DNA of 64,000 nt from Lophium mytilinum (Eukaryota; Ascomycota; Dothideomycetes; Mytilinidiales; Mytilinidiaceae). A model generated the notes under the pieces. It saw only the letters and a program-made list of their open reading frames with translations, did not search any database and had not been told where the DNA came from. The stretch covers positions 62,001 through 126,000 of the forward strand of contig MU004183.1 of NCBI GenBank assembly GCA_010093605.1, read 5' to 3'. Positions 1 to 64,000 of the stretch are shown in pieces. Within the stretch, counting starts at the first letter, position 1. Each line of letters starts with the position of its first letter. The translations under genes and the position numbers were made by a program.

Positions 1-608
1 TTCTTCGGGCTGTTTCGGTATGTGCGTACATGACGGGTAGAGAAGGGAGTGCTGGTTAAAAGAACTCGCCCGGCATGACGGGTGCTCGTCTGAATCGGTG
101 GACTTGCAATATGGGATTCGGCGGATGGGTTTGGCTGGGGAGCTATATGGTGCCCGGATGCAGACCAAAACAGATGGGAGTGGGCAAAAATGGTTATGCA
201 GTGCTAGGATATCTTGTCGGGGAGCTCGTGCTATGATCTATGGCTAGACTTTTGTTTTCAAGCGATATCCGGAATGTGCATAATAGAGGGAGTGCGTCCT
301 ATGGTATATTTATGGTCTTAGGTATCCATGGTATGGTTTGGGTCTCTGGGGGACCCTATAGTTGCATTATGTTTGTTATGGCGGGAATGGCTGGCGATGC
401 ATAAATACGATTGCAATGACTTATCAAAATCCGATTTCCATTCATTATGAGTGATTGAGGGCTCTTAGAATTGGTATTTAAATTCTTAAGGGAGCGGTTA
501 AATGCTCTTAATATGCTAACAATCTGCCTTTCTAGTATACATGAGAAGAGAGCTGGGTATATTCGTACATCGCTGCCATCCACCTCCCATCTCCCGCATC
601 GATATCGC
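1..608. other. Gene-free left edge
   Basis: I see no supportable gene here. The stretch is the 3' flank of the O-methyltransferase gene that ends at 609. The open frames that enter it are short and show no recognisable family. The part near 460-560 is A+T-richer and could hold the polyadenylation region. Confidence 0.5.
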
Positions 609-1769
609 CTACGCCTTAACCACCACACTAACCGCCTGACACATCGTCGCATTGTAGACCACGACCTCCCTGATCTTCAGCCCCGCCTCTGCAAACAACG
701 CATCCCACTGCCCCCTCGTCCTCTCCAGCGCTCCCAAATGCGTCATCATGGCCAAATCCAATACAGCCGCTTGCCACGGCACCCCCGTGTCCGTCAACAC
801 ACAATCATCCACCAAGATCACACTCTCCGGGCCCATCGTATCCCTGATATTCCCTAGGATCGTAACGCAGATATCATCCGGGTAATCGTGTAGAATGTTC
901 CTGAGGTAGTAAATCCGCGCCCCTTTGACCGCTTGCGGGGTGTGGAAATCCTGCGCCACGAGCTCAATCCCCTCAAGCCCTTTCCCGAACGCCTTGACGT
1001 GCGCGATCGTCTCTGGGAGGTCCTGGAGCACGAGCTTCCCTTTCTCCGCAATCGCGGGGTACTTCTCCTTCAGCGCGACGATTTGCTGCCCCAACCCACC
1101 CCCAACATCCACGAATACCGCCTTTTCAGGCTCGCTCCACTTCCCGAGCTCTTTGTCTACCGGGAACACATCCAGCCAGCTCACGCCGCGGTGGAGTCGC
1201 ATAGCCTGATGCAGCCACTCGAACTCTTCGGGGTGGGAGCGGAACCAGTCGAAGCAGGCGAGGTCGGTATTGAACGCTTTTTGGAAGGGCGTGTGCGTGT
1301 TCGACGTTATATTCTGGTAGTTAGTCTCTTTGAGGAAGTCCGGGGTGGCCTGGATGGCAGGACCCAAAGTGTTGAAGAGATGATTGATGCCGCCATTAAG
1401 CACAGGCTGGTCCAAAGCGCGGGTGACAGAGTTGGGCGCAAAGGTGTCGGTACCGGTTTCAGCAATCGTACCCGTAGAAGCGAGGTAGCGGAGGACACGA
1501 CGCAGGAGCTCGGAGGATGCGGAGGTCTTTTCGGCGAGGGCAGCGACGGTCACGGGCGTCTTGCTCTGGGTCAGTGCAGGGAAAAGTCCGAGGTCGACGC
1601 CGACTTTGATCATTGCCACCTGCAAGTGGAGCCCCGTGAAGCGCATGGCGGTGTCGTAGGGGGTTTCAAGGGAGTATTGGAGGTCGCGGAGGGAGCGTTG
1701 GATGGCCTGGCGGCCGAGCTCGTTGGTGTTCGCCGCTAGGGCTTCGACTTGGGATATAATAGACTCCAT
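609..1769 (-). CDS. O-methyltransferase, SAM-dependent (plant/fungal COMT-like type)
   Basis: Uninterrupted 386-residue protein of the fungal O-methyltransferase family (Methyltransf_2 type) that transfers a methyl group from S-adenosylmethionine to a hydroxyl of a small molecule. Residues 40-110 form the winged-helix dimerisation part (LLRRVLRYLASTG). The SAM-binding glycine loop is DVGGGLG at 221-227, followed by the acidic LVLQDLP at 247-252. The catalytic-base region NILHDYPDD has His294, the position of the conserved general base. Length is normal for the family and there are no gaps. The start is the first Met of the frame, with a TATA-like box about 130 bases upstream. No polyketide synthase, NRPS, P450 or transporter gene lies beside it in this window, so the substrate is unknown; a cluster could continue to the left of the window. 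Confidence 0.9.
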   Translation of the reverse strand: MESIISQVEALAANTNELGRQAIQRSLRDLQYSLETPYDTAMRFTGLHLQVAMIKVGVDLGLFPALTQSKTPVTVAALAEKTSASSELLRRVLRYLASTGTIAETGTDTFAPNSVTRALDQPVLNGGINHLFNTLGPAIQATPDFLKETNYQNITSNTHTPFQKAFNTDLACFDWFRSHPEEFEWLHQAMRLHRGVSWLDVFPVDKELGKWSEPEKAVFVDVGGGLGQQIVALKEKYPAIAEKGKLVLQDLPETIAHVKAFGKGLEGIELVAQDFHTPQAVKGARIYYLRNILHDYPDDICVTILGNIRDTMGPESVILVDDCVLTDTGVPWQAAVLDLAMMTHLGALERTRGQWDALFAEAGLKIREVVVYNATMCQAVSVVVKA

Positions 1770-1900
1770 AGTAAAAACAGCAGCGATTTCGACAGAAAAG
1801 GGGCAAAATGTGGTAGAAGTACAAGTAATGTATGAATAGCTAATGATATGGAGCCGTGAATTGTGAAATGTTGAATAGCGAACTGGAGCAGATGGCCGTC

Positions 1901-1910
1901 TTTAAATACC
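1901..1910 (-). promoter_or_regulatory. TATA-like box of the O-methyltransferase gene
   Basis: On the minus strand this reads GGTATTTAAA, 132-141 bases before the ATG at 1769. Position and sequence fit a fungal core promoter element. It is inferred from sequence only. Confidence 0.4.
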
Positions 1911-3208
1911 CCTTGACTCGCTCATAGTATCACTATTACTTACAACTCGTTTAAATACCACCACCAACCGTTGAACCTCTCCTAGCAAGCGCTGCGTACC
2001 TAGTCTCTGGGGGTCGGAATATCGGAGATGCGAAGCCGACCCCACCAAGCCTCGTCAGCTCCGCTTGCACCCTCGTTCATCCTGGTATCGAGATCTAGGC
2101 AACCATAACCTGACCATCCGAATGTTGGATCAGGCATAGGTGTCGTGCAGGAGTCAGAGGGATTCGCGGACAATCCGCAGAGAAGGCTGCCGCTTGGGCC
2201 CCGACTTCGTGGTTGCCGCATACGATCTAGCGCCAAAGCCCCACAAACTCTATTCTGACCGTGCCCTTCCCTCTCTTCTTTCCACATCCTCCATCTCACT
2301 AACACTGGGAGGGATACTCGCAGCCATCGCTTGTCCTTAATCTTTTCTCATAAGAACATCGTACTCATCAAGACGACGATCTCGCTCTACCAGCGTACGA
2401 CACGCATCATTATCCAGCACATTGGCATTACCCACCATGCGCCTTCCAACCACCATGATCAGAGACCCACATACACGCTGCTTTCGGGCACGGAACACAC
2501 CACCTGAACAGGCCCTAAGTTGGCAAAGTAGCAAGGTAGGCCATACTAACGAAATCGGAGCCGCGGAGTTTTACTGAAGAGATCGACCTGGCATCTCAGC
2601 GTTCTGTCTCAATCTGCTGCGTTTTGTTCCACTCTCTCCTCCCGACGTAAGGCCTCATAGCTATCACTCAGTGGTAAGGAGGCCGCTCGTGGGACCAAGA
2701 GTCGCTAAGTGAAACCGAAACAAAGGTGTTTGTCCATTGGTCAACCCCGGGGTAAGCCATCGTAATAGATGTGGTTTCCGCACAATCTTTTTCGGATCTC
2801 AAGTAGCAATAGACCCTGACAGTTCCTTGACTTTGTTTCCGTGTCCAAACCCGTATTTGGTGGGTTGCTAACTAGGAAACAAGCATTGTGTAAGCATTGC
2901 GGTTGCCTGCAACATCCCGCGAGCAGTGCCTGTCCACGTGGGAGGCAGTGTCAAGCGCGATAAACAGGAAATCCCGAGGCTTACAATGGGGAAGCTCCAT
3001 TGTGTTTGCTTGTAGCTTTAAAGACTTCCATCAGGGTGTCGTTTCATCTTCATCTTTTGTCGCTCAAGGCTCTTTCAGGTTTGAACCATTCTCTTATATC
3101 GTACTCCATCTCATTTAGTCTAACATAAGTCTGAATCGTCCAATGTTCTTTCTTTTCTTTCCTTCTCACTTGTTAAGATATCTCAAGTTTGTCGTGTAAT
3201 TCTATGCT

Positions 3209-3545
3209 CTACTAACTTTTTAGTAGACTCACGTCCCAGACGTGACGGGAGGATACGGCTTGACGATGTGGAGCCAATCTACTACAAGCAGCTCTTATCG
3301 TGGATTCATCATTCCATTTGCCCTTAATCGATTCTCTGGCGTCGTGTTTGATGTCTAGATTGCTCTTGCCGCGGAGTAAAATGGCGTAGCTTGACGCTGT
3401 CTACTGTTTGGTAGACCGATCAGCCGGCCTTGTATCAGTTTTACCTCTCACGAGGTACGTGATAAAAGAAGCATTGTTCCGAGTTCCCTTTCAACGAGTG
3501 TCCCTCTTATATCGCCGACCGTCGAAAGTTATCTAGTCGCTAGAT
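3209..3545. repeat. Three short perfect inverted repeats
   Basis: CTACTAA/TTAGTAG with a 4-base loop at 3209-3226, GTCTAC/GTAGAC with a 6-base loop at 3399-3416, and ATCTAG/CTAGAT with a 3-base loop at 3531-3545. All three have arms containing CTA/TAG. They are directly visible, but short enough to arise by chance, and I assign no function. Confidence 0.35.
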
Positions 3546-3935
3546 TGTCGCCAAGTTGCGTAAGCTCCTGTCCTGCGTCATCATTCTATGCACCGCATGG
3601 TGGTTGGGTAAGAAATGGATCCAAAGGTACGGACCAAAGTGCCGCAAGTTGCGCTGGGACGTAGGGTCCTTTTGTGATCGCGTCGCTAGGTATGTTGAAG
3701 TCAGTACCCTCCTCGTTTATGTGGGCCTGCACCTACTGACCGGCAAAAGGTTCCATGTGTTTACATCCCGACATCCCCGGTAGATGATTCCTCCAACTTG
3801 GATAACAACAGGATCAATTGGAGCCTCATCCAGTCTTTGGTGGAGGGCTCCCTGGGCCCGAGCCCTAATGCCGCCTCAGAATACCGCCGCCAAGGCCCGA
3901 GATTCACATTATGATCATGTTTACGAACGTCGAGA

Positions 3936-3967
3936 ACGCGTCTGGAAGACTCGACGCGTCGACGCGT
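3936..3967. promoter_or_regulatory. Cluster of three ACGCGT hexamers (MCB-like)
   Basis: ACGCGT occurs at 3936-3941, 3954-3959 and 3962-3967. This is the core of the MluI cell-cycle box bound by MBF (Mbp1/Swi6) in yeasts to drive G1/S genes. The cluster lies about 720 bases upstream of the first array I ATG and about 480 upstream of its TATA box. A regulatory role is inference. Confidence 0.35.
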
Positions 3968-4442
3968 GTCGCCTGCAGCCCATCGCCCACTGTGCGCGCG
4001 CCCGTGTGATTCGAGGCATCGCCTCGGTAGTAGTGCGCTCGACCAGGGCCACAGTGCGTGCCGCCAGGCCGTGGAATTCCATGGAAGCCGCCTTTCCCCT
4101 GTCAAGTCCGTCTCGATTTCGCTTATCTCTATGAGTCGTTTGTTGCCTCGGGGATGTGTCAGCTGAGCCGGGGTCGTGTGCTCGAATCTGGGGAACATCC
4201 AGGATACCAAACTGGACTAGTGCCCCTACCAAGCCACTCTATTGGTCGAGTACCCCTCACATGTGCCGCCTGTTTCCCGACGCGACTTTCGATAATCCCT
4301 GTCGGGTGCTCGCTAGGCCCTCTGGAGTCCTCGGCAAGGCCAGCACGGTGCTCCCAGACAGCGACGAAGGCGGCAGGCAAGTGGGCGACGCACAGGCCAC
4401 CCAAAGCTGTGATCCGGGGGCACGAATTATTCTTCAGGCCTG

Positions 4443-4450
4443 TATATAAA
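4443..4450 (+). promoter_or_regulatory. TATA box, array I copy 1
   Basis: TATATAAA lies 240 bases before the ATG at 4690 and is followed by a C/T-rich leader. Copies 3, 4 and 5 have a similar element 160-200 bases before their ATG, so the promoters look homologous. Confidence 0.45.
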
Positions 4451-4689
4451 GTCCTTCCCATCAACGCGCTTCTACGCACTGTCTCCGTTGCAATTCTCTA
4501 GCTCCCTGCAACAACACCTACAGCTATCCCCGCACCTGCAGCTTCGCAGCTTTTATTCTCACGCCAATCGCTTCGCAGCTACTACTATCACATCTCCAAC
4601 TTCGCAGCAACTCTTCTCAGATAAACAGATTTGCAGCAATTATTTCTACATCACCATATCGAATAATCCCTCCCACATTACGGAAAACG

Positions 4690-5435
4690 ATGTTTTCTTC
4701 GAACACCTTCAACATCTATACCAGGCCTAGCGCTCCCAACACTACCACGCAGGATACCCCTCTGATATCGCCTACCACTCCCATCAACCGGCCGCGAACC
4801 TCCAGAAAGCGTAAGGCGGAACCTTCTAGTAGTACCAACGCCAACGATCGCACTCCACTCAAAAATCTCGATGGGAACCGACCTTCGAAAAAGCTCAAGC
4901 CCTCCAACTCCAGCGAGAACGAAGCGGACACCACTGCGGAAGAGGTCATGGAAGATGTTCGCCCATCAGCGAAGCATCCTAAAGGTACCTTGGTGCAGCG
5001 TCTTAACGCACGAACTCGGAGGAAGACCGTCCCAAATGGGACTCCAAATACCATTGCTACTTCCAGTGACAGTAAGTCTAGCCCCCATATCCCAGCACAA
5101 GGCATCTCAACTAAACTTCAATAGACGCAACCAACCAAGTCTCAGATGCAACCGATCCATCAGCGATAATCTTTACCTTCAAGCGCGGGAAAAAGTTCCT
5201 GCTGCCGGGGTCGAACGGAGGACCGAAGGGGTACAGTAGCTGGGACAAGAAAACCAATGCGAAGGGGCTTCAGGTCGCTATCGAGAAGCGCGGATTCTTG
5301 GACAGGTTTTTGGGAGGCCGAAACCCGAATCAGATATCGAAGAGAGAAATGATTAATGCTCTCTTGGCCTGGGACATGGACACACTCACTTCCGAGCTGA
5401 AGGTGGAGCTTGAGTCCCGTGGGTATACCTTCTAG
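4690..5435 (+). CDS. Array I copy 1, N-terminal half (unrecognised charged protein)
   Basis: Two exons, 4690-5066 and about 5125-5435, joined by an intron with donor GTAAGT and acceptor AATAG. The spliced frame continues D-N-A-T-N-Q. The product of about 230 residues has a Ser/Thr/Pro-rich N-terminus, basic patches (RKRKAEP, RPSKKLK) typical of nuclear proteins, then two motifs shared with copies 3-5: MED followed by GTLVQRLNARTRRK, and GGPK..W......A...RGF followed by LLAWDMDTL..ELK.EL.SRG. The last part resembles a SAP helix pair, but that is only inference. Translation stops at TAG 5433-5435, exactly where the paralogues continue. The same frame stays open beyond it to 6632, and no intron of usual length removes the stop. 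Function unknown. Confidence 0.6.
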
Positions 5436-6632
5436 GGCTGCGTGAGCCCCGACGAAGTGATCGAGCTGTACCGGAAGGTCGAACATCACATGGAAAAGTG
5501 GGGGGTCAATTACTCTCCTGCACTCTCCCGATTTGACTTCCAGGCCGCGGACGAAAAGTATCGTGCCATGGACTACTTCAAGCTGCTTGATCACGTGGAA
5601 AAGATGTGGGACTACGCGCTGCAGCATTTTCCGGGAAGGGAAATGTTGATTAGGCGCGCAATCACCGACAAATGGGCCGAGTTAATCCCCGACGCCAACC
5701 CTGCCAAAGCTTGGTTCTTGTCAGATCACCCAGCCAGAAAGGCGCCTGTCTTTCCACCTCCTCCCGCAGCGGCATGGCGAGAGCAGTGCACCTTCCGCGC
5801 TTGCTGCCAGGCGTGTGCTCCATTGGAGTCTCTCATGGGAGACGACTTCGAGTTTGGGGACCTTGAGAGTAGCCCTGGGTTCTTTCTTTGCTTTTGGAAA
5901 AGACGGGAAGTTGTGGACTCGGACACACAGATGTCCGACGAGGAAGCCTTGGGTGAGAGCACGGACGATGACAGCGAAGAAGAATCCGAGGACGATGGAG
6001 CAGCTGCCACGACCAACATCCGCCCAAAAGAGCAATCCACCAGGCACCCCCACAACCTCCCCAAAGATGATTACGCAGTGGATTTCGACGTCGAGGCCAC
6101 TGCGGCAAAGTACCGCAAGATGCAGCTCCAGGAGCTCCTTGACCACGTCTCCAAGAAGTGGGCAAGCGCTACCAGCTTGTGGCACGATCGAGACTGGTTG
6201 GTCAGCCGAGCGGTCACGGATGAATTTGCGGCATTGATACCCACCTACGACCCAATCAGGGATTTCTTTTTCCCTGATTCTTCCTATGGCGAGACCGAAG
6301 AAGACCCAATGATTCCGCTAGCACCATGGCGCCATATTTTAGAGATCCAGGGCGCCGACGGCATATGTGAAAGGTGTGCAGCGCTGCATACCTTCGCAGA
6401 CGCAAACGAGCTGGGAGCAATTCTCTCAGTCCCGGTCCATTGCAAGGAGTTCATTGTTCTCGCAACGAAGGAACTGCTCGAGACAAACCGGCGAAACAGG
6501 GAGGCCCAACGTCTCGAGGGGGAGTTCAGTAGAAGGGCTATTCTGTCTGAGACGTCCAAAGATGAGTCTTCTGAGGATGAGGACTACTCTGACGACTTGT
6601 TTGAGGACGAGGAGGAAGAAGAGGAGCTGTAA
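5436..6632 (+). CDS. Array I copy 1, C-terminal half beyond an in-frame TAG; duplicated Cys module
   Basis: The frame of the upstream half stays open for another 399 codons, but there is no ATG before 5490, so this looks like the severed C-terminus of one gene. It contains two tandem copies of a module of roughly 125 residues. Both carry KYR.M....LLDHV.K.W, then RA.TD..A.LIP..[DN]P, then a C-x2-C pair (CQAC and CERC). The module copies are separated by an acidic linker (SDEEALGESTDDDSEEE). The tail is strongly acidic. A single module copy also occurs in the decayed copy 2, which supports N-terminal and module halves having been one protein. I recognise no family. The C-x2-C pair could bind a metal, but that is a guess. 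Confidence 0.55.
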   Translation, partial: GCVSPDEVIELYRKVEHHMEKWGVNYSPALSRFDFQAADEKYRAMDYFKLLDHVEKMWDYALQHFPGREMLIRRAITDKWAELIPDANPAKAWFLSDHPARKAPVFPPPPAAAWREQCTFRACCQACAPLESLMGDDFEFGDLESSPGFFLCFWKRREVVDSDTQMSDEEALGESTDDDSEEESEDDGAAATTNIRPKEQSTRHPHNLPKDDYAVDFDVEATAAKYRKMQLQELLDHVSKKWASATSLWHDRDWLVSRAVTDEFAALIPTYDPIRDFFFPDSSYGETEEDPMIPLAPWRHILEIQGADGICERCAALHTFADANELGAILSVPVHCKEFIVLATKELLETNRRNREAQRLEGEFSRRAILSETSKDESSEDEDYSDDLFEDEEEEEEL

Positions 6633-6871
6633 CATAGCTACAGCTAGTTTGCCTGATCATTTGTATATGGGATGGTTGTTTCTGCGTAGCATTTGCAAGC
6701 GTTTATGTTTTTCTGTTCTTTTGCTTGGCATAGCAGCGTGGGCCTTCTTCTCCTACGCTAACTTAGTAGAATACTGCAACTTATTAATTTCTGTACTCTT
6801 CCTCATTCTATAGCCTATATCCCATCAAAGCTCTACGCTTCATCTTCGGCGTCCGTAGCTTCCTGTGTACA

Positions 6872-8322
6872 ATGCCTTCGCCAACCGGATCCTCCAGTGA
6901 TCTCGCCAGCTCCGCCCGCCTCAGTTTTAAAAAAGTCATCACCTCGACCCCGATTAAATTACCACATAAGACTGTGGCTCCGCGTATGAGTGCGCCTCTC
7001 TCCAATATCTTCAAGAAACGTGGGGCAGATGATAGTTGGTAACATTACGAGTACCAGCGACCTTTCAAGAAGCCAAGAGCTCTTTATGTTAGAGCTATGC
7101 CAATCTCCCTGAGACGTCAACAAGATATTGCGAGAGGCACCAAGATTGCTGAAGCTAACGCAATGGATACTTCCGGAGAATCCGGCGCAGATGAAAATAG
7201 TGTGGATAGCCACATGAATGGTCAGTGTATGCTCAAAGTTTTACCACTGGGACATCTAGCTAATCTCTTCATAGAACCATTCACCACGGCTAAAATGGCA
7301 GTTCAGCGAGAACGACCCACCCATCCTCCCGTGCTTTCCGCAATTTCAAACCCACTCCACGTCTCATTCAAGCATGGTTAATCGTTCTGTCTGCCGGGAA
7401 AACTGGTGACCTGGAGAGAGCCACAACGTGGAAGAAGGATCACAAGAAGCAAGTCCTCAAGCTGGAGATCCAAAAGCGTGGCTTCTGGGACGAGGTGTGA
7501 GGGAGAAGTCTATTCCCACAGTGAACGAGTTGGCGGATTCACTGGCGGCTTGGGAGCTCGACGTGCTTCGTGGGGAAATGATAGCTGAGCTCACATCTCG
7601 TGGCTTCACCAAAACCCTACGCGGTGATATCCTACAGATGGACCCCACTACCTCTCTCATTTCAACTTCGAGAAATGCGCCGAACATTACCGAAAGATGG
7701 GGGAAATCTAAATTTCGATACCACGTCGAAGTGAAATGGGGCAACTCGGCCAAGTTATTCGAGAGCAAGTCCTTGCTCCTCAGCCGCGCGGTCACGGACG
7801 AGTTCGCAGGTCTCAATCCCTCAGAAAACCCAGGTCGATGTTTCTTCGTTTATGGCTTCCTCCCAGAATGAGATATCCCACAAATCGCATCATTCATACT
7901 GCGGCGCCGAAGTTGATTGCACAACGTGTCGCGCTGCCGATGTTCTCTTATCCAGCAACGACTTCGAGAACATGTTCGTTTTCCCAGCAAAATGCGATCA
8001 TCTCTTGATGGTCCGCACAAGAGAGCTTGTATATGAGGGTATCATACCATACCTCGAGGCGACCTTGGACGTCGTTGAAGTCGATTATCAACACAACGAC
8101 GTGGGCAAGGGGGGTGACGAGGAGCAATCTGAAAAGGAGACCACGGGTGGAGTCGATTCGAACTCGGAGGACGAGGAGATGTCAGACGAAGAGGACGACG
8201 AAGAGCCTCGAGAGACGTGGTCGCAGCACATTGGGAGGCTTCTCGACGTTAAGGGTGCCAAGAGAGAGGACCGATTGTCCTACTTCACTGACGCCAAGAA
8301 ATGGTACTCGTTGTTCCAGTAG
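6872..8322 (+). pseudogene. Array I copy 2, decayed
   Basis: Fragments of the copy 1 protein occur in the right order but in different frames. A start at 6872 opens a basic N-terminus that is closed by an in-frame TAA at 7040-7042. After a plausible intron (donor GTCAGT at about 7220, acceptor CATAG at about 7278) comes a piece matching the TW.K......L.IQKRGFWDE motif. A further frame carries LAAWELDVLRGEM..ELTSRGF, and then pieces of one Cys module (HYRKMGEI, LLLSRAVTDEF, CTTCRAAD). It ends in the acidic tail DEEDDEEP...W near 8200. At least three frame changes and two internal stops are needed to account for it. It is a host gene relic, not a mobile element. Closest visible relative is copy 1. 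Confidence 0.65.
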
Positions 8323-9703
8323 CGGTGGAGGCGGAATCAGTTTCTTTGTTTAACCTGTTGAAAGTCTTGCTGGTTTTTCCAATACTTTTTAAAGACCGGG
8401 ATGGAGTAATCATAGTCAAGTCATCATAGTCATGTCCCCAAGTTAGGACCCTGTCATCCGTTGTTATGCTTTCACATGACACCTTAGGCGTTCTTTGTAT
8501 TTAATGCTGCCTTGGCGAATTGGGGGGTTATTTTCGTATCTGTATCTCTTCCTGCTCGGTAGTCTAAAATCCACCAAAAATGGTCTACACCTCATTGTCT
8601 ACGGCTGTGGCTTTGTTGCATCATCAGAACAGCATGAAGGTCCCAATTGATCGCCTTCGCTTCAGTCTCAAGCAAAAAGCCTCTAGTCGTGAGATCTGAA
8701 ATCGCTGTGGATATTGATACAACGATACTAGTAGCAAGACTTCCCGGGATGTTAGCAAGGCCCTAGCGCTTCACCATACATACTTGTTATCGATAGGCGC
8801 TACAAAACGTTCCATATCCTTGCTCCGCCTGCCGGGGGGCGATGGCAGACCGGCGGGCGGGCGGGCGATGCACACGCCACCTACTTTCCATGCGCTTGAC
8901 AACCCGACGCTGTCATTCGGGATCGACTTCCCTCTGCCTACGGTTGGATCGTCCAGACGTCCACACCTCTCTCAATAATACCTGGCTGAACTCGAACCGA
9001 ACCAATCTCCTTCACCTTATTTTGACGCGCTTGAAGACTGATTACTTTAGCAGCCCAGCCTCACAGGCCCATACAATACGTGCATCGCTAAACTTCGCAA
9101 AGAGCGAGAGTTACTTTCTGAAACTTGAGGGGAGCTCTTGGCTTGCTGCATCTCCGTACTTTCCTAACCTAAAATACCCCTGATACCAAGATGGAAGGGC
9201 TCAGCCAAAGAATTCTATTAACTCAACATCGAGGAAATCACAGATGAGTATGGGAATAACACAATTGCCGACGTCCTTTGCCACAAGACCACAAATTTGT
9301 CGAACATCCAGTAAGACCTAGCTATGTTCGCCACTACGAGTCCTCAATTTCTTCTATTCGTTCACAATGTTGAGGCATAGAGTCTAATCGTACCATATTT
9401 ACCAAGAAAGAGGCCAGCCTCGTCAGCCTTGCTACATTGTACGTGCATGTTAGCTAAGACTGGACGGTGAAAGCACTTGACATGGTGAATTAGGGCCCAA
9501 ATCACTTCTGCTCAACGTGTGTATAAAGCCTCCTTCTCTCATCCCCTTAGCTTCTCTCTCTCCACCAACCTCGAAGCCTTCCTTTCAAGACCACTACCCA
9601 CACGCACATCCAGATCTTATTCTCAAGCATCACCTTCAAACCCCTTCTTTCACCACCTTCTCTCAGGATATCTAACAACAACAACACCCTGTCCCGAGAG
9701 CCA
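8323..9703. other. Spacer between array I copies 2 and 3
   Basis: About 1.4 kb without a supportable gene. Short frames at 8784-9183 show no family features. The right end holds the TATA box at 9522 and a C/T-rich leader leading into copy 3. Confidence 0.5.
9522..9527 (+). promoter_or_regulatory. TATA box, array I copy 3
   Basis: TATAAA lies 177-182 bases before the ATG at 9704, followed by a pyrimidine-rich stretch with TCTC runs. It matches in layout the TATA box of copy 1. Confidence 0.45.
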
Positions 9704-11017
9704 ATGGCTTCTTTTCAGTCTCCCTCCTCTTCCATCCCTTCGCCTAAAGTCAAGGCCAACATCGCCATGGCCACTGGCGCCTCTGAAGAGGGTTCTGCGG
9801 ATGCTGTTGGCGAAGAGGGCATCTCTCGATCGGCCACTGTGGTTCCTAAGATCGACTCTACGCCTCAAGAGACCGATCTGCCCCAGCTTAGCACGTACTC
9901 GGCGAAGCGTGACGAAAATAGCGACCAGGACGAAGATCGTCCTCCGACCAAAAAGGCGAAGACAACTAGCAGCAACCCATTCTCTGAGACGGCGAAGTTA
10001 GGAGACGAGGATCTGCCCATGGAGGAGGCCTCTCTGCCGAAGAAGGAGGGCACGTTCGTCCAACAGCTGAACGACATCAAGCGTAAAGCTTCTCAGCGCA
10101 ACTCTGGCAAGAAGAAGGCATCCGACACGGAAGTTATCCCTCGCCCGCCGACCCTAGATGAGGCTTCGGATCAATCCACAGTCGAAGACTTCATGGAAGA
10201 CTTTGACGAGGACTATGCTCCGGAAAAGAAGTCCGCAGTCCGAGCTGCCCCAGCTCCCCGCCAGGCATCAGCTAGGCGCAAGGCGGTTGCAAAGGGTGCA
10301 AATAAAAAGAAGGCTCGTGCTCCCGTCCCCATCATGAGGACACCTCTCGCCATGCCGAAGGAAGAAGGGGGCCCGAAGAAGTTCGTGACGTGGAAAGGCC
10401 TGACCAATGCTAGGCTTGAGGAGGCTATCAAGGCCCGTGACTTCTGGGATGAGTTTATGGACAGCGACGAAGGAGAGACCAAGAAGGCCATGGCGGAGGC
10501 CTTGGTGGAGTGGGACCTGGCAATCTTGAAGGGGGAGATTCGAATGGAGATCGAGGTCAATGGACCCGATTACAAACTACCAGGGCGAGAGGAGACTCTC
10601 GATGAGATGCTAGCCGATCTCCCTGCGAATAAGGTGCCAAAACAGACACTCGATGTCAGCAACCTGCTCGAGGAGTCGGAAGAAGAGAAGGGTGAGCATG
10701 CAGTCGAGGGTGGTGATTTGGAGCAAACATTGCCAACCGAGTCCGGAAATGCCGCCTCAGGTCAGCTTGCAGTCGAGGGTGGTGACTTGGAGCAAATTTT
10801 GCAAACCGAGTCCAGAGAAGCCGCCTCGGGTGAGCTTGCAGGCGAGAGCGGCGAATTAGAGCAGAATGCCCACGCTGAAATCGAAGAATCTGCCTCGGGC
10901 GAGCAAAAGGATGTCCCGGAAGGGGATGACCAATTGGAAGTCTTGACAGAGGATGAACAGATGGAGGTCTCGAATGGGGATGAGCGACTGGAGGTCTTGT
11001 ATGAATGGGAGAAGTAG
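9704..11017 (+). CDS. Array I copy 3, intact unrecognised nuclear-type protein
   Basis: Single exon, 437 residues, no recognised domain. It is highly charged and predicted by eye to be mostly disordered. In order it has a basic patch (PPTKKAKTTSS), the array motif MEEASLPKKEGTFVQQLN followed by KRKASQ, DTEVIPRP, a second basic block (RRKAVAKGANKKKAR), and the core GGPK..VTW......LEEAIKARDFWDEF then EALVEWDLAILKGEI. The C-terminal 110 residues are acidic repeats: three units of about 24 residues around EGGDLEQ..PTES...ASG, then shorter units around QLEV/QMEV/RLEV. The module with C-x2-C seen in copies 1 and 2 is absent. Neighbours are paralogues on both sides. A nuclear location is inferred from the basic patches only. 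Confidence 0.75.
   Translation: MASFQSPSSSIPSPKVKANIAMATGASEEGSADAVGEEGISRSATVVPKIDSTPQETDLPQLSTYSAKRDENSDQDEDRPPTKKAKTTSSNPFSETAKLGDEDLPMEEASLPKKEGTFVQQLNDIKRKASQRNSGKKKASDTEVIPRPPTLDEASDQSTVEDFMEDFDEDYAPEKKSAVRAAPAPRQASARRKAVAKGANKKKARAPVPIMRTPLAMPKEEGGPKKFVTWKGLTNARLEEAIKARDFWDEFMDSDEGETKKAMAEALVEWDLAILKGEIRMEIEVNGPDYKLPGREETLDEMLADLPANKVPKQTLDVSNLLEESEEEKGEHAVEGGDLEQTLPTESGNAASGQLAVEGGDLEQILQTESREAASGELAGESGELEQNAHAEIEESASGEQKDVPEGDDQLEVLTEDEQMEVSNGDERLEVLYEWEK
10690..10905 (+). repeat. 72-bp-class coding tandem repeat in array I copy 3
   Basis: Three imperfect in-frame units of about 24 codons. The shared peptide is GDLEQ / GELEQ followed by TES or EIE and ASGE. The unit size is a multiple of three, so copy-number change would leave the frame open. 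Only the first two units are nearly identical at the base level. Confidence 0.6.
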
Positions 11018-12557
11018 AAGTGATCTTGAAGGAAGAAAAGATTATCCTGACGCAAACTTCATCCTTGTTTTTCTCTCCATGGCCAGAGTCTCATTCATAG
11101 TCGCTATGTGACCTTGATTGAGGCGTCGTATGCTGGTAAAATAGGCTGATGACTTAAAGATCAGAGAACGGATGAAGTAGCAATCATGATTAGTTTGATT
11201 CTTTTGCTATCATAGGCTTGACCTTTTCAATTGTAATAGAACAAATACAAACTCTTTGCCCTATGACTTAGTCCTCAGACTGGATTGATACAAGCGCCGT
11301 GAGATCTTTGAGTTCTAACAATCAACGCTAACAATCAGCACCAGCAGCAAACAGCGATTCTCATGTACCTAATGTCGCATCTTAATATAATACAGATGCT
11401 ACGGCCTGCAATTCAACAGGTATTGAGTCCGGCTTCATTCAATCCTGCCGCCCGAGCCTCAGGTCGTCCGTCCATTCCTTCTTGTACTAATACAGATCTC
11501 CATGCTTTCGTGGATACCTCTTCTGAAGCATGTCTGAATGTTCTCAACTATCGCACACGTAGAATACCAGCCATCACTACGAGATTTCAGACATCATTAC
11601 AGGTTTCCAATCTTCCTGGAACTAACCCACCACACGTATTTATTCACGGTCGGTCGCTCCGTATGACCAATACAAGCTCCTGTCGATCATCGCTGAAAGC
11701 TCTGCATAAAGGAGATTGTCTACCATCATTGCCCGCTGTATGTGCTTGAGGGGCTGTTACGCTATGACATTTCTCTATAGCAATTAATGCTAGCAGCAAA
11801 TATTGGCTCCTACGTACATGAGTTCGCCTTCTAACGTAGTCTTTTGCTATGACCTGCAATACAGGTTTTGAACCTATTCTGTTAGTGTCTACGTTGCATA
11901 TTGTGGATTACAGACGTGTTATTCCGTTGCGCGTAGTTTATGGTAGAGATATAGCTGTATAGAGCACTAACAATCCTTTTATATCATCCATTTGGTTACT
12001 TTGGCGAGCCTCTTCCGATCTTTCCAATCTCTTGAAACTCCCCGCCTCTCCCCCGCAGAACTTAGTTCGCCGCAGAAGTTGGCCAAAAGCGGTTTCTACA
12101 TGGCGCTCATGCCTCTTAGCTTGTATTGTGAGGGCACATCACAAAGTCGACAGCTTCTGGACGCTGAGATGGACTTTTGAGGCCAGGCGCGGAAATGATC
12201 CAAATCATTCACTGACAAGGTAGCGCATTCAGTGGAAAGAATGGGAGGCCTGTGCTTTCATGTCGCTCGCTCCATTGTGCGTGAATGCCGGGCTGCGAGC
12301 GTCGTGGAGCGACATCGAGTGGTGGACGGCTCCGATCTCACAATTGCTTCTCGTGTATTTATAGGGCCCACCACATCCATACTTTCTTCTCCTCACCACC
12401 CTTAGGAACCAGCAACCACCACATCACCACCTGCACTCTTCCAACAACTCTACCACACAGTTCCCGAGACCAACCCAGTTCCCAAGACCAACCCACATCT
12501 CGAAACCAAACTACCACATCCATCTCTTCATTGTCATCGGTACTGTGCTCATTGCCA
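11018..12557. other. Spacer between array I copies 3 and 4
   Basis: About 1.5 kb. The 128-codon frame at 11363-11749 has no conserved motif and no paralogue in the window, so I do not call it. The TATA-like element at 12356 and a CCA/CAC-rich leader mark the promoter of copy 4. Confidence 0.5.
12356..12363 (+). promoter_or_regulatory. TATA-like box, array I copy 4
   Basis: TATTTATA lies 195-202 bases before the ATG at 12558, followed by a long pyrimidine/CCA-rich leader with no ATG until the chosen start. Confidence 0.4.
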
Positions 12558-14459
12558 ATGTCTTCCTCCAATACCTCCGCATCTCCCACCTCTCCTTTCG
12601 CTGCTACATCCAATGCCGGTACCGCCAGACGCAGCGGCGCCGGTCAGCGTCGTACGAGCAGTAGTGGATACAGCGTGGGCTCCAGTGGTGTTCCGCGAAT
12701 GAGCTCATCAGACAACCCGGATACTAGCACCGAGGTGCAGGGTGCATCATCCGATGCTCAAGACAAGAATCGTCCGAATCTAGGTAAACACCAGGTCGAC
12801 GATGACACAGACGAGAACCTCGACCGCCATCCCAAGAAGAAGGCAAAATCAGCTCACACTGGTGGACCAATATCCCTGGGGGACAAGTATGGAGACAAAG
12901 ATGGAGACTCCTCCATGGAGGATGTTGTGCCAGAAAAGAAAGGTGGCAGTTTGTTGCAGCGTCTCAATGCTTCCAAGCGCACTACTGCGAAGTATAGCAA
13001 AAAGGCAGCGAGCGACACTAAAGCCGTTGCTCGTCCAGCCGTCCAACCGAAGAAGGATCTGCCCGTGGAGGAGGATTCAGAAATGGAGTACGTCCCAGAG
13101 AAAGAGGACGAAGATCACGACGCTCCCCATCTCGCAGTACCCGGCCCACCGAGGCAAAAGGCCGCAGCAAAAGGGGCCAACAAGCGCAAGGGTCGTGGCC
13201 CTCGTGGCTACGTGCGGACCCCCTTCGCAATGCCGCGCGAGGATGGAGGCCCAAAGGACGTGTCAACCTGGATGGCCCATTTCCCAAAGGGCAGGCTCAC
13301 CGAAGCTATCAAGTCCCGTGGGTTCTGGGATGAAATCGAAGTCCGTTCCCCAAATCCCACCTGCAAGCAATTGGCGGAGGCCTTGTTGACCTGGGACATC
13401 GCCATGTTGAAAGGCGAGATCCGCGAAGAAATTCTGCTCCACGGCGCAGACCATGTTCATGACGGCCGAAAGGATGAGAAATCCCTTGGTGAAATGCTCT
13501 CGGAACTACCGCCAGACGAAGAGCCAGAGCAAGAAGAAGAAGAAGAAGAACAGGAGCAGGAGGAAGAGAATGAATCGAGCGACGAGCCAATGCCTGAACC
13601 TTTCGAGGGTCCTGACGACGAAGAAGTTGAGCCGCCTATGCCCTCCAGCGAAGCCCAGGTTCAGCGCAATCAAGCATCAGCAACGAACAGAGCAACACGC
13701 TCTCGGCCGATCCCTCGCATGCCCCTGAAGATTTACCCGATGAGGACTGTCGTGAAGCAGGTCAAGACTGTGGTGAACGGTCGCATCTATGAGATCAACA
13801 CGATGAGAAGTGGACATCATGAGGTGAAGACTGTCGCGAACGGTCGTAAGTATACGACGGATTTCCAGAACTGGGAGACTGAACGTATCGTGTGTCCAGA
13901 GGTCTGGATGGCCAACGAGTTCTCCAACTTGATCGCCCTATCAGAGAGAATGGAGAAGAGGAAGGCGGCCGCGAACGCCGGAAAGTCGAAGCAGTCTTCC
14001 CAGCGTAAGCCGCGGGACTGGTCTAAATTCCGTGGTTACCGTTGCATGACTGCACCATGCTGGCTGAAGCTATCGGCCAAGGAACTGCTAGATGCGGCGG
14101 ACAAACGCCTTCACAAGAGCCGTTTGGAGAAACTTTCGCATGAGGAACTTCCATACGTTCTAGCGAAGCAAGAACTCGAGCTCCGGAGGACATTGGCTGA
14201 CAGAAAGCCAACTCCTGATCGCATCAAGAACGTTGAACTCGCGCAGCGAGACTACGACGAGGCGATAGAAGCACGGGAGAAGTCGCAGGCGGATCCGTTA
14301 GGGAGCGTCTATGACTGGCGGCAAGGGATGCCCGCCCCAACGGAAGACTTGAACGAGGGCCTCGAGGATGATATGTTGGCCGCGTTCGGAGCCAACACTG
14401 AACTAGAGCAGAAAGGCAGCCCGGGCCCACTCTTCGAGGATCCTGAAGAGGAGCTATAG
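12558..14459 (+). CDS. Array I copy 4, intact unrecognised nuclear-type protein
   Basis: Single exon, 633 residues from the ATG at 12558. The open frame extends 91 codons upstream, but that part overlaps the TATA box and leader and is low-complexity, so the internal Met (MSSSNTSASP) is the better start. Order: Ser/Thr-rich N-terminus, basic patch RHPKKKAK, array motif MEDVVPEKKGGSLLQRLN followed by ASKR, basic PRQKAAAKGANKRKGRG, and the core GGPK..STW......LTEAIKSRGFWDEI then ALLTWDIAMLKGEIREEI. A pure acidic run (Glu/Gln, about residues 318-340) follows. The C-terminal half has a second shared module with copy 5: LS..EL.DAA.KR......YVLAK.EL. A duplicated segment VKTVVNGR / VKTVANGR lies at about residues 404-435. 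No known domain recognised. Confidence 0.75.
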   Translation: MSSSNTSASPTSPFAATSNAGTARRSGAGQRRTSSSGYSVGSSGVPRMSSSDNPDTSTEVQGASSDAQDKNRPNLGKHQVDDDTDENLDRHPKKKAKSAHTGGPISLGDKYGDKDGDSSMEDVVPEKKGGSLLQRLNASKRTTAKYSKKAASDTKAVARPAVQPKKDLPVEEDSEMEYVPEKEDEDHDAPHLAVPGPPRQKAAAKGANKRKGRGPRGYVRTPFAMPREDGGPKDVSTWMAHFPKGRLTEAIKSRGFWDEIEVRSPNPTCKQLAEALLTWDIAMLKGEIREEILLHGADHVHDGRKDEKSLGEMLSELPPDEEPEQEEEEEEQEQEEENESSDEPMPEPFEGPDDEEVEPPMPSSEAQVQRNQASATNRATRSRPIPRMPLKIYPMRTVVKQVKTVVNGRIYEINTMRSGHHEVKTVANGRKYTTDFQNWETERIVCPEVWMANEFSNLIALSERMEKRKAAANAGKSKQSSQRKPRDWSKFRGYRCMTAPCWLKLSAKELLDAADKRLHKSRLEKLSHEELPYVLAKQELELRRTLADRKPTPDRIKNVELAQRDYDEAIEAREKSQADPLGSVYDWRQGMPAPTEDLNEGLEDDMLAAFGANTELEQKGSPGPLFEDPEEEL

Positions 14460-15820
14460 ACTCCTGCGTAGATCCGATTCTTCTCTTGTTCTTGTTACCT
14501 CTTTGATTTCATTCGTCGACTGTTCCAAAAGGCTACCCGGGAAAGGCTACAAAACGATACTTCGTATAAGCGTTGGTCAGATTTCTGCCACGTGCTTTCT
14601 GCTTTCTGCTATGCGCTCTCTGCCATCTGCTATCTGCTTCCTGCTATGTGCTTTCTGGCTGCTGGTTTCTGTGTTTTGTGTTTATTTTTTGCATATTTTT
14701 GTCCTATACATGCGCGCGTAGCAATGCACAGATACCCCACAAAAAGCCTAATGAATGGTCAAAACTCACACAGCTATTCAAAACTTATATATCTAAGGTC
14801 ATTAGATTAGACATAAAACCACAAAAGACGTTCTAAAATATTACCACTCTCTGAATCTGTGACTTGTATCTCTCATCTCCTGTCATTGATGTTGAACTCC
14901 TGCAATAACACGAATCACACTATATACAAAGCCTAAAAATGGACTCATATATTGCCTTGCTAACGTTTATCTGTCCCAGCTCTACACAGCTCGTGGCGCG
15001 CATATACGGTTTCGGAATCGGCAAGTCATCAAGTCATGCCAAGTCCGATGCGAGGGAATCAAGGCTAACTGTAGATCGATTTGGATCTGCCGAGTAGCTA
15101 ATCGAGCTTCTCCTGACCACGATATTCTGCAGTCAGCACATTAGTCGCATTTGTTTCGGCTGGGATTCGGCCATTGCGGGTTCGGAATTTTATCCAATAC
15201 ATGCAAAGATCCTTCATTATCATATTTCGAACATGAAGCTATCATTGTATAACTATGATGCTCTCTTTCTTCCATCGGCTTAGGCCCCTTTCTCCCCGAG
15301 CCGCAGTTGTCGCTGCGCCCGAGATAGTGACAGTTTGTACTTTATCTATCAGACGAAGGCGCAGATAGGTCATTAGTGGATGACTATGAAAGATTCAGCC
15401 AAACTAAGCCTCTCTACTTATAGTCGTAGATGGTGAAAGGGGTTACTCATTCGCGGTATGACTCTTCAGCTCTAACCGGGTGAGCATTGTGCATAGACGA
15501 AGGTAGAACAGGCGCGCAGCCGCTCTACCTCCGGCACGGTGTAGCATCGAGGCGGCAGTTAGGAGGCAGGCGGCCTGACGCTGTCCGCAGTGAAAGAGGC
15601 CCGTGCACTCACAATGCAGTGAATGCTAGTCAGATTCACCCCTACAGCCTCCATTTAAACCCAACGAGCACACCCGTTCATCATACATCCACCATCGTTG
15701 GAAACCCCACACACACCACTCTCTGCTTATCACCACATCTTCAGTCAAGCTTCAGCAACCCAACCAACACCGCCCCTCGTCCTCACCAATATTTCCTGTC
15801 TCTCTACATCGCCATTCGCA
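14460..15820. other. Spacer between array I copies 4 and 5
   Basis: About 1.4 kb without a gene I can support. It begins with the 3' end of copy 4 and an imperfect CTTTCTG tract (14581-14672). TTTAAA at 15654-15659, 162-167 bases before the ATG of copy 5, is the likely core promoter element, followed by a CACC/CATC-rich leader. Confidence 0.5.
14581..14672. repeat. Imperfect CTTTCTG / CTATCTG tandem tract
   Basis: About ten imperfect 7-9 base units around TTTCTGC and CTATGTG. The tract lies 120 bases after the stop of array I copy 4 and is probably within its 3' untranslated region. Decayed microsatellite; no function assigned. Confidence 0.5.
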
Positions 15821-17836
15821 ATGGCTTCTCCGGCATCTTCTTTCACGGAGACTGCTAGCCCAGCTCGTGGCAAGACAGAGAGCACAGTCGGCACGAAGCG
15901 TAAGCTGCAGACTGTAGACAGCGACGGCAACGATGAGGTCACACCGAAGACTGTGGGTGACAAACGGCCAAAGAAGAGGGTCAAGCCAGCGAGCGAAGCC
16001 GTCCAAAGCTCCTTGAACCCAAACGGTACAACAATTCCAATCTCCTTGAAAGACCGGTATAAGGGTGATGTAGCTATGGACGATGCCTCGGATAAGTCGA
16101 ACGGTAGTTTTATCCAACAGATTAATGCCTCGAAACGCAAAGTCGCTGGATCAAAGTCGAATAAGAAGGATGTTCCGGATACGCAGGCTATTCCGCGTCC
16201 ATCTGCTTCCGGTGAAGTTGAAGAGCCATCTGCGCGCGACGAGTGCGACTCTCCGATGAACGACGCCCAGGAGGAAGACGAGGAAGACAAACCTGCCCCC
16301 CAAAAGGCTCGCAAGGCGGCCGCAAGTAGGCCAAAGACCGACGCAACTGGCGCCAGCAAGCGGAAATTAGATTCGAGCAGAACAACCCTAGCACTGCCAG
16401 GCGAGCCGGGAGGCCCAAAAGCAATCAGTGTCTGGAGACAGAAATGGTACGGCACCGGCTGTGAACAAGCGCTCAAAGACCGCAGCGTATGGGATGATTA
16501 CGTAGTCAACTGGAAACGGTTGGGAATAAAAGTGACCACACAAGTGAAGGCTGAGGCCCTCTACTGGCACGATATCAACGCGCTGAAGGAAGAACTCCAG
16601 GACGAGATCGAGGCTCGTGGTCCTGAGTTTCAATTTCGGGAGGGCAAAACTCTGGCGGAGTGCCTTGCCGGGCTTCCTGTGCAGGAAGAGCAGGAAGAGC
16701 AGGATGTAGCGCCACCGACGACTTCGAAGCCCGTGAAGAAAACTACGGCGCGTCCTAAGGCGAAAACACCCCATCCTGACGAACGTGAAGAGGATGGCCC
16801 GGTTGTTGCTCCATCAACCTCTTTCGAGAAACCTGTGAATGAAAAAGTCACCCCTGCACGGGCTGAAAGTAAGGCGCAGAAAGGAACTGGTCTCCCAAGA
16901 GACGCATCATCGGGAAAGGCCGAGAAGAAACTTTGGAAGTCAAAACCCGTCCATAAATGGGTCTCTCTATCCGAAGAAGAGCTGCGCAAAGCAGCTCGCA
17001 AGCGCCGTGTAGATCTTACGCCGCATCCACAAGAGCAGTGGGCATACCTCCTAGCCAAGCACGACCTCCTAGAGGAGGACAAACCGGTCGAAAACTTGCA
17101 AGGCGAGTTTGATCAGGTTAAGCAGGCAAAGCAGGAAGCTCTAAGTGCGGATGACCGAGATCAAGCATCTCCCAACCTTTCTATCCAATCTGACCACGTA
17201 GAGGTCGAGACTGTTTCCCCGGACGTAATCGCCGAGAGGATGCAGCCAAACGTGCCTGTGGAGAAAGAAGTAGATGTGCCGTCCACCCGTCCCGTCCCGT
17301 CAAAACGCCCAGAATTGAAGAAGTCTCCTTCAAAAGTAAAGCGCAAGTCCTCAAGCGGTGTTACCAAAAACACTTCTTCACGAAAGGCGGAGAAGAATAT
17401 AAGAAGGATAAATGCAGAAAGGCTGATGGAGGCGGTAGAGCAAGAGAACGAAGATGACTGCATCACCCAGGCTTTAGAACAGGCGTTGTCTGGCCCCGAA
17501 GAGGAACAAAACCCAAAGAAAGCACTGGCAGAGGCAGAAAGGCAGTTGAAAGAAAGAGAAGAAGCCGAGGGCAAGAAAGAGTGGATGGAAGAGGTCCAGA
17601 AAGCGATTTTCGACGCCTTGAAGAGAGACCTAGAGGCCGGGAAGCCGGTTGAGCCGGTCGAAAAGCTGGGAGATGGCGGTGGGTCCGAGGAGAAGCTGGT
17701 GAGATTGTTCGCCGGAAAGTCTATCCAGTGGTTCATCTCCAGCCACTACGCGAGTCGTGGTATTCAACTTTCATATAACTGCCCATTTGACCCTGACGAT
17801 GGCGATGATCCGGGCTTTTGGTCGGAGGAAGAGTAG
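15821..17836 (+). CDS. Array I copy 5, intact unrecognised nuclear-type protein
   Basis: Single exon, 671 residues from ATG 15821 (MASPASSFTETAS); the frame extends 41 codons upstream through the leader, which I exclude. Order: basic patches (GTKRKLQ, RPKKRVKP), LKDRYKGDVAMDDAS then GSFIQQINASKRK, DTQAIPRPS, acidic stretch, and the core GGPK..SVWR......ALKDRSVWDDY then ALYWHDINALKEELQDEIEARG. A module shared with copy 4 follows at about residues 385-430: WVSLSEEELRKAARKR then WAYLLAKHDL, which looks like a SAP-type helix pair (inference). A Glu/Lys-rich helical stretch (residues 520-610) could form a coiled coil. The tail ends DPDDGDDPGFWSEEE. No known family recognised; last member of array I. 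Confidence 0.75.
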   Translation: MASPASSFTETASPARGKTESTVGTKRKLQTVDSDGNDEVTPKTVGDKRPKKRVKPASEAVQSSLNPNGTTIPISLKDRYKGDVAMDDASDKSNGSFIQQINASKRKVAGSKSNKKDVPDTQAIPRPSASGEVEEPSARDECDSPMNDAQEEDEEDKPAPQKARKAAASRPKTDATGASKRKLDSSRTTLALPGEPGGPKAISVWRQKWYGTGCEQALKDRSVWDDYVVNWKRLGIKVTTQVKAEALYWHDINALKEELQDEIEARGPEFQFREGKTLAECLAGLPVQEEQEEQDVAPPTTSKPVKKTTARPKAKTPHPDEREEDGPVVAPSTSFEKPVNEKVTPARAESKAQKGTGLPRDASSGKAEKKLWKSKPVHKWVSLSEEELRKAARKRRVDLTPHPQEQWAYLLAKHDLLEEDKPVENLQGEFDQVKQAKQEALSADDRDQASPNLSIQSDHVEVETVSPDVIAERMQPNVPVEKEVDVPSTRPVPSKRPELKKSPSKVKRKSSSGVTKNTSSRKAEKNIRRINAERLMEAVEQENEDDCITQALEQALSGPEEEQNPKKALAEAERQLKEREEAEGKKEWMEEVQKAIFDALKRDLEAGKPVEPVEKLGDGGGSEEKLVRLFAGKSIQWFISSHYASRGIQLSYNCPFDPDDGDDPGFWSEEE

Positions 17837-18963
17837 GGAATACGTCGTTCATTTCTTCATCGGATGTACGGAACGTTTTGAGTGCTATAGACGATCGCGG
17901 AACCAATACGATTCAGATCCGAAGATTTTGCAGATAGTTTCATCGAGATTACATTTTGAAAGTAGAAGAAATTACATCGTATGCTTGGTACTTTAGTATG
18001 GGTGGGGGTATCTCAAGATCTCATTAGGTAGTGCAAAATGACATGTCCAATCATTCGATTTCGAAAGCCTAGAGTTTGTATGGGTTCTCATGAAGTACGT
18101 GAACTGCGTTAGATATAGGCCGCTGGATCTCCTATATCCTACTTCTTGAATTTCACTTCGGCCGGGGGTGTCTTCAGGCATCGCGAGGCCTTGCAAAACG
18201 AAAGTCAAGCTGATGCGATCCTGCTTTTGCAGATGACAGTGTATTATTATGCCCGTTTTTGTCTATACTACCTGCTTCAACAACACCACTAACTTCCGCT
18301 CGCTGGCTAACTCACCCAATAACGCAGGCATCCGTCTGGAGCTACGAGGCGCTTTCTCCTCCAGGGTGTGCCCGCAAGATTGCGTTCAAAACACCCCGAT
18401 GCGTCATGACTTCAAGTATACTCCTCCACAAACGTGCCCGAAACTCCAAGGTGCCTTCCTCCCCAAGTGGTGTCCGCAAGAATGCGTTCATAACCTCTTG
18501 AAGAGTCAGGACTCCAACTTTCCTCCCCTATCAGCATGTGGTGCAGAAGCCCCTCAACCGACTCAAAGAGAGTCTGCCCGATACCAGGAAAAAGACAACG
18601 CAAATCGCTCTCAAACACTCTCTCTCATTCTCAAAGCAGATCTGAACTCTCAAGCTCTTCATATCCCCTTTTCTGTGCCGCGCAACCCCCTGGGGCGGCA
18701 GAGCGCCCTGAACCGAGTATCAAAACCGCCCTAACCTCTCTCTCATTCTCGGCACGGCGCGGGCGGTAGTTTTCGCACCCTTGTTTGGTAGCATATGTGG
18801 GCGTACTGGAGAGAATTTGTGTAGAGGGCTCGGAGCGGGCCCCTTACTCGGGGTTACAATTTTCTTCGTCTCTTCGTGCTTCTTCTGCCTTGAGTAATGT
18901 CAGTATCAGTCATAGGAAGATAAAAGGAAAATGGCATACCTTTCAGCAAAAGCTGTCTTCTCT
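17837..18963. other. Convergent spacer between array I and the SAP-domain gene
   Basis: About 1.1 kb between two 3' ends. It holds a two-unit 102-bp tandem repeat (18340-18543). The 161-codon plus frame at 18249-18734 covers the repeat but has no recognised domain and no good start context, so it is not called. Confidence 0.5.
18340..18543. repeat. Two-unit 102-bp tandem repeat
   Basis: GAGGCGCTTTCTCC...CCGCAAGATTGCGTTCA is followed 102 bases later by AAGGTGCCTTCCTCC...CCGCAAGAATGCGTTCA. For example, CCGCAAG starts at 18372 and again at 18474. The unit is a multiple of three. It lies 420 bases beyond the stop of the minus-strand SAP-domain gene. Confidence 0.55.
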
Positions 18964-21901
18964 TCACACAGCATGTGATGCGGCATCAACCACAGCGCCC
19001 TTCGGGGACCCTTCTGCAATCTTCTCACTGCCCTCGGAGGTACTCTTCGCCTCCTCGGCAGCCCTCTTCTTTGAGGCCCTCATCTCCACCAACTCGCCCA
19101 ACGTCATCTTTTTGGGAGGAGGACTGGCCTTTGACTCGGAAGCCACGTCTTCCTCACGCTTCCGCTTCTTGGAAGAGCTAAGCTGAATTGCGGGAGGCAG
19201 GGCCAGCGGGGTGAGTACTGGTGAGCCCAGTGCAGTGGGTGAATGTGATGCCAGATGATGTGACTGTGGAAGTGTGACTGGAACTGGTACGCTGGCGGAG
19301 GGAGGCGCTGGACTCGGAGGCGCCTCCGCGTTGCCTTCGTGCAGAGTCTTCTGTGGCAAGCCGGAGCTGTTGACTTTGGGCGATTTAATCGGTCGGGCAG
19401 TCATGCGGAGCTTCTTGGCCGCCGGGCCCTTGCTTTCTGTCTCTTTTTCAACCTCTTCACGGGTGCGCTTGGTTGGCTTGTTGAGTTCGACAGTTCGGCG
19501 AGGCTTTTTAGCTTCACGTTCTGTCGTTCTCTGCTGGACTTCGTCTACATCACGGCCGCGCTTCCTGGACGTGACGGCGACGGTCGTGGTTGGACACGAT
19601 GGAGGGGTAACCGGTGCTGATAGAGCAGATGTGCTCTTGGTGACTTCACCGCCAGTTCCGGGTTTGTTCTTGCGCGGCTTCTCCACTGATGCCTTCGTCT
19701 TTGCGACCCCTTGTAGTTCTTGGACTTTCTCATCCTTGGTGTACTCTCCTTCGGGCTTGTTGGAGGTTCTCTTTTCAACGCCAGGGTCGACGAGCTCTTT
19801 GCCGCAAGCGTTAGGTCTTAGGACCTCGAAGGCGACGAGAAATTCAACCAAGAAGTGCTTGTCTCCATCAACCCTCTTCTGGGCAGTCCCGACGTGTTCG
19901 TAGAACTTCCGACTGAATCCGCCCACCACATACTGAGGGTCACGAGACTTGAAGTCTGGCGATTGGCCCGTCGTCAAAGGTCGGAGCTTGCAGCAGATTC
20001 GCCATAGCTTGGCGATGAAAGCAGTGTCTTCCAAGTGTGCTGTGATCCGTTGCTTAACGTCTTTCCTGAGAACACTGTACTCAATCTTGGCGAAAGCTTT
20101 TCGTTCAGAGCTTGCAGTCTTCTTGAATGATGTTTGGACTGCTTTGCTGATATGACCCTGGCTTTCTTTCTTGTCTTCAGATCTCACGTGGCCTCGCACA
20201 GACCCGGCGGTTGCGACACCACGCGCTTTCTTGACAGGAGCATCTTCAGGACCCTTGAGATGCTTAGGCTTCATCGAGGCAGCCCTCTCGTCTCCATTCT
20301 CAGCTGTTGGAACCTTATGGCTGGGAGATGCTTCCAAGATATTCTCCTCGGCGTGCACTACGATATCGAGCGTGTCGTAGAATTGGAGGAGCGCGACCGC
20401 AAAGTCTTTGTCTCGCCTGGTGCCGCCGATATGTTTTGCACACTTCTGTCTAAGAAGCTGTTTCAGCCAGGCGGCACCACGAGAAGTGAAGTGGGTGCCC
20501 GTATTTTTCGTCGGGCGTGTCTCGTGGCAGAACTTCAACAACGAAGTCACAACAGCCACATCATTACCAAGACCCATGATCCTTTTGGCACACTCCTCTT
20601 TGAGATCCTGGAAGTCTTTCTTCGCATAGCTTCCAGTGATGTCCTCAACGGCGCTATCATTTTCGGGCCCATTGCCTCTAGTTACACCTCCATGATCGTT
20701 GTCCTTGTCTTCCATAGGAAGGCTCTTTTCCGCCGAGGCTGATCGAGCGGCTTGCTGAAGTTGATGTTTGACGTATGCTTTGCTGAAGGTGATGAACCCT
20801 TGGCTGTTGCGCTGTGGTCTGAGCTCGTAGTAGTATTTGAGGAATTCGAGCATAAACTTCATGTCTCCTGGAACTCTGTTTCGCTTCGAGACTCCAACGT
20901 ATCTCTCATACCTGTCCCGCAGCCGAGTATACAAGTAATGGAAGTCACCCGTCTTTTTCTTGTCGTAGGCCCGGCCTTCAGAGCGTCCCAATTGGCATGC
21001 GCATTCCAGGAGATTGATCAAAAGCTCCGAATCCTTCAAATCGACATCGATGCACAATTTGTTGTAGAAGATCAACCTGAGCGCTTTGAGCTGCTCCCAG
21101 TCTGGGTCTCTAGACTTAGAGGTACTCTTGGCGCCTTTCTGCTTGTCCCCGGAGACTTCGGATTGCGCATCGCTGCCTGCTCGGGTGTTCGACTCATCGC
21201 CGCGCTTGTCGTCCGCAAAAGGATCGTAGGACTCGAGTGTACAATCAGTGTCCCAGTCACCGATCTTGTTCTGAAGGTCGAACGAGACAATGCGGTCAAT
21301 GAGGTTACGCTTTGTAGTGGACTTAGGATAGGTGATGCCATCACGATCGCACAAGGCTCGGAGTTGGGGCAGGGTGTAGTCCTTGTTGTACTCTTTCGGG
21401 TCGAGGGGGCGGATCGGGAGTTCATCTTCATCTCCAAAGACGTTAGTCGAAGACAGCTAGCATAGTGAATGAGGATACGTACTAGATTCGGAGTCGCCGG
21501 ACTTCTTCACAACCTTGATCGCGACACCTCGGCGATTGGACGTGTCTCCGCCGCCGTGTGGGCCTGCGCGTGTGTTCGTCAGGTCTCGGAGGACAGGGCG
21601 ATCCGAGTCCTATCATAACATCATGTTAGCCTTGGGTGAAACGCGTGTCAATGTCAAGCTATCGTGGCATGCTAAAGGCATGGTGGCAGGGTGAAAGATA
21701 TTGGGATAGGGAGCGCGCGACAGGAGCGGCAACGGTAAAGCGAGGGGGAGGCATCCGATGACAGAAAAGGAGCTTACGGCAGTGGATCGGAGAGTCCCTT
21801 GGGCGACGGGGCGGTTCCCTGCGAGACCTTGGTCAGCGCGACAGTCATCGAAATCATCGGCTATGTGGCGGAGACGTACCTTTGGTTGTGCGGGGATTCA
21901 T
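18964..21901 (-). CDS. SAP-domain protein with six helical repeats, 885 residues
   Basis: Four exons: 21880-21901, 21778-21818, 21483-21609 and 18964-21431. All junctions keep the frame with GTACGT, GTAAGC and GTACGT donors, giving MNPRTTKGNRPVAQG at the start. Residues 83-112 are a canonical SAP DNA-binding motif: YTLPQLRALCDRDGI followed by TKRNLIDRI. Six copies of a helical motif follow, paired in three blocks at about 174-269, 337-420 and 515-603. Its core is D..F...LL.F...LRP; examples are DMKFMLEFLKYYYELRP, DTAFIAKLWRICCKLRP and DKHFLVEFLVAFEVLRP. The C-terminal third is basic and Pro/Ser-rich with KR clusters (SRKRGRDVD, KKRKREEDV). DNA binding in the nucleus is a fair inference from SAP; the repeat and the role are unrecognised. 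Confidence 0.75.
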
Positions 21902-23394
21902 GTCGTTGGTATCGAAGCTGTCGGAATGACAATAGAGCTGCTGCTAAGCAGGGGAAGTGGATTGCTAATTTATATAGCAACGGCGGAGAGGAGATGGGAG
22001 GTGAGTGATGTTTCCGGCAGTCGGTGGAGATGGCGGAGTGTGTGAGAAGAGCAGAGCTGTTCGCGCCTTGGGTCGAGGAAGGCCTCCGGCAAAACTGCGC
22101 TAGCCAGTGCTCGGGAGTGGAATGGTGAATACAACTAACCTCGCCCGCGCCTATCCGCACAGTGCGGCTTGCGAAGCGAGCAACATAGTCATGTAACCCG
22201 AGATATGCGTCTTCCGCTAAGCATTGCGTACGCCGAAGGAGTTCCTGGATTTCCTAACGTCATCTGCCGGCGAGGCTCGCGTAGCAACGGTTGACCGATT
22301 GAGGAGAGTGGCAACCGCCTCGGTTCCACCACTCGAAAAGAATATTGGGCTACATAATAGATACGGATCGTAAAGTATGTGGCTATAATACACCACTACC
22401 AGGCGGAAAGGCTCATTGAGTTCTCAAAAAAAGGAAATAGTTTATACGAATTATTGCGAGGGCTATATTCTTCTTTACACGAAGACCGAGGAAAGAATGG
22501 AAGGGCTAGGGCAGAGGCCACATATTTGCAGGTTTGAAAGCGATGCGTGAGTAGAAAATAGAGGTCTTCACAGTGCTTGCGAGCCGCTTTCGGATAATTC
22601 ATTCATCCTTAATGACTTGTATGAAGCAAAATGAGATCTGACAGTTTGTAGAGTGGGCAAACACGCTCTCGGTGCTTTGTTACAATCTGAAAACATCGTC
22701 CTTGATTTGAGCACGCGTGTTCAAGTCGCAATGCTTTCACAGGAAGACACCAAAGAGTCTCGAATGTATGAAGGCGAAGAAAACGTTACTGATTTCTTAG
22801 TGTAGATACTACCTGTAAAGCCTTTAATGCCAACATCTAAACCTGATCTACCCGAATTCCTATGACTGATGGTTCATGCTTCGTAGTGGCGTTTTGCAGC
22901 ATGTTCAATCTCAACGGTGACTATTATCCCGTAAGATTGGCAGTCATGCATACCGTGTTAGATGTGGGTCAGTATATGTAGTCTCTCTTCAGTACCTTCA
23001 TAGCACGTTTGAAAGGTGTCCCATGCTACCGTCGAATTGGAGTCGGGAGCGAGAAGAGTGGTGGTAAGAATCCCCATTTTCGGATCGGATAAACGTTTCG
23101 ACGCTACGGCATACTATGTGCGTCTTAAGATATCTATAGCATGCCGTAGACGCGCTCGATTTCGAGATTACAGATCGGGTTCAAAGACAACCTCAACAAC
23201 ACCCCTGTCTCGCTATACGCCTTCAGACTCTCTATATTCTTCCACGAACGCGACAGACACGTACCTTCCAGTCGAACCCCTCATCCGCCCCATCCTCCTC
23301 TCGCCAGCGACTCCGGCTCCCCCGAGAGTGGCAAATCTGCACCACACGAGCACATCTACACCTCCAGACCGTTCGGAGCAGAGACCAGATCAAG
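21902..23394. other. Divergent spacer between the SAP-domain gene and ARL1
   Basis: About 1.5 kb between two divergent starts. The short frames at 21758-22160 overlap the first exons and introns of the SAP gene. The last 250 bases before 23395 are the ARL1 leader (CACCTCCAGACC and similar). Nothing else can be supported. Confidence 0.5.
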
Positions 23395-24187
23395 ATGGGC
23401 GCCTCAGTCTCACGATTCTACTCGCTGATATTCGCAAAGAAGGAGATCCGGATATTGATACTGGGGCTCGTAAGTGCCAACGAGTCCACGCGTCCACGGA
23501 GACTAGTCCCCGAGCATCGCAGGCTAATACGTTGTCGGGGGTAGGATAATGCGGGGAAAACAACATTGCTATATCGTCTGAAGGTACATCTTTCTCGGAA
23601 TCTGGGCATGCCATTTGTGCTAGGACTGACAGGTTTTCACAGATCGGCGAAGTTGTCACAACGATACCAACAATAGGCTTCAACGTCGAGTCTGTCACGT
23701 ACAAAAACCTAAATTTCAACGTCTGGGTGAGTAGCATCCTTCCCATGCTTCTCGGACGTCGCTGATACGGTCACCGTGTAGGATCTAGGCGGCCAAACCT
23801 CCATCCGACCCTACTGGCGCTGCTACTATGCCAACACCGCCGCCGTCATCTTCGTTATCGACTCCACCGATATCGATCGTCTAGGGACCGCCTCCGAAGA
23901 ACTCGCCGCGATGCTGAATGAGGAGGAGCTGCGCGACGCGGCATTGCTGGTATTCGCGAACAAACAAGATCAACCGGGCGCAAAGGGGGCAGGAGAGATA
24001 TCTGAGGCGCTACGGCTAGGCGAGCTGAAGGACAGGAACTGGAGTATCGTGGCGTGCTCTGCGATTGATGGGCGAGGTGTGGATGAGGGTATGGATTGGT
24101 TGGTGGTGAGTGATATACCGACTTCTAGATTTGAGGGCGCAATACTAACAGAGTCCACAGCAAACTGTACAGTCGGAGTCTACGTAG
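23395..24187 (+). CDS. ARL1: ADP-ribosylation factor-like GTPase Arl1
   Basis: Five exons: 23395-23469, 23545-23583, 23643-23726, 23782-24105 and 24161-24187, giving 182 residues, the usual size. Arl1 is a small GTPase of the trans-Golgi that recruits GRIP-domain golgins and works in vesicle tethering. Gly2 (MGASVSRF) is the N-myristoylation site. The P-loop is GLDNAGKT at 24-31, switch 1 holds [10 protein letters not shown], switch 2 is DLGGQ at 67-71, and the guanine-specificity motif is NKQD at 126-129. SAI near 158-160 completes the nucleotide pocket. All key residues are present. Introns are 55-75 bases with standard ends. It is the only clearly conserved gene between the two paralogue arrays. 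Confidence 0.95.
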
Positions 24188-25537
24188 CGCAGCGTGATTT
24201 GGCGTGTGGCATCTTGGCGGGGTGGTCTTGTTCTATACCAGCATTGCGGAGTTTGGGAGTTGGTCCCAAGGCCGGAGCATCGCGCATTTGCGTAGGTCTA
24301 CTTATCAGCAGACTTTAATTGAGCGTATGTGCAGTTTTCGTGTACCTTTAGTGGTGAAACTGGATTTGGATGCATCTACGCTACCTATAATTTCTCTACC
24401 GACTACTTTCGATACAGCATGACAATCCCGATGTTCAACTTAGTTTCGGCACTAATTTCGGGCGAAATGGCATCCAACAGGGTACTTTGAGCTCCTGAGA
24501 GAGCCGTTATCATGGGTAGTACTATGCTACCGCAGGACGCTGAAGCCATACCAGGGATTCCGCATTCGCTGAGAACATCAAGCATCCCCATATACCTTTT
24601 CAATCTGATAAAGTGGAGATCGAGGATGTTTCCAGGGACGTAATCGGTGCCCGTGATGGCAGCAGTCTAGTCCAACTCATGTCGCAACCGCTTACCGAAG
24701 GACGACCTTCAAACGATCAGACCGGCTGCTGACATCGGACAGATCCCTACATGCCCCTGTATGGTGTATCTAGATATTTACATGGACGTCGAACGCAGCG
24801 CTACGTAGTTTCCATATTTAAAGCTCTGCATAGATCCACAGAACTCTACTACGCATGTTTTCCAGGCTTCTTCAGCAATTCATCTTTCTCAAGGCTCTCC
24901 CAATCAGCTCCTTCGATTGGGAGCCTTCCCAGTTCTTTCAACACACCGCGAGTCCAGTAGATCTCACATTTACCCTTCCCCGTTGACGGGCAGGCCTCCA
25001 CTCGTCACCATCCTCGTCACAGCCTACTCTTAAGACCCCTTTCAGTCTACACTACCCTACCTTCTACCTTTAAGATATATTTGACAGCTAAGCTTTGCAT
25101 CGTCGCCATCCCCATCTCCACACATTCCTAAGACCTCACTTCGTACAATCGAAACCTACCTCACGCCTCTATAGCGGCTATTCCGCGCTGCTCTAATTAT
25201 CCTTACTACAGCACGGTCTCATCAACTACTTTGAAGCACCAGCCTGGTCTATCAGCCATACAGGCATCAAGCCAACACTTGCTTGTTGCTCAATCATACA
25301 CCTCATATCCTCACCAACTGAAGAAAGTTTGTGGCACTGCGGATGAAGTTAGTCGTGCTGCTTCATTTCCATTCAAAGTCGATTCCAGAACTCATATCGG
25401 CCTCCAATCAGCTTCTTCAACCTCATCCCTCTCCCATCTCAAGGATTAATCACGACCTCACAAATTCGCGACTTAGGCACTCCAGTAATGCAAAGCGGAT
25501 CTCCGAAGATCAGATAAAAACCTTACCTACGTCCATC
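24188..25537. other. Spacer between ARL1 and array II copy A
   Basis: About 1.35 kb. TATTTAAAG near 24812-24822 and the following C/T-rich stretch look like the promoter and leader of copy A. The short frames at 24751-25449 have no family features. Confidence 0.45.
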
Positions 25538-26506
25538 ATGGACGTCAACGCCGGACATCACCCTTATCACAGACATAGGGGCGTGGAAATACCATATTAC
25601 CCATCTTGTTACTTCATCCGTATGGAGGACGAAGGAAGCGAGAGCGAGTCCATGGATGGGATTTCCAACGATACATCCAGCGGTCCGTCTGGACGGCACA
25701 CAAAGTTCATGGACGATGGACAGCATGCTGCGACAAGTGTCAAAGATAGCGCAAAGACGATGTCTGAGGACAGAGCACATGCAGCTGAAGCGGGGAAGCA
25801 GCCTGAAGCAAGGAACTTTCATCCGGAAGAGACGACGGGTACTACGAACGCAGTAGCCACAGCGACACGAGGCGAAAGCCCGAAAACTAGGACGGTGTTA
25901 GCCGAGATCGATGCTGTTCGAGAACGCAATCGGGTTCACTTCGAGGAAAGGCGCTTGGCAGACCTCGTTCTCGGCTCCGCAAAAGACATTATTCAAGATC
26001 TTGAGCGGTTGCTGAAGGACCGTACTCAGAAGTATCAAAACAAGAAACAAGCATGGAAAGACAACATGGAGAGTGCAAAAAGGGGTCATCAAGAGGAGCT
26101 GCAAAATTTGGAAGCTGGTAACAGAGCTGAGATTGAACGTATGAGAAAGGCCAGAGATGCAGCAGAGAGCCTAGGCCTAAAAGAGCAGGAACAGCTGAAG
26201 GCAGAGATGTACCGAAATCGCTCCGAATGGTACGCAAAGGAACGTCGTCTCAAGAGTACTATCGATGCACTCCGGCTCTCAGGAACTAGAAAAGATGAAA
26301 CGATCACTCAGCTTACTTCCGAGAACGAGGATCTCCAGAAAAGGCTTGCTGCTGGGGAGAGTGCTCTTCCAGATTCTAACTCTGACACTTCCCGAAAACG
26401 TCGATGCTTTTACTCCAAGGCCACGCCTAGGAGCAGTCAATTCGCGGTCATCGACTTGACTACAGATGCATACGAGAATGCTCATACTCCATCGCCAGGG
26501 AACTGA
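25538..26506 (+). CDS. Array II copy A, coiled-coil protein without RING
   Basis: Single exon, 322 residues from the ATG at 25538 (MDVNAGHHPYHRHRG); the frame is open 69 codons further upstream through a pyrimidine-rich leader that I exclude. Residues 125-275 form a long coiled coil rich in Glu, Lys and Arg. The segment NRSEWYAKERRLKS then LSGTRKDETITQLTSE matches NRSEWLGTNKGLES then RSGTEKDDEIARLTSE in copy E, so the two are clear paralogues. A basic patch, RKRRCF, follows at about residue 288. The protein ends soon after (FAVIDLTTDAYENA), where copy E goes on to a RING-like finger. Function unknown; a nuclear location is suggested only by the basic patch. Confidence 0.65.
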   Translation: MDVNAGHHPYHRHRGVEIPYYPSCYFIRMEDEGSESESMDGISNDTSSGPSGRHTKFMDDGQHAATSVKDSAKTMSEDRAHAAEAGKQPEARNFHPEETTGTTNAVATATRGESPKTRTVLAEIDAVRERNRVHFEERRLADLVLGSAKDIIQDLERLLKDRTQKYQNKKQAWKDNMESAKRGHQEELQNLEAGNRAEIERMRKARDAAESLGLKEQEQLKAEMYRNRSEWYAKERRLKSTIDALRLSGTRKDETITQLTSENEDLQKRLAAGESALPDSNSDTSRKRRCFYSKATPRSSQFAVIDLTTDAYENAHTPSPGN

Positions 26507-28014
26507 TATGATATCCTCTGATTCAGATGGCAGCTCGGGCCGGCTATTCAAGATTTCTCATACTCTTCCCATCTCTACTTGCCGGACCCCTTCCTATGAT
26601 TTCATGCTTTGTACATTTTACAACCTATTGCTCATTCTTCTTTGGATCTTCTTTCATCCGAACCTACAACCCTTCCTGTCCTGGCAATTAGGCAACACCC
26701 TCACTATGACGCACTGCAATAGTCATATGGCGAGACTAGAGCGCGATGTTGCCAAAGATCGCAATATGGATCCAGAATTCAACCTCGCGTTGAGCAGTAG
26801 GGACTGATGACCTAGACATGCACCTATCCAATACCCTTCTCAGTCACAATTTCCTTCCGGTATTGGTGTCCCGGCAGCCTATAATAGCCCGCTCCGTGGC
26901 ACCTTAGGTCGAGCATCGACTACAACTATCTTTGACTGGTCATTCAGATTGCTTCGGACCAAAAAAACCTTGCACCTATTCAGAATGCGAATCTCCCATA
27001 AACAATACCCTCAAATATGGCGACATCATTTCCCCATCTCTTTTTGTACTACGATATCACATTGCTTCAAGATCAACATTTCCATGAGTGCCATTTGAGT
27101 TTTCCTTGCCTAATCTCATCTGGGATCTTGCATCTCTTCGGGGGATTACACAGGCCAGAAAGTAGGGTGTGCCGGTATCAATGGTTCCTCCTGGCACATT
27201 CTTATTTGGTGCATTCGTCATAGCGTGATGAATCTCAGCCTCTTCCTCCTTTTCTTTTCCCAGCAAGTAAGTTCAATTCCTCAACGAAAGTCTAGATTAT
27301 CCACCACATCGTGAGAAGCCATGAAAAGCCCTACGTGCGTGAAAACTCGTCGATGTAGTCTTTGAATAAATCGACACGTCAGCGGGCAACGTTGATAAGT
27401 TTCCCGGGGGCGCACTCCGTCCATCTCACTCTACCAACGAACCTCTCCGTTTCCAACCACACTTCATCGCTCTCAACATCTCTATTCTCTGAATGCTTCT
27501 GAAGGTATATCAAATACATTTGCCCGTTGCGTTACCGCAATGAGAAGTACCAGGGCGACCTTACATCCCTATCAAAACGTTATCTGACCGCTTCCTCCGA
27601 TCGAAACACATGGTCTTATCACCTCGGGTCGATCCATTGTATCCCATTCCAGCGACCTCACTTGATCAACACCGGTATAACCTTTCTTCTATCTCAGCCC
27701 CAGGCTAGCGCGCTATCGCGTATCCTCACTTGCCCCACAATCATACAAACGCACGAACGTTTTTGCACCGCTACAACTTCCACCTTACCCTCAATAGTAT
27801 CAGCCTAGCCCTCCTCTTCACAAACGCAGCTGGTTTGAACTCCAGACCTCGCCCTGCCATCGTAGCTTCTCTCCTCACTTCTTGGAGCAAGCCCGGACCC
27901 AACAGCATCGGCTAGCGCATGCCGAAGCAGCCCCTAAATCGTCGGTTCTCATTGTCCGCGATTCGATCGATCTACATCGTTCCTCGGCATTAGCATCTAC
28001 CTACCCAACCAAAG
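26507..28014. other. Spacer between array II copies A and B
   Basis: About 1.5 kb. No gene can be supported; several frames of 60-110 codons lack conserved features. The 500 bases before 28015 are pyrimidine-rich and form the leader/promoter of copy B. Confidence 0.45.
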
Positions 28015-30111
28015 ATGGATGGCAATCCCGCCGACTCAGAGCAGACGGCATCTGGAATTCCGAGCTATGATGCTTCTACCACCGGCGAATCTCCGCAAGT
28101 GACGAGCGACACCTCAGCGTGCATGTCGAGCGTCAGCTTAAACGATATATCCGATTTCAGTAAAGACATACCACAAGAAGCTCCTACTATTATGGAATTG
28201 ATTCTCCCAAATGGTCGAGATACGACTCTCCGCAAGTCGACAATACCAATTCTTTCATCCCAGCAAGTAGATCCAGAGATCCTAAGGGCTCAGGTCGCCC
28301 ACCTGCAAGGCTTGAATGATTACCAGAAGAAGCAGAACGAGGCTTTAAAGCTCGATCTTACCACGATGGTGAATTGGGGTCTGGTGCAGGAGAACAAGGC
28401 TGAGAGTGCGAAAACGCTAGCCGGGGAACTGGAAATGGACCTTAGAAAGATGGAGGAAGCTAATGACAAGGAGCAAACCAGGGCTAAGGTAGCCGAAAAG
28501 CGGGTTGAGGAATTGGAGGTCGGATTGAAGGTGATGGAGGATGCCAGGAACGAGGCAAATAGCAGAGTGAAGAGAGCTGAAAAGCGGGTTGCGGAGCTAG
28601 TCGTCGAACTCAACATCAGGGAGGGGGCTGAGAATGAGCAAATGGCGGTGAAAGAGGCTTTGGAGCTTGAGAAGATGTCATTGGCTGAGCAGGTATCTAT
28701 GGCGAGGGCACGGATTGAAGATCTGAAGAATGAGATTGCAAGAGCGAGAGAAACTCACAACGAAGAAAAAGAAAAGATGAATGACTCTCAAGACGAAGGG
28801 ATCCAGATCTTGCTCTGGAAATTTCGTGAGCGATTAGGCTACCTCGAAGAAGAAACTGAAACAGGAACTGAGAGGCCGGATACATTGCAAGAGTGGGACA
28901 GTATGAGATCCATGCTAAACAGCTTCAAGGACGAACATTCGAAACAAATCCAGCAGATCTTTAGGCTACTCAGTCATGGCAAGTGTGAAAAGCTTCGCGA
29001 GAAAGAGAAGACATCCAGGCTTAAGAGAGACTTTGGAAATGCGAACTTGGAGAACAGTAATATCAAGAAGGATAACATTAGCCTGGAGAGGGAGCTAAAC
29101 AGTGTGAAGAGAATTAAGGAAAGGCTGGAGGCCGAGTCCTCTCGTCAAAATGAGCCGTTTATAAAGAAGGAAGTCGATCATTGGCCACCTGAGAAATTTC
29201 GGTCTCCAGAGGATCCTACAACGGACTCACACAGGCCCAAACGTCTGAAGCATATCTTTCACGATACAAGCGAGCAATCATTGTCTCGAGGTTACTCTAA
29301 CCCTCTATCCCGCCCAAATTTCCATGCAATATTTTCGTCGGAGCGCTCGGGTTCTAAGACAGTATCGACAGTTGGAAGTCCGATTTCGACGCACAATATA
29401 ATGTGCGGCGTCTGCCTCGAGATCCATCCTGCGAAGGGTTGGCTGACTGGCTGCCTCCACGTGATATGTTGGTCATGTTTCCTAGAAATGGAGTTCACGT
29501 CAAGCTTCAAGAGTGAAGGAACGACGAGCTGCTACTGTGGACATCCTATCACGTATACGATGACACTCGAATCCTGCCTTGCAGACAGCGAGCCTCCGAA
29601 ATTCTCCAGCTCATTCAGCTCGAAGTTATCAGAATATAAAACACTCCAACCCGAGGATACAAGTGTGTTTTCGGGAAAAGTCTTTTACAGCCTACGAACT
29701 CGCCAGGCTACCATTGCATTTTCCGCTCGTAGCTCAAAGAGCGAGATTGATGACCTCGAGCCTGAAGTAACACAATGGGTGGCCCGATCTCTGAGAGAGT
29801 GGTTTTCGATCCCGAGACCTCAATTTTGGGTCGAATATCAGAAGAGAAATGGAACTTGCTTGCACTGTCAGATCCACAACCAATACTGTTTCCTACTGAA
29901 TCCTGGAAAAAACGAGGCGTGTGTGCCCTGCTCAAAAAAAGGCGTTCCGTGCCTGGCCATCAAGAAGTCCGTTTGGGGCCCTCTCATACAGCTCCTGCCT
30001 CTAGCGGACACCTACCGCAAAGGTCGCCTATGGAAATCAATCGTATCTTGGAAGGATCCAGAGAAAGTTCAGAAAGCGGAATGGGAAAGGGAATGGGAAA
30101 ATCAATTGTAG
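28015..30111 (+). CDS. Array II copy B, coiled-coil RING-like protein, 698 residues
   Basis: Single exon starting MDGNPADSEQ. Residues 90-380 are a long coiled coil with an internal near-duplicate (AEKRVEELEVGLKVME / AEKRVAELVVELNI). A basic patch, HRPKRLKH, lies at about 408. A RING-like finger follows: C464-x2-C467, C480-x-H482-x2-C485-x2-C488, then C506-x-C508; the last pair has one spacer residue instead of two. Near the C-terminus come C615-x2-C618 and a GKNEACVPCSKKGVPC cluster leading into LLPL and a Trp. The same C-terminal arrangement is present in copy D. RING fingers commonly act in ubiquitin transfer, but the irregular last pair makes that uncertain. Similar C-x2-C / PL tails are widespread in uncharacterised Pezizomycotina proteins as far as I recall. 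Confidence 0.75.
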   Translation: MDGNPADSEQTASGIPSYDASTTGESPQVTSDTSACMSSVSLNDISDFSKDIPQEAPTIMELILPNGRDTTLRKSTIPILSSQQVDPEILRAQVAHLQGLNDYQKKQNEALKLDLTTMVNWGLVQENKAESAKTLAGELEMDLRKMEEANDKEQTRAKVAEKRVEELEVGLKVMEDARNEANSRVKRAEKRVAELVVELNIREGAENEQMAVKEALELEKMSLAEQVSMARARIEDLKNEIARARETHNEEKEKMNDSQDEGIQILLWKFRERLGYLEEETETGTERPDTLQEWDSMRSMLNSFKDEHSKQIQQIFRLLSHGKCEKLREKEKTSRLKRDFGNANLENSNIKKDNISLERELNSVKRIKERLEAESSRQNEPFIKKEVDHWPPEKFRSPEDPTTDSHRPKRLKHIFHDTSEQSLSRGYSNPLSRPNFHAIFSSERSGSKTVSTVGSPISTHNIMCGVCLEIHPAKGWLTGCLHVICWSCFLEMEFTSSFKSEGTTSCYCGHPITYTMTLESCLADSEPPKFSSSFSSKLSEYKTLQPEDTSVFSGKVFYSLRTRQATIAFSARSSKSEIDDLEPEVTQWVARSLREWFSIPRPQFWVEYQKRNGTCLHCQIHNQYCFLLNPGKNEACVPCSKKGVPCLAIKKSVWGPLIQLLPLADTYRKGRLWKSIVSWKDPEKVQKAEWEREWENQL

Positions 30112-31500
30112 CAAATTTACCAGTTGGCGCCTTCAAGCGATAAGTCTTCGTCCAATTCCCAGCTTCCAAGGGCAGACCTCAACATCGATATGTCCATTTG
30201 AAATTACGATCTGCTCCGGGAGACAGCTTGGTATCCTCGCTTTATAGTCGCAGTATGACATTCTACCTTTGCCCTAGCTAGTATTTGGATTATACTCATC
30301 CCCATCTGGAGATTAGTAGGGAAGTGGCTGAAAAGCGAGTCACTTTGGGTTTGGCTGGTATCATCTTTTCATACTCTTCGATAAGATCTTTGATTTCTTT
30401 CTTCAGCTTTTGCCCTTCCTTTGGATATTTCCCCCAAATAAAAGTCTAAATGCATCCCGTCAATTGAAAAGTCCATGTATTATGTGAGACCATTGTAAAT
30501 GTCCTTCTGTGTGAACATCAAGATATTCCTAACTCGGCGCTTTCCTCACTCTCAATTCTGCTCGCTTCTCATGACTCAAGGGTTTAGTCCCTTAGCTAGG
30601 ATTTAGCTACTAATAGAATTACCTACAAGGTTTCTAATTCCCGGCATAGTTAACGCATGTCGGTGTTTCATGTAAGTCTAATTTGAACATGATATAATAA
30701 GTACGAGGTAATACACCTATGGAAGGTTTATGCGACAAACATCATGGAGGTCTTGAAATGAGAACAGATGGCGATGAGAAATGGCGAGGCCGTAGAAATC
30801 AGACTACCCGGAAGGATCTCTTCACGCTCGCCTTTTGCTGTAAAGTCAACAATGAGCCGAACGTCTAGACTTCACTTCATCCTATCCGTGCACATAAACC
30901 CTCCTATACGCCCCAATCCTCAGCTAGGAGCTTTTAGCCTACTTCCACCATCTCTTATACCACCCCTCTAAACATCCTTATTCACATCAACTTTAATCAA
31001 TTTTCCCGCCTCACTACACCAACTCTCGAGGTATTCTCATACTGAAAAAGGATACAAAGAAGTAATCGAGGGGACTGCATCCAACCCTAGCAACGTTCTC
31101 GTGAAAGTGCATTCCTAGAAATCATTCTACAAGTATGGTTTTTGCTCTCCATAGGAAACAGCACATGCTGTTTACTATACAGACTCTTCCAGTCATCTAC
31201 TATCGAATGAGACCTCCGAACTATGGAGAACTTGACCAATGACCATCAAGTACGACATCACCGAAGATACCAGAACCAAATCGAAAATCGACCGAGGTTT
31301 GAGAAAGAGCACCAAAAAGACTGGGCCACACTTCAATACATTTCGCCTCGGTAAGGGACTACATCGTTAGTAGCACATTGGGAGGATATAGCTTCACGAG
31401 GGGCTGCTAGGGCTACAGGCCAAAAGCCCCACCAAGTGAGGGACAAGAGAAAGACGTCCGAGCTATAAGAGATACACAAGAGGACCGCAGACAGTAATCC

Positions 31501-31577
31501 AAAAAGTTCAGTGATTTCTGGGTAGGCGAGTAGGTGTCAGATCTCAGGATCCGAAAAGTTCAATGATTTCTGGATAG
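31501..31577. repeat. Direct repeat, two units 52 bases apart
   Basis: AAAAGTTCAGTGATTTCTGG is repeated 52 bases later as AAAAGTTCAATGATTTCTGG, each followed by G/ATAG. Short and without visible function. Confidence 0.45.
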
Positions 31578-32004
31578 CTCTTCTCTTTTCGTACCTACTC
31601 TACCATAGCACTAGCAACATGTTCAGTGGTGGTAAATTATGAAAACACATACGTCTGTCTGTTTCTATGAGCTAGCTGTTGGAAAATAAGGTGATGCCTA
31701 TTAGTCTAGAGGGTGTTCCATTTTACTGAACCATAAACGCTGCTTGATACTGCCGAAAATAAACTTCATGTAGAATATTTGTAGAGTTTATCGGCTGATG
31801 CAAAGTTTTGGGAGTCGGGTTACATCGAGCGTCTAGAGTGTCTAATCCGCACACCTGGTCAGTGGGTAGTATCATGCGTTTTCCCGAAGTAATAGCGTTT
31901 GGGTACACAGTGCGATATAGGCAAAGTCCGAATCTAACACAATGCGGAATCCTGGATACCCCGAATGCAGAGAGCCTCTCAAGTTGCAATGGAAGCCATT
32001 TTCA

Positions 32005-32345
32005 TAGATGCATTACTCCCTAAGCCTCGCTCCCATATGTGGTCCCAGAAGTCCGAAACCTATTCGCCCATCCTGAAATATTTGAACTTTTCGCATCGCC
32101 CTCTGCAGGCTCATCCCTAGGACATCCCAAATCGGTCTGTAAATGCACTGCTCACCAAGCTTCGATCCCATATGTGGTCCCAGAACTCCGAGACGCACCC
32201 ACCCATCCAGAAATCACTGAACTTTTCGAATCGCCGTCTGCAGGCTCATCCCCAGGATGTCCCGACTCGGTCTGTAGATGCATTGTGCACCAAGCCTCGC
32301 TCCCGTATGCAGCCCATAAAATTCGAGATGTGCTCGCACATCCAT
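32005..32345. repeat. 135-bp tandem repeat, two full units and a partial third
   Basis: Units start at 32005, 32140 and 32275. Landmarks repeat at exactly 135 bases: TCCCATATGT at 32031 and 32166, and TCCCGTATGC at 32301. The unit equals 45 codons. One plus frame (32039-32371) stays open across it, and on the minus strand adjoining frames cover most of it. It begins 50 bases beyond the stop of minus-strand copy C, so it may be part of its 3' untranslated region or a lost C-terminal repeat. Confidence 0.7.
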
Positions 32346-32394
32346 ATCCCGCGCCATGTCACTACCGTTGACGATAGGCCATGTACGGAAACCT

Positions 32395-33450
32395 CTATAG
32401 GTGAGGTGGCTCACTCATCCGATCATACTCACGGATGGCTGTTCTCGGGCGCTTGTGCGGTCTGTTCGACCCAGAGTCTTTCCGATAAACAGCATCTTCG
32501 ATAGCCCATAACCTTGCTTTCAGTCCTTCTTTCTCGAACCACGTTGAATTAGCCTTAATCTTCAAGCGGGCCACCTCCGCGTCTTTCTCTTCGTCCTTCA
32601 ATTCGATATGTTCAGATTTTGCCTTCAGGCTGTCCATCTTCGCCCAAAGGGAGCAAATGAACTGGTCAATCTCTTTCTCCTTTGACATAAGTTCTTTCTC
32701 CTTTGACTTAAGTTCTTGACATATCACGCGCTCCCGATGTTCATACCCTTTCAGCTCGTGGTTTCTGTTTTCCTTGTCATATTCCAAGCCTGTGATAACA
32801 TCCTTCGCCCTCTGCAGCTCGTCGACTTGACGAGAACACTCCGATCTGAGAGCCTGGGCCTCTTCTATCAAATGCCGATTCGACTTCACCAACTCCGCGT
32901 TCTCCTTTTTTTCCTGCGCGACGACCTTTCGGATAGTCTCATTCTCTTTCTCCTTAGCTTCAACCCTCTTCAAGAGCTCTTCTTCTAGCTCTCGAACCTG
33001 TATCAGAGAAGCTGCCACTTCCTTGGCCCGTTGTTCTCGCATATCCGCGACTTCCTACTCCAGACCAGCGCATGTCTCTGCTAGCTTGGTTTTCTCATCT
33101 TCCAGGTAGGTGTTCTTAGCGTTCGATGATTGTACGAGGCTGCTCGATGATTGTACGAGACTGTAGAGAGACGCGTTTTCGTTCTTTAGAGACGCGTTTT
33201 CGTTCTTTTCAACCATCAAGCGAGTCTCCAGAGATGATATGCGCGCTCTCAGAGACAATTCGGTCGGTGTTTCCATCGAGTCAGTGGCATGGCTGTTAAT
33301 AGTGGGGACACCATCATGGCCAGTGGTGACATGCACCGCGGTATCCACGCTAGTCGACTGGGGCTCTGGCATTGCTTGAGATTCTAGGGTCACTGTAGAT
33401 TGCGGAGTTTGGATCGGCGTATCGCCCGAGATATCTAGCTCACCCTCCAT
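32395..33450 (-). pseudogene. Array II copy C, coiled-coil gene with an in-frame stop
   Basis: From ATG 33450 (MEGELDISGDTP) the frame runs 131 codons to TAG at 33055-33057, then continues in the same frame for 220 more codons to 32395 with no frame change. Both halves are coiled coil (SLETRLMVEKNEN before, EVADMREQRAKEVAASL after), so they look like one protein of about 351 residues with one nonsense codon. The C-terminus carries the array II basic patch HKRPRTAIREY. Small tandem duplications lie inside the coiled coil (KNENASL twice; SSSLVQSS twice; ELKSKEKE / ELMSKEKE). No RING or Cys cluster follows. It could still be expressed as the short N-terminal product. Confidence 0.65.
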
Positions 33451-35463
33451 AGTTAACGCCGTGTGCGAGAGTGTGTGGTAGTTGATCAAGGATGAATGGA
33501 CCGTATATTGGAAGCTGTAGTGACCAAAGACAGAACTGAGGCTGGGGATGGCGAAGTTATGGCAGAGGAGCATTTAGTCGGTTGTTCAGCCTGCTGTAGT
33601 GATTGAACCTCTACGAAAAGCCGTTGGAGTAGATAGTGCTACGGAACAAGAAGCTGTAAGCCGTTTACGTGATGGATTATATAATGATGAGGTAAGATAG
33701 GGAGCGGTCTGAGGGGAGGTAAGCCTTGTGATGCTGTATGGCGAATTTCAGTAGTGTCGGAGAATGCTCCCGTGAGCCTACGCGTCAAATTCCAACTCTG
33801 CTGCTGCCATAGTATCGACTACATCAGTCCAGAGTCCAGAAGTTCTCTAGTAGCGCGTGAAGAATCACCTATGATTTCAGAGCTTTACGGTCGCGATTCG
33901 AGGCTTCGCTCTAAAACATATGTGCTGAGTTCAAGACCGAGGGTACTCATCAAAACCTCCACCGCAATACCAGCATGTCCTGTGATATAATCAGAAACGG
34001 TTCGGTCCGACTTTATGAAAGCCCCTGTAGCTGTATAGGCTACCTCAGACCGGTATCGGACTGCTAGCATATGCTCAATGAGACATCAATGCATCCTTCC
34101 TGGAGAAGATGAAGTTTCCGTCTTACTCTACTCTGTCACCTCACAAATCAGGACTCACAGACGGGAGGACTCTTCGAGTACAGGTCGTTGCACGTTTGTT
34201 GATATGCTAAGATGTTAGAGAGCAAGTAAGATCTGCGAAGAGGCGCAGCACGTTGTCGGCGGCGAATGGCAAACTGCTAAACAATCTAGAGCTACTCACA
34301 TCATTCCGCACAGCATCAGCGAAAACACACCGAAAATCTTTTCAGCGAAAGGAGCGGTCTTTATTGCCATCCAATGTTCGATCACAACAGTCCCTGCATG
34401 CTCAAGTAGTTCGAGCAGTGATTAGATGACGCGAGGTTTGCTATTGTCCCTGCGTCGAAAGCCGACCAAGATCTTGATCATAAAATTACAAACCTTGATG
34501 CAATATCGAGAGATAAAAGTTTACAAATGCAACTACCGCCAGGCCGGCAAGAAGCCATCTTTGATTTACTTTCTGTCTACAAATCTTTAGACAGATGCAA
34601 CCTGCGGTCAAGAGCTAGGAACATGACATGTAAAAGTGGTCTCAGGAAAGTGTGGGCAACTCCGCACAAGTGCCTAAGAGCGTTCTTTTGCTCTCGCTTG
34701 CGAATCGTATTGGCATGTGACCAGCTCGCCCTCCTGCGGCGGCGACGAAGGCAAGGCGGTATTCCTTGGCTTGGTACATTTCAGGGTGGGCCCTGTAATC
34801 ATGTTAGTGACACCGGTTTTGAGTCCACAAGGGACTCTCAGTCGTACAACCCTAAAGTAGAATATCATGGAAATATTTATACCTTGCGAATTGGCCATAC
34901 GGTTTGGCGGTATACTCAAACCTTCGATAGTTTCCTGAGAACGTGACTTTGAGTCAGTGAGCGATGTGACTATACGGAGCTCTCAAACCAAATCTTAATA
35001 GGTAACGATAAATAGATATCCTCGAGAGTATGCTAGACATTTACCTTACTTAACTTACAGCATGTAAAGAAGCATGAAGCCCGAATTGAACGTATAAAAA
35101 GCAGCGTCGGTAAGAGGTTGAGTTATCACAAGGCTCGACTGAGGAATTTGCACAGATTGCTGTTGTGTGGATACGGAAACCACAATAGCTCTCTCCGCCA
35201 GAAGTTTGACTTCTTAGGCTATTTTTTGACTATGAAAGTATTTTCCAAACTTAGGGAATATGAAATGGGGTAGCTGGTGGCTGAGGGTGTAAAACAAAGG
35301 AAAGATGGGAGAAATTCAAAAGATACTGAGTGCTGGTTCGCCAGACGAAAAGAATGAAAAGCACGACATGAGAGCCTGGAGCCATGGTGCATCTAATTTT
35401 TGGTGGGTTTCTCCCCTACTGCTGATGTTTTAGAATGATATTTCCGATGCACCAGCGTCTTTA
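33451..35463. other. Spacer between array II copies C and D
   Basis: About 2.0 kb. The part next to 33450 is the leader and promoter of copy C. No gene, RNA or repeat can be supported in the rest. Confidence 0.5.
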
Positions 35464-36891
35464 CTACTCCCATAGGTCATCGTTCCTCACGGCAGCTGCG
35501 CGAACATCCTCCAAACTTCGGGTGATCCACATGCCAATATCGTTAGGATCTGTAGTGGCCGTCTCCCGAAGTTCCTTTCTCAGTGGCAAGATGGTCAGTT
35601 CTGTCTTGTCTCCCGTCGAGGAAGGTTTTCTGCTAAGCACCACGCACAGCACCTTCTTCCTCGAGCAACTACGGCAGGCCTGTCTTCCTGGCGAGTCTTT
35701 GGGCCATTGTGAGTCATAAACCGTGGCGCGTGAGATGAGATGAAGGCATTTCGAAGTGATCTTTGGATCTTCGATTGGTAATACTCCGTCGCTATGAAAG
35801 AACGGTATAAAAACTGCCAGTTTCTCTCGCAAACAGTGTGGGAACTCCGAGCCAACCAATCTGGCATTCCCGTGCAGCGCAATGAAATCGAAGTTGGAAT
35901 AGCTCTTCTGTAATTTTTCAAAAGGTGTTTGAGTCGCTGAAGGCAGCGAAAAATTTGCGGGCGGAGAGGAGACGGCAGCGCTCTGACTGCCGCCATAGTC
36001 TATCCTTGGACGCTTGGCCGGTCTTTCAGATACGTCCATGTTGACAGCATCCTTGATTGAAGATAGCGTTGTCTTTAGAGCGTTCGTCTCTTGCTGGGCC
36101 AATGCGAGCTGAGCCCTGAGGCTGCGGATCTCTTCTTGGTCCTTCGCTTTGAGAGCTGTGAGATTCTTTTCCAGAGATGTTGCCATATCTTTGTGCTGGT
36201 TGAACAGAATCCCTAGTTCGTAGAGACTCTTCGCATTCTCATCTATGCGCCCTTGCAGCTTTTCGATCTCTGCCCCCTTGGCCCTCTTCATCTCCTCGAA
36301 CTCTTTATCCTTGCTTCTCTTCAAGACGATCATTTTCATGTCACCTTCTTCCTTTTGCTGATTTAATAAGCGCTTGAAACTTCTGATCTCTTTCTCTCCG
36401 CTCGCAAGCGTACCCTTGACGGTAGAAAGCGCCTCTTCAGTCTTGAGACCTTGATCATGCCGAACTCGAAGTTGCTCCTTTAAACTGTCAATTTCCGCGA
36501 GCAGGCGCCGCCGCTGCTCCTGATCCGACGTCGTCTCGCTACCTTTCTTTGTCTCCGGATCGACATTTCCCCTGCTCTTCTCCATCATTTGCTTCTCCCA
36601 TGCCTCTAGTGCCTCTAGCCTTCTCTCCACCGTAGCCAAGCGATCTTCACTTCCCGTATCCCCCATTTTCACTTGATCGACGACGGCTGCAGTACTCTTC
36701 CCCTCCTTGGCATGCTGCGCAGGATCTTCTTTCTTTCTGCTTTTTGCTCTAGTAAACTTGCCATCCAACCAATCATCTGCAAATCTCTTTGCTGCCAAAA
36801 GATGCTCGTCATGGAGAACGCAATCCGCGGCATGATGAGACCAAGATTCGCCGTCCCAAACACAGTCTCTGTGATGCGCCGGCGGAGCCAT
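35464..36891 (-). CDS. Array II copy D, coiled-coil protein with C-terminal Cys cluster
   Basis: Single exon, 475 residues. The N-terminus is Cys/His-rich (HHRDCVWDGESWSHHAADC, residues 7-25), possibly metal-binding but not a pattern I recognise. Residues 80-295 are coiled coil. The basic patch RPAKRPRID follows at about 301. In place of a RING there is a segment around FIALHGNARLVGSEFPHCL, then the C-terminal cluster GRQACRSCSRKKVLC followed by ILPL and a Trp, which lines up with GKNEACVPCSKKGVPC...LLPL of copy B. This makes D and B relatives that share the tail, while B and E share the RING. Function unknown. Confidence 0.7.
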   Translation of the reverse strand: MAPPAHHRDCVWDGESWSHHAADCVLHDEHLLAAKRFADDWLDGKFTRAKSRKKEDPAQHAKEGKSTAAVVDQVKMGDTGSEDRLATVERRLEALEAWEKQMMEKSRGNVDPETKKGSETTSDQEQRRRLLAEIDSLKEQLRVRHDQGLKTEEALSTVKGTLASGEKEIRSFKRLLNQQKEEGDMKMIVLKRSKDKEFEEMKRAKGAEIEKLQGRIDENAKSLYELGILFNQHKDMATSLEKNLTALKAKDQEEIRSLRAQLALAQQETNALKTTLSSIKDAVNMDVSERPAKRPRIDYGGSQSAAVSSPPANFSLPSATQTPFEKLQKSYSNFDFIALHGNARLVGSEFPHCLREKLAVFIPFFHSDGVLPIEDPKITSKCLHLISRATVYDSQWPKDSPGRQACRSCSRKKVLCVVLSRKPSSTGDKTELTILPLRKELRETATTDPNDIGMWITRSLEDVRAAAVRNDDLWE

Positions 36892-38390
36892 TGTTTTCGG
36901 ATAGATCTTGTTCTAGCCCAGTGCCATGAAACGGCCCGACTCGATTGGGGGGTGATCAGACCAGTGATCGAAGGCAGTGAGGAGTCGAGATCAAACGGTA
37001 TGCGCGTTAGATATCAGCATGCGGTAGGTATTAGAGAGTTTGGATATAATGACGGTGAGGCAGCAGACCACCCAGCGGGCCACGAATGGGAGGTAAGAGA
37101 GTAGCTACAGTGCGGAGGTGGAGGGTTAGAAAGGTAGGTGTTGAGCTGTGGAAAGGTGGGAGTTAAGGTTTGGAAAGGCGGTGGCAGATAAGATGTAGGA
37201 CCTCACTTGAAGTTACCAGAGTGCGTCTACTTTCTTCCCGTTTTCATCATCATACTGCTAAAAGGTAAGCCCGCTAGGCTACCCCAGATGGCAGCAGATA
37301 AGTGTACACGGATATCGGAAGCACATGATTGCCGATTTAGTTCGCGCTCTCGCGACTATGGCATCCTATCTATGTTCTTGGTGATATTTTGAGGTACTAC
37401 AACCTGTGCCTACATAGCCCAATTCAATAGTTTTGAAACCTTGCCGACTCATAGACTAGAGGGCGCAACATAGTATAGTGGTACATAGTGGTATGCTGAG
37501 GCAACTCAGGCAATGGAACAATTGGATCATTCATGGCTCACTCAGTCATGGTCTTGAGTATTTGAAATCTCATGCGCAGTTCAAATAATAGGCTGATGGC
37601 TCTAAGACTGTGCAAGCATAGAGGACCAAATCAGTTGTTGGTGGGAGCTTTTTATTGATATAGGAGAGTGGAAGAGATGGCAAGAAAGAGTATGCACCTA
37701 AATATTGGGAAGGGTGAAGGCAAGATCAAAATTCAAAACGCTTTGATCAATTGTGAAGGTGGAAAGGGACGGAAAGGAAGGAGGAAGGGTTGAAAAGAAG
37801 ATCGCCTGCCTTTCCGTGTTATGGGCTTGTATGTGGGTGGTATTGGGGAGCAAAGAGATGAAAACAATGCAGATGGTGGGCATGGTAAGTCGTGATAAAG
37901 TCGCCAGAACTCTCTGGGCTACTTTGCTAAGCATATCTTTCAGGGAATTTTAGTCGTCAGGTTTTAAAGAAACCCCTGTTTAGATCCTGTTCTAATCATC
38001 TTTAAGCCCGGGGGTCATGCTTGGTTGACAAGTAGCGTCTGCCAGTTAAGTATTGTGTAATCTGAGGAGTTTCTTCCAGACTTCCAGGTTCTAATCATCT
38101 TGTACGGCAGTCGCAAAAGTAGCATGACATCTTTCGGCACTGAAAGAAGTAGACATAGATAGCCCTCCTTCTCGCATGCCTACCCAGCTTCGTGGGTACT
38201 ATGCGGAGTAAGTGTCTCAGAATTTAGCTCGATTCGAGTGTGCAACGTCCGCCTATATGCTCAAACACTCGTCCGCCCAGAGCTCAATATCTTGCCCGAT
38301 ATTAGAAAAATGCACATTAGACCGCGTGTTGGCCAGTGGGTTTGGATTAAGGGCATCGGATAGCCGTCAGTGTCGGAATGATGTGGCCTA
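36892..38390. other. Spacer between array II copies D and E
   Basis: About 1.5 kb holding the promoter of copy D and the 3' flank of copy E. The A/G-rich stretch around 37650-37830 is the only compositional oddity. No gene can be supported. Confidence 0.5.
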
Positions 38391-40505
38391 TTAGGGTGCG
38401 TACGGAACACTGAATGAATACATGAAGCCACAAGAACAGCATGCTGCACTCTCTCTGCCAGTAGTGGACGCTTCAAGCTGGAGATCTTCCAGACAGCCTT
38501 GGCAGTAGAAATGACGGCAAGCTGTCATCCACGGATCGATGGCAGTTTTGTGGCATTTGACGCATTTGGTTTCCTCGTCATCCGACATCTCATCATTCAT
38601 ACCCAAACGTTGACGCTTACGGGGTCTGTCAACATCGAGGATGCCATCTGTACGAACAGCGTTGTTGGCCGTATCGAGTCCCTGCTGGACATCTCGAAGC
38701 TCGGAAGTCAGTCGTGCAATCTCATCGTCCTTCTCTGTGCCCGATCGCTCCAGCTCCTGTATCCGACTCTCAAGGCCCTTATTCGTCCCGAGCCACTCGC
38801 TCCGATTCTTCCGCGCAATTTCTTTAAGCTGCTTCACTTCGGCGTCTCCAATCCTTTTCGCCCTCGCAAAGCCTTCTTCTTCCCGCTTCCCTGCCTCTTT
38901 GAGCATAAAGTCCTTACTAGCTTCTAACTGCTGGACTTGTTCTTCATGTGACATCTTGATTTCGTCGATCTCGCCCTTCAGCTTCCCTTCGCCATCCTTC
39001 AACGTAGCAACCATGTCGTCTTTAATCTGCATCTCCGCCCTGTGAATTCCCCGCTCTTTTTCCAGTCGCGTTTCAAGAGCTCGATATGTGTCCAGTTGGC
39101 TTCGGATCTTCTTTTCGCTACTCTGGGCCGAAGCGTCCCAGTCGCGCTTCAAGCTCTGGATCTCTGCCTTCGCAGTAACAAGCTCCTCTTGGGTCCGAAC
39201 TCTATCCTCGTCCCAAATTCCTTGCTGCTCCTCCAATACCGCGATGTTGCGGTCTTGTGCCTGCTCCAGGCGAGCGAAGTCGTCGTTCGTCTTCTCAATC
39301 TGCGCCTTCGCAGCAGCAAGATCCTCCTCAAGTCTATTCTTCTCCTCCAGCCAGGTTACCTCTTTCTTCTTAACTTCTTGAAGCTCACGTTGGTCGCGGT
39401 AGGCTTGAAGCCTCTCAGATCCTTTCGCGGCATCTCCGAGGTCCTCCTCAACGGCTGCCATGAACTTCAAAGCCATGTTGTGGTGACCGTCCATCGCTTG
39501 GAGTCGATCTTCTAAGGCTTGAAGCCTTATTCCAATATCAGATGTGTTCTCCCCAGCGTAGGAGATACCCTTTTTTGACTGAGCAGGTTCAAGAGAGGTC
39601 GTTGAAAGGGTCGCTAAAGACACAGAAGTGGTATCTTCATCGTTAGGCGGAGATGTTTCGGCATCCATCATATCGTGATCTATATTATGAGCTTGTATCG
39701 TCCGGGAAGTAAGCGCTGAATCGCTGGTAGCCGGTCGAATTGTTGAAGATGCAGTAGCCACGGCTCCATCATTTGCCGGGAACGATGTAGCATTCGCCAT
39801 GTCGTGATCCACTTCGGAAACCTGGGCAGCCTGGTGAGATGGGATTGGATTGCTGGTAGCCGCTCTGGAACTGAAAATTTCCATAATAGGTGGCTTGTCC
39901 CGTCCAAGTGGGTTGAAGTCTCGGTCATCCATTTGGGAGGAGTCAGACAGCTTGCTAGCAGATCTATCGCGGCGTACGCTAAGTATGCTTGCACCTAGAT
40001 CAAGAGCACCAACATGTCTAGCTTGGCGGGGTAGCCCTAGGCGTGCGGTGTTGGTTTCGCCCTGCGTTCCATCATCATTTTCCACACGCTGCCGAGCCTT
40101 GTGCTCTCTCAGGCGAGTATGCTCTTTTGTCTGCGCCTTCATCCACGCGATGTCTTCACTCAACGACAGGTCCCGACGTTTTTTGATCTCCGCGATCCTG
40201 TCCGTTTCAAGTAGGAATCTAAAGAGTTCATTAGTTGGTTCCGATGGAGACATTTCATTGGGGAACACGACTCACTTTTGACGTGCCAATTCATCTTCAG
40301 CGTCCACGCTGAGAGGGTGCGTAGCTACGACCGCATCAAATGTGCTTTGGGGAAGGGCTGTCTTCGCTGCTTTGTTCGAACCCTTTCCTTCGGTCTTAGC
40401 GTTCGGCTTCTTAAGCTTCGATTTCGCCTTGAGGGTAGCTGGAGTCCGATGCTTTAGCTGCTTCCGCTCGTTGCTCGTCAACAATGGGGCCGGGTAGTCC
40501 TCCAT
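38391..40505 (-). CDS. Array II copy E, coiled-coil RING-like protein, 685 residues
   Basis: Two exons, 40276-40505 and 38391-40218. The 57-base intron has donor GTGAGT, branch CTAATGA and acceptor TTTAG, and the frame continues ARQK-FLLETD. The N-terminus is basic (KAKSKLKKPNAK). Residues about 290-600 are a long coiled coil ending NRSEWLGTNKGLES...SGTEKDDEIARLTSE, matching copy A. The basic patch RPRKRQRLG comes next. A RING-like finger ends the protein: C629-x2-C632, C644-x-H646-x2-C649-x2-C652 and C670-x2-C673, a complete C3HC4-type spacing. It stops ten residues later, so it lacks the C-terminal Cys cluster of B and D. Ubiquitin-ligase activity is possible but only inferred. Confidence 0.75.
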
Positions 40506-42198
40506 GATTGCTAGCGCTATCCGATCACCTCGGAGTTGAAGTTGGTGGTTGAGGTAGGTTGTAGAGAGTGTAATCGAGAGGTTGTTGGTGGTCGAAGGAG
40601 CAGAAGTGAGATCTCGACTTAGACCGCCAAGGCCGAAGACCTCACTTCACTTCTAACAGACAAGGCAATCGTGTCTGGGAGCATAAGCCTTGACCGTCAT
40701 AAGTAAATGCCTACCAGATGAGACGCTAGATTTTCGCTCCCATAAATCGGTAGAAAAGCCGCGGAGATGCAAATGAACGGATAGCTTCCCAACAACAATA
40801 ATTCCCCTGCGGTACCTTGGTAGAAGCTCGTGCACTCACCTCTACGATTGCTTGAAGTACCCCTAAATGTCTCAAAAGTATGTCCAGTTATAAGTCGTAA
40901 CACGTTGGAATCTTGGGGTCGGTAGCGCAGTGGTGCGGTTGCTTACGCAGTCTTCAAGGTGCGTCTGTTATGATATCAGATCCAGGGTCTGACCTGAATT
41001 AAGACTTTGTCTTCTTGTAAGTATCCAACTCCTCCAATACTAACAAAGCAGCATATAGATGCAGGCTGTTTAGCGATCCGGTCATAGATTGCGACGTTAT
41101 AGAATGTTGCGCAGGCTAGCTGGACGACTAGGTGTTCTGCCATTCTAGAGTTAGTGATGCTGGCTACGCTGGGAGCTGACTCTCTATTAGCTGAGGGGGG
41201 GAATGCCTCAAGACAAGAGGCAAAGAAGCTCGTCTCATTGCTGCTCGTGGGCCAACATGCCAAGCTCGAGGTCCGTCTTTCGATGGAAATTTGATGGGAA
41301 ATTGAAGAACGGCCATCGGGGACATTCAATTGATAAGAGCAGAAGATGGTAAGAAACGTGAAGTTGAAAAGATGGAAGCATGAACATATACACACACATT
41401 CCGTCAGGCACCCAGCAAGAACTGCCGGCGCATTCTACCCAGTCCAAAGTGCTATCGAACGATGAAGAAATTGTGGTGTACTTGCTATGATGGTGGTGCT
41501 TCGAGGTTTTGAGAGAAAGCAGGCGATTGAGCAAACCACTATTCCCAGAGTCACTTATTAGCTGTTGAATTCAAAATTCGGTCTAGCCAGTGTTCCTTCG
41601 AAATGTAATCAGAAGCTGTATTCCTCAAGGTGATTACCTATCCCTAGCAGAGAGAGTCACGCGACAAGCCCAGTGCTGCAGGTGGTGAAGGTTTGCCGGC
41701 CGGGGCGCCGAACCTCAACAACAAAAGCACGCATCCCAAGGCATACCACCTTCCCTACTCGAGAGACCAGCGAGCGCATTGCCGAGCTTAACGGGCCATG
41801 AATCGGCTCTCAATCCCACTATAAATGGCCTCCGGACGTCGTGTCTGCGGTTCGGACTTCGTGCCCAATGGCTCTTTGAAAGCTGGTCCATCCTCATTCC
41901 CATCTCTACCGCGCAAATCTGATACCTCCTGTTTCCCGCACCCGTCACACCCGCGGATCTCCACCGCTTCTTTAAAGGAGTCAGGCCGGGCGAATGGAGC
42001 AGTCAGCACAAAGGATCCGGACTCTTGTGCTGCAACCGTGAGAAGGAGTTGGGACTACGACTGAGGAGTGCAATTGGACGCGTATCTAAATCCACGTATG
42101 CGACAAACGGGATAACTACTCGATATCAAACAGCTTCCTGCTTCAACCCCTCCTTTACGACCTCCTCTACCTCTACTCTCGCCCAGAATCAATTCACT
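40506..42198. other. Divergent spacer between array II and pantothenate kinase
   Basis: About 1.7 kb, marking the edge between the accessory and conserved halves. The proximal parts are the two promoters. Frames at 40976-41534 and 41825-42064 lack family features. A TAGCGCAGTGGT stretch near 40922 resembles a tRNA D-arm, but no cloverleaf follows. Confidence 0.5.
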
Positions 42199-43937
42199 AT
42201 GCCGCCAGACCTCACCCTCTCCTCCGCGCCCCCCGCGTTCTCCACCGTCTCCGCCCCTCCCACCTCCGCCGCAGAAGCCTTCCCGACCTCCCACGAGCAG
42301 CCACCATCACAAGCACAGCAAAACGAAGCTTACCGAAACCATAAGCGCCGCACGACTCAGCCTGAGCTTGTCGACGCGATCAGCCACCCCGGCGATGTGC
42401 GGATCAATGTGCAAGGCGCGTTCATTGTGGACGAGGAGAATGGGAGCACCACCCCCTCGAGCGAGCCGAGTAGCGACACGAGTATGAGCTTGAAGGAGCT
42501 GGAGGATGGAGGATATGAGCACGATGGGAAGGATATCCGGTTACCAAATCATACGCAGGGGGTCAGCCATATTGCTGTTGATGTGAGTAGCCAGCCTTCT
42601 TCGCGGTTCGGGGGTGAGGTTGCACGCGAGCTGCACATTGGGATCACGGAGAGAATCATATGCCGTTAATGGAGCTGATGTGGTGTAAATAGATTGGAGG
42701 CTCCCTAGCCAAACTGGTCTACTTCACGCGCGAACACTCGTCCTCGGAAATCGGTGGCCGGCTCAACTTCGTCAAGTTCGAGACGGATAAAATAGACACC
42801 TGCATTGAGTTTATGCGGCACCTGCAGGCGGAGCACCAGACGCAGAATGGCTCGAAACCGAAAGATTTATGTGTAATGGCGACAGGTGGTGGTGCATTCA
42901 AGTACTACGACAAGATACGGGAGGCGTTGAAGGTAGAGGTGCTGCGTGAAGACGAGATGGAGTGTTTAATAATAGGTACGTCCTCACATCCCTCAATTCC
43001 CAGAAGCCCCTATTATGCTAGAAGGTCACAATTGGGAAGCATTTCAAAATTCCCGCTAACTCCCTACTCCCCAGGCCTCGACTTCTTCATCACCGAAATC
43101 CCCTCCGAAGTCTTCACCTACTCCGAAGCGAACCCCATGTCCTTCGTCGCCTCGCCTCCCTCCAAAACAATCTACCCCTACCTCCTCGTCAACATCGGCT
43201 CCGGCGTCTCCATGATCAAAGTCTCGGGCCCGCGCCAATACACCCGCATCGGCGGCACCTCCCTCGGCGGCGGCACGCTGTGGGGCCTCCTCTCCCTGCT
43301 AACCGGCGCCCGCAACTTCGACGACATGCTCAAGCTCGCCGAAAAAGGCGACAACACGGCCGTCGACATGCTCGTCGGCGACATCTACGGCATGGACTAC
43401 AACAAAATCGGCCTCAAGAGCACCGCCATCGCCAGCTCGTTCGGGAAAGTGTATAAAATGAAGCGCGCGGCGGAGCGGGAGGCTGAAGACCACGGCGGAC
43501 TGGCGAATGGGGATCACGAACACCCATCTGCTTCCTCGCCTCTAGACCCCACCTCCGCGGACCCCATCACAGCTGGGAACACGAAGTTCAAGCCGGAAGA
43601 TATCTCCCGCTCGCTGCTGTACGCGGTGTCGAATAATATCGGGCAGATCGCGTATCTGCACGCTTCGGCGCATAATCTTGAGCATATTTACTTCGGCGGC
43701 AGTTTCATAGGCGGCCATTACCAGACCATGAACACGCTGAGCTACGCGATCAAGTTCTGGAGTAAAGGCGAGAAGAAGGCGTATTTCCTACGGCACGAGG
43801 GATATCTAGGCGCGGTTGGCGCGTTTTTGAAGAGGCAGCCGCGGAATTGGGGAAGGAGGGGGAGCATGGACGGAGGTCCGCTGCCTGGAGAGGGGTTTGA
43901 TGGGAGGGATGGGAATGGGCCCGTAGGGGGAAGATGA
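42199..43937 (+). CDS. CAB1: Pantothenate kinase (eukaryotic type II)
   Basis: Three exons, 42199-42582, 42693-42975 and 43076-1 (43075)-43937, giving 509 residues. The enzyme phosphorylates pantothenate with ATP, the first and controlling step of coenzyme A synthesis, in the cytosol. The first intron (donor GTGAGT) splits the hallmark VD-IGGSLAKLVYF at 127-138; the second (donor GTACGT) splits ECLIIG-LDFFITE. Other family motifs are ATGGGAFKYY, LVNIGSGVSMIKV, GGTSLGGGTLWGLL, GMDYNKIGL and YFGGSFIGGH. The first 120 residues are a poorly conserved Pro/Ser-rich extension, and a Ser/Pro-rich insert of about 30 residues interrupts the C-terminal part; both are common in fungal enzymes. It opens the conserved half of the window. 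Confidence 0.93.
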
Positions 43938-44304
43938 GGGACGGACGAGAGATGCTGGGTCTTGTTTTCGTTCTTGATACCTAGAAGCGGGATTGGTGGA
44001 GTTTAGGATTCTCGAGGCGGGTGGTTTGATTTCTAAAAGCGGTTGGGATGTGGGAGGAATCCTCATCTGAGATAAAATATACAATCCCTAATCTGTGAAC
44101 TCTCGGCGTAATTGATCATCGGGACTCCATCTCTCATAACCTCGAAACATCACACGCACTTCCATACTCCGTTCATAAACCTGCAGCATTCATATCTGCC
44201 CTTCATCGTTCCTATCCTACAAAACCCAAGACCAAGAATGGTGTCGCCAATTTCAATATCTCCTCAACCCACAAACATCAAATCGCCAACCCTCTCAGAA
44301 CCCC
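43938..44304. other. Convergent spacer between pantothenate kinase and NUP159
   Basis: Both flanking genes end here. It holds the two 3' untranslated regions; no other feature is visible. Confidence 0.5.
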
Positions 44305-47300
44305 CTACGCACCCACCTGCGTAACCTTCGTCCCCCTCTCCTGCACCGCCCTTGCCAAAAACTCCCCCAACTTCCGCCTCGTCGCCTTCTTCTCCACAAA
44401 CACCCTAACCGCCTCCCTACTAACCCCCTCCTTCCCGCCCTTTTGCGGCGTCCCATCCGGCGTATCAAACAACCCATACCGCCCCGTCGTCGTGCTCTCC
44501 CGCAAACTCCCCCTCAATACCACCGCTCCCGCGCGACTACTCCGCGGCGGCGTCGAAAACGGACTCCCCTCCCTCTCCCCCCTGCCCCTCGTCGAGGCCC
44601 TAAGACTCGCGCGCTCCTTGATATTGAGCTTGCGGACCGCGTTCTCAAGCATATCGATATCAACGCTCTTCTTCGACACCATCGCCGTCATCTTCTCAAT
44701 CGTGCGCGTGACGGCTTCAACAGTCGGCACCTGCGTCCTTGCGCCCCTGCCACCCTTACCCGCACCCGCGAGCTTCGCGCGGAGCAGCACGACGTCCTCT
44801 TCAGCGGTCGCGAGACGCTTCAGCAGAGCCGCGAACGAGTCTCGGAGCTCCTGCTGCATCTTCGCGACGTCCGCGGAGAGCGGTTGCAGGCGCAGCCGCT
44901 CTACGGACGCAGGGTCGTTGCGGGCCTGGATCTGTAGTTTGACGTCCGCGACTCTAGTGCGGAGTTTATGGACGTCTTGAGACAAGCCCGCGAGCTGGAG
45001 GAGTTTATCATGGACATGGGTTAACCGCCCATCGGCGAGTGTCTTGCCCATCTCCGTCTCGAGCACCACCAGCTGCTCGATTTCCGCGAGGCACCAAGCG
45101 GAATCCCAGTCGCCGTCTTCGCCCTCGTCGAGCGCCGTGTCGAGGTCGTCACGCGTGATTGCGTCGCCGCGGCTGGACTCGTCGTGGAATTTCACGAAGG
45201 AGGCCAGCGAGCGCGCGTTGAGGCCGAGCGTGTCGATCATGCTGTTGATGTCGCGGTAGACGGTTTCGATCTGTGCGGGCACGCCGGTTTTGGTTTCGGA
45301 GCCGCCGGTGTAGTTCTGGTGCGCGACGAAGGGGTCTAAGCGCCGGCTGGGGATGAGTTCGGCCTTGAGCTCTTGGCGAATGCGATCGTTCTCATCGTCG
45401 GAGAGGTCGGATACTTCGGGCGCTGGGGCAGGTGGTTGAGGCGGTGGCTGGGCTGCTGGCACAGCGAACGGGCTCGCTGTCCTGGAAGCCTTTTGGTGTT
45501 GACCAAGTACCGACGCAGATGCGGATCGCTGGGGGCTTGGTGAGCGTAGGGAGTCCTGCGGTCGGTTTGGAGGGAATAGTGCTGGGCCCTTTTGGGTGGT
45601 GAAAGGGTTACCGGCTGGAGTCGAGGACTGTTGGAAGAGGTTTCGAACCGGAGATCGCGACGGGCTCCTGGACTGATTCCGAGATCTAGAAGAGGTTCCG
45701 GATTTGACTGGAGGGGTAGGAGCTTGAGGTGGGATTTGAGGCGATTGGCCTAATCCGGAGTGACCGAACGACCATGTCGGCTTCTGTGCTAGCAGTCGAG
45801 GCTTGTTGGATTCCGGCTCTTCTTCTGACTCTTCATGTTCCTCGACCGAAATGTTTCCCTCGCTTCCCCGACTCGATGACTCAGGCGAGGAAATTGGTGA
45901 CGAGTCCGGAGCTTCAACCTGGACCGGTGGACTTCCCGCTATTGGAGGCAAGTCATCATTACTGGTCTCCTTTGGCTTGAATGTCATGGGATCTGGAGGA
46001 AGGGGAGCATCTTCGCCACCTGGAGACTCTGGCGGAGACGGGGCTGCAGGTGTCTGCGCTGGCTTCGGCGGCTCCTTTGCCGGTGTATGAGATGGAGTAG
46101 TCGATGGGCCACCAAAAAGGGACGGTCGGTTGATGGACTGGAATGACGGTTGAGCCGCCGGTGTCGTGGAAGCCTCGCCGGCTCTGGGTGGACTCAACTC
46201 CTCCCCTTTGACCGGCGTAGCAGGCTCCTTCGGCTTGCTGTCCACACCACTCAAGAAGCTGCCACCAAAGAGAGACGATGAAGATGGCTGCCGGGGTTTG
46301 GGGAGATCATCCTGAGCTGATCCATCGCCTTTGAAACTAGAATCGAGCTTGAAACCGCCAGTAGCGAATAGGCCTTTCGGTTGTTCTGTGGGAGGTACTT
46401 GCGGAGTAGGGGTAGCTTCGTCGCGCTCCCGGTTTTGCGCGTCGTCCGAATCTCCCAAACTAGACACATTTGTGGAGGCGAAAGAAGAAGTCTGAGCTCC
46501 TCCAAATAGCGACGGCGGTTGTGCTGGAGTCTGAGCCCACGACGATGGAGTTGCTCCGCCTCCAAAGCTAGATCCAATAGTTACGGTTGACCCAAAGCTG
46601 TCCTTCGTGGTGCCAGTGAAGCTAGTCGGTTCAGGTTTTTGACCGAACAACGATCCTGGCTTTGATTGTCCCAAAGCACCAAACCCGGAGACCGGGGCGT
46701 TACCTGCAGCCGCAAATGGAGATTGAGATGGAGTGTTCGATGCCAATTTTCCAAAGCCAGAGGCTGCTCCGCCAAAGCTTGCGAACCCCCCTCCAGGCGC
46801 ATCGGTCTTTTTTGGAGTTGTTGCCTGTGCGGCCCATGGCGAGGCGCGATTTCCAATGCCTCCAGTAGAGCCAAATGCTGGAGTAGCGGTAGAGCCAAAT
46901 GCTAGCGTAGAGGGAGTGCCAAAGGCTGGAGTGGTAACGGAGCTAAAGGATGACTTTCCGAAACCCGCGGCAGCAGGGGCGCCGAGTGGTGTTGAAGATG
47001 GGAATGCTGATTGTCCAAACTTAGCTCCGCCTGAAGGAGTTCCGAATCCACCAGCACCAAAAGCAGGTGTCGCCGGTTTTGCGAATCCTCCACCGACTGC
47101 TCCGAACATGGATGGTTGGGGTAGGGGCTTTGGCGCTTCCTCGGCTGGCTTTGTAGGTGTTGCTGCTGAAATAGTAGCGGGCGTAGCACTGCTCGCGGCA
47201 ATGAGGCCAGGATATGCAGTACCCGCTTTGATGGAATCGTTGTAGACAATCCACCAAGCGCACAGTACACCCTCGTGGTTCAGAAGCATGAATGCAGGCA

Positions 47301-48656
47301 GAGGAGTGGATGAACGGTCGATCTCTTCTTCCTTAGGAATAGGTCCAAGAACTACATCGGTGGCCGAGAGGTCTAACGCTACGCCAATGACTGAGGAATC
47401 AGACAGATTTCCACTCTTAGCGTCGTCGGAGAAGATTTCAGGGGGTACCATTGCCCGTCGCGAATCTTCCAAGTTTGTGGCAGCATAAACATTGACAGCA
47501 CCACCCGGCGCCAAGGGTTTCGATGACTTGGTCAACGTGCCGACATCAGTGCTGTCAGTAGAAATGAGAATTAGGAGATCATCAAGCTCGTCCCATCTTC
47601 GTAGTCGAGTGAGAAAGTAATGGTATGGATATCCGCGTTTGCCCTCGAGTACAGGAAAGCAGGGCTCGTCGCCGATCTTCGAGAAGCTGAAGTTCGCTCG
47701 ACCTTTGTCCGTGGTTATGATGTGGTGAGAAGGCGAGTCTATTTCCTCCGGCCTCTGTGTGGGACAGTGGGTGACGAAGAACGTATCGTTGTCGAGCCAA
47801 TAAATAGAAGCAACTGTGAAACATTAGCTAGGTTCAGACTTGTCGAGTGAAGAGATACTTACCATGTTGATCGGCACCTATTTCAGGAGGTCTCGGAATC
47901 TGTGCCACGATAGATCCATCCTGCTTGATCTGTACAGCCGTCCCATCTCCTAGGCCTGCAACAAGCTGTTTGCCCCTAGCACTCCACGAGATGGAGCTCA
48001 CATTGCGATGCAGTACAGTGTCTCCTGTCGGTCCTTGAACTAGTTTCTGCTCCTTCAAATGCGCCAGCAGCAGAGAGCCATCGGTAAGAACGATCGAGAA
48101 CAGATCTTCGACTTCTGGCGCTGGATTTGGTATCAGAGCTCGGACCGATGTGCCGTTTGTCGGGATTTGGAATGCAGGCTGCGGGTTGGGTTCCTGAAGC
48201 TTTGAAACCTCGTAGACAGCCAGTCCTCCGCCTTGCTCAGCGGACACGACCAAGAAGCTCTCGTTGCTTGAGAAGGCGATTTGGGATAGGCGTGGGAGCG
48301 GAATCGTGACTTGGGGAGTGAAGGCCTTCACGCCAGCCGCGTCCTTCACGTCTTCTCCATTGCCAGTGAGCGTGTCGCGCACAGATTTTGTGGTAGCTAT
48401 AACAAGCACGTCTGGGCCAGCTCCGGCGAGTATACCGGTTCTGGATGCGACACTGAAGAGGGACGAGGTAGGAGGAGGCAGGCTATTCTCTGGCCAAGGT
48501 GTAGGGAGGAGTTTGAGCTTCTTGTCGCCTTTCAGGCCAGCGAATCCAAGTGTCTGCGATCAGATGTTAGCAAAGCTTCAACGCCTGCGAGGAATAAAGT
48601 ACCTCTATATCGTCTAGTCTCTCAAGCTCAGGTCCCAACTGAACCTGCGCACTCAT
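44305..48656 (-). CDS. NUP159: Nucleoporin Nup159 (Nup214 orthologue)
   Basis: Three exons, 48603-48656, 47863-48553 and 44305-47813, giving 1417 residues. Nup159 sits on the cytoplasmic face of the nuclear pore. Its propeller docks the helicase Dbp5 for mRNA release, and its tail anchors it in the Nup82 complex. Residues 1 to about 400 read as the N-terminal beta-propeller (FSSNESFLVVSAEQGGGLAVYEV, SISWSARGKQLVAGLGDG). Residues about 470-820 are an FG-repeat region (PAFGAGGFG, SLFGQ, FGSTG). Acidic Pro/Ser-rich spacers follow. The last 350 residues are helical coiled coil (IEQLVVLETEMGKTL, KMQQELRDSFAALL) with a basic tail. Intron donors are GTACTT and GTAAGT. Identification rests on architecture and recalled family features, not on a search. 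Confidence 0.85.
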
Positions 48657-49126
48657 GTTTGCGAATGCTATAGTTGCTTGTAGATATTCTGGGCGAACCT
48701 CACGCGACGACGTCCTTCTGGTCAGTGGACGCGGGTTGTCGACATGCGCGATGGGGGAGTGGCTGGAGGAGGAAAAAGAGCGTGTCGGTCCGCGGGGCGG
48801 GCTCTGGCGGAAGAGCTGGAAGCTTTTATTGAAAATGGTTGGGCTTTTGGGCAGCCTGCGCTCTGGTGAATGAGAGCGTCAGGTCCTAATAGTAGGCGTG
48901 GGTATTCGTGGTGTTCGCAATTGTTTGTTCTGGGGTTGTTCTTCTAAGTCACGTGGACCTAAGAGCTCAAGGCATCTCAGCAACGTCAACCTCACTTGAA
49001 ATCACATCAACCCAGCTTCTACCTCTCCGCCATCCACATACTCCCTCTCGAAGCCCTCGATTCCTACTGAAGATTGGAAAGAGTCTTCATCGACCTTTTC
49101 AACAGCACCCCGCCATCACCGCAGCC
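48657..49126. other. Divergent promoter region between NUP159 and PUP1
   Basis: 470 bases shared by two divergent starts. The part before 49127 has a C/T- and CA-rich leader. No TATA box is evident on either side. Confidence 0.5.
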
Positions 49127-50037
49127 ATGCCCGGCTTCGACTTCTCCAACCACAACCGCAATGCTGCTCTCCACGCCCAAGGCGTCCCCCTCCCCAAAGC
49201 CACGAGCACCGGTACCACAATCGTCGGCTGCATATACGATGGAGGAGTGGTCATCGCCGCCGACACACGAGCAACAAGCGGTCCCATCGTAGCAGACAAG
49301 GTCCGTCAACCCCAGCCTCAACCTCCCCTCCCACCCATCCCAAACACCTACGAACCCATACTCACAATCCCACCATCTAGAACTGCGAAAAACTCCACTA
49401 CATCGCCCCCCAAATCTGGTGCGCGGGCGCCGGCACCGCCGCCGACACCGATTTCACGACCGCCATCATCTCCTCCAACCTCGAGCTGCACGCGCTCTCC
49501 ACGGGCCGCAAACCGCGCGTCGTAACCTGCATGACGATGCTGAAGCAGCACCTCTTCCGCTACCAAGGCCACATCGGCGCCTACCTCGTCGTGGCCGGCG
49601 TCGACCCCACAGGCGCGCACCTCTTCACCGTGCACGCGCACGGCTCGACCGACAAGCTGCCCTACGTGACCATGGGCTCTGGGTCCCTCGCCGCGATGTC
49701 GATGTTCGAGACGCAGTGGAAGAAAGCGTTGACCAAGGACGAGGCGGTGAAGCTGTGCGCGGACGCGATCCAGGCGGGTATCTTCAACGATTTGGGCTCT
49801 GGGAGCAATGTGGATGTGTGTGTGATTACGGCGGAGAAGACGACGCTGATGAGGAATTATATCACGCCGAATGTGCGGGAGAGCAAGGCGCGGAATTATC
49901 GGTTCAAGAGGGGCACGACGGCTGTGTTGAATGAGAAGGTGATTACGAGGGAGGAGATTAGTAAGTATGTCACTGTGCATGAGTTGGATGAGCAGAGTGT
50001 GGCCGGGGTTGCGGAGGTCATGGATGTGGATTCGTAG
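49127..50037 (+). CDS. PUP1: Proteasome core subunit beta-2 (Pup1), trypsin-like
   Basis: Two exons, 49127-49300 and 49381-50037, giving 276 residues. This is the catalytic beta-2 subunit of the 20S proteasome, which cleaves after basic residues. A 29-residue propeptide ends ATSTG, and autocatalysis would expose Thr30 of TTIVG. The other catalytic residues are in place: Asp46 ([10 protein letters not shown], mature Asp17) and Lys62 ([10 protein letters not shown], mature Lys33). The pocket motif [11 protein letters not shown] and the loop [13 protein letters not shown] are intact. The long C-terminal arm ([13 protein letters not shown]) that wraps the neighbouring subunit is typical of beta-2. 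The intron donor is GTCCGT, weaker than usual, but the protein context ADK-NCEKLHY fixes it. Confidence 0.96.
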
Positions 50038-50337
50038 GCGATTGAGAAGGCCTCGAAGTAACAGCGAGGAGAGCAGTATACATTGGGCATTCAGGCGACG
50101 ATCATGCATTCAGTCCATCCAGTGGTGGAAGAGCAGGTCAACAGTTCATAGATATTGCAATCATGGATGCTCGAAGCATGTAGCCCAATGCTATGCAACA
50201 TAGCTGCGTGCTACAAAGCCGAAGGAAATGAAACGACTTCTTTTCCACTATCCTTTACCTGTCCACTACGCCAAACCGAGGAGTCGAGTCCAGGCCCTTT
50301 TGAGCCTGCAATAGTTAAGACGAATCCCGAATGCCAA
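50038..50337. other. Convergent spacer between PUP1 and ARP4
   Basis: 300 bases between two gene ends; no separate feature seen. Confidence 0.5.
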
Positions 50338-51966
50338 TCATTTAATCCTTTTGTCGATGATACTAGGCCCATGTTCCTCATACTCTTTTTTCGAGATCCA
50401 CAATTGGTGGAAGCTGCCCAAACTCGCCAAGATACTCCCACCAATCCACGCAGCATACTTGCGTTCGATCGTGTTACCTGGCGCAATGAGCCTAATCCTT
50501 GGAGCAGGGAACATCTGCGACAGCTCGGCGTTGATGCGATCCATGATTCGGTAAGTGAGCGACGCGCCGCCAGTGATGATGACGTTGCCTAGGATGATGG
50601 GCCGGAGATCCACATCGATGTGGTGGATGGCGGCTTGGACCATGCGGGGGATTGTCTGTTCGTCTTTAGGACGGGGGTTGTCGGGGTCCTATTTGACATT
50701 AGCACCAGTCTCACAAAAAGTATTGTATAGGTAGAGGGAGGCACTCACGTGTAACGCCGACGAAGCATCAAACAGGCCCTCAGCGACCTTGAACCTCTCC
50801 GCGCTGAAGAGCTGGTTGTACCCGTCTGGCATCTCGAACGGCCGGCCCGGCGCATTCTTGAGCGACTCCTCGGTTCCAGGCACGCTGAGGCGATTGGGTC
50901 CGGTCCATGTCTCTACAACCGACTCCTTGAACTCGGTCAAAACGCGCTCTTCCTCGAATCTGCGGAAGGAGGCGGTTGGGGGGACCTCGAATTTCTTATA
51001 GATAGCTTGAGCAGGGGCGCCAGCGTCGACAGGCGATTTTGAGGCGACCATAAAGTGCGGCGTTAGAGGGACTGGAGGTTGCGATTGCGCAAAGATGAGG
51101 CGGAGCTGGTTCGACATGTAGTTACCAGCCAGTGGAGATTTCTGGACACCTGAAGCTTTGTTAGACCTACAAGTCTATAGCTGGTGGGATGCCATACCTT
51201 TCTTGAGCACCAACCCATCCACAATGGGCGTGACCGTCGTCGTCGAAGCTCCAATATCAATGACGATGCCTGAAGCCTTTCCCGACGCAAATCTACCGCA
51301 AATATCAGTATACCACCTCTAGTTTCCAATGATGATTCGCACCTACGCGGCCAGTACCCCAGTCTTCCCCAGATAGAACGCCGGAGTCCCCCAGTCCTCC
51401 ATGGCAATCTCAATATACTTCTCCCGCGCCTTCGCCGAGCTCAAGCCCGGTTCCGTCATGAGCAGCGGGCTCTCCGCCAGCGGCTTCTCTGCATCATCCA
51501 GCCCATCCATATCCACATCCATCTGCCCGTTCCCCTCACCATTCGTGCCGTCGTTCAGCCCGTTCTTGGTGGGATCGGTGGGCCGCTGCCCCGTCAAGCG
51601 CGACGTGATCGCATACTCCCACAGCTTCGTCGCCGTGTCCCAGTCCTCGACTATGCCGTCCGAGCTCCACGGGTTCTTGATCTCGAGGTTCGGGAGCGGG
51701 TTGTGGATTGAGTTCTCGCCGAAGAGGTATTGGGATGAGCCTGAGGCGGTGGGCGCGATGCCGTAGTAGCTGGGGATGACAGATTTTGGAATGTCTTCGC
51801 CAGCGAAGCCAGCGCGAGTGGAGGAGTAGCCTGGGTCGAGGACGATCGCGGAGATTTCGTCTATCGCATGGTTAGTGGGACAGTTTGATTATAGGCAGGG
51901 TGTGGTGGGTGGCCTACCTCCAGCGTACTCGTTCGTGTTCGGTGCGGTGGCCGAGCTGGGATTCAT
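50338..51966 (-). CDS. ARP4: Actin-related protein 4 (Arp4), chromatin-remodelling subunit
   Basis: Five exons: 51918-51966, 51347-51860, 51198-51292, 50749-51149 and 50338-50688, giving 469 residues with every junction in frame. Arp4 is a nuclear actin-fold subunit of the NuA4 acetyltransferase and of the INO80 and SWR1 remodelers. The N-terminus has [17 protein letters not shown] then TRAGFAGED, diagnostic of Arp4 rather than actin. The second ATP-site motif is [16 protein letters not shown], and the C-terminal hinge region is [17 protein letters not shown] then [19 protein letters not shown]. An acidic low-complexity insert ([14 protein letters not shown], about residues 105-125) is typical of the fungal protein. 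Donors are GTAGGC, GTAGGT, GTATGG and GTGAGT. Confidence 0.94.
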
Positions 51967-52244
51967 CGTGGCCGTCGCGGAGAAGCGCGGGGGGTTTGGC
52001 TAGATCGATGAAGGATCCAGGGGTTCAATTGACGCGTAGAGCGCCTTCTTCTCGTGTTTTGCGATTGGCGTGGGCGGAGTGGTTGCGGAGATGGTGGAGG
52101 GCCATGTGAAATCGCCGACTTCAACAGGCTGGTCAGACGACGTCGTGTTTCTCTCCTTTTCCACTCCGCGCCCCTCTTGAGGCTCCACCACACTCCCTGA
52201 CGCTCCAACTGATGTGCTGACATGTTCAGAGGACACACGAAATC
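51967..52244. promoter_or_regulatory. Short divergent promoter between ARP4 and GUP1
   Basis: Only 278 bases separate the two divergent ATGs, so both promoters must overlap here. I see no TATA box and no named factor site I would defend. Confidence 0.5.
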
Positions 52245-54329
52245 ATGACTTTGCTTCGATATCTACGGCAGCTTTATTCACTCGACACGCTCGACACCCG
52301 CTTCGTAATATCAGCCACCGCTCCCCCCAAGGAGGCGCTTAGGGAGGCTCGACTTGACCCAGCACAGTCTTCGCCAGGAGAGGATGGTCGAGGCCAGACG
52401 AGAATAGGAAATAGTAGTGCGCAGAAGATTGCAGAGAATGCTCAGCCGTCACAATGGCGGACACCCGAGTTCTATGTTTACTATGTCATATTCATTCTCG
52501 TTGTCCCTATGATGTTCAAGGTTGTATACGATGTTTCGAAAGGTAATACATAGCATATGCTCTAGTCTCTTCTTTTGGTCAGCCCTTAATCAGAAGCCAG
52601 AATCCCATCCCAATTACCCTGAGTTCGCGGAATTACTCTCAGATGGCTGGATCCCCGGCCGGAAAGTCGTATGTCATTTATACCCTCTTTTTGCACTGCG
52701 TTCGTACTTACGAGGCCAGGATAATTCCGATGCCCAATATGCTGGCTTTCGACAAAATCTTCCCTATCTCTTCATCGTCGTTCTTCTACACCCTCTTCTT
52801 CGGAGATTCTACGACTATCTTACTATGTCAAACATGTACACGCAGGTGTCGAATAGCCCGATGACTATGGGGTTATCCCCATCTGCAGCTGCAGATGCCC
52901 GACTAGAGCAGAGGATATCGTTCGACTTTGTCTTTGCTGCCGTCTTCATCATTGCTCTCCACGAATTCTCCGCGTTGAAAATACTCTTGATACTGTATCT
53001 CAATTACAGTATCGCCATGAAGTTGCCGAAACAGTACATCCCAGCAGCTACCTGGATATTCAATATCGTCGTACTATTTGCAAATGAGTCGTTTCAGGGC
53101 TATTCGTTTGCGGCGATATGGGCATTCGTCCTTCCCCAATCGCCATCTGCAGACGGCAAGCTAACCTCCACCAACTGGGGGCAGTGGATCGATAGCCATG
53201 GAGGACTGATATCCAGATGGGAGGTGCTATTCAACATCACGGTCCTACGCCTGATAAGCTTCAACATGGACTACTACTGGAGCTTGAACCTTCGAGGCGG
53301 CAGTCCCGTCGAGGTGCGTTATCTCTCTTCTCTACTTACCTCCAATCTAACGGCCTCAAGAAGAAGCAACTCGACCCCTCAAATCTTTCAGAGCGAGATC
53401 GAGTGTCCGTCCCAGCGAAGCCAGCCGAGTTCTCCTTCCGGAACTACTTTGCATACATACTGTACTCGCCACTCTACCTGACTGGGCCGATCCTCACCTT
53501 CAACGATTATGTCTCCCAACAGCGCTATCGTTCCCACAGCATCACTGCTACCCGCACAACCATGTATGCGATACGCTTCGTCGTGGCGCTCTTGACCATG
53601 GAGATCATGATCCATTATATGTACATGGTCGCCATCTTCAAAGCACAGCCAGCATGGGAGGTCTACAGCCCCTTCCAACTCAGCATGCTAGGTTACTTCA
53701 ACTTGAACCACATATGGCTCAAGCTTCTCCTTCCCTGGAGGTTCTTCCGCCTGTGGGCTCTTCTCGACGGCGTCGACCCTCCGGAGAACATGGTGCGCTG
53801 CATGAGCGACAACTACTCGGCCGCTATGTTCTGGCGCGGCTGGCACCGTAGCTTCAACCGCTGGATTATCCGGTACATCTACATCCCCATCGGCGGCAGC
53901 GGCAGCAAAGGTCTATGGGGCAAGGCGCGCAACATCGGTAATTTCCTTGCCGTGTTCACATTCGTCGCGCTGTGGCACGATATCCAGCTGCGACTGCTGA
54001 TGTGGGGATGGCTGATAACGCTGTTCATCCTCCCTGAAGTCATTGCCACTCTGCTCTTCCCGGCGCGCAAGTGGCGGAGCCAGCCAAATGTATACCGTGT
54101 CATTTGTGGAGTCGGTGCTGTAGGGAATATACTCATGATGATGGTAGCGAATTTGGTCGGGTTTGCGCTGGGAATCGATGGGCTGAAGGGATTGATCAAT
54201 GGGATCGTGGGGAGCTATTCGGGGCTGGGATTTCTCGTAGCGGCATGCGCGGCGCTGTTTGTCGGTGCGCAGGTCATGTTTGAGGTTAGGGAGCAGGAGA
54301 TGAGAGACGGGGTGAAGTTGAAGTGCTGA
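52245..54329 (+). CDS. GUP1: Gup1, MBOAT O-acyltransferase of GPI-anchor remodelling
   Basis: Four exons: 52245-52542, 52601-52668, 52720-53313 and 53361-54329, giving 642 residues. Gup1 is a multispanning ER membrane-bound O-acyltransferase that adds a long acyl chain to lyso-GPI anchors. The first residues, MTLLRYLRQLYSLDTLDTRF, are the family signature. The luminal/cytosolic linker ESHPNYPEFAELLSDGWIPG leads into DNSDAQYAGFRQNLP. At least nine hydrophobic helices follow. MBOAT hallmarks are MFWRGWHRSFNRW (His482) and FVALWHD with the presumed catalytic His526. The acceptor at 53360 could instead be three bases later, changing KKQL to KQL. The second intron (51 bases) is itself open in frame, so its retention would add 17 residues. 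Confidence 0.94.
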
Positions 54330-54929
54330 GCCGGTGCTCGGTGGAGTCGTCACTATGTTGGAGACGCAGTTGTGCTTGAATACTTTCTTCTCTTTAGAGT
54401 TTTGCCAAGGACATATCTCCCAAGGTTCCAAGTCTCGTCTCAATGGCTACTTCCTCAATTCAAGACAGCCCCCTCCCAAGGTTCGGCTGTGGCTGGTGTC
54501 GCCTGCTTCCCACACAGACCCGTGTCATGTTCGCAAACTCGTTACTGCACCATCCGACATCCATCACCATCTCAACACATCATTTACGGCCTTATCATCG
54601 ACCAGCCAGGTACAGCTATTGTTAGATAGCTTTGGTGAGTGCAGCAAGTGAGTCCCGGGGATGCTACAAATTTTTGATGCTTACGACCACAAGGGGTCGC
54701 AGCCTTCATCGAAAAACATAATTGCTACGGGTTTTCCCTCTCAAAGCCGACGCCTACGCTCCTTTCCTACAGCAAGCAAAGCCTGGACTCGGTACAAGTG
54801 TACCGTAGACATGCTACACAGCCTATTTTAGACACCAGGCTCAGACAGCCGCATCCATTCCTTCAGGCTCGGCCACCATCTCTCTACATTCACGGTCTCA
54901 TCCATGACGACTCCAGACTTCCGCCTACC
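54330..54929. other. Spacer between GUP1 and the coiled-coil gene
   Basis: 600 bases. The short overlapping frames at 54334-54651 have no family features. The last 130 bases are the leader of the next gene. Confidence 0.45.
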
Positions 54930-56776
54930 ATGTTCCAAAACCTCAAACCTGAATACTTCGAAATAACAAGCCGAGAGCCTCGACGGGGTAGATGTCTTTC
55001 TCCTCTCTCCACCGAAGTACTCCCCGCCGACGTCCTGGTTCACGACGACCCTCTTGAGGACTCAATTGGCGCTCGCGTAGCCAATAGAAGTCGACGAACG
55101 GGTAGAAGGACGTTCAAGCATCTCTTCAAGAGAGATCTAGCACAAGAGCGACATCGATCTGGGGGCCGGCCAATGCTGAGATTCATTGCCTACAAGAAAT
55201 GGCACGCTTGTGGGAGACCCTTTCCTGTTCCACCTTACTCCTCGCTATTCGACAAAACGTTCTTGCGGCCTTCATGCCGCTTCGTCTTCTCACACTCGCT
55301 AACGCCATAAAATTATCAGACAAGGAAGCCCTCGAACCCCAGCAAATCATTCTCTCCGTATTAGCCCAGCAAAGCGCGCAATCCTCGCTTTCATCAACGA
55401 CCCCTTCAGATGTAGCGTCAGAAACGCTTGATGCCTCCACGAACACTCCCCAACGCGCAGAAACCCCTCTACCACCCTCGGAGTTTCCATCATCCGAGCC
55501 ACCACCGTCAGAAGGCTCTCCGTATGTCGAGTTCCCTCAATGCCAACGCGCAGGAACTCCTCCGCCATCCTCCAAGCTACCATCATCCGAGCCACCACTG
55601 TTAGAAGGCTCTCCGTATGTTGAGTGCCCTCAATCCCCACGCGTAGAAAGGACTCTGCCATCATCCGAGCCACCATCGTCAGAATGGCCCCCGCATATCG
55701 AATCCCCTCAACCCATACGCGACACTCACGCCTGGTGGACCAGACAGCTGAACAAAGCACGCGCAACACCCCAGACCCCAGACGCTTTCCCTGCAGGGAG
55801 CGAGTGCCGCATCAACTCGATCCAAGACCCTCGAACCCGGGACGTCATGCGCGCAGAGAACGCGGATCTAAGGAGAGAGCTACGAAATCAAGACGACCAA
55901 CTCAGCCACACAACTCTCGAGCTCGAACGCGCGAAGCAAGAGCTCACCGCGCTCCACCAACGAGACTCAGACTGCGCGCGCATAGAACAGGGGCACATGG
56001 AGTTAAGGCGCCAGAACCGGAGGCTGGCAGAAGCGAATGCGCGAAAGGATCAGGCACTGCAAGATGCTGCTGAGCGGGGGAGGAATATACCGCCGCATCT
56101 AGGACGGCAGGCTTTGGAGATTGCGAACCTCAATGCACAGCTTGATGCGGAGAAGGCGCTGAAGAATAAGGCGTTGGAGAAGGCGGTGGAGTTGGATGTT
56201 GATCTTGAGTTCTATGAGAACCGGACGGCGGAGGTAGAGGAGAAGTTGGAGAAAGCTGAGTCTAAGTTGGAGGAATTGCAGGTTGAGAATGATATGCTGA
56301 GGAGCAAGTGTGCGGACTATGGGATCTGTAGGACTTGGGATGTGGACCCAGATGCCCAACCTAAGGATCGCATTAACAAGACCGAGGATGGGGCTGCGGA
56401 ACCGAGCGAGGACGTACAGGCTACATCAGGAGGGAATGCGTTTCCCGCATCATCAACACTTGGGTCGGATAAAGCGGACGAATCCTCGCCGCAGTCAACA
56501 ACACGCACCCTCTCCCTTCCTACCTTCGGCACCTCTTTCAAACGTGTTCGTTTCCAACTGGATGAACCCACTACCCAAGCTTCCGACACAGACGCCGCGT
56601 TCGCCGAACCCGACGTTCCACTCAGCGATCTACAATCCCAACAAACTCCCTCCCTCTCCAACCAGGAAAATGGAGTAGCTACCGCGTCTCTCGAACGCTC
56701 TTTGTCCGTCTTAGCCACGGGCTGCAGAATCCCCCAGAAGCGGAAAGCGGGTGCTGAGAATTGCACTTCGTTATAG
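54930..56776 (+). CDS. Coiled-coil protein with Pro/Glu repeats (possible outlying array II relative, copy F)
   Basis: Two exons, 54930-55209 and 55320-56776, giving 578 residues. The 110-base intron has a weak donor GTGGGA, a branch at GCTAACG and acceptor TATCAG, and links HDDPLED...KKWHA to KEALEPQQIILSV in frame. The N-terminus is basic (RSRRTGRRTFKHLFKRD). Residues about 139-223 hold three imperfect units around PSSEPP..EGSPYVE.PQ. Residues about 270-408 form a coiled coil (AENADLRRELRNQDDQLSH, EVEEKLEKAESKLEELQVE). Basic patches FKRVRFQL and PQKRKAG follow. The order coiled coil then KR patch is that of array II, but there is no RING or Cys cluster. An alternative is a start in exon 2 only. 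Function unknown. Confidence 0.6.
55485..55715 (+). repeat. In-frame tandem repeat, about 25-30 codons, three units
   Basis: Three imperfect units share CCATCATCCGAGCCACCA, then GAAGGCTCTCCGTATGT in the first two and GAATGGCCCCCGCATAT in the third, then GAGT(T/G)CCCTCAA or GAATCCCCTCAA. They encode SSEPP and SPYVE / PPHIE blocks. Confidence 0.65.
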
Positions 56777-57705
56777 CTAGCTCAACCCACTCACAAATTA
56801 CTAGACTTTGTGCTCTTTTGCTCAAACGAGGGAGGAGTGAGACGAGGGATGTGATATCCAGCACTTCGGTGGTAGGATGAGATGATTGGAGGCGGCGTCT
56901 CCGAATGGATAATAGATGCCCAGTAGCGCTTGTAATCAACATAATGTTTGATAGTAAGGCTTAGCTACCCATGTTCTTCATGCATTCATGCTGTGCCTTG
57001 AGGAAGAAAACTACGTGACTCCCAAATGGCCAACGGTCCTGCGTATCGTAGCTCGAATCGTTGAAATATGGAATTTCAGAGCCCCTTTTTCTAGGGCTTA
57101 GAGACTCAGATCAGTGCTGGGCCACATCCATCTCAGAGATCACTAGCACAAAAGTCCCTCTACACTTGTTTAACGCCACTTGAAGTGCTTTGAGGGACGT
57201 CCGGAACAGGGAAAGGCTATTCAAATCGATGGATTGCGCAAGCCTGAGACCTGATTGGACAACCTTCTTCCATTGAGAAACATATTTAGGTAAACCAGCC
57301 CTCTACCCCACCGCTCTAGCTTTCTACCAGTATATTGACGTACTAGAAGCTGTGTAATACACGTACAAGAAAACTTACGTTCTAAAACTATACTAGCCCA
57401 CTCCGGCCAGGCCATCAGAAACCGTTGGTACAGAGTCTATTTTTGAACCGCATCGCCTTCTTCTCAGCCTTCCAAGACAATCACGGCCCATACTCTTAGC
57501 CTCCATACTCACGCAACTGCCCATACTCAGTACACCCACAGCTTCTAGATTTCCAGCTGCCAAACCCCCCAACCACGGCACCCACCTCGCTTCCACAGCC
57601 CCCTATAAACCAACCGGCCACCTCATCAATATCTCCCGCACCCCTTCAACCTCCCGCTCCTCCCCAAAAAGCCAAAATCAAAAGACAGAAAAAAAGAACA
57701 CAAAA
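56777..57705. other. Spacer between the coiled-coil gene and the small CaaX gene
   Basis: About 930 bases. No supportable gene. The final 100 bases before 57706 are C- then A-rich leader sequence. Confidence 0.5.
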
Positions 57706-58339
57706 ATGCCCCCTTACACCATCTCCTCTGGGGGCCTCACCACCGCCTCAGACCTCCCCACCCCCACCTCCCTTGCCATCCCCTCACCCACCCTGCCCCG
57801 CTCCCCCGGCCACACCGCTTACCCCATCCCCTACAGCCATCCCCTCACCAATTCCACCCTCACGCGGGTGGTAGACCAGCAAATCACGATGACGGAGCCC
57901 CGGGGCGGCGTCACGGCATACGAGTTCTGGCCGCATAAAGGGTCGACGCCCCAAGAACAGGAGAAAGCTGTGCATGATAACAGCGTGGGCGCGGCAAGCA
58001 CGCGCCTGACGCTGACGCTGGATATGACGCGCGCGCCGACGAATACGCCCGGCGAGCTGGACCGGTTTTTGGAGGTGGTGGCGCCGCAGACCAATTGGGG
58101 TAGACTGGTGTTGGCTAAGCGCAATAGCTCGGATGGAGGTAAGAATGCGCAGGAGGGTGAGCACGAGGATGAAAGTGCGCAGGAGGATGAGCACGAGTAA
58201 GTCACCCCCGATTGCTGGCTGCTGTTGCAGAGTGATGGACTTATGAGCTGACGATTGAGATAGGAAGGAGTTGGCTAAGCACGGCGCGGATAACAGGGTT
58301 CGTAAACGCTCCAAGGGCGGCAATTGTCCGATCCTGTGA
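57706..58339 (+). CDS. Small protein ending in a polybasic stretch and CaaX box, unrecognised
   Basis: Two exons, 57706-58196 and 58264-58339, giving 188 residues. The 67-base intron has a consensus donor GTAAGT, a branch at GCTGACG and acceptor GATAG, and the frame is kept. The N-terminal 45 residues are Pro/Ser/Thr-rich. A folded-looking core follows (VVDQQITMTEPRGGVTAYEF, LTLTLDMTRAPTNTPGELDR, NWGRLVLAKR). Then comes an acidic duplicated linker (AQEGEHEDES / AQEDEHE). The second exon encodes RVRKRSKGGNCPIL and stop: a polybasic patch directly before a C-a-a-X box whose final Leu favours geranylgeranylation. Without splicing, the in-frame TAA inside the donor (GAG TAA GT) ends the protein at 164 residues with no CaaX. 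No family recognised; it is not a Ras-like GTPase or a G-gamma. Confidence 0.7.
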
Positions 58340-58717
58340 TCTTCTGGCGATGTAATGGCGTTGGCTGTGGGTGAGGGGGCCGGCAGCGCAGCGTTAGGTG
58401 TAGCGAGAGGGTTGTCATACTTTGAGACTTTGAGATGTCGAAGAGATGGGCGGGTTGTGGACAGGGTGTTGGAAGAAGTGCTTCTGGGGCAGGCAATGTA
58501 GTCTGACTTAGAGGGGAGGAATCTTAAAAGTTGAAGCTTTTACGTACTCCGTTACTTTCCACTTGTTTACAAAGTCTTGAGGTTGTTATGGTGATTAAAG
58601 AATTTGGGGTTGTAGTGTAGATTAGCAGGATCTTTTGTCCATCTTAGGCACCGACCAGACCTTACTCACATTAGCTTCGCACACGATTCTCACGCTTTCC
58701 CATCATCCTCACAGCTC
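58340..58717. other. Convergent spacer between the CaaX gene and HOP2
   Basis: 378 bases holding the 3' ends of both genes. Nothing else seen. Confidence 0.5.
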
Positions 58718-59780
58718 CTATTCATCTAGTCCCAGCCTCTCTCTCAACTCCGCCTTCTCCTCTGCACTCATCCCCTGCCCCACCTCCTCAACCGTCTTCC
58801 ACATCTCCTTCGCGATATTCGCCCTCCGACCTGCAACCCCTTTCCAGAGTTTAAACTCGCGCTCGACCTCCTCCTTATCCTCCTTCTTCACCGGCCTGAC
58901 CTTCCCAGCCCTCAGTGCGCCAAGCCGGGTCTCAATCTCCGCTGTCTCAGCCTCGAGAGTCGCAATCGAGGAACGCAGGTCCGAGGTCGACAGGGTTGTG
59001 TTCAGACTCGCTAGCGCCGCTCGGAGGGTCTTCGCAGTAGCGGTCGCGGCAGTGGTTTCAGTGCGGAGGGTCGAGATCGTAGCGTCGATCTCGGCAAGGT
59101 GTTCGGGGGTGACGGTGTCGTCGGCGGACTATCGAGCGAGGATTAGGAGTTACCGAGACAAAGGAGTAAAATAGGGGGAATCTGTTGAGGCCGTGTGTAT
59201 ATGTACCTGGATGCAGTGGTAGACGATCTGTTTTCCTGGTTGGTATTAGTAAAGAGGCTCGAGAGCTGTGGCTTCATCTGATACGGAGCATTTGGAGGGG
59301 TAAGAAGGAAAGGAGAAATCGTACCAGAAGCCCGTCCCTCGATATCCTTCTTCTCATGCAGGTCTTTGAGGATCTTCGCCGCAGCGGCTTGGACGAATTG
59401 CGAGTTAGCTCTGATCAGGTGGGGCAAAAGCCCTGAACGGAGTATCGAACCTTTCGTCACTTTGTTGTGCAGATTGGCCGAGATATCAGTAGCCTGGTCT
59501 TGCTGTTAGGGTCGTAGCTTGCGATGCGCGCAAAAGGGGAACGTACCGAGTACGGGCGGCTTGAAGGGAAGACATCAGATTCGTTCGCAGATGCGTGATA
59601 CATAAGAACGGGAACATTTGAAGACAGACTCACTTCTGCTTGCCTGTATCGGGATACTACTCGTTAGATTTCTTCCTAGTCTTTGGTCACCGAGCGACAT
59701 GACGTACGGAGATAAGTCAGAATGGTGTCGGCAGCAGCATCGCCAGACACCTTCTCAGTCTTTTCCTTGCGAGGCGCCAT
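58718..59780 (-). CDS. HOP2: Hop2, meiotic homologous-pairing protein (TBPIP family)
   Basis: Seven exons: 59708-59780, 59634-59643, 59547-59559, 59451-59493, 59325-59387, 59207-59235 and 58718-59128. These sum to 642 bases and a 213-residue protein, the usual size. Hop2 pairs with Mnd1 to help Dmc1/Rad51 invade the homologous chromosome in meiosis. Residues 19-80 are the conserved N-terminal winged helix: ADTILTYLRKQNRPYSATDI, then NLHNKVTKAAAAKILKDL and GKQIVYHCIQ. A coiled coil follows (TLRTETTAATATAKTLRAAL, IATLEAETAEIETRLGAL), then the C-terminal helices WKTVEEVGQGMSAEEKAEL ending LGLDE. Exons 2 and 3 are only 10 and 13 bases, but together restore the invariant QNRPYSATDI. Expression is expected mainly in meiosis (family knowledge). 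Confidence 0.92.
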
Positions 59781-60230
59781 CGTGTTTTTGTTTGTGGAGT
59801 AGAGGCACCGTGGAGAGATCCTGGGGAAAGTAGATAGAAGAGGATGTTGAGAGGGGAAGTGAAGGAGAGAGGACGTTGAAATTAGGTGGTGGCGACTATC
59901 CCGAAACCGCGAGGCTGAAAGTTACAGGGGCGCATCTCCCACCAACTATTTTACCGCATCACCGTTCCACACTGGAATAGAAGTCCGAATCATGATTGTT
60001 CGTTACCAGTATACTTACAAGGATCCATTGTCCAGCAACTCGCCATGAAAAAACAAACCACGCTTGTCTTTGTGGGTTTCATGTACCCAGGGTATTATAG
60101 AGAATCCATCAAAATTCATTAACGAACATCGCCGCTCATTCACATATCCAGAACCCCAGAGCGCCGCTATGCAATCACCTCGCCCAATGCATGATCCATA
60201 GAAACTAAGCCGGAAATGTGGCCCTTATGC
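59781..60230. other. Spacer between HOP2 and the Skt5/Chs4 gene
   Basis: 450 bases: upstream region of HOP2 and 3' untranslated region of the next gene. No meiosis-specific upstream element stands out to me. Confidence 0.45.
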
Positions 60231-63212
60231 TTACATGACAATCTGAGATTTGTTAGTATATGATTCGCGAACCCGTCAGCAGGTGTAAGACAAGGGTCGC
60301 TTACGCATTCATTCTCCTTCCCAGGCTGATTAATCCCCATCTCGTCGAACGTCTTTGGTCCCTTTCCAGGTGGGTGTGTAGCAGCTGGCTTCGGGGCGGG
60401 AGGAGCAGCAGCAGCAGGCGGGGGTCTAGAAACTTCACCAGGCTTCTTCGCCTCACTGGGTCTCTTCTGCTCGCTAGGCCTCTTCTGTTCACTAGGCTGC
60501 TTTGGTTCGCCGGTCCGTTGCGATGGCAGATCGCTCTTGTCATTTTTAGGTAGGGGTCTCGGCGCTGACTCGCGGCCTGATGAACTAGGCCGTGATACTG
60601 GACGACCACCTGGAGCAGCCGTGCTTGGTCGGTCAAGCGGTCGAGCGCGTTCTTGTCCGGGTTGTACAGTAGACGGTCTAGTATTGGCAAGGCTTTCCTG
60701 TCGTGGGGGTGGCTTGCCGTGCTTCGGAGCCAGAGGTGGTGGTGCGAGAGGTGCCTCAAACCCAATATCAGGTAAGGTCGGTTGTCCTTTGTTAGGGTTT
60801 CCTCCTTTGTTCGGATTACCGCTAGCCTTCTGGAGTTTGTTTCGGCCATCTGGCGGACCTTGGTATCCGCTATCAGGTCGTGATGGCTGGCCCCCATAGT
60901 CACCAGGACGAGGTGTGCCATAAGGCTCTGGGCGTTCCACGCTCGGTCCTCCAGGGCCACGGTATGCCCTTGGGTCTGGCGGATATCCACCGGATGGAGC
61001 ACGTTGATCACGCGGATCTCTGCCTCCTCCCCGGCCCATGTTGTCCATGCTTGTGTATGGTCGCATTGGCAACGGCCCCATATTTCCTTGCTGGTAGGGA
61101 GCTAATCGGGGTGGAACAGCAGAGCCGGGTCGATCGGCGTATAGGTTAGGATTAATGTTGAAAGCTGACATAGGTCGGGAGTTTGGAGGCGCTGTCGAAG
61201 CCGACCGTAATTCTGGAGCGAACCCGCCTGCCATGCCTGGTCTGGGAGCTGCTGGCAGAGACATGTCACCCATGGGGTATGGAGTCGTCGTGCTTCCTCT
61301 GTCGTAAGGGGATGGCCCACCTAGTGTGGAAGCCCTAGCCCCTACAACCGGCGGCTGGTCAGATAGCGGATATGGTGTAGAACTTGCATTGCGGTCTGGA
61401 AGTCTAGAAACTACTGGCGAGGCGTCCGATCCCGATCCATAATCAGAAGGACTGTCGTCAGTGATAGATGGCAGTTGCGGTGCCGCAATCTTCTGGAGTC
61501 TTGCTGGCCGAGCTCCCCGCATTGAGCCGTACTGTGATTTGATCTTCTGGATGGCAATATCTTCGTGGTCTTTCTTGTTGAGTGTTTGTGACTTCGAGAT
61601 GCCCTCGAGTCTTGATATGGCGTCCTTATTGCCAGCATTTGCAGCCTTCTCATACCACTCTGTAGCCTTTTGAATATTCTTCTCCGTCGCCATACCGATT
61701 TCGTTAAAGTAGCCCATAGCAAATTGAGCAGTGGGAAGATTTGCGGCAGCGGCTCTCTCGGCGTAAGCATACGCTAGTTCTTCATTCTTCTTGAAATCGT
61801 TCTCGTAACCGCAGAGGAACCACTTGCTGATCGCCATATCTGCATCAGCCTCACCCTGCCGTGAAGCTAGCGCGTTATAGTGCATTGATAGTGTAGGATT
61901 GAATTCACACCCCAATGTGCACAGTTCGTAGGCAGATCCCATCTTGAGTTGAGCTTTTGCAAATCCGAGATATGCGGCTTTCTCGATGTTCTGACGCGCT
62001 AACTTCTCGTCGTACGGTAAGTAGATTTCCGGCACGTTGATCTGAGGCAACTCTCGCGCCTGTAGCATGCCTAGCACGTAGGCGCCCTGAGGTGCATTTT
62101 CGTCCGCTGTTGACGCAGCTTGCCGGATGAGCTGGATACCCTTGGCATAATCCTGCAGTTGACCATGTTGCCCTAGGAGTGTCATCATTCCGAGGCGGTA
62201 GTTTGACGCTGAGTCTCCAGCTTCCGAGCCTCGCTTGTAATGCACGAGAGCTTTGATGGGATCGTTCGACTGTTCGAATTGCATGCCCATGCGGTACTCT
62301 GCTCGGGAATAGCCCTTTTCCGCCGCACGGGTATAGCACCTGAACGCGTCTTTCTTATCCACTCTCATGCCAAATTTGCCAAATTCTAGCCACATGCCCT
62401 TCATAAACTCGGCTTTCGGGTGGTGTTGATCCGCAAGGAATCCCACTATGTTCATAGCATCTACGCGTAACTGGTGCTCTACTTGGGGTGTGTGTGGCCT
62501 TGGAGGCTGGGTAGTTGCTACCCGCATCTCGTGAAGCTGCGACGCGTCCACATATGCCAATGCATCCTGGGCCCAAGTAAGCTGCATCTCCGGGTCATTC
62601 GAGTTCAAGACTGGCACGCGGGCATTTTCCAGCACAGCCTCCTTCTCATCGTCCGTGGGTGGTACATGTGCAAGTCGGGTTCGGAGTTTGGGGAACGGCG
62701 AGAAGTTTGGCAGGTCGGAAGGGATGGCAAATTGATTGTAATCGTGGGATATGGCGCTCTGTTGAACTGGCTGCACGGCCACGGCGGGCGGCTGTTTGAA
62801 AGCAGAAGATATACTGGCGTTCCTCTGGGGCCAATGTCCCCCTCCCGGTGCCCCTCCTTGTGCCCCACTTTGTATTTGTTCACTCTGGTAACTTGATGTT
62901 CGCTCCGGGAACGCGTTCGCGGGAGGTTGATTATAGGATTGCGGCGGTTGTGGGGGCATCGAGTTGCGAGGTCCATTAGCTTCGAGCTCAAGATGTGCGA
63001 GGTTGTCTTGCATATTCTCTGGAACCTCGGGCATTATTCTGTCCACCACAACTAGATCAGCTCCATTGTTTCCGGGCGACAAACTGAGATTGTACGAACC
63101 GCTGAGGAGCCGGTGATATGAGTTCAGGACCGGCTTGCGGCATGTAGTAGTCGTCGAAGCCGCCGGGTACAAAGGTAGCCCCCAGCCGGGGCTGCCCTTG
63201 GTTGTAACTCAT
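60231..63212 (-). CDS. SKT5: Skt5/Chs4-type chitin synthase activator, Sel1 repeats and CaaX box
   Basis: Three exons: 63100-63212, 60305-63038 and a 12-base coding end at 60231-60242, giving 952 residues. Skt5/Chs4 proteins bind and activate chitin synthase 3-class enzymes at the plasma membrane. Exon 1 encodes MSYNQGQPRLGATFVPGGFD. Residues about 260-530 are a row of Sel1-like repeats (AFRCYTRAAEKGYSRAEYRM, ALVHYKRGSEAGDSASNYRL, ATEWYEKAANAGNKDAISRL). The C-terminal 400 residues are Pro/Gly/Ser/Arg-rich and disordered, with KRPSEQ/KKPSE repeats. The last intron (62 bases, perfect TACTAAC branch) joins ENEC to IVM, making the farnesylation box CIVM. Retaining it would replace the box with 45 unrelated residues. 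The donor of intron 1, GTTCGT, is weak and the exact N-terminal junction is less sure. Confidence 0.88.
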
Positions 63213-64000
63213 GCTTGCTTTGTCTAGCGACCGCTGGAGTGCTTGTTAGATGTGTCTGAAAGGTTCGAGGGTCGAGAGGGAGGTTTGCTACAACGCCGCA
63301 TCGCATGAGGTGACTACATGAGTAGTTATGACAAGGTAGATCATTCACGTACCTCTTGGCAAGACGCTACTGGTAGAGTTTGGAGTTTCGCGAGGTGTCA
63401 ACAGCTAGACTCGAAGCCAAGCCGGCAGTGCTGCAGAAGCTCGAGTAGATCGTCGTCAGCGCGGGCGGTATGCGGAGTAGGGCTCGGATGAAGACGCGGC
63501 TAGGAAGCGGACGGAATCGGCGGGCAGACAGGATAATGTGTAATAATAGAGTGAAGAAGGGACTGTAGGATTAGGTCATGCTCGTTTCTAAGACAGGTTG
63601 AAAGCAGCCTCGACGTGTGTCTTGGAACTGGTCAGCGGGTGCTTGGGTAGCGGGGTGACGTTTGAGGCTCTAAGAAGTATCTCCGACTGAGATCATCCGT
63701 GCGAAGTTACAAAAAGATAGGGGATCCTGCTGCTGCTGGGTCTCCATCCGATTCCTGGAGGAGGCTCTACTATTAATGTGCCCCTTGGGCTGCCGTGAGA
63801 ACAACACACAGACTTGAGGCTGTTGCTGCGCCATCCGGCACCCAACGAGGCTGAGCTTCCAGCCCAGCGAAACGAAACCCTTTTGCGGAACCGGCGCCAC
63901 CACAGCTCGCTATTCACCACTCTATTCGATCTTCCAATTCGTTCCTAGCACGAAACAAGCATTAGGGGCGTATCGTTAGTATCAAAGGCTGAGAAGCCAT
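63213..64000. other. Upstream region of the Skt5/Chs4 gene to window edge
   Basis: About 790 bases of promoter and probable 5' leader. The two short overlapping minus frames at 63670-63920 show no family features; a further gene may begin beyond the window. Confidence 0.45.

Follow-up and report, generated by a model that had tools for sequence, protein, structure and literature searches.

The SAP domain (PF02037)—known from Tho1, SAF-A, SAFB, PIAS/SIZ1 and SDE2—covers about 35 residues arranged as a helix, an extended loop and a second helix; the Rho_N domain (PF07498) is related to it. An invariant glycine has been described in the SAP loop preceding helix 2 (PMC9399289), and for the SAP domains of SDE2 and SAFB2 an extra N-terminal helix has been described (PMC9399289, PMC9958909). 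As to function, TbSAP from Trypanosoma brucei is described as a nuclear SAP protein silencing telomere-linked genes (PMC8034637).

The array presented here, located in a window of 64 kb (the whole stretch of DNA analysed), encodes a protein family whose core is probably a strongly diverged SAP-like helical domain, as judged from profile comparison and modelling. No description of this family was found in the titles and abstract openings of the literature matches listed.

Organization of the array

A preliminary description of this DNA reported five tandem paralogues, and all five are present in the window, arranged head-to-tail on the plus strand within positions 4690-17836. The features of the region are the following:

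4690-5071, plus strand: copy 1, putative exon 1 (ATG of our choice); disordered-looking N-terminal part with a basic motif and the MED...LN motif
5072-5124, plus strand: copy 1, putative intron of 53 nt (GTAAGT...TAG), deduced from splice signals and frame
5125-5435, plus strand: copy 1, exon 2; core 5217-5432, terminating at the in-frame TAG 5433-5435
5436-6632, plus strand: copy 1, Cys tail; frame open past the TAG, containing two versions of one module and showing homology with copy 6
7387-8319, plus strand: copy 2, dead; core divided between two frames (7387-7503 and 7515-7625), followed by the Cys module at 7722-7850 and a further change of frame
9704-11017, plus strand: copy 3 (437 aa), with its core at 10367-10630 and repeats in the tail at 10691-10897
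12558-14459, plus strand: copy 4 (633 aa), with its core at 13245-13517 and a second stretch of helical appearance at 14043-14261
15821-17836, plus strand: copy 5 (671 aa), with its core at 16409-16684 and a second stretch of helical appearance at 16940-17116
18964-21456, minus strand: long frame of a second family, stop to stop; SAP/Rho_N-like stretch 21259-21411
24577-24646, plus strand: relic matching the tail of copy 5 at 76% across 75 columns (E 2.9e-7)

The number five is nevertheless too low, a sixth member (copy 6) lying outside the window, 8.7 kb to its left, on the minus strand of contig C3 (C3:51918-53264). The relic at 24577-24646 had also been overlooked. In local alignment, all 10 pairs formed by the cores of copies 1, 3, 4, 5 and 6 outscored their shuffled versions (z-scores 5.4 to 36), 0 of the 500 shuffles per pair reaching the observed score, and the core alignment of copies 1, 3, 4 and 5 contains 15 invariant columns. 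Concerning the rest of this one genome, searched exon by exon for the best candidates (copy 3 by its core alone, copy 1 by its parts other than exon 1), convincing family matches were confined to one stretch of C3. Two further matches—C2:1719140 with an acidic stretch of copy 4 (residues 317-384, E 0.002) and C2:1053350 with copy 5 (E 0.7)—were taken as compositional. Copies 1-6 form a clustered, locally duplicated family of demonstrated homology, as had been proposed for copies 1-5; "local" refers to the present locus and to the single genome searched.

Decay, age and constraint

Copy 2 is dead, in agreement with the preliminary description: its core is split over two frames, the first piece (7387-7503) containing a TGA, and the frame of its Cys module shifts near 7850. 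That RIP led to the divergence or to the loss of copy 2 was rejected, given that none of the 126 windows of 1 kb across the 64 kb shows RIP and that the RIP composite of copy 2 is -0.59; RIP-like indices are seen over C3:1-33 kb, save for 15-18 kb. The duplications look old from the sequences, because the core-pair dS runs from 1.2 to beyond the range of the formula. With regard to the fast change put forward in the preliminary description, the values point both ways, since in the four core pairs with dS <1.6 the dN/dS is about 0.5-0.66 (point estimates), which suggests weak constraint. It could thus be supposed that the array represents a mostly decaying orphan cluster whose present function is slight or absent and which lies close to a contig end degraded by RIP, given the weak constraint on some pairs, the dead copy 2, the TAG after the core of copy 1, the relic at 24577 and the RIP-like end of C3. 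Such a view is, however, quite improbable, since open frames of 437, 633, 671 and 449 aa have been retained in copies 3, 4, 5 and 6, pS exceeds pN in 10/10 core pairs (point estimates) and the copies themselves are without RIP signal.

With regard to copy 1, a stop is present in frame between the core and the Cys tail (TAG 5433-5435). When GT-AG introns of 40-150 nt that preserve the phase were sought, with donors from position 5330 onward, 0 candidates removing the stop were obtained, and an intron of this kind concealing it was rejected. Because no intron tested takes out the TAG, through which the alignment with copy 6 runs, copy 1 looks truncated. That it is intact instead, with the TAG being subject to readthrough or editing or stemming from an erroneous assembly, appears rather unlikely: it is true that copy 6 aligns through the stop and that no other lesion is seen in this frame, which is open over the rest of 5115-6632, but none of the phase-keeping GT-AG introns scanned removes the TAG.

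Motifs, tails and promoters

The motif M[ED][DE]...G[ST][LF][VIL]Q[RQ][LI]N, said previously to be common to copies 1, 3, 4 and 5, occurs once in each of them and is absent from copy 6. The motif [ND]RPxKKx[KR] is present in copies 1 and 6 and, in a looser form, in copy 3, similar basic stretches being discernible by eye in copies 4 and 5. The tails, mostly acidic, differ as claimed before; a Cys-containing module is found in those of copies 1, 2 and 6, and a second helical-looking stretch is common to copies 4 and 5 (39% identity). This stretch was rejected both as a repeat of the core and as another SAP (hhalign 0.2% and 0.7%), with 182/300 and 51/200 shuffles scoring as high.

The upstream regions contradict the shared TATA position, 160-240 bases before the ATG, proposed earlier. 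With the ATGs of our choice, TATAWAW was found among copies 1-6 in copy 1 only, at -247; the weaker TATA[AT] occurs in copy 3 at -182 and in copy 2 at -210 and -58 of the assumed ATG, and copies 4, 5 and 6 have no TATA within 400 bp upstream.

The core and its probable relation to the SAP domain

Pfam gave no match of any sort for the five cores at E<=10, none of them thus reaching the PF02037 cut-off of 23.9 bits, and none above cut-off for the longer family proteins (scanned apart from copy 1 exon 1). Similarly, NCBIfam/Pfam families other than SAP gave none above the curated cut-off, only weak rows below it. The family had been called unrecognised, which holds at the level of Pfam cut-offs, although the core probably belongs to a diverged SAP-like type. 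The structure of the copy 3 core was predicted confidently by AlphaFold as a small helical fold (pLDDT 89, pTM 0.73) with helices 6-10, 14-23, 27-32, 39-65 and 78-84. With respect to the SAP arrangement, helices 14-23 and 39-65 flank a loop that contains the short helix 27-32. For the copy 6 core model, the pLDDT taken in blocks of ten residues was 78-94 across residues 1-60, its alignment including copy 1 tail rows partly misaligned on the core, which is not the case for copy 3.

A SAP profile was built from 11 SAP domains found in this genome, taken from 19 PF02037 matches (14 over the cut-off, from which L033, L036 and L037 were omitted); in the PDB it retrieves Tho1, MKL1, SIZ1 and other SAP chains. 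The profile of the five cores aligns with it helix on helix with a score of 19.1, reached by 0/300 column shuffles, the reversed control giving 10.2. As background served 214 windows of 97 aa from 26 other ORFs of the region (long frames rather than confirmed genes), the best of which scored 15.8. Copies 6, 3 and 1, with 25.4, 17.7 and 16.9, singly exceeded all of them, copy 6 doing so with a probability of 61% and 0/1000 residue shuffles, copy 1 aligning over 15 columns only; copies 4 and 5 are not above the background, 57 and 12 of the 214 windows scoring at least as high. The second half of the core was rejected as a second SAP (1.9%), and the two halves of the core compare at 14% over 23 columns, a value without a null.

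A SAP ancestry of the core is what we infer, yet the core could also be a helical protein-protein interaction domain of other descent, the SAP register being a chance likeness between pairs of amphipathic helices that enclose Lys/Arg. This alternative deserves serious attention, even if we consider it the less likely one. The hhalign probability of the whole profile is 13%, 3/400 block shuffles attain the observed score (best 23.5), and without copy 6 the score drops to 13.3 (1.2%), i.e. into the background range. No conserved Gly column is seen in the corresponding loop of the five-core alignment. Searches of the PDB by the core profile (6 rows) and by the copy 6 core (0 rows) yielded no SAP chain, and Foldseek with the copy 3 core against the PDB gave 25 rows, none significant and none named SAP; among the best 50 of 80 rows from a viral library there were one SAP and one Rho_N, both with E>5. 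With the copy 6 model, which is mostly of low confidence, the 14-3-3 rows on top (best E 0.3) are noise. The alternative is opposed by the three of five copies standing singly above all 214 windows, by the low reversed control and by the order of the helices in the model, whose additional N-terminal helix agrees with the descriptions of the SAP domains of SDE2 and SAFB2 (PMC9399289, PMC9958909).

The neighbouring second family

The frames adjoining the copies form a second local family, consisting of three long and one shorter frame. Three neighbouring frames hold stretches matching the SAP profile (86%, 0/200 shuffles), and one protein of this family has a sub-threshold match to Rho_N (16.5 bits, cut-off 24.9). 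Taken together, it is tentatively conceivable that two interleaved SAP-like nuclear families (the first with six copies, of which one is dead and another has a stop, the second with three long frames and a shorter one) were built at one locus close to a RIP-degraded contig end, being found nowhere else in the genome, as chromatin or RNA adaptors that were grown locally out of a single worn fold for nucleic-acid binding and exchanged their tails.

Proposed function

The family was previously considered probably nuclear; a nuclear location, predicted from sequence, is plausible from the basic motifs and the acidic tails, and seems probable because the core resembles a worn SAP, a DNA-binding fold. 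In the intact copies, a lysine-rich, probably disordered N-terminus carrying a likely nuclear localization signal would precede a compact helical core of ~60-90 residues, composed of a short N-terminal helix, a helix, a loop and a long second helix. By analogy with SAP domains, this core would most likely bind nucleic acid or dock on chromatin, weakly, and the differing tails might recruit differing partners, so that each copy would act as a variant adaptor on a common docking core. As a whole, the reading of copies 1-6 as an old, locally duplicated nuclear family with a diverged SAP-like core, variable tails and a role as variant adaptors may equally well prove right or wrong. If true, it would show how tandem duplication can provide a fungus with home-grown nuclear families that bind nucleic acid and have passed out of reach of profile recognition; the "orphan" array would become a DNA- or RNA-binding hypothesis open to test, and orphan counts in such fungi may contain worn forms of known folds.

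Comparison with known systems

Compared with SAP, the family core has no Pfam match and no invariant loop glycine, the loop in copy 3 bears its own short helix, the second helix is very long, and the family possesses a lead-in of the GGPK-W type as well as tails that are acidic or contain Cys. What the core would share with SAP is the predicted helix-loop-helix order, preceded by one more short helix at the N-terminus, the Leu/Arg pattern of helix 1, the Lys ahead of helix 2 and the basic, disordered-looking flanks. The likeness to Rho_N concerns the neighbouring second family through its sub-threshold match, whereas the Pfam scan gave no Rho_N match for the core of the first family. Finally, TbSAP, likened to the family by description rather than by homology, provides a precedent and a lead for its function.

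Composition and relatedness of the family

The window spans positions 62001-126000 of contig MU004183.1 (C3). The family gathers five tandem paralogues in the window and a sixth outside it on the same contig, the latter being retrieved with the Cys tail of copy 1 as a query against the same organism's own assembly (43.2 Mb, 24 contigs):

Window 4690-5435, plus strand: copy 1, one inferred 53-nt intron, TAG at its end, putative start codon
Window 7387-8319: copy 2, broken
Window 9704-11017, plus strand: copy 3, single open frame, putative start codon
Window 12558-14459, plus strand: copy 4, single open frame, putative start codon
Window 15821-17836, plus strand: copy 5, single open frame, putative start codon
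C3:51918-53264, minus strand: copy 6, 8.7 kb left of the window

A relic of the copy 5 tail lies at window 24577-24646 (76% over 75 columns, E 2.9e-7). Own-genome searches with the copy 3 core, copies 5, 4 and 6, and the copy 1 tail yielded no further convincing members; one match on C2 at E 0.002 and another at E 0.7 were both weak and were attributed to composition.

The paralogy proposed in the preliminary description withstood comparison with shuffled sequences. The cores of copies 1, 3, 4 and 5 share 15 invariant columns and, with copy 6 added, the ten pairs all lie above shuffles by 5.4 to 36 standard deviations, the observed score being reached by none of 500 shuffles in any pair. Ahead of GGPK, the sequences of copies 3, 4 and 5 show clear relatedness to one another (z 12.4-23), and that of copy 1 is related to those of copies 4 and 5 (z 4.9 and 4.6; 0/500 shuffles) and weakly to that of copy 3 (13/500 as high). 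The corresponding part of copy 6 is weakly like copy 1 (2/500) and unlike copies 3, 4 and 5 (75, 411 and 262 of 500 shuffles equally high).

Disrupted copies

Copy 2 is broken: its core is divided between two frames, the first part containing a TGA, and the Cys module shifts frame near 7850. Concerning copy 1, it matches copy 6 at 38% identity (E 2.5e-22) over query residues 188-369, a stretch that includes one TAG. Since copy 6 holds both core and Cys module in a single open frame, matching across that TAG, the core and Cys tail of copy 1 probably once formed one protein, terminated now after the core by the TAG at 5433-5435. Phase-keeping GT-AG introns of 40-150 nt that would splice out this TAG were sought, and none was found; read-through or an assembly error is a less probable alternative to loss of the tail.

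Age and constraint

Per site, all ten core pairs carry more synonymous differences (0.59-0.84) than non-synonymous differences (0.32-0.49). The dS values run from 1.17 to past the formula's range, and the duplications therefore appear old. Four pairs have dS below 1.6; their dN/dS of ~0.5-0.66 (point estimates) suggests weak to moderate constraint on the cores.

No RIP signature was seen in the copies. The contig end, C3:1-33000, is AT-rich with strong RIP indices: 10 of 11 three-kb blocks carry the signature (composite index 0.31 to 1.59), the GC-normal island at ~15-18 kb scoring -0.58. Near the same end lie two paralogous long ORFs (C3:17235-18095 and 37347-38315; 33% identity over 270 aa, E 9e-47). 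TTAGGG/CCCTAA runs of two or more are absent from the first 62 kb of C3.

A second, interleaved family

A second family interleaves with the first in ~32 kb:

C3:53738-55642: long frame
C3:56769-57101: shorter match
C3:59077-61539: long frame
C3:80964-83456 (window 18964-21456), minus strand: long frame

Among the left three, relatedness to one another is clear in at least one comparison each (E 1e-17, 4e-13, 1e-4); the window member is related more weakly (E 1e-4 and 0.002) and gives sub-threshold matches to Rho_N and SAP. A recurring F..ELRP-type unit is common to these frames by eye. The three long frames each hold a SAP-like stretch; co-aligned, these stretches reach 86% in hhalign against a profile of 11 SAP domains from the same genome (0/200 shuffles). 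Since the SAP-like parts of the two families, compared with each other, reach 14% over 19 columns, their common origin may be put forward as a possibility.

Window 25322-40271 holds several long frames on both strands, coiled-coil-looking by eye; weak, below-cut-off RING matches occur near the C-terminus at 27994-30111 (plus) and 38391-40271 (minus).

Relation of the core to known domains

The earlier view that the family belongs to no described one holds for Pfam, without any match on the five cores at E<=10; the longer proteins give nothing beyond sub-threshold rows, Mlh1_C in the case of copy 5 and HTH_62 and NOA36 in that of copy 6, and NCBIfam gives no match above the cut-off. AlphaFold, using five sequences, predicts the helical core of copy 3 with pLDDT 89 and pTM 0.73; for copy 6 the core is confident, the Cys module not. 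Foldseek returned 25 PDB rows, none significant and none named SAP, and nothing significant among the best 50 of 80 viral-library rows, one of these named SAP and one Rho_N (both E > 5).

The SAP profile recovers Tho1, MKL1, SIZ1 and other SAP chains in the PDB (9 sequences at E<=0.01). Against it the family core scores 19.1 (probability 13%), beating all 300 column shuffles and reached by 3 of 400 block shuffles; the reversed core scores 10.2. The score is 13.3 without copy 6 and 22.3 (34%) without copy 5. The copy 6 core alone reaches 25.4 (61%; 0/1000 residue shuffles as high). As background, 26 other long ORFs from this 126-kb stretch supplied 214 windows, the best of them scoring 15.8. 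Each of copies 6, 3 and 1 on its own lies above all of these, copy 1 through an alignment of only 15 columns; 12 windows score at least as high as copy 5, and 57 at least as high as copy 4.

The basic N-terminus, with the motif [ND]RPxKKx[KR] in copies 1 and 6, a looser form in copy 3 and similar stretches by eye in copies 4 and 5, would most likely direct the protein to the nucleus, where the core would dock onto chromatin, DNA or RNA; the tails, being exchangeable, would recruit partners. The established part of this picture comprises the homology, the clustering, the broken copies and the predicted helices, and the mode of action is inferred.

SAP domains have an invariant glycine in a loop (PMC9399289), whereas the glycine is not conserved there in the present core, which also stays below the Pfam cut-off; for both reasons it is not filed as a SAP domain. 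The core nevertheless probably descends from a SAP domain or works like one. Unnamed local families are not unusual, and the fold of this one is probably a worn version of a known fold.
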